34,759 nucleotides of DNA. Origin: Clostridia bacterium (lineage in GTDB: Bacteria > Bacillota > Clostridia > Christensenellales > Pumilibacteraceae). The number at the start of each line of letters is the position of its first letter. Within the stretch, counting starts at the first letter, position 1. Location: positions 1 to 34,759 of the forward strand of contig JAFVXL010000029.1 of the NCBI GenBank assembly GCA_017501145.1. Reading direction: 5' to 3'. Positions 1-34,759 of the stretch are shown piece after piece. A program made the translations under genes and the position numbers. The notes below the pieces were generated by a model. It was not told the DNA's origin. It worked only from the letters and a program-made list of their open reading frames with translations, and did not search any database.

Positions 1-108
1 AGACGGGTAGGGGAGAGGAGTGCATCGCTCTCCGTGTTGCCGACCTCACGCAAGCGGAGGCACCGGCCGAACTGCTGCGCTGGACAACCGAGATGAGATC
101 GGAAGAGC
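1..108. other. Probable chimeric contig end with Illumina adapter
   Basis: The first ~95 bases are visibly GC-rich, unlike the AT-leaning remainder. Bases 96-108 read AGATCGGAAGAGC, which is exactly the common Illumina TruSeq adapter prefix. Plus-strand frame 3 is open through this stretch with GC-rich third positions, so it may be a coding fragment of another, high-GC organism. A perfect adapter 13-mer exactly where base composition changes is best explained by a chimeric or untrimmed read. Nothing biological should be inferred from this part. Confidence 0.8.
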
Positions 109-162
109 CTCGACTACTTCGCTCTTTAGCTTATAGCTTTTTACTAGCTTGTCTATACGCAT
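109..162 (-). CDS. 5' end of a truncated unknown gene
   Basis: Only the first 18 codons are seen before the adapter: an ATG at 162 with a strong AGGAGGT-like site just upstream, starting MRIDKLVKSYKL and rich in Lys. A near-consensus promoter lies upstream at 182-210. The frame continues into the foreign segment and soon stops, so everything beyond position 109 is artefact. The peptide is too short to assign a function. The good RBS and promoter make a real gene start likely. Confidence 0.5.
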
Positions 163-181
163 AATACCTACCTCCAATATA

Positions 182-210
182 ATTGTACTAAAAAAAGCGA
201 ATTTTGTCAA
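182..210 (-). promoter_or_regulatory. SigA-type promoter for the truncated gene
   Basis: Read on the minus strand: TTGACA (210-205), 17-base spacer, TACAAT (187-182). It lies 20 bases upstream of the ATG at 162 and just ahead of its ribosome binding site. The consensus -35 and ideal spacing make this one of the best promoters in the window. Confidence 0.7.
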
Positions 211-230
211 TAGCCATCTTGCCAAAAACG

Positions 231-272
231 CAAATTGCCAACTTTAGTTGACAAATTGCAAACCAAAGTTGG
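231..272. repeat. Two tandem 21-bp imperfect repeats, candidate operator
   Basis: Units 231-251 and 252-272 both start CAAATTGC and carry AAC and AGTTG at the same offsets, with 16 of 21 positions identical. The first contains the dyad CAACT-TT-AGTTG (239-250). A wider inverted repeat pairs CCAACTTT (238-245) with AAAGTTGG (265-272). The spacing of exactly 21 bp puts both units on one face of the helix. They lie between two divergent promoters (182-210 minus, 293-301 plus), as expected of a shared regulator site. Confidence 0.5.
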
Positions 273-292
273 TAGAAATTCGCAAAATTTAG

Positions 293-301
293 TGTTATAA
301 T
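293..301 (+). promoter_or_regulatory. Extended -10 promoter for the 391 gene
   Basis: TGTTATAAT is a TGn-extended perfect -10. No good -35 lies 17 bases upstream, which an extended -10 can tolerate. It is 90 bases ahead of the ATG at 391 and follows the tandem repeats at 231-272. Confidence 0.55.
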
Positions 302-390
302 GCACACATAAATCATCGATGATATAAACACAGCTGTGCCATTAAATATCCTTAGTGACATAGCGCAAAAAAACAAAAGGAGTAATTATT

Positions 391-1230
391 ATGAAACAAC
401 TTAAAAAAATTTCAAGCTATGTAATGGTACTTTGCCTGCTTGCAATAGGCGGTAGCTCCATGGCAACAGTAGCGCTTGCCGAAAGCATTGATTCGCAACC
501 AAGCAATACTATTACTGAACTAGCAGATGCGGACTTGTCGCGTTCGACAAACTATAATCCTATTTGTACCATATACACGTCAACAGAAATAGACGATAAA
601 ACAACTTTGTTAAGCCCTAACAACGTCACTTATAATAACGTTTCTGTTTATAACACGGCGGTGGTTTATCACTGGGATACAAACGGCTATGGCACAGAAT
701 TAGCTTTATCTAATTCAAACTCAGTTTATTATTTGATGGGAACAACTACATATAAAGATATAGTATTCCCTTCTTTTGTTAATAGCACCGAATGCGTTCC
801 TAATTTCAAATATGCAAAAAGCTACAGCAGTACGTCCAATAACTACTCAGACTATACTACCATTGCTTGGGAATATTTGGAAAATAATGGCGAATATATA
901 AGTGTAAACTATTATCACGACTGCGAGCTTAAAGTAAAGGGAAGATTTGACGCAATACATTTTGTTGGCTCAACTGTGCCCACCGAATATGACCAAAGCA
1001 GTTTTGTTTGGGAACACGGATTAGCTTGGAATAAATGGATTTACGGCACCGTTACCTATAACGGTGAAGTAAGTGACATTGAAGTTAAAGTACCTTTAGT
1101 TGGGTATAAAACAACCACTGTTACTGTAGGAGGTGTTTCCTTCTCGCTTCGTACAGGTCCCAACAAGGTTTCCATTAAGGCGAACTCTACTGCTAATATA
1201 AATACATTTAATTTTGCCTTTGGCGTGTAA
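391..1230 (+). CDS. Secreted protein of unknown function, 279 aa
   Basis: Unrecognised. The N terminus is a clear signal peptide: basic MKQLKK, a hydrophobic core to about residue 24, then ALAES, a likely signal peptidase I site near residue 30-31. The mature part is rich in Thr, Ser, Asn and Tyr with alternating hydrophobic residues, suggesting a beta-sandwich-like extracellular protein. There is no LPXTG motif, lipobox cysteine or C-terminal membrane segment, so it is probably released. The start is set by AGGAG ten bases before the ATG. It is a single-gene unit with its own extended -10 promoter and a terminator just after the stop. It converges on another small secreted protein. Confidence 0.8.
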   Translation: MKQLKKISSYVMVLCLLAIGGSSMATVALAESIDSQPSNTITELADADLSRSTNYNPICTIYTSTEIDDKTTLLSPNNVTYNNVSVYNTAVVYHWDTNGYGTELALSNSNSVYYLMGTTTYKDIVFPSFVNSTECVPNFKYAKSYSSTSNNYSDYTTIAWEYLENNGEYISVNYYHDCELKVKGRFDAIHFVGSTVPTEYDQSSFVWEHGLAWNKWIYGTVTYNGEVSDIEVKVPLVGYKTTTVTVGGVSFSLRTGPNKVSIKANSTANINTFNFAFGV

Positions 1231-1239
1231 TTCTAAGAT

Positions 1240-1266
1240 AAAGCCACCGACACCGTCGGTGGCTTT
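1240..1266. terminator. Bidirectional intrinsic terminator
   Basis: GCCACCGAC (1243-1251) pairs perfectly with GTCGGTGGC (1255-1263) around a 3-base loop. The AAA before and TTT after extend the stem and give T-runs on both strands. It sits between convergent genes ending at 1230 (plus) and 1281 (minus) and can serve both. Confidence 0.9.
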
Positions 1267-1280
1267 ATTAATAATTGTCT

Positions 1281-1778
1281 TTACTCATTTATTATTGTTC
1301 CGTCAACATCTATTAGCCAAACATTACTTAACTTTTCTGTCCAGTCTTTGTTGTCGACTTTATAATATATTCTAGCTTGCCAATAGCGCTTAACTCCATT
1401 TATTGCAGCGCTTGCGCTTATCGACTCACCCATATCTAAATCATCAATATAATTGCCGCTCTCTAAAGACATGTTTATGTACGAATCTTGATTAGTTGTA
1501 GAAGAATAAAGATATACGTACACTCTTACAGTAGAAGTAAAAAGCGTAAAATCATTTTTTGCAGTTGCAGTCACTTGCCCATCATTAACGTTCATTGATA
1601 ACGATATTATCGAAAACAATCCCCTTGTACCCACATTTTCACTAAGCTCTAGCTCAACAGCTTGTTCCTGAGGGTATGAGTAAGCAAACGCTTTTTGCCT
1701 ATCTTTAGGCAAAAACAAGATTGTTGTTAGTGCAACCAATAATGCAACCGATGCGGAAATAATCTTTTTAGTTTTCAT
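1281..1778 (-). CDS. Small secreted protein of unknown function, 165 aa
   Basis: The N terminus MKTKKIISASVALLVALTTI is a typical Gram-positive signal sequence, with a likely cleavage after about residue 32 (AFA-YSY). The ~130-residue mature part reads as alternating beta strands (for example VRVYVYLYSS and WQARIYYKV), compatible with one small beta-sandwich domain. No anchor or lipobox is visible. The pattern resembles short secreted beta proteins common in Clostridia, but I cannot name the family. AGGAG lies nine bases before the ATG, and a promoter is visible at 1815-1843. It shares the terminator at 1240-1266 with the convergent gene. Confidence 0.75.
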   Translation of the reverse strand: MKTKKIISASVALLVALTTILFLPKDRQKAFAYSYPQEQAVELELSENVGTRGLFSIISLSMNVNDGQVTATAKNDFTLFTSTVRVYVYLYSSTTNQDSYINMSLESGNYIDDLDMGESISASAAINGVKRYWQARIYYKVDNKDWTEKLSNVWLIDVDGTIINE

Positions 1779-1814
1779 GATATATCTCCTTATTCTTTGA
1801 TATATACATTGTAA

Positions 1815-1843
1815 ACTATAATTTTTCGCTCATTTTGCATCAA
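1815..1843 (-). promoter_or_regulatory. SigA-type promoter for the 1778 gene
   Basis: Minus strand: TTGATG (1843-1838), 17-base spacer, TATAGT (1820-1815). It is 37 bases upstream of the ATG at 1778. Confidence 0.5.
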
Positions 1844-1881
1844 GCTTAATTATTTTGTCTTCTTTTGGGAGTTTCTAACTT

Positions 1882-2394
1882 TCACCTTTTCCTAATAAGC
1901 GTAAATATCTTAATTCCTATCAATGCAACAACAATCACGCCTATTGCAAAAATCAAGTATTTTACGTCATCACCCCAAGAAAACGCATAAACTGTTTCTA
2001 TATTGCCTTGATTAGACGAAAAAACCACAAACCCAATAACAACAGTAATAAACACAGCTAACGCACCCAAACAGCTAAACAGTATAATCTTAATTATACG
2101 TTCTAACCTTTTCTTCTTATCGTCTCCAACTACAGGCGAAGTTGTGGCGACCACTTCGTCATTATTCTTTTCTATTTGATGCAAGTTTTCTTCAGCTCCA
2201 AGCAAGTAGTCCGCGCTAATCGAAAATAGCTTACAAAGCTCAATTATGTTATCGGCATTTGGGGATGCGGTATCAAGCTCCCATTTGGAAATAGACTGAC
2301 GTGAAACGCCAATCAAATTACCCAGCGTTTCTTGTGAATAGCCGTGCTGCGTGCGTAAATCATAAATCTTTTGGCCAAGTGAATTTTGTTGCAT
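1882..2394 (-). CDS. XRE-family regulator with two membrane segments
   Basis: An N-terminal HTH_3/Cro-C1 domain of about 55 residues contains the pattern YSQETLGNLIGVSRQSISKW. A short polar linker follows, then two hydrophobic stretches (around residues 98-122 and 143-165) and a basic end (IRKR). DNA binding tethered to the membrane suggests it senses an envelope signal or partner. I chose the ATG at 2394 (AAGGA upstream). A TTG eight codons earlier is in frame but would place the start before that RBS. It has its own promoter. It points the same way as the phage cassette but is separated from it by a terminator, so it is more likely a host-type or lysogeny-accessory regulator than part of the virion operon. 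Confidence 0.8.
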   Translation of the reverse strand: MQQNSLGQKIYDLRTQHGYSQETLGNLIGVSRQSISKWELDTASPNADNIIELCKLFSISADYLLGAEENLHQIEKNNDEVVATTSPVVGDDKKKRLERIIKIILFSCLGALAVFITVVIGFVVFSSNQGNIETVYAFSWGDDVKYLIFAIGVIVVALIGIKIFTLIRKR

Positions 2395-2457
2395 TTTATT
2401 ATATTCCTTTTGATGCAAGACTTTGTTTGGTATGTAAGTTGTTTATAAGCTAACTGT

Positions 2458-2486
2458 ATTATACCATAATTATTGTGTTTTTTCAA
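2458..2486 (-). promoter_or_regulatory. SigA-type promoter for the XRE regulator
   Basis: Minus strand: TTGAAA (2486-2481), 17-base spacer, TATAAT (2463-2458). It lies 63 bases upstream of the chosen ATG at 2394. Confidence 0.7.
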
Positions 2487-2587
2487 GCTCAATGTGTTTT
2501 TTTAGTGTTTGCAAGGCTTGCTTTAGTGTGATAATTTGATAAAATGCGAATTTAGTTTTTTATGAAAAAACTTATATTTTTAAGAAA

Positions 2588-2617
2588 ATAAGCCGTAGCA
2601 AATATGCTACGGCTTAT
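2588..2617 (-). terminator. Terminator at the end of the virion cassette
   Basis: A perfect 13-bp stem, ATAAGCCGTAGCA (2588-2600) with TGCTACGGCTTAT (2605-2617), and a 4-base loop. On the minus strand it is followed by a T-rich tract. It lies 35 bases beyond the stop of the last cassette gene (2653). Confidence 0.85.
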
Positions 2618-2652
2618 GCTTGCTTTTGTATTTTTTACAAGAGCTTTTTTTG

Positions 2653-2889
2653 TTATTCTGTTTTTTCGTCCGTTTCTTGCTGATTTTCGCCCGTTTCTTG
2701 CTGATTTTCAATATTTTCCGGTGATGAATCGCCACTAAGCAAGCCTACAAATACACATATTGCGCAAACTGCATTGACTACTTCGTTTACATACGGAGCG
2801 TCTATCTTTACGCCCAAAAGCTGAAGTAGCATAATTATCATACCGGCAAGCGATATCCAAAATGTTTTTGTCTTAAACTTATTGCCCAT
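2653..2889 (-). CDS. phi-LC3-type phage holin, 78 aa
   Basis: A short protein opening MGNKFKTKTFWISLAGM, followed by two hydrophobic segments (about residues 10-28 and 35-53) and a charged, Gln/Glu-rich tail. The start NKFKTKTFW and the LLGV-to-VNEVV spacing fit the phi-LC3 holin family, small inner-membrane proteins that open holes to release an endolysin. The tail carries a tandem ENQQET repeat encoded by a 21-bp DNA repeat. It is the last gene of the cassette, nine bases after the coiled-coil gene and just before the terminator. No endolysin gene accompanies it. Confidence 0.75.
   Translation of the reverse strand: MGNKFKTKTFWISLAGMIIMLLQLLGVKIDAPYVNEVVNAVCAICVFVGLLSGDSSPENIENQQETGENQQETDEKTE
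2671..2712 (-). repeat. 21-bp tandem repeat inside the holin gene
   Basis: Units 2671-2691 and 2692-2712 share their first 18 bases exactly. They encode the repeated ENQQET at the holin C terminus. The length is a multiple of three, so changes in copy number would keep the frame. Confidence 0.85.
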
Positions 2890-2898
2890 ACCGTTACC

Positions 2899-3858
2899 TT
2901 ACCTATACTTGTAGTAAAGCGTGTAATAATAATAGTCGCTTAGACTGTTACGGAAAATGGGTTCATTAAGAAACAGCTCACGCGCCTCATCAAACGGCAT
3001 AGAATCAAGAATTTCTACTACTTTTTCATAAACGTTCTTTTCTATTTGCGATTTTTCCTCGCTAGAAAGCGCTCCTTTAAGCTCGTTTTCTTTTTGAGTC
3101 TGCGATAAAGCATCCGAATAAAGATCGCTTTCTGTTTTAGCCTTGTCAACGCCTTGCTCGTACTCGGTCTTAAGTAGCGAATTATTATATTCTATCGCCT
3201 TTTGGATGTTTTCTTCTCGCTCCGACTTAAGCTCGTTAATTCGCTCGGTAAGCTTTGCCGCCGACGAAATATTAAAGGCATTAAGCGCGGACGCTAGCTT
3301 GCCATCTAGGCTGTTAAGCTCCTTGTCTATTTCGTCTATTTTTGCATTATACTGACTGAGCAAATTATCAATACCCTGCGTGTAAGCCTTGTTTGCAGCC
3401 GCTTGATTGTTAAGTGCAATACTCGAACGAGCTAGTCCACGCTTAAGCGAATCGTTACTAAGCGTTTCTGCCGCTTCGTCATACGCTTGCTTTAGCTTTT
3501 GGGTGCTGTCTTCGTATAGCTGCTTGCGCGACTCTTTGTTTGCATTAAGCTCCTTTGCCTTGTTGTCGTATTCCGAAACGATTGCCGCCTTATTTTGGTC
3601 AACGTACGGCGAAAACTCATCCTTTGCACGCTGAGTTATTTCTTCGTCAGTTGGCGGCGTGTACTCGTATCTTTCGTAAGTAGGCACTTCGGTCTCTAAG
3701 GTGGTTTTGCCCGGCAAAACCGTGTCGTACTGACTCGATACGTAGTCTTGCAGTTCCTTAAGCTTGTCCATAGTTGAGCTTACACCAGAGTCTACGTTGT
3801 TCTTGTTAGAGCTGTTAGAGCCGTTAAGCAAGTTTTTTAGATACGTTAAAATGTTCAT
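2899..3858 (-). CDS. Coiled-coil virion-associated protein, 319 aa
   Basis: The protein is mostly highly charged alpha helix. After a Ser/Asn-rich start (about residues 1-30) and a Pro/Tyr segment (60-75), long heptad-like stretches run from about 75 to 290, followed by a Tyr-rich end (DYYYYTLYYKYR). The middle contains KRGLARSSIALNNQAA. Similar Gly-Leu-(Ala/Ser)-Arg-Ser-Ser segments occur in coiled-coil structural proteins of Bacillota phages, as I recall. In podoviruses, late helical proteins of this kind often act as internal or ejection proteins, which is my tentative reading. It could also be a fibre chaperone or scaffold. GGGAG precedes the ATG. It lies between the 76-aa protein and the terminal holin. 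Confidence 0.65.
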   Translation of the reverse strand: MNILTYLKNLLNGSNSSNKNNVDSGVSSTMDKLKELQDYVSSQYDTVLPGKTTLETEVPTYERYEYTPPTDEEITQRAKDEFSPYVDQNKAAIVSEYDNKAKELNANKESRKQLYEDSTQKLKQAYDEAAETLSNDSLKRGLARSSIALNNQAAANKAYTQGIDNLLSQYNAKIDEIDKELNSLDGKLASALNAFNISSAAKLTERINELKSEREENIQKAIEYNNSLLKTEYEQGVDKAKTESDLYSDALSQTQKENELKGALSSEEKSQIEKNVYEKVVEILDSMPFDEARELFLNEPIFRNSLSDYYYYTLYYKYR

Positions 3859-3926
3859 TTTTTACTCCCTTTTGATTTTTGTATTTTTGCGCCCGTTTGC
3901 TTTTTTGCACGACAAGACGCGCCTCG

Positions 3927-4157
3927 TTAATTTTGAATTTCATATATAACCTCCGAATCTTTTGTCAGTCTGCCAAACGGAAATAGGTAACAGTCCCTTG
4001 CGTAACTGACAATTCCGTCGTCTATAATTTGTCGGTTTTCTTTAAGCCGCTTCTTTCGTAATGCACCGCTTGTCCGTAATATTATTACGCTTTCGTCGCC
4101 TATAACGCATGCGCCAGACAGTCTACCCTTACCTAAGCTAAGAATTCCACCCGTCAT
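3927..4157 (-). CDS. Small unknown cassette protein, 76 aa
   Basis: Unrecognised. It starts MTGGILSLGKGRLSG and is basic in the middle (ALRKKRLKENR), with no membrane segment or Cys motif. Its ATG overlaps the stop of the UviB-like holin gene (ATGA, 4157-4154), so translation is probably coupled. It is followed by a 68-base gap before the coiled-coil gene. Position and coupling support a real gene. Its role could be in lysis control or as a minor virion protein. Confidence 0.6.
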   Translation of the reverse strand: MTGGILSLGKGRLSGACVIGDESVIILRTSGALRKKRLKENRQIIDDGIVSYARDCYLFPFGRLTKDSEVIYEIQN

Positions 4158-4441
4158 AATAGCTCCTTCTTAAGACGGAGCTTAAGGGTGTGTTCCTTGA
4201 TAAGCTCGGTGTCTTTTTTTATAGTTCTTGTAATATCTATTCCGCGGCGAGTTTCTTCCTTTAGCTCCTGACAAATCTCTAGCGACTGGGTAAGCGCCGA
4301 AATTTGGTTGCTTAGCGACGTTATGGTTGACGTATACTTCTTTTCGCGATTGCGAGAATCCTTTAGCATATAAAAAAACAAAAAGCAAAATAACGCCGCC
4401 CACAAACCGTTTTCGAGCGCAAAAGTCATTATCTCGTCCAT
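4154..4441 (-). CDS. BhlA/UviB-type holin-like protein, 95 aa
   Basis: One N-terminal membrane segment (WAALFCFLFFYML, about residues 14-26) is followed by KDSRNREKKY and a long charged coiled coil. This is the layout of the BhlA/UviB family, holin-like proteins of Bacillus phages and clostridial bacteriocin plasmids that permeabilise the membrane. I start it at 4441 (MDEIMTFALENGLW), preceded by GGAGG at good spacing. The longer frame from 4498 lies inside the previous gene and lacks a site. It is 11 bases after the 528-aa gene and overlaps the 76-aa gene by ATGA. It is the second holin class in this cassette. Confidence 0.75.
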   Translation of the reverse strand: MDEIMTFALENGLWAALFCFLFFYMLKDSRNREKKYTSTITSLSNQISALTQSLEICQELKEETRRGIDITRTIKKDTELIKEHTLKLRLKKELL

Positions 4442-4452
4442 CTTTTTCCTCC

Positions 4453-6039
4453 TTAATCGTTTATAGTTAGCGTTATTGTTCCGCCTTGATCGTTCCACGT
4501 CTTACCACTAATCTCGCATCGTTCCTCTATGTGCGCGCTTATTACCGTTCCGCCTACTGCTATGCGATAAAAGCTCAACTCTCCGCCATACAAAAAGATA
4601 GCCACACTCCCGGCTATTGCCGCGCTATCAAACTGAAAATCTTCTTTTAGCTTTACCGCGCCGCCGTCGCTTACGTAATACAGCTCGTCGTTAACCACAA
4701 AAAACCTGTTGCAAAAATAGTTCGCCTCGTACTCTTGTCCGCTAACAAGAGAGCACACGTAGCCGTGCGTATACGTGCATCCGTCCAATACAAGCTCGGA
4801 AGTTGCTCGCTCTTTCCAAGCAAATTCACATTCGCTAAGTCCGTCTGCCGTAAAAATATCTATTCCAAAACGCCCCTTGACGATAACCGAATAATCGTTG
4901 AGTCTAAACATTTCGCCTTCGCCATACGTATCTAGATCGTAAGTATGAACCATTTCGCCTTCGTATCTGTATATATGCAAAATCCAATCGCCCTTGACAA
5001 ATATATCGTATCCACCGTCACGGTACAATGCCACGACGTTTCCGCTCGCTACTCTGAGCTTTTTGCCACTTCTTAAAAGCTGCAAATTGCCAAGCTTGTC
5101 ATAGCTTACTATCTCACCGTCAGAACAAACGCATAGGTAATAATCACACTTTCCGCCGTATCTTACAGTAAGAGCGTCGCTATCCACCACGTAATATTCT
5201 TTGTTATTATGTAGCGCGGCGTGCTTAAAAAGAGGATCACAGATAAGCTCGTAGTCCTCAAAGCCACTCATGACCGGCGCGCCCGACTCGTACAATGCCG
5301 ACACCGTATTATAAGTACTAAACGGAACATTGTTAGGCGTAACGCTCGTTACATCTATATCTTCCACAAAGCAGCTACCGCTAACGTCCATGTGCCGTTC
5401 TACCTGTGTTGCATTGAAATACGCTAAATTAAATCTTGCACAAGGCTTTGTGTCGCAAAACACCAAAAAGTCCGTATAACCGCTTGAAGAAAAGCTTATG
5501 CTTAAGCCGTTATATTCTATATACTCAAAAGGCACGTCACTATATAAGCTTTGGTCAACGCGCAAAGGCCAAGGCGGCAAATGCGCGCTAGCTCCCTTAA
5601 CGGTCATTTCGCCTAACGGACAAATGCCAAGCAACGACTTAACAAGCGGATTTTCAGCAGGATAAAAGGTAAACTCTTGATTAGACGGCTCTAAATATAC
5701 CGTTCCGTACACTTCAAACTGCGCCGCTGTTATGGACGTGGTGCACACGTTAGAAAATGCCGATTGAGCACTTGGCGCAAAGCCTATTCGCTTTATAACT
5801 CCGCTAAATTCTCCTCGTAAAACCTCTACTCGATAAGTCGCATATAGCTCTCCCTTAGAAACGTCGTCGTTATACGATACCAGCTCAGTCTGTTTATACA
5901 CTCTGTTGCCCGTGCTATCCTCTATCGCCATATACGACGCGTACGCCATCCCCATAAGCCAAAAGTTAAAAGCCTGCCTAATCGTATTAAAAGCCTTATA
6001 TTCTTTGCCGTTTGCCTTAATTAAAAATTCGTTTCTCAT
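4453..6039 (-). CDS. Large beta-rich virion protein, possible receptor-binding protein
   Basis: Unrecognised, 528 aa. The first ~170 residues form a mixed domain with FYPAENPLVKSLLG. The rest is almost all short beta strands separated by Gly/Asp turns (for example VVALYRDGGYDIFVKGDW), like a beta-propeller or fibre shaft. It has many Cys and Tyr residues, no signal peptide and no membrane segment. It follows the 283-aa gene by an ATGA overlap (6039-6036), after the tail genes and before the holins, where podoviruses keep tail fibres or tailspikes. A host-recognition role is inference from position. Confidence 0.6.
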   Translation of the reverse strand: MRNEFLIKANGKEYKAFNTIRQAFNFWLMGMAYASYMAIEDSTGNRVYKQTELVSYNDDVSKGELYATYRVEVLRGEFSGVIKRIGFAPSAQSAFSNVCTTSITAAQFEVYGTVYLEPSNQEFTFYPAENPLVKSLLGICPLGEMTVKGASAHLPPWPLRVDQSLYSDVPFEYIEYNGLSISFSSSGYTDFLVFCDTKPCARFNLAYFNATQVERHMDVSGSCFVEDIDVTSVTPNNVPFSTYNTVSALYESGAPVMSGFEDYELICDPLFKHAALHNNKEYYVVDSDALTVRYGGKCDYYLCVCSDGEIVSYDKLGNLQLLRSGKKLRVASGNVVALYRDGGYDIFVKGDWILHIYRYEGEMVHTYDLDTYGEGEMFRLNDYSVIVKGRFGIDIFTADGLSECEFAWKERATSELVLDGCTYTHGYVCSLVSGQEYEANYFCNRFFVVNDELYYVSDGGAVKLKEDFQFDSAAIAGSVAIFLYGGELSFYRIAVGGTVISAHIEERCEISGKTWNDQGGTITLTIND

Positions 6040-6887
6040 ACTACCTCCGCTAGCAAATAGACATACAGCTTGTCCTTAATACCGTCCTTTATATCCAGCT
6101 CTTTTGCATAGCACTTTCCTCCCGACGAAAAAAGCAATTTCGTGCTTTTGCGCACAAATCTCAAATCGTCGATATAGCCGCTGTAACTTATACGTCTTTC
6201 GAGTGGCAAAAGGCTATCAAAGTCTTCTAACTCCATATAATACAAGCCACCGTTTTTTAGGTAAGCAATTCGTATCGCAAAATCGTCCGCTTGAATCGCA
6301 ACCTTGCTTGCGTCCAAGTAATAGGCGTGAGTCAGCCCGCTAGTAGTAAACATTTTTACCATGCCGCCGCTATCTACTACACAAATCAAAAATCCGTTTT
6401 TGTATGCGCAAACGTCGCCGTGTATGTAATTGCCTTCAAAAATTAAAGTGGGGCTAAACAGTCCTACATTAGTTGTAAACACGCTTACTGTGCCACCTTC
6501 GGCTACAAGATAACAAAGCGTATCTCCGTTGTAATCGGCGTATACCGAGCCTGCTACTTCAGAAGAATTGACGTTTCCTATCGCCATAAACCTTAGCTCC
6601 GAAATTGCTTGATTGCAACTAACGGTTATTTCGCCACCGTCCACTATCTTAAAAAAGACGTTGCTGCCACTACAAACCTTAATTCCGTCCACAAAGAAAT
6701 CCGCGCTAACCGAGCTTATGGCGTACGCCGCTATTTCGCCCTTGCCCAAAATTGTACAAACCGAGTTAATTCCGCTTCTTAAATTTTTAAGCTCAGTTGT
6801 TACCACTCCAAAGCTACTTGCAGAGTTATTACTAAGTATATCCTCCAAATCAACCGCCTTTAAGTAAGCAAGCTTTCCGTAATCCAT
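6036..6887 (-). CDS. Beta-rich virion protein of unknown function, 283 aa
   Basis: Unrecognised. After a short helical start (DYGKLAYLKAVDLEDILS) the chain is a run of beta strands with repeating blade-like motifs: LCYLVAEGGTVSVFTT, FLICVVDSGGMVKMFTT and IRIAYLKNGGLYYME. These three recur at roughly 45-residue intervals, suggesting a partial beta-propeller. The start is well set by AGGAGGGAG directly before the ATG. It is 10 bases after the propeller tail gene and overlaps the 528-aa gene (ATGA). It is probably a tail or fibre-attachment component. The resemblance to the 528-aa protein suggests the two form one structure. Confidence 0.6.
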   Translation of the reverse strand: MDYGKLAYLKAVDLEDILSNNSASSFGVVTTELKNLRSGINSVCTILGKGEIAAYAISSVSADFFVDGIKVCSGSNVFFKIVDGGEITVSCNQAISELRFMAIGNVNSSEVAGSVYADYNGDTLCYLVAEGGTVSVFTTNVGLFSPTLIFEGNYIHGDVCAYKNGFLICVVDSGGMVKMFTTSGLTHAYYLDASKVAIQADDFAIRIAYLKNGGLYYMELEDFDSLLPLERRISYSGYIDDLRFVRKSTKLLFSSGGKCYAKELDIKDGIKDKLYVYLLAEVV

Positions 6888-6897
6888 ACTCCCTCCT

Positions 6898-8238
6898 CTA
6901 TGCGTCCACGTAACTAAACGTCAATTGCGGTCTTGATATCACCGCGCCGGGCGCAGAGCAGTCTATTGTGAACCCAAATTTCCGTCCGCACATATTTATA
7001 TTTACGCGGCTAGTCGTGTTTTTTCCTTGAACAAAAATTTCCTTTTCTTGTCCGTCAACTACCACCTTGAGCGTTAAATCTACGTTGGTGTCTATATACA
7101 ACACCTTAATTCTCTTTTTTCTACCGCTACCAAGGTCGGTAGCAGGAACAACCCATCTTTTACCAAGCTGACAATCGCCACCTTTTTTGTGTAGCCTGCC
7201 GTCAATAATTGCATACAGCTCGTCGCCACTCGAATAAAAATCACTTATATCGTACCCGCGCATTAGCGTATAACCGTTGTCACCGTAAATCAAAATTGCG
7301 TTATTGACGTATTCGCCTTGATTTGAATCTTGGTCGAAATTTGACTTAAGTGCAAGATAATATTTGCCTCCGTGATAGACCGCCACCGAATTTTCGTCAG
7401 GACAAAGCAATCCGTCCAAATTTGTTAGTATCCTTCTTGTAGACAAGCCGTCAAAGCTGAACAACCCGTCAGACGAAGCGAATATTACCTTGTCACCGCA
7501 CAGCGCAATAGACGAAGGATATATTTTGCCGCTCGTAACAAATAAATGACTTATAGAAAATTCCGACTGATCGGCGTATGCACTAAGCCTACTGATACCA
7601 CGCTCGCGAAAAATGTAAACGTAGTTCAAAAAACTCAACACCTTTATTAGCGCTCCTCGCTCGTCAGCAAGCTCGATAAATCCGCCCTCAGTCATGTCGG
7701 TATTCCAATTAGACGGGTCTAAGTCATCCGAAAACCAAAGCGTGTTCTTCTCGTTGCTTGTTGTTACGAACATACGCTCGTAGTGCATAGTCATAGACGT
7801 AATAAGGGGCGACGCGCTAACGTAATAAGGCGCGTCAATACCGTTCCAAACCACCATATTGTCGAGCGGCGAGCAAATAAGTATAACTTCTTCGCCGTTA
7901 AGCCTATACTCTATGGCCTTAGGCGTACCACCAAGCGATATTCCCTCTAGCTTACCCGTTTGACCTAAGCTGCTTTTGTAATAAATTTCGCCGCTGATAC
8001 ACCACATTAGATACTCTCCCGCGTCACTGTGAAACACCCAAACACTATCTGCCTCTACGTCTTGACAAACAAACCCCGCACAATCTTTGAGCGCGCCCGA
8101 GGTAAAGTCAAAGTTGTAGCAGTTGGCCGCTACCGCTAGCGAAAGAACACTTTGGTCAAACGCAGAGTTAATACCCGAAGTAAAGTTGGGTACGCTTATT
8201 CTTGAGGTTGCTCTTTGCCTCACCTTGAGATAACTCAT
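6898..8238 (-). CDS. Beta-propeller tail protein (nozzle/stabilisation type), 446 aa
   Basis: The start VPNFTSGINSA followed by NCYNFDFTSGALKDCAGF, and the segment ERMFVTTSNEKNTLWFSDD plus LDPSNWN, are typical of podoviral tail-hub or DNA-stabilisation propellers (T7 gp12-like nozzle, P22 gp10-like). These close and extend the short tail below the connector. The body is a series of beta blades to about residue 400, followed by a small beta domain. I use the ATG at 8238, which overlaps the upstream stop (ATGA) and follows AAGGTGG. A GTG three codons earlier is possible. Family assignment is by pattern and position, not by alignment. Confidence 0.65.
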   Translation of the reverse strand: MSYLKVRQRATSRISVPNFTSGINSAFDQSVLSLAVAANCYNFDFTSGALKDCAGFVCQDVEADSVWVFHSDAGEYLMWCISGEIYYKSSLGQTGKLEGISLGGTPKAIEYRLNGEEVILICSPLDNMVVWNGIDAPYYVSASPLITSMTMHYERMFVTTSNEKNTLWFSDDLDPSNWNTDMTEGGFIELADERGALIKVLSFLNYVYIFRERGISRLSAYADQSEFSISHLFVTSGKIYPSSIALCGDKVIFASSDGLFSFDGLSTRRILTNLDGLLCPDENSVAVYHGGKYYLALKSNFDQDSNQGEYVNNAILIYGDNGYTLMRGYDISDFYSSGDELYAIIDGRLHKKGGDCQLGKRWVVPATDLGSGRKKRIKVLYIDTNVDLTLKVVVDGQEKEIFVQGKNTTSRVNINMCGRKFGFTIDCSAPGAVISRPQLTFSYVDA

Positions 8239-8771
8239 ATTAGCCACCTTCGCCCCTTTAGCCTTTTTTCGCCGTGCCCACTTAGCGCGCGCTTAAGAGC
8301 GTCCTTAAAGCGCGTATCGTAAGTAACAGCCTCCTCATAAAAACCCGTTACGAGCAAGTACTCAGCGGCTATCCCGTACGAAATTATACGCGGCGTAAGA
8401 TGAAGCTCGATCGGAACGTCGTCTTCTAATTGTAGCGTAGGAGCACGCGTGCAGTAAATTACCTTGTAAGCTCCGTCCTTATCCACTTTTATTCTTGACG
8501 GCATAAGCGAAAACCTCACCCTTGCGCCGTTAATATCGGTTACGCTAATCACGTCATACACAGTATCCGAAATAAGCGAATACGGTATGGAGCCGTTGCT
8601 CGACTGGACTGTCAGCTCGCATTTTAGCGGAATATATTCGGACGTTATCTCGTCCAAACAGTTGTTGGCGCACCTAATTAGTAGCTTTTCCGTATCCGTT
8701 AGCTGCTCGTCAAATGCTACATCTAAATTTAGCGCAGACGCCGCAAGCAAAATACATTCTTTTAGTTTCAT
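8235..8771 (-). CDS. Head-tail connector (adaptor-like), 178 aa
   Basis: The helical start KLKECILLAASALNLDVAF, the segment LLIRCANNCLDEITSEYIPL, a central beta part and the helical end FKDALKRAL match the size and layout of podoviral adaptor proteins (T7 gp11 / P22 gp4 type) that dock under the portal. The end is strongly basic (GEKRLKGRRW). It has a one-base overlap with the 111-aa gene (TAATG) and ATGA coupling to the propeller gene. The connector-then-nozzle order is the normal podovirus order and supports the call. Confidence 0.6.
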   Translation of the reverse strand: MKLKECILLAASALNLDVAFDEQLTDTEKLLIRCANNCLDEITSEYIPLKCELTVQSSNGSIPYSLISDTVYDVISVTDINGARVRFSLMPSRIKVDKDGAYKVIYCTRAPTLQLEDDVPIELHLTPRIISYGIAAEYLLVTGFYEEAVTYDTRFKDALKRALSGHGEKRLKGRRWLI

Positions 8772-9106
8772 TACAATCCCCCTTTGGACAGAACTCTCTC
8801 CGCCCCAAACTCTATATCCTTTACAGTTTTACTAAGCGACGATTTTAAGTTGCGCTCGTTTTCGAGTTCGGTTTCTTTGAGCAGCTTCTCTAAACGCTCT
8901 CGTCTAGTTTGCATTGCGCGAGTCAGCACTCTTTGGTCAAGCTTGCTTGCCGAAAAGCAAAACGTATTGCCCTTATTACCCTTGTTGTGAACCTCGTACC
9001 GGTTGTCCCGATACGAGTAAACAACAAAGTAGTCCTTGTCTATCGCCTTAAGTCTACGCGCTATACCAAAAAGGTCGCCTTTAATTGTTTGGTATAAGCC
9101 TATCAT
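8771..9106 (-). CDS. Small head-region protein, 111 aa
   Basis: Unrecognised. The first ~50 residues look mixed alpha/beta (IDKDYFVVYSYRDNRYEVHNKG). The second half (70-105) is a charged helix with ERLEKLLKETELENERN. It lies directly between capsid and connector, two bases after the capsid stop and overlapping the connector start. This is where head-completion or decoration proteins are usually found. Intact coupling implies it is translated. Confidence 0.6.
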   Translation of the reverse strand: MIGLYQTIKGDLFGIARRLKAIDKDYFVVYSYRDNRYEVHNKGNKGNTFCFSASKLDQRVLTRAMQTRRERLEKLLKETELENERNLKSSLSKTVKDIEFGAERVLSKGGL

Positions 9107-9107
9107 A

Positions 9108-10250
9108 TTAGATAATGTTAGTTATTCTGCCCTGACCGTTCGGTCTGTCACAAATAAGGTCGCAGTACTTAACCAATGTAGCGGTATATGTAGGCTTACC
9201 CTGAGTTTGACGCAAAATCTTACCGTTTTCGGTTTCGAGATATCTCCAATCGCAAAGCTGATGAAGCTTGAACATAGAAGTATCAAGGAAGTACATTTCT
9301 CCCTCGGGCACAAATCTGTCGTACACAAGCGGAATTCCGTTGAAAGTAAGCGTCTTGTAACCGCCATTAAGCTCCATAATGTCGATATTGCGCTTAAAGC
9401 TTGCCATATAATCTTGATAAGCGTACTTAGCTTTTGCCGAGCAAGCAATATAGTCGATTTTGCTACCGCTAACCATTTCGAGCTTGTCAATAAGCTTTTG
9501 CATAACGATTTCGTCCAACGCGTTACTGCTTTGGGTTACAGCGTTCAAGAACGAGTGATCTGCGCGGTTTAGACCATACAAGGTTCCCGAATTAGAAAAG
9601 AGCGAGCCAATACCCGTAATTTCCTTGTCCTTGCTTCCCTGAACGTAAAGCGCAAATCCTTCTTCTATATCTTCCGACCAGGTAGAAAGACTGATGACAT
9701 TGTTAGAATAGTCAACATCAGTTATCTTAACACCACTTGCAAAAAGCTCGTCGTCATCGTCATAAATGTCAACGATAAGACCTACTGCAAGATTTCTAAC
9801 CGAGTTAACTTTCTTAGCAGAGCTGCTGATGATTTCACAAAGCTTACCACTACCATCACCATAAAGCATTCTACCGAGATTAAATCTCGATGCGGTAAGC
9901 AAATCCTCAAGCTCGCTGTTGAGAAGATCGGTAAAAGAGCCTCTACCGTCAGCGCTCGCTCTAATCGCCTTGTCCGAAATCTCAATTTGACCGTAGAGAT
10001 TTTTAAGCGTTGTTACAAATTGCAAGTAAGCAGTACCGCTCGCAACAGGCAAATTGCCGTCTTCATCGCCTGCTCCGATACCGCCGTTAATGCCGTATTT
10101 TGCGGCCTTGCGAATTTCCTTACCCCAAACGTCCGAAGCCGTTTGCTCGATAGACGCAAGCAAGGGATTTACCTTAGTGTTAAGCAACTCGGTTACCGCA
10201 CCGAGATAAACTGTTTTTAATGCGTTTTCCGCACTGTTTAATGTTACCAT
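9108..10250 (-). CDS. Major capsid protein (HK97-fold type), 380 aa
   Basis: Size, position after the portal, and layout fit an HK97-fold coat protein: a helical N terminus (residues 1-40), a region with LYGQIEISDKAIRA, a long central helix (SFTDLLNSELEDLL) and a C-terminal P-domain-like stretch with NGIPLVYDRF and DTSMFKLHQL. No protease gene or separate delta-domain is visible, so the shell probably matures without proteolysis, as in P22 or T7. AAGGAG precedes the ATG by eight bases. It would form the DNA-filled shell. Confidence 0.7.
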   Translation of the reverse strand: MVTLNSAENALKTVYLGAVTELLNTKVNPLLASIEQTASDVWGKEIRKAAKYGINGGIGAGDEDGNLPVASGTAYLQFVTTLKNLYGQIEISDKAIRASADGRGSFTDLLNSELEDLLTASRFNLGRMLYGDGSGKLCEIISSSAKKVNSVRNLAVGLIVDIYDDDDELFASGVKITDVDYSNNVISLSTWSEDIEEGFALYVQGSKDKEITGIGSLFSNSGTLYGLNRADHSFLNAVTQSSNALDEIVMQKLIDKLEMVSGSKIDYIACSAKAKYAYQDYMASFKRNIDIMELNGGYKTLTFNGIPLVYDRFVPEGEMYFLDTSMFKLHQLCDWRYLETENGKILRQTQGKPTYTATLVKYCDLICDRPNGQGRITNII

Positions 10251-10263
10251 TTGATTTTTCTCC

Positions 10264-10566
10264 TTAATATCTGATAATTTTTTCAGCCAAACGCTTAGCG
10301 TCAGCCAAATTTTTAGGTTTGTTTACCGGCGTAAGAGCCGAAAGTCCATTAGAGGCAAGATTAGGACTGTTTCGCGTAGTAAGCTCGTACAAATACTGCG
10401 CAATAATTCTGTTTTTTACGTACTCATTTGCCTGCGCAAGCTCAAAAAGCGTTTCGTTGTCGCTCATTTGACTCAATTTTTCTGCAAGCATCTTGCCCTT
10501 TTCGCGTTCCTTCTTTAGCTTTAAGTTTAGTGCTGCGTAATTACGTCCGTTAAATTTGTTTTTCAC
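10264..10566 (-). CDS. Short helical protein, candidate scaffold, 100 aa
   Basis: Almost entirely charged alpha helix (LNLKLKKEREKGKMLAEKLSQ, then a second helix to residue 65), with a flexible Asn/Ser/Pro segment and a basic C-terminal helix. It sits between portal (ATGA overlap 10566-10563) and capsid (13 bases). Phages place scaffolding proteins here, and the helical low-complexity nature fits, although 100 residues is short. A function in procapsid assembly is inference. Confidence 0.55.
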   Translation of the reverse strand: MKNKFNGRNYAALNLKLKKEREKGKMLAEKLSQMSDNETLFELAQANEYVKNRIIAQYLYELTTRNSPNLASNGLSALTPVNKPKNLADAKRLAEKIIRY

Positions 10567-12425
10567 GTTAAGCTTTCCTCCGTTAATTTCATGTACGTTT
10601 TGTGCTCTCGAATATGCTCTTGCAAACTCTTGTACAATTCGTCGTTATCCTTAACGCATCTTTCAAATTCGCCGCTAAGCATAAATCTACTGTGCTCGTC
10701 AATGTGGATATTATGGTCGTCAAGCTCACTTACAATCGGTTTTTCCTTGCTTAGACGCACGTTTTCCTTTTGAGCGCGGTTAGTATGAAGCTTTTGATTA
10801 TCATACACCGTTTCCCAACCGCCATATCCCATAACGTCCAAAATCTTATACCTCATACTTGCCGAAAGTTTTCCGTTTTCGTCATAAAGCAACCCTGCTC
10901 GCAAAAGCTCAAATATCATATTTTGCTTGCTTGCTAGTGACGAATTAAGTTCGTTCTCGGTATCAAAGGCTATGTCGTCACAGCTAACGTCACTACTGTT
11001 CCAGCTTACGATTTCTATCTCACCGTCGCTTCCTACCGCGCGCATAACTCTTGGTTGAGTTGCATACTGCTTGTACAATCTCAAAATATGCTGACCAACC
11101 TTTTTGATTGCGCTTCTGATACGCTCAGCCGTTACGCTAAGTCTTGTGTCGTCCTGCTCCAAAAGCAGCTTGAGCGCGCTTCCGCTCGCCACCGAGGAAG
11201 GTACGGAGCTACTACGCATAAGCTCGCTTACACCGCTTATCGAAATAAACTCAGAAAGCAGCTTATCTTCTTCATAGTTAAAATCATTAGGCACAGAGCC
11301 GGGATTGAGTAGCATTGGCGGTGTTGCGCCCTGTCTATACACAAGTATCTTACCGGGACTGAGTCCTTCGTCTTCCAAATTGGAAATATCCACCGAACCA
11401 TCTTCTACCGCAAGCACACCCATAGCTATACGGTTCATAAATTCATGCTTGCGGTTCTTTACCGCGTTGTATGCTCTTTGCACAGGTATACAACGCTCCA
11501 CCATAGAAGTTCCAAAAAAACAGCCGGGGTTTTTTAGACAGTCTTGCTTGACAAACGGAAAATCTCTACTGCCATCCTTACCGTTAACGTACGGCAAATC
11601 TCCGTAATAAAGCAGCTGATCGCCAGCAACTATTGCAAGCTCACCTCTTGGCTTGTCCACCGTAGGACGAGTGTATCGCTCAATAACTATTGCGTAATCT
11701 TTCATAGTCGCCCTACGAACGGCAGGAATCATACTCGTACAGTTAAGTCCTCCGATAAACCCAGATTCCTCAAATCCTATTACGTCTGTTTCCGTTCCCG
11801 CTACTCGCTTACCCCACTTGCGATAAATATCGTCTACGTGCACAGCCTTAGCGTGAATTATACTGCTTAACGCTTCCATTGTTTCGGCGGCGAGCGAAGA
11901 CGGGAAAATTTCGTACGGTGGACAAACGTCTATACGCACATCGCCCTCAAGCACGTCTTTATTTCCCACGTTGCCGACTACCTTGCCTCCGTTATCGTCC
12001 CACGTTACCTTGTAGAAAACACTTCCTGCGATTTCCGACCACATAGTAGCTTGCGTGACTATGTCGCTAATATCTTGCTTTTGCCACGCGCCGTCCAAAA
12101 TTCTCGTAGCCACTCTCGACGTTCTAATGTCATCTTCATCTCCCGACGCCGGTCTAACGCTCATCTTCGGTCTGACTCTGCCGAGCTTAGCAAGGCGCGT
12201 TTCTACAATAGACGCTATATGGTTAAATACTTCTCTCTCTTGCCAAAAATAATCACGCTCTCCGTCTTCAATTTCGCCTAAGGCGTTAATGTACGAAAAC
12301 TGATTGCCCATAACGAAATTGCTATTAAGCTGCCAAACCGCCTCAATGTTTTTTCGTTCTAATCTACGGTTTTCATAGTCGTTTTTTACCGAAGCTACTA
12401 TATCTTCGATATAAAGCTGATCCAT
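10563..12425 (-). CDS. Portal protein (P22-like), 620 aa
   Basis: It begins with a helical wing (YENRRLERKNIEAVWQLN). Mid-protein it has CFFGTSMVERCIPVQRAYN and KHEFMNRIAMG, then the segment SGVSELMRSSSVPSSVASG followed by the long helix ERIRSAIKKVGQHILRLYKQ. This is the typical clip/stem-to-crown pattern of large podoviral portals. The dodecameric portal is the DNA channel at one capsid vertex and the docking site for terminase. Its start overlaps the zinc-protein stop (TAATG), and its stop overlaps the next start. Length is within the 550-725 residue range of P22-type portals. Confidence 0.75.
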   Translation of the reverse strand: MDQLYIEDIVASVKNDYENRRLERKNIEAVWQLNSNFVMGNQFSYINALGEIEDGERDYFWQEREVFNHIASIVETRLAKLGRVRPKMSVRPASGDEDDIRTSRVATRILDGAWQKQDISDIVTQATMWSEIAGSVFYKVTWDDNGGKVVGNVGNKDVLEGDVRIDVCPPYEIFPSSLAAETMEALSSIIHAKAVHVDDIYRKWGKRVAGTETDVIGFEESGFIGGLNCTSMIPAVRRATMKDYAIVIERYTRPTVDKPRGELAIVAGDQLLYYGDLPYVNGKDGSRDFPFVKQDCLKNPGCFFGTSMVERCIPVQRAYNAVKNRKHEFMNRIAMGVLAVEDGSVDISNLEDEGLSPGKILVYRQGATPPMLLNPGSVPNDFNYEEDKLLSEFISISGVSELMRSSSVPSSVASGSALKLLLEQDDTRLSVTAERIRSAIKKVGQHILRLYKQYATQPRVMRAVGSDGEIEIVSWNSSDVSCDDIAFDTENELNSSLASKQNMIFELLRAGLLYDENGKLSASMRYKILDVMGYGGWETVYDNQKLHTNRAQKENVRLSKEKPIVSELDDHNIHIDEHSRFMLSGEFERCVKDNDELYKSLQEHIREHKTYMKLTEESLT

Positions 12426-12628
12426 TATGCCCCCTTCTTCTTGGCGGTTTCAACGCTTTTTGGAATAACAGACTCGCCTATAACCTTATATAGCTCATTA
12501 AGACAATCGCTGCAAACATGAATTTGACTGCGTATACCTACCCTATCCATCTTAATCGAATATTCGGCTGTGTTTTTACACACACCCATTTCGCATTTAA
12601 TTTTGTGTTTTGCTTTTATCAGCTGCAT
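12425..12628 (-). CDS. Small zinc-finger-like cassette protein, 67 aa
   Basis: It contains CEMGVC and, 26 residues on, CSDC, a C-x4-C / C-x2-C set that probably binds one zinc ion. The rest is basic. The start is set by AAGGAGG before the ATG at 12628, inside the 3' end of the preceding gene (32-base overlap). The stop overlaps the portal ATG. Lying between terminase and portal, it may assist packaging or act as a small regulator. I do not recognise the family. Confidence 0.6.
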   Translation of the reverse strand: MQLIKAKHKIKCEMGVCKNTAEYSIKMDRVGIRSQIHVCSDCLNELYKVIGESVIPKSVETAKKKGA

Positions 12629-12899
12629 TTTCAGCCTCCTTTAATAAATTCAATAACCGTGTTTTTTCTTCCTTTAGTTCCTCTTCCGTCATTTCCATAA
12701 ACGAATCGGCGGCAAAGTCGTCCATCAAAAACTTGACGGCAGAAATGTCAGGCGGAACTTCCTTTTGTGTAACTTTTCTTTTTACAACCGTCAATTCGCC
12801 GTCCACCATAGCGTATTCTTCCACGTTTTCGGTAGTCAAGTACCCCGTGGCTTTTCTTTTTACGGCGTCAAGCAGCTTTTCGGTCAACTCTTGGTTCAC
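12597..12899 (-). CDS. Small packaging-associated protein (TerS-like?), 100 aa
   Basis: It contains a beta segment EYAMVDGELTVVKRKVTQ followed by KEVPPDISAVKFLMDDF. A basic-beta stretch ending in V-P-P-D-x-x-A-x-x-F recalls the C-terminal part of many terminase small subunits (for example K-x-I-P-P-D-x-T-A-x-x-F-W). It lacks an obvious HTH and ends in a charged helix. It directly follows terminase (ATGA overlap) rather than preceding it, which is unusual for TerS. It is probably a DNA-packaging accessory. The assignment is tentative. Confidence 0.5.
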   Translation of the reverse strand: MNQELTEKLLDAVKRKATGYLTTENVEEYAMVDGELTVVKRKVTQKEVPPDISAVKFLMDDFAADSFMEMTEEELKEEKTRLLNLLKEAENAADKSKTQN

Positions 12900-14320
12900 C
12901 TTTTCCTCCTTATTTTGCCGATAAGACGTTCTTTGTCTAATGCAATTTCGCTTTTTTTGGTTAGCTCTATCGCGGGCTTTGGCCTTGCCATTACGTAATA
13001 TCTAAGCTCGTCAAGACAGTGATCATCAATTTTTTTGGGAACGTCGCCACTTCCCCATCTATAAGCCTTGAGCTCACGTATAAGATTGACGCAATTTTTG
13101 AATACGTACAGCTTTTTTCCATACGCTCCGCAAAGATATTCCTTAACTCTACTAATCCCACTAAACAAATCCTTGTTTACCTTGGGATTGACGTTTATAC
13201 CGTGCTCACAGAAGAGTTGAGTCACGCTTTTTAGCGACGCCAAGGTTTTTTGGTTAGCTGCCGAGTCTATAAGCGCCTCTATTCTTCCAAACGAATCGGT
13301 ATGCCACGAGAGAGTCTTGCTTATTTCTTTAATCCTTTGCGCGTGATATCCCACTTCCTTGCCTGCCTCGTAATGCTCCGCCACCACAAAAATATTTCCA
13401 TCTCCGTCCACAGCGTACCAGTGACACGATAACGGATTGTTTAGACCGGGGTCAATGCTTAGCTTGTCCTGCCACGAAGGAGGCACGCTAAACGGCTCTA
13501 TAACGTTGACGTTTTCGTCAAATTCGGGATATACAGGCCCACTCCCCTCTATAAACCTACCGTATCTTCTACTGCTAAGAAGGTCGTCGCTCATAGCTGC
13601 GCTAAGCTTACGAACCTCGTCCTTGTCAAGATACGGATTGTCAGCCCACTCCATACCCTCATACCACACCTCGTCGCTGTTGCCGCTATTTAGGTATATT
13701 CTATCGTATATAAAGGTAAGTCCCTTTAGCGGAGTCATGGTGCCAAACAATTCGCCCTTTTTGTCAAGCACACGCATAACACACTCGTCATAAATGTCCT
13801 CCGGGGGCTCTTCGTCAAACCAAACAAAGTCAAGCGACGTGCCCTGAAACTTCTCTCGCCCCATCTCACAGCTCTTGAAGGTTATCCTACTAAGCCCACC
13901 AAAAACATTCTTAATGCTTATGTAATCTATTACTCCGCCCATTGGGTTAGATGACTTACCGCTTACCATAACGACGCTTTCTATCCAGTCGGGATTGAGA
14001 TATTGCAAAATCTTTCTTTGTGCAACGTCACGCTGAACGTCACGGCTAACACTTACTACCCAACCTTCTACGCCGCTTTTGTTTGTCTTAAACGGATGAT
14101 TGCCGCGCGCCAACCACACCGCTTCCGCTGCGCCGCACTCAGTTTTTCCGCTTCGGTTGCCACCAAAAACCCAACGGTTACGCTTAGCGCATTTATGGAA
14201 AATCATTTGTTTTTCGTGCACTACGTCTTTGTTGTAGTACTGCAATTTATTTTTCTTGCGATAAGAGCTAATCGCCTTATCAAGCCTACGTATTCTTGCT
14301 ATAATTTCTTTTTCCGTCAT
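12896..14320 (-). CDS. Terminase large subunit, 474 aa
   Basis: ATP-driven DNA packaging motor with nuclease. Walker A is GGNRSGKT (residues 53-60), Walker B with the catalytic Glu is LDFVWFDEE (163-171), and the coupling motif is TMTPLKG (194-200). The RNase-H-like nuclease carboxylates are D290 (SIDPGLNNP), D352 (ALIDSAAN) and the DDHCLDELRYY cluster (432-441). All expected motifs are present, so it looks functional. An eight-codon upstream reading frame with a better ribosome binding site overlaps its ATG (ATGA). It heads the cassette, and the divergent SH3 gene begins 84 bases upstream. Confidence 0.9.
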   Translation of the reverse strand: MTEKEIIARIRRLDKAISSYRKKNKLQYYNKDVVHEKQMIFHKCAKRNRWVFGGNRSGKTECGAAEAVWLARGNHPFKTNKSGVEGWVVSVSRDVQRDVAQRKILQYLNPDWIESVVMVSGKSSNPMGGVIDYISIKNVFGGLSRITFKSCEMGREKFQGTSLDFVWFDEEPPEDIYDECVMRVLDKKGELFGTMTPLKGLTFIYDRIYLNSGNSDEVWYEGMEWADNPYLDKDEVRKLSAAMSDDLLSSRRYGRFIEGSGPVYPEFDENVNVIEPFSVPPSWQDKLSIDPGLNNPLSCHWYAVDGDGNIFVVAEHYEAGKEVGYHAQRIKEISKTLSWHTDSFGRIEALIDSAANQKTLASLKSVTQLFCEHGINVNPKVNKDLFSGISRVKEYLCGAYGKKLYVFKNCVNLIRELKAYRWGSGDVPKKIDDHCLDELRYYVMARPKPAIELTKKSEIALDKERLIGKIRRKR

Positions 14321-14340
14321 ACCAAATCAGCCTTATGCAT
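14317..14340 (-). CDS. Possible 7-residue leader peptide before terminase
   Basis: ATG at 14340 reads MHKADLV and stops at TGA (14319-14317), overlapping the terminase ATG as ATGA. AAGGA lies seven bases upstream of this ATG, a better site than the AAGG ten bases before the terminase ATG. It would couple terminase translation to the leader. It is short enough to be chance, so confidence is limited. Confidence 0.4.
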   Translation of the reverse strand: MHKADLV

Positions 14341-14404
14341 AAAAAAGTCCTTTTTCTTGAATTTGTATCATAATTTTCAAGGGCATCTAAGGCATAATGA
14401 AATT

Positions 14405-15061
14405 ATGAAGTTACTACTTATCCTTACCGTTTTTCTTTCTCAAGCAAATACGTTTAGCTACGGATATCTCAGCGCAGACACCGTGATGTATGCTGACGAA
14501 AATTGTCTATCAGCAATTACTACTTTGCCAAAAACGTACTTTGCTATCGTACTAAATGAGGGCGATGACAGTTATTACGTTAGCTATAAGGACGTAACGG
14601 GATATGTAAAAAATATCGAAATAGTTGATTACGAGCCCGTAACCAAATACGCCGATGCTACCTTCACGGCAAACAACGACGGGTATCCCGTAAAGCTGCG
14701 AAAATCTCCTAACGCAAACAGCGAAGTTGTTATAGAAATTCCGCACTCAAAAAGTGGCTACTACTACGGCGACGTTAGCGGTAGCGCGCTTATAGAACAA
14801 GTTGGAACTTGCTGGCATTTCGTATGCTACAACGACGGAACAAACTCGTACCATGGTTATGTTTATTCGTCGCAAGTAAGAGTAAGTGAAATAAAAAACA
14901 ACGTAATAGAAAAAGTCGTATATAATGACAAATCGAACAGCACAGCTTCGATTCAGCAAAATACCGACTTTCTCCTAATAGTTCTTTTGTGTGTACCGTC
15001 CGTTCTTATAATGTACATTATATTCTCGGACAAAGAGCGCAAACCGCGCTACAAAGAATAG
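14405..15061 (+). CDS. SH3-type protein with C-terminal membrane anchor, 218 aa
   Basis: The N terminus is hydrophobic (LLLILTVFLSQANTF), a probable signal sequence with cleavage near residue 20-25. A first small beta module ends DVTGYVKNI. A second, SH3b-like module (about 80-160) has VKLRKSPNANSEVV and ends YHGYVYSSQVRV. One membrane segment (about 184-205, FLLIVLLCVPSVLIMYII) and a basic tail follow. The topology is outside SH3 domains, C terminus inside. SH3b domains usually bind cell-wall peptides. The protein may guard or sense the wall, or be a phage moron. It runs opposite to the virion genes. The start at 14405 is preferred because the longer frame is antisense to terminase. AAGG is about 14 bases upstream, a weak site. 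Confidence 0.65.
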   Translation: MKLLLILTVFLSQANTFSYGYLSADTVMYADENCLSAITTLPKTYFAIVLNEGDDSYYVSYKDVTGYVKNIEIVDYEPVTKYADATFTANNDGYPVKLRKSPNANSEVVIEIPHSKSGYYYGDVSGSALIEQVGTCWHFVCYNDGTNSYHGYVYSSQVRVSEIKNNVIEKVVYNDKSNSTASIQQNTDFLLIVLLCVPSVLIMYIIFSDKERKPRYKE

Positions 15062-15508
15062 CTACGACGCATTAGGTAGCTTAGATATCTTCTTGTGCAT
15101 TCTTTCCACAAGCGCAATATCTTTATAATCGCTTTCAAACCTTTGCTCGTCATAGCCGTAATAAGCAAGCAGCTTACATAAACGCGCCATAATTCGCTGA
15201 TACCACCTATAGGTACTGCCCTTGCTCATACCTACTATGTCAGCAATTTCAGCAAACGATCCGCCTGATGCGCTACGCATAACTATGTAATATTCCTTCT
15301 TAGTAAGCGACTCCTTCATTTTGTCATGCAATACTCTGAGATTGATTATCTTAACCTTCTTGTCGTTAAGCTTGATTATGCTGTCTATTAGCTTCATAGT
15401 TGGCACAGTGAGTAACGATGACAAGCTATCGACTTGCTTATCAATAGAATTTGAAAACGCGTCGAATTTGTTATTAAGCGCAAAAATAACTCTAATCCAA
15501 TTCTTCAT
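15062..15508 (-). CDS. Sigma-70 region-4-like HTH regulator, 148 aa
   Basis: After a helical N half, residues ~70-115 (LTKKEYYIVMRSASGGSF, AEIADIVGMSKGSTYRWYQR) form a helix-turn-helix of the sigma region 4 / ArpU-like late-regulator kind. It has no region 2, so it is not a full sigma factor. Small HTH proteins of this type control late or virion genes in Bacillota phages, and it lies next to the packaging end of the cassette. A role as its activator is inference. AAGGAG precedes the ATG. Upstream is an 18-bp dyad, possibly its own operator. Its stop codon directly abuts that of the convergent SH3 gene, with no intergenic base. Confidence 0.65.
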   Translation of the reverse strand: MKNWIRVIFALNNKFDAFSNSIDKQVDSLSSLLTVPTMKLIDSIIKLNDKKVKIINLRVLHDKMKESLTKKEYYIVMRSASGGSFAEIADIVGMSKGSTYRWYQRIMARLCKLLAYYGYDEQRFESDYKDIALVERMHKKISKLPNAS

Positions 15509-15540
15509 AATAACTCTCCTTTACGTTGTTTTACACGCCT

Positions 15541-15575
15541 AATATATCACAGTTTTGTTGACAGCATTATGTCAA
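15541..15575 (-). promoter_or_regulatory. Promoter and dyad operator for the HTH regulator
   Basis: Minus strand: TTGACATAATGCTGTCAA (15575-15558) is a dyad with 6-base perfect arms, one arm being a consensus -35. Downstream is TGATATATT, an extended -10 at 15549-15541. The 23-base gap is long for a standard promoter, so the extended -10 may drive it, with the dyad as operator. Confidence 0.45.
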
Positions 15576-15594
15576 GTATGCGGTTTCGTTCGCT

Positions 15595-16680
15595 CTATTT
15601 ATGTCTTTTTTTGTCTATTAAAACATTGCTATCATAAGAATATTTTAAGCCATCCTTTAGCTTCTTTAGCTTTAAGCTGTCGCTTATAAGTCTATCAATA
15701 AGCTCAACAAGAGTCACCCCACCGTACCCGAACAAATACTCGCTCAGCGAACCGGGTACGGTATTTATTTCGTTTACGAAAATTTGATCGTTGCTTATCA
15801 AGAAATCAACTCTTGCCACTCCGCTACATCCCACCGCCTTAAAGACTTGCATCGCCATATTTCTAATTCGCATCCGTTGCTTATCATCAAGCTCAGCAGG
15901 CATTTTGCGAGCTTCGGTTTTTAGCGAGCGACAATATTTGTCGTCAAAGCTAAGGAATTCCTTAAATCCTACCGGCTGCTCAACCTCACTGCTTATTACC
16001 TTATCGTCATAGCCAAGCACGGCGCAATTCACCTCCACGAAGTCGGTTAGCGCCCTTTCTACCACAGCGCGTCTATCCCACATAAACGCCCCGTCAAGCA
16101 ACACGAATAGCTCTTTAAAATCCTTAGCAACGCCTACGCCTATACTACTGCCAAGATTACACGGCTTGACTATCACAGGAAAACCAAGCTCCTTTATTCG
16201 CTCAGTAATATCGTAATTTACGTTGCTGTATTCGTATTTGCTTATACCAAAATACGGCAATATCGGCAAATTATAGCTTGCCATTACTTGCTTAAAAAGC
16301 AATTTGTCCATACCAACGGCTGAGCTTCGCACGTCGCTACCCACGTATGGAATATCGCATAGCTCCATCAATCCACTTAGTGCACCGTCTTCTCCGCACC
16401 TACCGTGACAGGCGTTAAGCACACAGTCAGGCTTAATAAATTTGTTGCCCACCGTCATACCTCCGCTTCCCGGCAAAAAGCTCACCCTTTTGCCCTTTAC
16501 CTCACCGCAGAAGGTTTTGGTATCGTCAAACCCTTTACCGCTCAACATTTCGCCTTTTCTATTGATATAAACAGGAATTACGTCGTGACGTACAGAGACC
16601 GCATTGACAGCCATTACGCCAGTTATTACGCTTATATCATGCTCGGACGATTTTCCACCAAAAATTACGACTATTTTCAT
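15595..16680 (-). CDS. ddl: D-alanine--D-alanine ligase
   Basis: ATP-grasp enzyme that joins two D-Ala for the peptidoglycan stem peptide, in the cytoplasm. Visible motifs are FGGKSSEHDIS (residues ~7-17), CHGRCGEDGALSGLMEL, VKPCNLGSSIGV (ATP-binding loop), ARVDFL and the C-terminal VNEINTVPGS (Mg ligands and substrate Ser). At 361 residues it is of normal length. The start is the ATG at 16680 with AAGGAG. An upstream in-frame ATG (16716) lacks a site and would overlap glmM. It follows glmM by 19 bases in one operon, joining two cell-wall precursor steps. Confidence 0.95.
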   Translation of the reverse strand: MKIVVIFGGKSSEHDISVITGVMAVNAVSVRHDVIPVYINRKGEMLSGKGFDDTKTFCGEVKGKRVSFLPGSGGMTVGNKFIKPDCVLNACHGRCGEDGALSGLMELCDIPYVGSDVRSSAVGMDKLLFKQVMASYNLPILPYFGISKYEYSNVNYDITERIKELGFPVIVKPCNLGSSIGVGVAKDFKELFVLLDGAFMWDRRAVVERALTDFVEVNCAVLGYDDKVISSEVEQPVGFKEFLSFDDKYCRSLKTEARKMPAELDDKQRMRIRNMAMQVFKAVGCSGVARVDFLISNDQIFVNEINTVPGSLSEYLFGYGGVTLVELIDRLISDSLKLKKLKDGLKYSYDSNVLIDKKRHK

Positions 16681-16699
16681 AAAAAACTCCTTATTCTTT

Positions 16700-17911
16700 C
16701 TAACGAAGCGCGTCAAGCAAATACTCCGTTATCCAATCGGTCAATGCGTTATCCTCACTTTCTACCATTATTCTTACTTTATCTTCCGTGCCGCTCATCC
16801 TTACAACCAGCCTACCTTTGCCACCAAGAATTTCTTCACACTCTCTTTTCGCCTTGACAAACGTATCGCAAGTAAGCAAGTCTTTAGCTCCGTCAATCGA
16901 AGTTACCCTTTGCGGCAAAAGCTCCAGCCTCCTAAGCTCAGCGGCCTTAGATAACGCAAGCGCAGTAAGCAACCCATCACCCGTTTTTGACGGAGAAATT
17001 ATATAATGTCCGCTCTGCTCTCCGCCCAACGCAAATCCGCTCTTGCGCATAAGTGCGCTAATATGCCTATCTCCAACGTCAGTACGCAAAAACGGCAATG
17101 ACTCACTATTTAGCGCTCGCTCAAGCGCTACGTTGTTCATAACCGTACCTACGACGCCATTAGGACGAATAAGCCTACTTAAGTTATACAAAACCGAATC
17201 GCCGTCAATCACGCCTCCATGCACAACCGCAACCCTATCAGCATCACCGTCAAACGCAAATCCCAACCCCTTGGTTAAGCTTTGTATAAACGACGGATAT
17301 ACAGCTCCTACCCCGCAATTAATACGCCGTCCATCAATCGCGTCAGCATAAACATTTACCTTAGCGCCACACCTAACGAAAACCTCCTTCGCTATGCTTG
17401 CAGCAGCCCCAAAAGCACAATCCAAAGCTATGCTTTTGCCACCTAAATCTCCACCGTAGCTGACAAGATAATCAACGTACTCCCTTCTTCCTTGCGAATA
17501 ATCCACCGCCTTTCCGCCACCACAACCCAAACGAGCATCGTCAATGAGGTTTTCTATCCTCGTCTGACAATCGTCGCTTATTTTATAGCCGCTGCTATCA
17601 AAAAATTTGAGTCCGTTATAGCAAGGCGGGTTATGCGATGCGCTAATCATTATTCCGCCCATCTTAGCGCGCTGACATAGAAATGACACACAAGGCGTGG
17701 GAGCAATTCCAACCTTATACACAACACCACCGCCACGCATAATGCCACTTGTTAGCGCGTCAAAATACGACATACTCGACACTCTCGTATCAGTAGCGAC
17801 AATCCACTTATCGTATAGCTCCGCAGCCGCAAGCCCTGCCCTAAAACACAGCTCTTCATTTATTCCGTCGCCGCAAATTCCCCTTATTCCATCAGTACCA
17901 AAATACTTCAT
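16700..17911 (-). CDS. glmM: Phosphoglucosamine mutase
   Basis: Converts GlcN-6-P to GlcN-1-P on the route to UDP-GlcNAc. It has all four phosphohexomutase signatures: FGTDGIRG at the N terminus, ISASHNP with the phosphoserine (about residue 99), FDGDADR (Mg site) and VRMSGTEDKVRIM (phosphate-binding loop, usually R-P-S-G-T-E-P, so Pro is replaced at two points). At 403 residues it is somewhat shorter than the usual ~445. The start at 17911 follows TTGGAGC, and the extension to 17938 has no site. It is divergent from the export protein-glmS pair, so both halves of the GlcN-1-P pathway share this locus. Confidence 0.93.
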   Translation of the reverse strand: MKYFGTDGIRGICGDGINEELCFRAGLAAAELYDKWIVATDTRVSSMSYFDALTSGIMRGGGVVYKVGIAPTPCVSFLCQRAKMGGIMISASHNPPCYNGLKFFDSSGYKISDDCQTRIENLIDDARLGCGGGKAVDYSQGRREYVDYLVSYGGDLGGKSIALDCAFGAAASIAKEVFVRCGAKVNVYADAIDGRRINCGVGAVYPSFIQSLTKGLGFAFDGDADRVAVVHGGVIDGDSVLYNLSRLIRPNGVVGTVMNNVALERALNSESLPFLRTDVGDRHISALMRKSGFALGGEQSGHYIISPSKTGDGLLTALALSKAAELRRLELLPQRVTSIDGAKDLLTCDTFVKAKRECEEILGGKGRLVVRMSGTEDKVRIMVESEDNALTDWITEYLLDALR

Positions 17912-17978
17912 AGTAGCTCCAATATGTAATTTATTCATTTACTAAACATATACTATGTAAAAAGCTTGAGGTATGTGA

Positions 17979-18581
17979 ATGAACGAACTCGTGGACAATG
18001 TATTTAATTTCTTATTTTCGTCAGGAATAGACGTAAGGCTTATAATCATAATAATAGCCTTCTTGCCTATTGCCGAAGCGAGAATAGCTATTCCTTTCGC
18101 GTTGAAATGTGGCTTAACACCAATTCAAGCGTTTTGTTACGGATTTATAGGCTCTTCGCTTGCTATTCCCATACTTCTACTTACCCTTATTCCGCTAATC
18201 AAGCACCTATCGAATTCCAAGCTTTTTGCCTCACTTGGCAAATCTATCCTGCGTCACATTGACGACAAGGCGCAAAGCGTCAACGGCTCTATGCTAAAGC
18301 GTATGATAGGAACAGCTGCCTTCGTATCTATACCTCTTCCCTTGACGGGAGTATGGACGGGTAGTGCAATAGCGTCAATTCTAAACATCCCATACCTTAA
18401 GTCGCTAATATCAATAACGGTAGGTAACTTAATTGCTTCTATCATAATCGTTATCATATCGTCGCTTTTTGCCGAATATATTAACTTTATAATGGTTGCG
18501 TTTGCGCTAATAGGCATAATCGCCGCCATTATAACGCTTGTCAGGACGCTCAAACCAAAAAAGAGCGCAAAGGAGAATTAA
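17979..18581 (+). CDS. Small multidrug export-type membrane protein, 200 aa
   Basis: Member of the Sm_multidrug_ex-type family by the pattern FLPIAEARIAIPFALKCGL near residue 28, with about five to six hydrophobic segments and a Lys-rich C terminus. The family name is historical and substrates are unproven; it resembles DedA-like envelope transporters. GAGGT precedes the ATG. The stop is one base before the glmS ATG, so the two are surely cotranscribed, pointing to an envelope role. The promoter should lie in the 67-base gap to glmM. TATACT (17949-17954) is a possible -10 without a good -35. Confidence 0.8.
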   Translation: MNELVDNVFNFLFSSGIDVRLIIIIIAFLPIAEARIAIPFALKCGLTPIQAFCYGFIGSSLAIPILLLTLIPLIKHLSNSKLFASLGKSILRHIDDKAQSVNGSMLKRMIGTAAFVSIPLPLTGVWTGSAIASILNIPYLKSLISITVGNLIASIIIVIISSLFAEYINFIMVAFALIGIIAAIITLVRTLKPKKSAKEN

Positions 18582-18582
18582 T

Positions 18583-20337
18583 ATGTGCGGAATAGTCGGT
18601 TACGTTGGAAACAAGGATGCCATCCCCTTTCTTATTAGCGGACTTAAACGTTTGGAATACCGCGGATACGACTCGGCTGGGATTGCAACGCTTAACGGCG
18701 GCAACATAACCGTAATAAAGGCCGAGGGCAAAATAAACAATCTCGTTCCGCTTACAAAAACCTGCTCAGGCAAAATAGGCATAGGTCATACGCGTTGGGC
18801 AACGCACGGCGCGGCAAAACAAAAAAATGCGCACCCACATCTATCCAAAAACGGTACTTTCGCCATAGTACACAATGGAATTATCGAAAATTGCGACAGG
18901 CTAAAGGATTTTTTGGTAGAGCGCGGATTTACCTTCAATTCAGACACGGACAGCGAAACGATAGCACACCTATTAGAGTATTATTATGACGGCTCGGTTT
19001 TTGACGCTATTACCAAAGCAGCGAGCGTGCTTATAGGCTCGTTTGCCATAGGGGTATTATGCAAGCACGAGCAAAAGCTCTACGCAATAAAAAAAGATAG
19101 CCCACTTGTAGTTGGACTAAGCATAGAGAGCAACTATATTTCTTCTGATATGCAAACGCTCCTTAACAACACCCACGACTTCTACATATTAGATAATAAC
19201 GAAATAGCCGTAATTGACGACAGGGTAACGGTATTCGACCTAAATGGCAAACAAATCAAAAAAAGCGTTTATCACGCAAAGAACGAAGTAAAAACTGCCG
19301 AAAAGGACGGCTTTAGCTACTTTATGCTAAAGGAAATTTATGAACAGCCAAGAGCCATCAGCGACACGCTCGCCGAGTTAAAGCGCAAGCCTCTACCCTT
19401 CTCGACTGACATCAACGACATACATATCGTAGGGTGCGGCTCAGCATATCACGCTGCGCTTATGGGCAAATACTTTATCGAATCGATTTGCGACTGTAGG
19501 GTAACTGCGGATATAGCAAGCGAATTCAGATATCGCAACCCCATTTTACGTCCCAACGACCTACTTCTCGCAATCAGCCAAAGCGGCGAAACAGCGGACA
19601 CCATAGGCGCGCTCAATCTTGGCGTTGGCAAGTGTAATACCGCGTGCATAGTCAATGTGCCCGAAAGCACCCTTACGCGTGTAGCGACCCCCATATACAC
19701 CAAGGCAGGCCCAGAAGTTGCTGTAGCCACCACTAAGGGATTTATCACGCAGCTTGTCAACCTGTACGCAATAGCCGCCTTTCTTCTCAAAAGTAAGCAC
19801 GACGAGCGATTTATTGAGCTAAAGAGCGAAATACAAAATTTGCCCACTTACGTAACTCAAACGCTAAAAGTCGGAGCGCTCACTCAGCGACTTGGACAGA
19901 TAATCGCTCCCCACGATTATGCGTTTTTTATAGGACGGGGCGCAGACTACGCCGCGGCAAAAGAAAGCGCGCTTAAGCTAAAAGAAATATCGTATATCCA
20001 CGCTGATTGCTATCCCGCAGGCGAGCTAAAGCACGGTACTATTTCGCTTATAGAAAAAGGCTCTATTGTCGTCGCAATCGCTACCGACGAGGCGTTGCTT
20101 GACAAAACAGTTTCTAATATTGTCGAGGTAAAAGCTCGCGGAGCGTTCGTTATAGGCATAAGCTGCTTCGATATTTCTTCTGTGTGCGACGAAGTTGTTC
20201 GTATCCCCAAGACAAAATTCGTTTCGCCTTTGCTTGCCACGATAGCCTCCCAACTACTTGCCTTCTATACCGCTCTTTTGCGCGGCTGTGATATTGACAA
20301 GCCACGAAATCTCGCAAAATCAGTCACCGTAGAATAA
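18583..20337 (+). CDS. glmS: Glutamine--fructose-6-phosphate aminotransferase
   Basis: Makes glucosamine-6-phosphate from Fru-6-P and Gln, the committed step to UDP-GlcNAc. The start ATG is followed directly by the nucleophile Cys (MCGIVGYVG), and AAAGGAG lies upstream. The class II amidotransferase domain covers about 1-220 (GIGHTRWATHG, HNGIIEN). Two SIS domains follow, with HIVGCGSAYHAAL, AISQSGETADT and FIGRGADYAAAKESALKLKE. The C terminus DIDKPRNLAKSVTVE is the canonical end. At 584 residues it is slightly short but complete. It has no leader, so it has no glmS ribozyme of its own. It ends at a strong terminator. Confidence 0.97.
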   Translation: MCGIVGYVGNKDAIPFLISGLKRLEYRGYDSAGIATLNGGNITVIKAEGKINNLVPLTKTCSGKIGIGHTRWATHGAAKQKNAHPHLSKNGTFAIVHNGIIENCDRLKDFLVERGFTFNSDTDSETIAHLLEYYYDGSVFDAITKAASVLIGSFAIGVLCKHEQKLYAIKKDSPLVVGLSIESNYISSDMQTLLNNTHDFYILDNNEIAVIDDRVTVFDLNGKQIKKSVYHAKNEVKTAEKDGFSYFMLKEIYEQPRAISDTLAELKRKPLPFSTDINDIHIVGCGSAYHAALMGKYFIESICDCRVTADIASEFRYRNPILRPNDLLLAISQSGETADTIGALNLGVGKCNTACIVNVPESTLTRVATPIYTKAGPEVAVATTKGFITQLVNLYAIAAFLLKSKHDERFIELKSEIQNLPTYVTQTLKVGALTQRLGQIIAPHDYAFFIGRGADYAAAKESALKLKEISYIHADCYPAGELKHGTISLIEKGSIVVAIATDEALLDKTVSNIVEVKARGAFVIGISCFDISSVCDEVVRIPKTKFVSPLLATIASQLLAFYTALLRGCDIDKPRNLAKSVTVE

Positions 20338-20340
20338 AAC

Positions 20341-20383
20341 AAAAACGCGTATTGCCATGCTAAACAAAGCTATACGCGTTTTT
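20341..20383. terminator. Bidirectional terminator between glmS and 20396 gene
   Basis: AAAAACGCGTAT (20341-20352) pairs with ATACGCGTTTTT (20372-20383), a 12-bp stem with a 19-base loop. T-runs flank it on both strands, so it ends glmS (plus) and the PH-like gene (minus). Confidence 0.9.
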
Positions 20384-20395
20384 TATTTGTTTATA

Positions 20396-20824
20396 TTACT
20401 TGCTTTTTAGCGCTTGTAACGTTTTTCGAACTCGTCTAGTATAGAAGGTCGTCCTTCTACCCAAAAAATATACCGTAAATGCATAGACGTTAGACCGCGC
20501 CACTTCTCTATACCTGTAATGCTTGATATCACTTATGCTTATCGCCTTAGTGCTTATAAGCGACTTAACGATAATTCTATCTTCCAATACCACCAGCCTA
20601 TAACAACGTAACTCCAAATATCTATACACCCATAAGGCTACCCATACACAAATTGCGGCTATAACAAAAGCAAGCTTTACTTCGCTATTGACGCTAAAAT
20701 CGTAGCTAATTTGCATTAAAAAGACCAAAATTATCGCAAAGATTGTAGAAATTATCGCATTAGCGAGAGCTTTTTGACTTTCTTCAATCATATTATCACA
20801 AAAGACGACCTGTATCATCCTCAC
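20396..20824 (-). CDS. Membrane protein with PH-like domain, 142 aa
   Basis: Two hydrophobic segments (about residues 22-42 and 48-68) are followed by RCYRLVVLEDRIIVKSL and a beta-rich basic region. This matches small bacterial PH-domain (bPH/YdbT-like) membrane proteins: two membrane helices, then a cytoplasmic beta barrel. Their function is poorly known. The start is set by AGGAGTGAGG next to the ATG. It is a single gene, convergent with glmS. Confidence 0.65.
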   Translation of the reverse strand: MRMIQVVFCDNMIEESQKALANAIISTIFAIILVFLMQISYDFSVNSEVKLAFVIAAICVWVALWVYRYLELRCYRLVVLEDRIIVKSLISTKAISISDIKHYRYREVARSNVYAFTVYFLGRRTTFYTRRVRKTLQALKSK

Positions 20825-20921
20825 TCCTATCTTACGCTTTTTTCAAAAAAATTCTATCATCTTTTATGGTAAGATAAAGTGACAATTTAGTCTTTTTTCG
20901 TCGAAGTATGTAAATATAAAA

Positions 20922-20946
20922 CGCGGATATCTGCTTGATAACCGCG
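20922..20946 (-). terminator. Terminator of the rarA-aldo/keto reductase unit
   Basis: On the minus strand, CGCGG-T-TATC pairs with GATA-T-CCGCG with a single T-T mismatch and a 5-base loop, followed by TTTTATATTT. It is 17 bases beyond the reductase stop (20964). Confidence 0.75.
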
Positions 20947-20963
20947 CCAAAAAATACAAACTG

Positions 20964-22148
20964 TTATTTGTTATGCTTAAGCTTTTTTGCTGCCTCTTCT
21001 CTTTCTCTGCTTATGTCTATCCACCTTGGCATTTTCGCCAATCTTTCGGTAAGATCGCTCATAACAGACGGAATATCTATATTCTGCGGGCAAACCTTTG
21101 TGCAAGCCCCACACGACATACAAGCGGACGGACGATTTTGTTCCGGAATAGCCTCTATGCGCATAGATGCGTTAACAGACGGAGAGAACTTAAGCTCGTT
21201 ATACACCGAAATTGCCATCGGAATATTTATGCTCATCGGACAACCGTCAATACAATACTTGCACGAGGTACACGGAACAGAGCTTTGCATTTTTTGCACC
21301 GCCTCGGCAATAATTTGTTTTTCGCTTTGGCTAAGCGGCTTGCGCCCTTCATAAGTCTTCAAGTTGTCCATCGTCTGCTCCATGTTAGACATTCCGCTCA
21401 AGGTCGTAGTAACGCCGGGAAGCTCTTGCAGCCACCTAAACGCCCACGAGGCAATACTGTCATTTGGGCGAGCCGCGCGCATTGCTGCTTCACTTTGCTC
21501 GTCAAGCTTAGCAAGTCTACCGCCACGAACGGGCTCCATAACAAACACGGGAATCCCCCTACCTTCTAGCAACTCATATTTTGCCTTAGCGTCTTGAAGC
21601 GACCAATCCAAATAATTGAGCTGAATTTGACAAAACTCCATATGCTCTCCGCAGTAATCCAAAAACGTCTTAATCGTTTCTAGCCCGCCGTGCGTAGAAA
21701 ATCCAAGATGCTTGATTTTACCTAATCTCTTTTGCTCAACAAAGTAGTCGAGTATCCCCCATTGTTCGTCCATATAGACTGAAATCGAGTTTTCATAAAC
21801 GTTGTGGAGAAGATAAAAATCAAAGTATTCAACGCCGCATTTTGCAAGCTGTTCTTCAAAAATCTCCTTAGGATTATAAGAAGAGCTTATTTGATGACCG
21901 GGGAATTTTGTTGCAAGATAATAAGTACTTCTGTCATATCTACTAAGCGCTTTACCCATAACAATCTCGGACATGCCTCCGTGATACGGATAAGCAGTAT
22001 CAAAGTAATTTATACCGCTTTTATATGCAATATCTACCATATCAAACGTGTGCTTTTCATCAATCTTACCATTTTCGTCCACAGGCAATCTCATTGCCCC
22101 AAAAGCAAGCGCCGACAAACTTTTATCCTTAAAACTGTTGTAAATCAT
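20964..22148 (-). CDS. Aldo/keto reductase with two 4Fe-4S clusters, 394 aa
   Basis: The N-terminal ~280 residues form an AKR barrel: ALAFGAMRLPV, YFDTAYPYHGG (catalytic Asp/Tyr), LLHNVYE (His) and a C-terminal NADP-loop region. The end carries two ferredoxin motifs, CTSCKYCIDGCP and CMSCGACTKVCP. This fusion is common in anaerobic Bacillota and points to electron transfer between NAD(P)H and iron-sulfur centres, with unknown substrate. It is 30 bases after rarA, probably cotranscribed, and ends at its own terminator. Confidence 0.9.
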   Translation of the reverse strand: MIYNSFKDKSLSALAFGAMRLPVDENGKIDEKHTFDMVDIAYKSGINYFDTAYPYHGGMSEIVMGKALSRYDRSTYYLATKFPGHQISSSYNPKEIFEEQLAKCGVEYFDFYLLHNVYENSISVYMDEQWGILDYFVEQKRLGKIKHLGFSTHGGLETIKTFLDYCGEHMEFCQIQLNYLDWSLQDAKAKYELLEGRGIPVFVMEPVRGGRLAKLDEQSEAAMRAARPNDSIASWAFRWLQELPGVTTTLSGMSNMEQTMDNLKTYEGRKPLSQSEKQIIAEAVQKMQSSVPCTSCKYCIDGCPMSINIPMAISVYNELKFSPSVNASMRIEAIPEQNRPSACMSCGACTKVCPQNIDIPSVMSDLTERLAKMPRWIDISREREEAAKKLKHNK

Positions 22149-22178
22149 AAATCAAATCTCCTACGTAAATTAGCTATT

Positions 22179-23498
22179 TTATTTTTTGTTGTTGTTTTTC
22201 CACTCTTTAATCGCTTCAAGTCTTGCCTTAAATTTACCTTCTAGCCCCTCTTCAGTAGGCTGATAATAAGCCTTGCCAACAAGCGAATCAGGTAAGCATT
22301 GCATAGCGCTAAGCTTGTCCTTTAGGTCATGAGCATATTCATATCCCTTGCCGTATCCCAAATCCTTCATAAGCGTAGTAGGCGCGTTTCGAATAACGAG
22401 GGGCACAGGCTCAGCAAGCATATTTACCGCGTCATCTCTGGCGCTAAAGTAAGCCATTTCCATCGCGTTAGACTTAGGAGCAAGTGACATATAAATTACC
22501 GCTTGCGTAAGATGAACGCTGCACTCAGGCATACCAATAAAGTGACATGCTTGGTATGCTGCAACCGCAAGCTCTAATGCTCTCGGATCGGCAAGTCCTA
22601 CGTCTTCGCTCGCAAATCTTACTACTCTACGCGCTACGTATAGCGGATCTTCTCCCGCTTCAAGCATACGCGCAAGCCAATAAACTGCGGCGTCTGCGTC
22701 CGAATTACGCATGGACTTGTGCAAAGCGGAAATTAGGTTATAGTGTTGCTCACCCGACTTATCGTAAAGAAGCGACTTTTTAGACGTGCATTGCTCCACC
22801 GTTTCTTTGGTAACCGTCGTTTTCTCTCCGTCAAAATCGCCGTTAAGCACAGCCATTTCGAGCGTAGTGAGCGCATTGCGTGCATCTCCGTTAGAAAAAC
22901 GCGCAATCATCTCCACTAACTCTCTATCAATATCTATCCTTTGATCGCCAAAGCCTCGCTCATCGCTAATAGCTCTAAGCAGAAGCTCTTCAATTTCTTC
23001 GGTCTTAAGCTGATTAAGCACGAACACCTTGCAACGCGACAGCAACGCTCCTACAACCTCGAAGGACGGGTTTTCAGTCGTTGCGCCTATGAGAATAACG
23101 CTCCCCTTTTCGACGTACGGCAAAAAAGCGTCTTGCTGCGCCTTGTTAAATCTGTGTATTTCGTCCACAAAAAGTATGGTCTTTTCTCCGTAAATGCGAT
23201 TGTGATCAGCTTGCGCCATAATTTGCTTGATTTCCTTTATGCCGCTTGTTACTGCCGAATAATTTACGAACTTAGACTTGGTTTGGCGCGCAATAATTTT
23301 TGCAAGAGTGGTCTTGCCAACACCGGGCGGCCCCCACAAAATCATAGAACAAACTCTATCACCTTCTATAAGGCGACGCAAAACCTTACCGCGCCCTAAC
23401 AAATGCTGTTGACCAAAAAACTCGTCTAAGCTTTGCGGTCTTAACCTTTCGGCAAGCGGCAAATCAAAGTCTGTCATAAACATAGATCTTTGTTCCAT
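22179..23498 (-). CDS. rarA: Replication-associated recombination protein RarA (MgsA)
   Basis: Clamp-loader-like AAA+ ATPase acting at stalled replication forks. It begins with PLAERLRPQSLDEFFGQ, then Walker A GPPGVGKTTL (residues ~55-64), Walker B ILFVDEIHRFNK, sensor 1 GATTENPSF and arginine finger region LLSRCKVF. The C-terminal tetramerisation domain has ALHKSMRNSDADAAVYWLARM and KDLGYGKGYEYAHD. At 439 residues it is full length. AAGGA precedes the ATG. It sits between the 225-aa unknown gene and the aldo/keto reductase. In Bacillus, rarA (yrvN) lies close to a 6S RNA gene, as it may here. Confidence 0.95.
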   Translation of the reverse strand: MEQRSMFMTDFDLPLAERLRPQSLDEFFGQQHLLGRGKVLRRLIEGDRVCSMILWGPPGVGKTTLAKIIARQTKSKFVNYSAVTSGIKEIKQIMAQADHNRIYGEKTILFVDEIHRFNKAQQDAFLPYVEKGSVILIGATTENPSFEVVGALLSRCKVFVLNQLKTEEIEELLLRAISDERGFGDQRIDIDRELVEMIARFSNGDARNALTTLEMAVLNGDFDGEKTTVTKETVEQCTSKKSLLYDKSGEQHYNLISALHKSMRNSDADAAVYWLARMLEAGEDPLYVARRVVRFASEDVGLADPRALELAVAAYQACHFIGMPECSVHLTQAVIYMSLAPKSNAMEMAYFSARDDAVNMLAEPVPLVIRNAPTTLMKDLGYGKGYEYAHDLKDKLSAMQCLPDSLVGKAYYQPTEEGLEGKFKARLEAIKEWKNNNKK

Positions 23499-23550
23499 AA
23501 ATCTTTAAGTTCCTTATATCCTCTATCCAAAGGACTCGTCCTAAAAAAAA

Positions 23551-24228
23551 TTAGAATCCAAGCTCACTAAGTAAATTCGCCACGAACGGAGCAAGATCAG
23601 GCATAGCCGTAAGACTCTTTATTCCTATAGCCAAAGCGCGCGCGTTTTCTATGTCTGTACGCGCCTTATGTGCTATATTGTCACACAAAAATATGTATTC
23701 TTCCTTTTGGGATGTGGTTAAATTTCCGCTTTTGTCAATCGCATCAGCTAAATCCATAACGCGTCTTTCTATCCTATCGAAATTCACGCTTACGTCATCC
23801 ATTTGCGCGTTTTGCATAATCGCGCTCACTACAAAATTCTTGAAAGGCACAAGCATTGACGATACGAAAGAAGCGTATGACGAATTAATATCGCCATCCC
23901 AAAAGAATTTGCGCAAAAAGTCACTTAAAAAAATTTTGCGACTATCAATATCAGCAAGCACGCAAAAAACTAACGCCACGTGATTTTTTTCGTTAAGGGG
24001 CGGTTTGATTTTGCCTAAGCTAAGATCTCTAGCTGTCCCCTCATAATCAAACCCTTTAAGTGCGGCACTAATGGTGCGTTGTAAAACCGTGCTAATTGCA
24101 ACCGTTTGCAAAATCTTTATAATTTTACCTTCAGCAAGTATATAACGCGAAGAAATCATCTCGTCACAAAACCCCGCAAATTCGTGTACTTTGCCATAAT
24201 CGTCTGTCATAAGTTCTTTAATATTCAT
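23551..24228 (-). CDS. Helical protein of unknown function, 225 aa
   Basis: Unrecognised. Predominantly alpha-helical, with segments such as SDFLRKFFWDGDINSSYASFVSSML and a C-terminal half with repeated acidic-basic helices. There is no signal peptide, membrane segment or obvious motif. It has a good promoter (24247-24275) and AGAGG before the ATG, and lies 52 bases upstream of rarA, suggesting cotranscription. A role in the same DNA or stress process is only a guess from position. Confidence 0.65.
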   Translation of the reverse strand: MNIKELMTDDYGKVHEFAGFCDEMISSRYILAEGKIIKILQTVAISTVLQRTISAALKGFDYEGTARDLSLGKIKPPLNEKNHVALVFCVLADIDSRKIFLSDFLRKFFWDGDINSSYASFVSSMLVPFKNFVVSAIMQNAQMDDVSVNFDRIERRVMDLADAIDKSGNLTTSQKEEYIFLCDNIAHKARTDIENARALAIGIKSLTAMPDLAPFVANLLSELGF

Positions 24229-24240
24229 ACTGTACCTCTA

Positions 24241-24308
24241 CCTTTTATTGTACCACAGCCACACGAAAAAGGCAAGCATTTTGCAAGTATTTAACCTTTT
24301 ATTGTGCC
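24241..24308. repeat. Duplicated 14-base promoter element
   Basis: CCTTTTATTGTACC (24241-24254) and CCTTTTATTGTGCC (24295-24308) differ at one base and lie 54 bases apart. The first covers the -10 of the 225-aa gene promoter (TACAAT on the minus strand); the second would give CACAAT. It may be a duplicated binding site or a partial promoter duplication. Confidence 0.6.
24247..24275 (-). promoter_or_regulatory. SigA-type extended -10 promoter for 225-aa gene
   Basis: Minus strand: TTGCCT (24275-24270), 17-base spacer, TACAAT (24252-24247), with TG one base before the -10. It lies 18 bases upstream of the ATG at 24228, so it probably serves the 225-aa gene, rarA and the reductase. Confidence 0.65.
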
Positions 24309-24356
24309 TTGCGACGCTTGTCTGAACAAACGCGCTAATTAAAAATTAAAAAAATT

Positions 24357-24387
24357 TTGCATAAACCTACTTAGCACTGCATATAAT
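24357..24387 (+). promoter_or_regulatory. Promoter of the 6S-like RNA
   Basis: TTGCAT (24357-24362), 19-base spacer, TATAAT (24382-24387). The -10 is perfect and the spacer is long. Initiation seven bases on would begin at G24394, exactly where the closing stem of the RNA starts. Confidence 0.55.
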
Positions 24388-24393
24388 AACTAC

Positions 24394-24578
24394 GCAAGGG
24401 AGCTAATTTGTTTTTTATGCAATCACATAGAGCGCATTAAGCAGCTCATCGCGAGCTAAATAATCGAGCCTAAAATCAGCAAAACAGTAGTTTAATCGTA
24501 CGTTTTCGTTTAGATAGCATCTTAAACAAATCAGTTCGTACCTTGTAGGTCCGTTTTTTATAACGGACCTTATTTTAT
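24394..24578 (+). ncRNA. 6S-like regulatory RNA
   Basis: No plausible ORF, but a promoter and terminator bracket ~185 bases. I fold it by eye as a rod. The closing stem is GCAAGG (24394-24399) with CCTTGT (24541-24546), GAGCT (24400-24404) with AGTTC (24533-24537), ATTTGTTT (24406-24413) with AAACAAAT (24524-24531), and ATGC (24417-24420) with GCAT (24517-24520). An asymmetric bubble follows (11 bases left, ~17 right), then a terminal stem using ATTAAGC (24436-24442) with GTTTAAT (24490-24496). A bubble between two long stems is the 6S RNA hallmark, mimicking an open promoter to bind SigA polymerase. The location near rarA fits. Other rod-like RNAs cannot be excluded. Confidence 0.65.
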
Positions 24579-24580
24579 TA
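24547..24580 (+). terminator. Intrinsic terminator of the 6S-like RNA
   Basis: AGGTCCGTT (24547-24555) pairs with AACGGACCT (24562-24570) around a 6-base loop, followed by TTATTTTATT on the plus strand. The minus-strand side has no T-run, so it ends a plus-strand transcript. It overlaps the last codons of the convergent M50 gene. Confidence 0.85.
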
Positions 24581-25421
24581 TGCTGCATATTTTTACGTTA
24601 GATTCGTGCTTTTTTAGCAAATTCTCAAGCTCAGTTTCGGTTATAGTCCCCACCGTTTTAAGCTCATCATCAACTATTATAAAGGTAGTGTAATAATTGC
24701 TGTTAAGCATTCTATCAAGTTCAATCAAGGTAGCCGACTCGTGCGCCATGATTTGATTAACCTTAAGCCCCCTTTTTAGCCGTTCGCTAAAATACGCCAT
24801 ACCGTACACTCTCCTATACATACTGTTTTTGTCCGGAAAAATCGTGCTCAAAAAAATAAATACGCTAATTAGTGCAAAGCTGAGGTTTACCGTCTTATTA
24901 AAAACAAAAACGAGCACAAACAGTATAGCAAAAATAGGAGCAATTATGTATCCTACTGCTCTAATTCGCTTATACGCCTTTTGTCTTGGCATTTTTATAG
25001 ACAGCGCCGCTATCGCTATTCGTCCGCCGTCAAGTGGAAACACGGGCAACAAGTTGAACGCCGCAGTAAAGGCGTTTGCCTGCACAAGCCTTAACGTAAA
25101 TACGTATGAAGACGGAAACATCCACCATACCGCAACGCAAATTATAGCTAAAACGCAATTAAATAACGGCCCTGCCATCGCAATAAGTATTTCATCCCTC
25201 GCCCTTGCGCCTTCGAACTTTCCGCTAAGCGACGCGCCAAACGGCATTAGCATAAATCTTTCTAGCGTATATCCTAGTCTTACGGCTATTTCGGCATGGG
25301 CAAGCTCGTGAAGCACGATTGTCGTAAAGTAAACCACGCAATCGTAAACGTACCCTAACGCCACCAAAGCAGCGAGCATTATTACCAAAAAGGGCGAAAC
25401 GTACCATCTAATCTTACGCAT
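24570..25421 (-). CDS. M50 site-2-type metalloprotease (SpoIVFB-like), 283 aa
   Basis: Intramembrane zinc protease. The zinc motif is HELAH (residues 38-42) in a membrane helix, and the second motif NLLPVFPLDGGR (about 122-133) supplies the Asp ligand. There are four to six membrane segments, then a cytoplasmic C-terminal part with a partial CBS-like module (LKVNQIMAHESATLIELD, FIIVDDELKTVGTIT). This matches SpoIVFB, which activates pro-sigma-K during sporulation. The position after minD-minE supports that orthology, though no spoIVFA is seen. The ribosome binding site is weak (GTGGATAAGT). Confidence 0.88.
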   Translation of the reverse strand: MRKIRWYVSPFLVIMLAALVALGYVYDCVVYFTTIVLHELAHAEIAVRLGYTLERFMLMPFGASLSGKFEGARARDEILIAMAGPLFNCVLAIICVAVWWMFPSSYVFTLRLVQANAFTAAFNLLPVFPLDGGRIAIAALSIKMPRQKAYKRIRAVGYIIAPIFAILFVLVFVFNKTVNLSFALISVFIFLSTIFPDKNSMYRRVYGMAYFSERLKRGLKVNQIMAHESATLIELDRMLNSNYYTTFIIVDDELKTVGTITETELENLLKKHESNVKICSIIK

Positions 25422-25544
25422 ACTTATCCACGCGCTTATATCGGCGTACCTTTATGTATTGAAAATATGCTCTATAAATTTTTTCGCAAAGAAGCTCCAA
25501 AGACTTAAACACGTAACTATTATATGACGGACTGTTCCTCAAAA

Positions 25545-25757
25545 TTACTCGGTATAATAGCCTATCTTTTTTATATTAGCTCCGTAAATCTTGATTTCCA
25601 AGCCCTCATTAACAATTTCTATTTCAATATCGTTAACCTGCATATATTGCTTAAGCATTACAAAAAGCTCGCCTTTTAGCACCTGCTTAAACGCTTTTTC
25701 CGCACCGCCACCGTCACAAAGCACGGTTTGCTTAAGTCTGCTTGCAATCTCTCTCAT
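25545..25757 (-). CDS. minE: Cell division topological specificity factor MinE
   Basis: 70 residues. The N-terminal anti-MinCD helix region (EIASRLKQTVLCDGG) and a C-terminal dimerisation strand set (GELFVMLKQYMQVNDIEIEIVNEG) match the MinE layout (A-x-x-R-L-x-x-x-x-x-x-D ... Y-x-x-V/I). It is slightly shorter than E. coli MinE (88) because the tail is brief. MinE drives MinD off the membrane. Its ATG overlaps the minD stop (ATGA). Confidence 0.8.
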   Translation of the reverse strand: MREIASRLKQTVLCDGGGAEKAFKQVLKGELFVMLKQYMQVNDIEIEIVNEGLEIKIYGANIKKIGYYTE

Positions 25758-26542
25758 AATCTTCCCTTAAGCCGCCTTTTTAGTCCACCGAAAAAGCCGC
25801 GATATTTTTTCGTTACGTCGTACAAATCCTGTAGTCCAAAGCATATATTTCTTGCAAGCAGTCTTATTGCGCTCCGACCGTCTCCGCCTTTTGACGAATT
25901 AAATCCACAGCTTAACAAGTTTACGTTGTCGTCTTCAGGAATAACACCTATGATCTTTGCGTTCATAATTCCGTCAATTTCATCTACCGTCAGCGCCTCG
26001 CCCCCCAGCAGCATATCTCCCCTAACGCGGTTTAATGCAATCAGCGCGTTAATCCCGTATGACCGTATAAGCTCGACCACCTTAGCAGCGTCCTTTAGCG
26101 CTGACAAATGCGCAGTGCTTACCACCACCGCCTCATCAGCAGCAGCAACAGCCCTATGAAATCCAAACTCTATACCCGCAGGACAATCTATAAGCACAAA
26201 ATCATACGTATTCTTCAAACGATTGACTATCTCCTTTAGGTTTTGTCCACAAATCGTTCCATCTCCGTAAGAATGCGAAGACGGCAAGAGCGACAAATTT
26301 TTACAAGACCTATCAGCTATTAGAGCTTGGCTTAGCCTACACCTACCTTGCAAAACGTCCACGATATCATAAATGACGGAATGCTCGACGTTCATAAGCA
26401 CGTCGAGATTATTTAGTCCTATATCGGTATCCATAAGCGCAACGCTTTTGCCCATTTCAGCAAGCGCTCTCCCTACCGTAAGCGTAAGAGTGGATTTACC
26501 CACTCCGCCCTTACCCGAAGTAAAAACAATAGCTCTAGACAT
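25754..26542 (-). CDS. minD: Septum-site ATPase MinD
   Basis: Deviant Walker A FTSGKGGVGKST (about residues 6-17) with the signature Lys, ALMDTDIGLNNLD (switch I), FVLIDCPAG (Walker B) and a C-terminal amphipathic helix GFFGGLKRRLKGRL that binds membrane. The start is the ATG at 26542 with CGGAGGAATT; the longer frame has no such site. It is a full-length 262 residues. MinC, its usual inhibitor partner, is not in the window. The promoter is at 26591-26620, and it is first in a minD-minE-M50 unit. Confidence 0.95.
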   Translation of the reverse strand: MSRAIVFTSGKGGVGKSTLTLTVGRALAEMGKSVALMDTDIGLNNLDVLMNVEHSVIYDIVDVLQGRCRLSQALIADRSCKNLSLLPSSHSYGDGTICGQNLKEIVNRLKNTYDFVLIDCPAGIEFGFHRAVAAADEAVVVSTAHLSALKDAAKVVELIRSYGINALIALNRVRGDMLLGGEALTVDEIDGIMNAKIIGVIPEDDNVNLLSCGFNSSKGGDGRSAIRLLARNICFGLQDLYDVTKKYRGFFGGLKRRLKGRL

Positions 26543-26590
26543 AATTCCTCCGTTGTTTTTGTGGTTATTGTACAGCAAAATCCACACATT

Positions 26591-26620
26591 ATTATACAAA
26601 ACTTTAGAAAAAATTGTCTT
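26591..26620 (-). promoter_or_regulatory. SigA-type promoter for minD-minE
   Basis: Minus strand: AAGACA (26620-26615), 18-base spacer, TATAAT (26596-26591), 49 bases before the minD ATG. The ~175 bases on to the alkD stop show no clear terminator hairpin for alkD. Confidence 0.5.
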
Positions 26621-26795
26621 TTTTGCACAAAAAAACGGCAACCTATCTATCCTACTACCCTAAGCAATAGAGCGCTCATAGCCTTAAGCTTGCCGATTTT
26701 TATTACAAATATTTAGCTTTTAGTTTATTTATACTCCTTCGATCCTTTAACTGTTATTGCCTTTTCACAAGAATAGGACAAGCTCTTTTTTCGCC

Positions 26796-27467
26796 TTATT
26801 TTACCTTAAGCTCCCTTAGGTCTTGTTTTATTGATTGTGAAATCACTCTCGATTCTATCGCCTTTTGAATAGCCTTATTGTGCGTCCATTTAGGTAGCCT
26901 TTGCTCCTTTAAGTAAGGCAATGTCGCTTGATATTGCTTACTAAGCGCCGTAGCAAAAAACCAAGCCACCATCATTTTGACGTAGTACTCGTTAGAATTT
27001 ATGCTTGCCACAAGATCAAGATATTCTTCCTTAAAATCTTTATCCAAAAAGCGGCGCATAAGCATGCCTATCCCAAATCTCACTGTAAACGCGTGCGTAG
27101 AAGAAATCCATCTCTTAATATCATCAATAAGCTTTTCTCCGCTTAACGCCTTAGGATTAAGCGCGTCGCACACCGCCCAGTTGTCCACACAAGGCAAAAA
27201 TGCGTCCAAAACAAGGACGCACTTATCATAGTCTTTAACTTCGTTAATAATATAAGCGTGCAAGATGTTTTCTTCATAAAACTCATGCTCAAGCGCCAAA
27301 AATTCTTGCACGTACTCGCTTTTTTCAAGCCATTTAGCGATACCTCTAAGCTTAGGCGCTCTTACTCCTATGATTGTGTTCTCATCAACGGTAGGCAAAA
27401 GCGACGCATTAAACTGCTTATATTTTAGGTCACTATGCTCAAAAAGCTTGCTTCGTATAATGTTCAT
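26796..27467 (-). CDS. AlkD-like DNA alkylation repair protein, 223 aa
   Basis: HEAT-repeat DNA glycosylase family: a series of paired helices through the chain, with GVRAPKLRGIAKWL near residue 35, DNWAVCDALNPKAL near 115 and YVKMMVAWFFATAL near 162. These Trp/Asp patterns surround the DNA-binding cleft of AlkD, which removes N3- and N7-alkylpurines. Its ATG overlaps the mreB-like stop (TAATG), making it the last gene of the ppx-maf-mreB-like unit. Confidence 0.85.
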   Translation of the reverse strand: MNIIRSKLFEHSDLKYKQFNASLLPTVDENTIIGVRAPKLRGIAKWLEKSEYVQEFLALEHEFYEENILHAYIINEVKDYDKCVLVLDAFLPCVDNWAVCDALNPKALSGEKLIDDIKRWISSTHAFTVRFGIGMLMRRFLDKDFKEEYLDLVASINSNEYYVKMMVAWFFATALSKQYQATLPYLKEQRLPKWTHNKAIQKAIESRVISQSIKQDLRELKVK

Positions 27468-28474
27468 TATACCGAACCGCCGGTAATAAGCTGATTCATA
27501 AGCTCATCATTAGTAAGAAGCTTACCCGCGCCAACTATTTGCAAATACTGCGGACGCGTATAGATCTTAACGGGCAAGCCAAGCTGTTCCATAAACAAAA
27601 CGTCTATCCCGTGTATATTGCTCACTCCACCAGTAATAATAATACCGTTATTCATAATATCATTAGCAACGTTGACAGGACAGCCCTTGATAATAGTCTT
27701 AACTAGGTCACATATACGCATAAAGTAAGGCAAAGCCACGTCGCGCACGTCAAGAGCATATATATTGACAGTTTCGGGTACGTTAGACGCAACGTTCATA
27801 CCACCCACCGTCATACATGCTTTATCATTGTCATAGAGAGAACCGATTTCCTCACGCACCTTTCTAGCTTGGTCAACGCCAATTCTAACGCCGTACTTAC
27901 CCGTTGTATAGTCAACCAGCGCTTCGTCAAGTATTTGTCCACCTATTCCAACTCCGCAACCGTCTATAATTCCACCGTACGAAAGCAACGCAACCTCCGT
28001 TCTTCCACCACCGATATTGACCGAAATCATACCGTTGCCCGTACCTACAGGAAGGTCGGCGCCTATTGCCGAAAGCACTACGGACGGAACTAGCGTAACA
28101 CTCTTAATGCCCGCATCAAGCATAACGTCCTCGTACATTTCGCGTTCTTCCATCGAAAGACCAAGCGGAATGGCAACAATTGCTTTATATCTTGGTCTAA
28201 AAACAGCGTCAATCGGACAAATCTTATCCAAGAAGCACTTGAGCATCATCGCAAAAATTTCAGGCTCAGAAATAACGCCTTCGCTTACGGGCGAAATTAC
28301 CGTAACGTTAGGCGCTTTGCCACGCATAGCGAGCGCTTCGTGTCCTACCGCCCTAACGTGCTTTCTGTTATTTTCGTCAAACGCCGCAACGGTAGGCTCC
28401 TTGAGCACCAAACCGTGCCCCGATACGTATATAGACGTGTACGTCGAGCCGGGCTTAATTGCAATAGTCGTCAT
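27467..28474 (-). CDS. MreB-like actin homologue with degenerate ATPase site, 335 aa
   Basis: The fold pattern of MreB is clear: YVSGHGLVLKEPTVAAF (usual V-x-G-x-G-I-V-x-x-E-P-S-V-V-A), AIGADLPVG, a phosphate-2 loop IGGGRTEVALLSYGGII, and the adenosine motif NGIIITGGVSNIHG. However, phosphate-1 reads IAIKPGSTYTSIY, with Lys7 for the usual D-L-G-T Asp. The phosphate-2 Asp is Asn153, and the catalytic E-E-P is P130-S131-V. Loss of all three suggests it binds but does not hydrolyse ATP, or does neither. Actins without turnover can cap or scaffold. It sits two bases after maf and is cotranscribed. mreC and mreD are absent. Confidence 0.82.
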   Translation of the reverse strand: MTTIAIKPGSTYTSIYVSGHGLVLKEPTVAAFDENNRKHVRAVGHEALAMRGKAPNVTVISPVSEGVISEPEIFAMMLKCFLDKICPIDAVFRPRYKAIVAIPLGLSMEEREMYEDVMLDAGIKSVTLVPSVVLSAIGADLPVGTGNGMISVNIGGGRTEVALLSYGGIIDGCGVGIGGQILDEALVDYTTGKYGVRIGVDQARKVREEIGSLYDNDKACMTVGGMNVASNVPETVNIYALDVRDVALPYFMRICDLVKTIIKGCPVNVANDIMNNGIIITGGVSNIHGIDVLFMEQLGLPVKIYTRPQYLQIVGAGKLLTNDELMNQLITGGSV

Positions 28475-28476
28475 CT

Positions 28477-29034
28477 TTATCTCCTGAATTGCTTTAGTAA
28501 TTTTTCAATTTTTCCAACAGGCAGTCCTACTATATTGTCTATGTCGCCTTCTATATGAGTAACCATAGCTTGAACCTGCTCGTCCTGAATACCGTATCCG
28601 CCCGCCTTGTCAAATGGCGAGCCTGTGCTAACGTACTGCGCCACCTTATCATAATCAAAGTCGGCAAACGTCACAAGCGAAACATCAGCATCCTTTATCG
28701 TCAGCTCTTGGCTTATTATACATATACCTGTAATGACAGCGTGCGTCTTGCCACAAAGCAAACGAAACATTTCGAGGGCCTGCTCTGCGTTTTTGGGCTT
28801 GCCCAAAATTTTACCCTCCACTGCCACCACCGTGTCAGCGCCAAGCACCACTCCGCCACGCTTATCAAAAACGTCCTTCGCCTTAAGCGCGGCAAGCTCG
28901 ACTGCGTACTCAACGGGCGAGCTCGCGTCAGCGCGTTCGTCCGCCAAGCTCGGAACTACTTCTACTATTAGGTCGTCAATCTTCTTTATAAGCTCTTTTC
29001 TTCTCGGCGACGCCGAAGCAAGAATCAATCTCAT
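28477..29034 (-). CDS. maf: Maf-family nucleoside triphosphate pyrophosphatase
   Basis: House-cleaning pyrophosphatase acting on non-canonical NTPs (dTTP/UTP-type). Motifs: ILASASPRRKEL at the N terminus, VVLGADTVVAVEG with the catalytic Asp (about residue 67), ILGKPKN, and FDKAGGYGIQD. At 185 residues it is of normal length. It overlaps ppx by ATGA and precedes the mreB-like gene by two bases, the classical maf-mreB neighbourhood. Confidence 0.93.
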   Translation of the reverse strand: MRLILASASPRRKELIKKIDDLIVEVVPSLADERADASSPVEYAVELAALKAKDVFDKRGGVVLGADTVVAVEGKILGKPKNAEQALEMFRLLCGKTHAVITGICIISQELTIKDADVSLVTFADFDYDKVAQYVSTGSPFDKAGGYGIQDEQVQAMVTHIEGDIDNIVGLPVGKIEKLLKQFRR

Positions 29035-30545
29035 AAAATCTCCAAATTCTTTCTATAAGCTCTTGCAAAATCAGGAGCAGCCTTAAGCGCGTTCTTGATT
29101 TCGAGCGAGCAATCTCCTTCTACCTCGGTCTTCATAATTACCGAATCACCGAGAACGTCACAGCTAAGTCCCTTGACGTTACACGACATGGAACGGTCGA
29201 AGCTTTCGGCGATACGCAAAATAACGCTGAGCTTCATAACCGCAACGAGATCCTCTTCGCGCAAAAGCTCCTTATATTTGTGCCAATCACTCATACTAAA
29301 GTCGTCGCTTCTATGTCCTTGCGCGATAAAAGCAGCCAAGATGATATCACGATGACTTACGCCATAAAGATTTGCGTTAAGTATAAAGTAGAACGTATGC
29401 TTGTTGCTCTGATAGAATTTAAGTCGAGTACCTGTATCGTGCATAAGCGAGGCAATTCTGAGCGCCTTAACATACTGACGGGGAGGCTTATGTAAAACTC
29501 TAAGCTGCTTAAAGAGCTGTATAGACAAATTACATACGTGCTCAGCATGCGGAACGTTGATTTCGCAATAGTTCATCATAGTATAAAGTGAGTGTCCAAG
29601 CACGTCCGAAATAGACTTTTCTGCTGTGGTCGGAACAGCGTGCATAAACATTATGCCCTCGCGCTTACCCGAGCCCGAAACAATCATTTCGTTAAGTCCG
29701 GTATGGTCTACAAACGCCTTAATTCCTGCAAGCGCCGCCGCAAAGATATCTGCTCTATCGCTGCTTATGCCCTTAATTTTTGCACGCTTATCCGCGTCAA
29801 GCACCTTAACCATATCATAAACGTTGTTGAAGTCGTCGCTCGTAATATGATAATTATGAGTCATATCAAAGGGATAACGCTTAACTCTCTTACAAATCTT
29901 AGCAAGATTGCGGAACGAGCCGCCTACTCCTACGAATTGATAATCAGGCTCGATTTCCTTAAGCCAGCTAACCTGCGAAAGCTGATCAAGCACATAAAGC
30001 TCTATCATCTTATTTTGCTGCTCGGGCGAATAATTTTGTCCTACAAACAAATCGCTAAGCGTAATAGAGCCAAAGGGCAAGCACTCACGGTTAAGAACGT
30101 TACGGCGATTGTACTGTATAATTTGCATGCTACCACCGTCAATATCGACGATAACACCCTTAGGAACGTCGAGTGAATTGATAACACCGCAATAAATATC
30201 CATCGCTTCCTCTTCTTCCGAAAGCACACGGAACTTAAATCCGCAAACCGAATTTATTTCTTCGATAAAGCTCTTTTGGTTTTTTGCTCTTCTGAACGAA
30301 CTGGATGCAACAGCGTATACCTTGTCGATATTGTAGCTATCGCAAAGCTTACGGAACATCTTGAGAGTCTTAACAGCCTGAGCAACTCTTGCCGGCTTCA
30401 AAAATCCATCACGCTCCATATCCTGACCAAGTCTAACGGTTTCCTTAAGCTCGTCAAACACGACGAAATAACCGCCTGACATAATGTTAGCAAGCACTAA
30501 TCTAACCGAATTGCTACCTAGATCAATAATTGCAATCTTTTCCAT
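29031..30545 (-). CDS. Ppx/GppA-family phosphatase with HD domain, 504 aa
   Basis: Exopolyphosphatase or guanosine pentaphosphate phosphohydrolase. The N-terminal half is an ASKHA ATPase-like fold: IIDLGSNSVRLVL (residues 5-17), YAVASSSFRRAKN, and IVDIDGGSMQIIQ with the phosphate-binding Gly-Gly. The C-terminal part holds an HD-like helical region (SLMHDTGTRLKF). The fusion length near 500 is standard for Ppx. It probably trims polyphosphate or pppGpp, linking the unit to stress. It leads the maf-mreB-like-alkD operon from an extended -10 promoter. Confidence 0.88.
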   Translation of the reverse strand: MEKIAIIDLGSNSVRLVLANIMSGGYFVVFDELKETVRLGQDMERDGFLKPARVAQAVKTLKMFRKLCDSYNIDKVYAVASSSFRRAKNQKSFIEEINSVCGFKFRVLSEEEEAMDIYCGVINSLDVPKGVIVDIDGGSMQIIQYNRRNVLNRECLPFGSITLSDLFVGQNYSPEQQNKMIELYVLDQLSQVSWLKEIEPDYQFVGVGGSFRNLAKICKRVKRYPFDMTHNYHITSDDFNNVYDMVKVLDADKRAKIKGISSDRADIFAAALAGIKAFVDHTGLNEMIVSGSGKREGIMFMHAVPTTAEKSISDVLGHSLYTMMNYCEINVPHAEHVCNLSIQLFKQLRVLHKPPRQYVKALRIASLMHDTGTRLKFYQSNKHTFYFILNANLYGVSHRDIILAAFIAQGHRSDDFSMSDWHKYKELLREEDLVAVMKLSVILRIAESFDRSMSCNVKGLSCDVLGDSVIMKTEVEGDCSLEIKNALKAAPDFARAYRKNLEIL

Positions 30546-30656
30546 TTATTACCTCGCTTAAAAAATGTAAACTTTGTTTATTTCCAAGTCTCAAAATATT
30601 ATTATCCTCTCGCTGCAAAAAGGGCGAATTTTGGGCTTGTACACTTTTGACATCTT

Positions 30657-30685
30657 ATTATAGCACAAATTTTTCAACTTGTAAA
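30657..30685 (-). promoter_or_regulatory. Strong SigA promoter for ppx-maf-mreB-like-alkD
   Basis: Minus strand: TTTACA (30685-30680), 17-base spacer, TATAAT (30662-30657), with TGC before the -10 making it extended. It is 112 bases upstream of the ppx ATG. The long leader shows no obvious riboswitch. Confidence 0.7.
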
Positions 30686-30791
30686 TACGTTTGCGAATTT
30701 TTTTCGATATATTTGCTAAAATTTTTTACAAATTTAATCTTATTTATACGTTTTAGGTTTTATACAATTTACTTTTGAACATTTTTTGTGA

Positions 30792-30797
30792 TATACT
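30792..30797 (+). promoter_or_regulatory. Candidate -10 for the propeller-SH3 gene
   Basis: TATACT lies 27 bases before the ATG at 30824. The -35 region (TTTACT, 30768-30773) gives an 18-base spacer and is a weak match. GGGAG at 30812-30816 is the ribosome binding site. Confidence 0.4.
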
Positions 30798-30823
30798 GTT
30801 ATTCAAATAATGGGAGTGTAGAT

Positions 30824-33154
30824 ATGAAAAAATCCTTTGCTTTAGCTTTAATAGCCCTGTTGGCTTTTAGTGCAACGTTTGCGATCACGTTTGTCACGCA
30901 GGCAGAAAACAGCGTCGTTACCGCCAAGGTGCTCAACAACAATCAAATCACCCTTCATCGCGTCTTTAATTCGCCTACCGATATTTTTGCGTACGAGGAT
31001 ACTGTTGTTATCAAAACAGCCGATGGCGCAAACTATTACTCTAACGGCGAAATTACCCTGGATGAGCAATTTGCATCAAGCGATATTGCTTATCTTGACG
31101 GCGTAGCTAAGCTTATTGACGGAAATATCGTCTACGGACAAAACACTCTCCTTGGCAGCTATACCGCTATTTCTTCTTATCAAAACATCCTTTTCGCACT
31201 CGAAGGCAACGTTATCTACAAGCTTGAGCTTGTGGGCGGCGTGTTTGGCGAAAAGCAGGAATACATATCCGTAGACCGAAAAGTAAGCAATATTGCCGCT
31301 ACTGACTCAGGAATTGCGTATTCCGTAACCGCTAACGATGGATATACCAACCTTATCTATGTAAATCACAACCTTCTCGCCACAGTGGACGAAGAAATTA
31401 TCGACTTGGATTTTAACGGTGGTGTCTATGCCTTGACAGCAAGCAAAATTGTTCTATATTCAGACAAGTACACTTATACAACCTTTGACATAATAAGCGC
31501 AAAAAAAATAGCAGTCAGCGACAAGGTTTATGTTCTTACGAGAACTAACAGTGTGCATTGCGTATCGCTCGACCTTAGCTCGTCATTTACTCTTATTGCG
31601 GCAGGCGGTGAAATAGACTGGTTCTACTCTTGTCCAACAAACGGAACGACAAGACTAAACAAAATTTTCGTAGCCGACAAAACGCTTAATCGCGTTGCGG
31701 TAATAGACGGAACACAAATTAGCTACATAACGGGCGTCAACCAACCCGTAGCCGTAGAATGTGACAATAGCGGCAATGTATACGTAGCCCATTACGGCAA
31801 CCGAATAGCCCGCTTTTGCGATGGCGAATTGATAGACGAGACCACCTTAAGCGAGAACGTTATCGACCTAAAGGTTGACTATGACGGCAACGTGTACGCC
31901 TTGACGGCAAATCATAACGTATTCCTTTGTGACGGTGAGCTCGTAAAAGCCGACGTTACGGCATTCGAATTCCAAAACGGACTTCATTATATGAGCCAAG
32001 GCTACTTAGACGAAATAGCAGTTAGCGGTACGGATTTTTGCATGGACGCAAAGGGCAGCTACTTCGTCGCTAACGGCAACCAAATTACGTCGATAATAAA
32101 TGGCGAAAGCAGTACTATAACCGTAGAAAACGTAATCAATATTGACGCTATTGCCATCAGCAAATTACAATCCGACCTTATAGGATACGGTGACCTTTTG
32201 CTTTTTGACTCAGCAAGCAAATGCGTATTTGTAGTAGCAGGTAGCGAGGTTGGCAGCGCGGACGTTAGCGCTCTATACCCCATCCCCGACATAGACGACG
32301 AAGCTCTTGACTTAAGCGAAGGCGTAGTGGCAACCACCAAAGCGCAGACGTACGTATTTACCCGTCCGCTAGAGGGCGAAGTTTCGTACGTAGCAAGCGC
32401 AAATCAACAAGTTTTGGTTTGCTCCGATATTTCTTCGCCCGAGCCGTTCGTATTCTGCCTTATAGAAGACGCGGAGGGCAACTTCTTAGCCAAGGGTTAC
32501 GTATACTCTCCTTCAATATCGCAACTCTCCTATTCGACTCCCACACACACCGAAGCTAAAATCAACACGGATAACACCCCCATTTATAAATACCCGTCTC
32601 TAAAAACCCCCACCGTCTCCGTCAAAGAAAAAGGAAGTATGATAACCATACTACCGTTCGTCACAAACTACACGGACAGCTACGGTGAAGGCTGGTACTG
32701 CGATGCTTTTGGCAATAAGTGGTATCGCATTTCTCTTGGCGACAAGGAAGGCTACGTATTAGTGGCTGACACCAACGTCAACTTTTTCTCCAATATCGAG
32801 ATGCCACAAACAAACGCAACCATTATAGAAAACGCCGTATTGTATAGATATGACGAAGAAACAGATAGTTATGTGCAGTTCGAAGCGGCGGGCTTATATA
32901 TATCCAAGGACACTCGCGTAATGGTAGAAATTCCGTTTGACACCTCGCGCGAATATACGAAAATCGTGTTTTTCCGAGAAGGATACGGTACGATAGACGC
33001 AGGCTGTTACGTAAGAACGGAATACATAAGCTTTGACGGGGTGGATCTAGTTAAGATAATTGCGTTAGTTGCGGTTGCCGTTGCCATCCTCACCTTGGTG
33101 TTAGTAATCATTTATAAGCGAAGGACTAACGACAAGCCACTAAGACGTCGCTAA
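30824..33154 (+). CDS. Secreted beta-propeller/SH3 protein with C-terminal anchor, 776 aa
   Basis: Signal peptide MKKSFALALIALLAFSATFA. Residues ~40-550 are repeated beta blades (for example NVYVAHYGNRIARFCDGEL, NVYALTANHNVFLCDGEL), an NHL/WD-like propeller. About 560-640 is an SH3b-like domain (TPIYKYPSLKTPTVSV ... WYRISLGDKEGYVLV). A membrane helix (about 742-765) and the basic tail YKRRTNDKPLRRR follow. Topology: propeller and SH3 outside, tail inside. The SH3-then-anchor layout mirrors the protein at 14405. A wall-sensing or wall-scaffold role is inference. The start is ATG 30824 with GGGAG. The upstream in-frame ATG at 30788 lacks a site. Confidence 0.7.
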   Translation: MKKSFALALIALLAFSATFAITFVTQAENSVVTAKVLNNNQITLHRVFNSPTDIFAYEDTVVIKTADGANYYSNGEITLDEQFASSDIAYLDGVAKLIDGNIVYGQNTLLGSYTAISSYQNILFALEGNVIYKLELVGGVFGEKQEYISVDRKVSNIAATDSGIAYSVTANDGYTNLIYVNHNLLATVDEEIIDLDFNGGVYALTASKIVLYSDKYTYTTFDIISAKKIAVSDKVYVLTRTNSVHCVSLDLSSSFTLIAAGGEIDWFYSCPTNGTTRLNKIFVADKTLNRVAVIDGTQISYITGVNQPVAVECDNSGNVYVAHYGNRIARFCDGELIDETTLSENVIDLKVDYDGNVYALTANHNVFLCDGELVKADVTAFEFQNGLHYMSQGYLDEIAVSGTDFCMDAKGSYFVANGNQITSIINGESSTITVENVINIDAIAISKLQSDLIGYGDLLLFDSASKCVFVVAGSEVGSADVSALYPIPDIDDEALDLSEGVVATTKAQTYVFTRPLEGEVSYVASANQQVLVCSDISSPEPFVFCLIEDAEGNFLAKGYVYSPSISQLSYSTPTHTEAKINTDNTPIYKYPSLKTPTVSVKEKGSMITILPFVTNYTDSYGEGWYCDAFGNKWYRISLGDKEGYVLVADTNVNFFSNIEMPQTNATIIENAVLYRYDEETDSYVQFEAAGLYISKDTRVMVEIPFDTSREYTKIVFFREGYGTIDAGCYVRTEYISFDGVDLVKIIALVAVAVAILTLVLVIIYKRRTNDKPLRRR

Positions 33155-33172
33155 AATATTTTCATAAAGCAA

Positions 33173-33206
33173 AAAAGGGATAATGCTCAGCTGCACTATC
33201 CCTTTT
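33173..33206. terminator. Bidirectional terminator between propeller and SSB-like genes
   Basis: AAAAGGGATA (33173-33182) pairs with TATCCCTTTT (33197-33206), with a 14-base loop. There are T-runs on both strands. It ends the plus-strand propeller gene and the minus-strand SSB-like gene (33237). Confidence 0.85.
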
Positions 33207-33236
33207 ATATTTCAGACTTACAATATCTTATAGCTT

Positions 33237-33869
33237 TTATTCTTCCACGCCGTTGTCTTCTACGAAAATCTTATTGATAGACAGCTCGTATGCGGTACGC
33301 GTTTCCTGCTCTCCGTTATCCAGTCTTTTGACGTAATCACGCGACTGAATTCTTCCGCTAATAGATATCTTTTGACCAACTTGAATTTCGCGCACAAATC
33401 TTGCGTTTCTGCCCCACGCTATGCATGGAATATAGTCCGACTTATCGTACGCTCTGTTTACCGCGAGCAAAACGTCGCAAATTTCACGATTAAAGGGCGT
33501 CGTTCTATACATAGGTGGCTTGCATACGTATCCTGACAGCTCGGCTACATTAGGATTTTCCATATCTTCATCTGAGCAAAAATCTCTGACAAAAACCGTA
33601 AGCATCAATTTGCTCTTGTCGCCGATGAGCTTATTAAAGCTACGAAACTGTCCGTAGAAGGATAGCTTTTCGCCTTTTCGTATGCTTACGTCCCCCATAA
33701 GCCTTTCAGACACAGTTATAGGTATATAATCCTTTTGCTCGCTTAGCCGTGGCACCTCCAGAACAAATTCATAAAATCCTTCGCCGTATAACTCATGACT
33801 AAACGTTGGCTCCGAATAAACCGCTCCTGACAAAAAAACCTTGTTGTTTGTTCTTACTTCCATGTTCAT
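33237..33869 (-). CDS. SSB-like protein with two OB folds, 210 aa
   Basis: Two consecutive OB-fold segments. The N-terminal one (about 8-95) has NNKVFLSGAVYSEPTF and EKLSFYGQFRSF. The C-terminal one (about 105-200) has VAELSGYVCKPPMYRTTPF, DYIPCIAWGRNARFV and KISISGRIQSRDY, the classic SSB pattern G-R-I-Q-S-R-x-Y. It is a tandem-domain member rather than a standard SSB, as it lacks the acidic D-D-I-P-F tail. It may coat single-stranded DNA in a specialised process. AGGAG is upstream at long spacing, and an internal ATG two codons on is an alternative start. It follows the deacetylase by seven bases. Confidence 0.8.
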   Translation of the reverse strand: MNMEVRTNNKVFLSGAVYSEPTFSHELYGEGFYEFVLEVPRLSEQKDYIPITVSERLMGDVSIRKGEKLSFYGQFRSFNKLIGDKSKLMLTVFVRDFCSDEDMENPNVAELSGYVCKPPMYRTTPFNREICDVLLAVNRAYDKSDYIPCIAWGRNARFVREIQVGQKISISGRIQSRDYVKRLDNGEQETRTAYELSINKIFVEDNGVEE

Positions 33870-33876
33870 AAGTATA

Positions 33877-34644
33877 TTAACTCCTTATCTGCGTACCGTC
33901 GTGAGAGACGGTAAAATTATCTCTGTATATCATCTCACCTATGGTCTTGAAGGTAAATCCCCTGTTTTTGAGCCCCTCGATAATCAAAGGCAATGCCTCA
34001 AGCGTATGTTCACCGTCGTTATGCATCAAAATTATGCTACCGTTATCAGCTTTTTCGAGCACACGCACAGCAATATCGTTCGCGCTAAGCCCCTTCCAGT
34101 CAAGGCTGTCCACGTCCCATTGAATAGTGTACAGTCCCAAGCTTTCAGCTTCTATGAGCAACGTGTCGCTATAATCTCCATACGGGGCGCGAAACAGCTC
34201 AGGCTTAACTCCCGTAACCTGCTCAATAAGATCGCAGGACGCCTTAAGCTCCAAGCGAATATTATCCTTGCTGAGCTTGGACATATAGGGATGTGTGTTG
34301 CTGTGTGTGCCTATTTCCATCCTGCCGCTATCGTGCAAGACCTTTAGAGTATCGCCATGCTTTTCCACCCAAAATCCTACCGCAAAAAAGTTAGCCTTGA
34401 TATCATAAGACGTCAACACGTCTAAAATACCCAGCGTCTTGTCGGCGCCCCACGCTGCATCAAACGAAAGAGCAACCACCTTTTCTTCTGTTTCTACGCT
34501 GTAGATGGGGATTTTGCGTGTAGTCTTGTTTTGCCACACGACCGCGCTACCGCTAAAAAAGCACACAGCTATAACAATCGCAGTCACTAGATTGACCACC
34601 AAAAATTTAATCAACGAAGATTTTTGCAAAACAACGAATTTCAC
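33877..34644 (-). CDS. PdaB-type polysaccharide deacetylase, 255 aa
   Basis: One N-terminal membrane anchor (about residues 12-32) is followed by a NodB domain. Motif 1 is ALSFDAAWGADKT (the PdaB variant), motif 2 is HSNTH (zinc), motif 3 is FRAPYGDYSD, motif 4 is WDVDSLDW and motif 5 is ILMHNDG. It removes acetyl groups from a wall polysaccharide. PdaB homologues act in spore cortex formation. The start is GTG (34644) with AGGAGAG. It is cotranscribed with the SSB-like gene, an odd pairing that may reflect shared sporulation control. Confidence 0.88.
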   Translation of the reverse strand: MKFVVLQKSSLIKFLVVNLVTAIVIAVCFFSGSAVVWQNKTTRKIPIYSVETEEKVVALSFDAAWGADKTLGILDVLTSYDIKANFFAVGFWVEKHGDTLKVLHDSGRMEIGTHSNTHPYMSKLSKDNIRLELKASCDLIEQVTGVKPELFRAPYGDYSDTLLIEAESLGLYTIQWDVDSLDWKGLSANDIAVRVLEKADNGSIILMHNDGEHTLEALPLIIEGLKNRGFTFKTIGEMIYRDNFTVSHDGTQIRS

Positions 34645-34728
34645 TTGATTACTCTCCTATACTAACACGAAAAAATATGATAAATAATGATACTTGTGTC
34701 GAAAAAGGTAATATAAACTCGCAACGAA

Positions 34729-34758
34729 AAGCTCATACCCGTTTTAGAGTATGAGCTT
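34729..34758. terminator. Hairpin terminator at the window edge
   Basis: AAGCTCATAC (34729-34738) pairs with GTATGAGCTT (34749-34758). The T-run, if any, would lie beyond the window on the plus strand. Its gene is outside the window. Confidence 0.55.
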
Positions 34759-34759
34759 G

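Follow-up and report, generated by a model that had tools for sequence, protein, structure and literature searches.

The chromosome holds, fixed in one copy, a full set of head, packaging and short-tail genes, accompanied by two holins and lacking phage life-cycle genes. Since this complete short-tailed particle gene set is inherited vertically, in one copy, through much of the order (Christensenellales), it is probably a gene transfer agent (GTA) that moves host DNA, and not a virus. We consider it likely (probability about 0.72) that the cassette is a vertically inherited, podovirus-derived and host-domesticated particle system, most probably a GTA; the production of particles, the packaging of host DNA and its delivery are inferred. 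The criteria for a GTA were those of the definition of Kogay et al. 2022 (PMC9662315).

Organization of the cassette

The window analysed is the whole 34,759-nt (34.8-kb) contig JAFVXL010000029.1 (GCA_017501145.1), so that for the source genome the surroundings of the cassette are those on this contig only. Inspection of the ORFs indicated that the virion genes run from 14320 to 2653 on the minus strand as a compact, translationally coupled set with all frames intact. Most of the ORFs overlap by 1-46 nt or are spaced by 1-13 nt, and the single larger gap is 68 nt. The set encodes a terminase, a P22-like portal, a scaffold-like protein, a podovirus capsid, a tail nozzle, a DUF7934 protein and two holins. 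The operon ends at a bidirectional terminator (2588-2617, no strand assigned) with a 13-bp stem (13 pairs, including 6 GC pairs) that was detected on both strands.

A first-pass annotation, made from the sequence alone, had described an intact, coupled podovirus-like virion cassette at 2653-14340, lying among cell-wall housekeeping genes (ddl, glmM). The first claim held on the ORFs, the profiles and the nozzle fold. The neighbours are also largely housekeeping genes, which make up most of the flank at 16700-34644. The extent, however, was drawn too narrowly, as two further genes upstream of TerL, sh3 (14405-15061, plus strand) and r15062 (15508-15062, minus strand), belong to the unit and accompany the cassette in several further families. 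The sh3 gene is opposed to the operon and occupies the same place across families. Its product has only a weak SH3-like match (SH3_3, 0.035), and is likely to be secreted and C-terminally membrane-anchored, as judged from a signal peptide and a C-terminal transmembrane segment read by eye. r15062 is a sigma-region-4-like HTH protein (Sigma70_r4_2, 6e-5, below its cut-off; PHROG 1740, 2e-6) whose position upstream of sh3-TerL is conserved across families; it might be a late regulator or a small terminase.

Profile searches of the window found no integrase, replication, protease or endolysin genes in the cassette. Neither an integrase, a replication module nor att sites were detected in or around it within the window, where no att-like direct repeats framing it were seen, so that it does not qualify as a functional temperate prophage. 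In the relatives, stretches of ~20 kb (taken from contigs as long as 531 kb) also contained no phage life-cycle genes recognizable by profile or length. The earlier claim that integrase, replication and proteolytic maturation genes were lacking was thus upheld in the window and in the stretches from relatives, and the outlying integrase, replication module or att repeats that would have refuted the domestication reading were not seen.

Packaging and head genes

All of the head and packaging genes are on the minus strand. The large terminase, TerL (12896-14320), matched Terminase_6N (PF03237, 8.3e-15) and Terminase_6C (PF17289, 1.1e-5), and its ATPase and nuclease motifs are intact. The Walker A, the DEE and the nuclease Asp were invariant across the alignment, and most of the 112 full-length relatives satisfied the motif patterns. 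The small conserved protein that follows (12597-12899) keeps its position after TerL and is an uncertain candidate for the small terminase (PHROG 309 terminase small subunit, only 0.03); profile searches found no clear small terminase in the cassette. Next is a small Cys-containing protein of unknown role (12425-12628), identified from its sequence and conserved in relatives.

The portal (10563-12425) was identified by P22_portal (PF16510, 2.3e-18) and PHROG 156 (9.7e-35). The protein encoded between portal and capsid (10264-10566) is conserved as a profile and is called scaffold-like by its position. The major capsid protein, MCP (9108-10250), matched NF033394 capsid_maj_Podo at 1.7e-81 (273.8 bits against a cut-off of 80) and PHROG 14242 at 6.7e-51, and is followed by a small protein (8771-9106) conserved in relatives.

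Tail and lysis genes

The tail and lysis genes are likewise on the minus strand. A candidate portal-nozzle adaptor (8235-8771) is proposed from its conserved position, its match to a PHROG head-tail adaptor being non-significant (E 0.36). The protein encoded at 6898-8247 is a tail nozzle of the P22 gp10 / T7 gp12 type. Its AlphaFold model (pLDDT 89.0, pTM 0.88) matched the folds of the Pa223 tail protein (Z 29.2 over 424 residues), SU10 (Z 26.1), P22 gp10 (Z 22.7) and T7 gp12 (Z 19.6), with a Foldseek match of 1.4e-23. Profile searches of PDB sequences with the nozzle and the capsid had no relevant match; the fold search did succeed for the nozzle. The label 'short-tailed' is therefore backed by structure. 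No tail-tube, tape-measure, sheath or baseplate families were recognized in the cassette. With a nozzle of this fold (Z 19-29 against many podovirus nozzles) and no recognized long-tail genes, the cassette fits a podovirus-type tail. The terminase, portal, capsid and nozzle families or folds also satisfy the GTA criterion of caudoviricete-derived particle proteins, the formation of particles being inferred.

The protein at 4453-6039 is a variable tail protein and, by inference, a candidate receptor-binding protein; only some relatives carry a homologue, and its identity within the genus is 32-43%, as against ~80% for TerL and MCP. Comparison with relatives paired it with a second variable tail protein at 6036-6887. 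As many relatives are without these candidate adhesins (4453-6887), receptor binding there would require another locus.

The first-pass annotation had also seen no lysin or other wall-degradation genes. Lysis functions are nevertheless not wholly lacking, since two holins are present and the endolysin alone is missing. The first is a BhlA-type holin (4154-4498; PF10960, 5.1e-15; PHROG 2429, 1.1e-10). The second (2653-2889; PHROG 297, 1.7e-8) closes the cassette, as it does in many relatives. Between them lie a small ORF (3927-4157), conserved within the genus and in some other genera, and the DUF7934 gene (2899-3858; PF25588, 2.3e-59), conserved across families. The DUF7934 model (pLDDT 84.6) is a long alpha-helical hairpin (helices 71-139 and 146-260) with weak fold matches to uncharacterized phage proteins and internal virion proteins. 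An internal, ejection or tail-plug role is possible by inference, but as the matches are weak and helical we have left the function unassigned. A PADLOC defence search returned no meaningful match, only coiled-coil-like ones for DUF7934.

The absence of both an endolysin and a clear small terminase from the cassette counts against the GTA reading. A domesticated particle with another use has to be considered, either a PBSX-like killer that packages host DNA without delivering it or a system for programmed lysis and DNA release. In its favour are the holins without an endolysin, the fast evolution of the candidate adhesins and the PBSX precedent discussed in PMC12946183. Against a killing particle, phage-tail-like killers known so far have long tails, whereas the tail here is a DNA-ejecting stub nozzle. 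TerL has also kept its nuclease and ATPase motifs, for which a DNA-free killer would have no use, yet PBSX packages DNA as well. We regard this alternative as unlikely. The earlier proposal of a GTA or other domesticated particle is supported, while gene transfer itself remains unproved against killing or another use.

Distribution and inheritance

TerL was present in 35 of 36 Pumilibacteraceae genomes, and MCP in 179 of the 295 near-complete genomes of the order (61/116 genera), nearly always as a single copy. The sporadic presence in related genomes that would have refuted domestication was therefore not found. When the locus was compared among relatives, as the first-pass annotation had proposed, the glmM-ddl location was kept in the genus and the upstream ddl in part of the family; the gene order from regulator to holin was collinear across several families. 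The cassette is chromosomal, in the same order, with stable flanks within the genus and without mobile genes or att-like repeats, and the GTA criterion of a fully endogenized genome is met.

Some lineages have lost or broken the cassette: G012 has a stop in TerL with the remainder missing, G050 is truncated, G023 lacks the capsid and nozzle, and G222 has ddl with no cassette beside it. G006 has no cassette either, but nothing can be concluded from this, as its assembly is also without ddl. Among 50,697 phage records there were no close relatives, the best identities being ~26% (MCP) and ~30% (TerL), and the matches in IMG/VR were only to records of 4-27 kb. A plasmid-borne element was rejected, as a plasmid search found the cassette absent from plasmids.

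We compared FastTree trees of host rpoB+rpoC and cassette TerL+portal+MCP in 40 genomes. The two trees had 19 of 37 splits in common, against a mean of 0.3 (maximum 2) after shuffling, and in the same genomes the host and cassette distances correlated at 0.775 (permutation maximum 0.33). Eight well-supported cassette splits contradicted the host tree, and these, along with dS jumps within the cassette, indicate some horizontal exchange. These results establish that the cassette has been mostly vertically inherited, largely co-diverging with Pumilibacteraceae and related families of the order; this GTA criterion is met, with some conflicts remaining. Two 16S probes for Faecalibacterium, run on a sample of the class, gave no match; a general 16S pattern matched only 2 of 28 genomes, so rRNA seems to be masked in most of the genomes or missing from them.

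The GC3 of the cassette followed that of the host (r 0.974, slope 0.98) over a host range of 0.22-0.87. The dN/dS of TerL, portal and capsid, a check that had been suggested beforehand, was low (0.05-0.09), with medians of 0.053 for MCP, 0.066 for TerL and 0.087 for the portal. The cassette is under strong purifying selection with its terminase intact, and a decaying remnant was rejected on these values. Low dN/dS by itself is also usual in active phages.

An ordinary or decaying prophage, acquired repeatedly at a hot spot, would account for the phage origin of all the structural genes and for the scattered losses. The near-universal single copy, the host-like tree, the matched GC3 and the purifying selection oppose it, as do the missing integrase, replication genes, att-like repeats and close phage relatives, and it is very unlikely. 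An ordinary prophage was rejected on the single copy, mainly vertical descent, matched GC3 and absent att-like repeats. A phage satellite borrowing the replication of a helper had been named as the main alternative, and the lack of replication genes would suit it. Known satellites usually have integrases and use helper capsids. This cassette encodes a capsid, portal, terminase and tail of its own, has no integrase and is inherited mainly vertically. As its head and tail genes are complete and its tree resembles that of the hosts, a satellite is all but excluded.

Proposed function of the cassette

As a GTA, the operon would be expressed in only some of the cells, perhaps under the control of r15062. 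TerL would pack fragments of host chromosomal DNA into a small capsid by way of the portal, and the adaptor and nozzle would finish a stub tail, to which the variable adhesin candidates may or may not be added. Release of the particles may depend on the holins, a host autolysin taking the place of the phage endolysin, and the particles would then inject DNA into kin. There is no experiment showing particles, packaged host DNA or delivery, and this weighs against the GTA reading, as do the relatives without the candidate adhesins, the signs of horizontal exchange and the lineages in which the cassette is lost or broken. The cassette is present in three cultured isolates, Pumilibacter muris CLA-AA-M08, P. 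intestinalis CLA-AA-M10 and Anaerocaecibacter muris CLA-AA-M11, which makes its packaging, regulation, capsid size and transfer open to direct experiment.

In Christensenellaceae, GTA-like packaging of host DNA has been seen in faecal particles, without the genes being identified (PMC12946183). That observation is only indirect support for encapsidation of host DNA by the cassette. If the GTA reading is true, the cassette could supply the gene cluster for it, and a large part of an order of gut Clostridia, most of them uncultured, inherits a means of exchanging chromosomal DNA. Short-tailed GTAs would then have a second and far wider example, and viral catalogues would have to be corrected where they enter such cassettes as fragments of viruses. 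A bolder reading, which in our view could as easily be wrong as right, is that of a short-tailed GTA, domesticated independently, which the ancestor shared by many families of the order already had and which drives homologous gene exchange among gut bacteria with small genomes. Few GTAs known outside Alphaproteobacteria would then be as broad or as old, and its conserved regulator and membrane protein would be new; homology to the GTA of Faecalibacterium prausnitzii (FpGTA) is undetermined.

Comparison with known systems

Podoviruses of the P22, SU10 and EBPR types share the order TerL-small gene(s)-portal-scaffold-capsid and the nozzle fold with the cassette, but identity is ~26-30% at most and their extra life-cycle genes are missing from it. 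PBSX of Bacillus subtilis is similarly domesticated, in a Gram-positive host, and packages host DNA; the cassette TerL has weak similarity to the PBSX-type terminase (TIGR01547, 8.6e-5, below cut-off). PBSX is a killer (a role cited in PMC12946183) with a long contractile tail, whereas genes for a tail tube, sheath or baseplate were not recognized in the cassette.

The Rhodogtaviriformidae (RcGTA and relatives, Alphaproteobacteria) also have an endogenized caudovirus-derived operon, vertical and co-diversifying with its hosts, without replication genes. RcGTA is siphovirus-like, while the cassette has a podovirus nozzle and a capsid, portal and terminase of P22/podovirus families. An origin independent of RcGTA is likely, though no sequence comparison was made.

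The closest known system is the podovirus-like FpGTA (Borodovich et al. 2026, PMC12946183), which is near-ubiquitous in its genus and whose particles were shown to contain random host DNA of 8.4-8.9 kb. Both systems have a podovirus-like operon of ~10-12 kb (TerL, portal, scaffold, capsid and tail genes) without replication genes, in anaerobic gut Clostridia. In FpGTA the tail-fibre/RBP and holin/endolysin genes are in a second operon ~125 kb away, whereas here the holins and nozzle are in one unit and no endolysin was seen. FpGTA has been reported in one genus, while the cassette covers many families of the order, largely co-diverging with their hosts.

Anatomy of the cassette

The window spans an entire contig of 34,759 bases, one of 86 in a 1.13-Mb genome. 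We observed that the reading frames from 14320 to 2653 on the minus strand are all intact, as the first-pass annotation had claimed, and that most overlap or sit 1-13 nt apart. Family matches identified a large terminase, TerL (12896-14320; Terminase_6N/6C), a P22-type portal (10563-12425), a podovirus major capsid protein (9108-10250; NF033394 at 273.8 bits, cut-off 80), a BhlA holin (4154-4498), a DUF7934 protein (2899-3858) and a second holin (2653-2889), all on the minus strand. A strong terminator (2588-2617) closes that side of the cassette.

Genes for an integrase, for replication, for a maturation protease or for an endolysin were not recognised in the cassette, so this part of the first-pass annotation held within it. 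The absence of lysis genes held for the endolysin but failed for the two holins. The extent also needed correction, since two upstream genes, r15062 (15062-15508, minus) and sh3 (14405-15061, plus), travel along with the cassette.

The product of 6898-8247 (minus) gave only weak profile matches. Its predicted structure (pLDDT 89) resembles podovirus tail nozzles (Z of 29.2 for Pa223, 26.1 for SU10, 22.7 for P22 gp10 and 19.6 for T7 gp12). The earlier label 'podovirus-like' is thus sound, resting on the head families and this modelled fold and not on gene order alone.

Just past the terminator, two probable secreted proteins without a Pfam family (391-1230, plus; 1281-1778, minus) lie beside an HTH_3 regulator (1882-2418). 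Separately, the 788-aa product of 30788-33154 (plus) matched neither Pfam nor PADLOC.

Distribution and synteny

TerL was found in 35 of 36 other genomes of the Pumilibacteraceae (identity 61-83%; one copy with an internal stop), whose members, by genome-record names, include Pumilibacter muris, P. intestinalis and Anaerocaecibacter muris. In the surrounding order, which we take to be the GTDB Christensenellales (NCBI places the family under Eubacteriales), 61 of 116 genera and 179 of the 295 near-complete genomes carry the capsid gene, almost always as a single copy. Sporadic presence, which the first-pass annotation had named as a refutation, was therefore not seen. In a class-wide sample, hits beyond the order were only remote or confined to one family. 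A genome-record scan gave at least 510 stretches with a confirmed capsid relative.

The kept order is r15062, sh3 (opposed), TerL, the frames o12597 and o12425, portal, scaffold, capsid, the frame o8771, the adaptor candidate a8235, nozzle, a variable tail pair, bhlA, DUF7934 and holin, and it is retained in families f1, f3, f6, f14, f15, f17, f19, f20, f27 and f30. Departures are single-gene losses, with bhlA and DUF7934 locally re-ordered in some. The tail pair (6036-6887 and 4453-6039) is the quickest-evolving part and is absent from many relatives. The proposed shared ddl-glmM locus held within the genus, with glmM-ddl on the upstream side. In part of the family ddl is kept upstream, in some cases together with a gene that its sequence marks as isocitrate-dehydrogenase-like, and flanks vary from family to family.

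Some individual genomes depart from this picture. Broken cassettes were seen in L065 (G012; TerL with a stop, the remainder missing), L063 (G023; capsid and nozzle missing) and L068 (G050; TerL truncated, capsid remnant), and in L287 (G222) ddl is there with no cassette adjoining. In one f27 genome the capsid gene is tandemly duplicated with both copies intact (L211 8026-10376; G111:C2:8035-10373). Portal frames are short in L036, L041, L043 and L055 (394-566 aa against the usual about 620), which could reflect assembly frameshifts or genuine truncations. All four sampled f67 genomes (L205-L207, L209) carry relatives of the capsid, scaffold-like and o8771 genes (E about 1e-140) without window-type TerL and portal adjoining; this set might be another domesticated or common prophage type. 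L198, a 5-Mb single-contig genome, has two equal-scoring capsid relatives ~63 kb apart (G677:C1:1964210 and 2026981), perhaps within prophages.

Inheritance and selection

We compared a host tree (rpoB and rpoC) with a cassette tree (TerL, portal and capsid) across 40 genomes. The trees had 19 of 37 splits in common, against a mean of 0.3 and a maximum of 2 in 200 label shuffles. Path distances correlated at 0.775 (permutation maximum 0.33), and at 0.62 inside the family (permutation maximum 0.29). Eight supported splits were in conflict, mostly deep or within genera. Cassette GC3 tracks host GC3 (r 0.974, slope 0.98, range 0.22 to 0.87), which argues for long residence in these hosts.

The dN/dS check proposed in the first-pass annotation gave low medians for capsid (0.053), TerL (0.066) and portal (0.087). 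The holin was the loosest (0.31). The TerL ATPase and nuclease residues did not vary in a 16-row alignment, and of 112 full-length copies, simple motif patterns fitted 108 for Walker A, 109 for DEE and 97 for the nuclease.

As a separate observation, dS between L031 and L032 is about 0.15-0.4 over TerL to o8771 and then 0.4-1.2 over a8235 to the holin. It also shifts mid-cassette between L146 and L150, but there the tail half is the more similar one. These jumps suggest that species have exchanged parts of the cassette by homologous recombination.

Relation to phages

Among 50,697 phage records, the closest match to the capsid was 26% (in actinobacteriophages such as Shocker), and the closest to TerL was about 30%. 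The head gene order is the same as that of an EBPR podovirus. Plasmid sequences gave no match. IMG/VR lists 17 related records (L071-L087, 4-27 kb) as viral genomes; we infer that these are probably bacterial-chromosome pieces miscalled as viruses.

Proposed function and known systems

The anatomy, the predicted nozzle fold, mainly vertical inheritance and purifying selection are shown, and on this evidence it is close to certain that the cassette is a domesticated system for a short-tailed particle, inherited mainly vertically. Gene transfer is its likely use (probability about 0.72), with packaging and delivery inferred. In this model, the cassette would be expressed in a subset of cells, TerL would package host DNA, the capsid would assemble, DNA would leave through the nozzle, holins with a host hydrolase would release the particles, and DNA would be delivered to kin. 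The r15062 protein, whose HTH degenerates in some relatives, could be a switch or a small terminase. In the sh3 protein, a signal peptide and a C-terminal membrane anchor accompany a weak SH3-like match; one may speculate that it acts as a receptor at the surface, provides immunity or helps in release.

A published definition of gene transfer agents (GTAs) has six features (PMC9662315). The cassette meets three (phage-derived proteins, endogenised, co-diversified); the other three, namely packaging of random host DNA, a head too small to hold the agent's own genome, and delivery, depend on experiments. We therefore consider the cassette a strong GTA candidate and not a proven GTA. For the Christensenellaceae, three GTA-like packaging events have been listed with no genes identified there (PMC12946183). 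Of the systems described so far, and without shared ancestry being established, FpGTA of Faecalibacterium comes closest; it has been called the first podovirus-like GTA-like element (PMC12946183).
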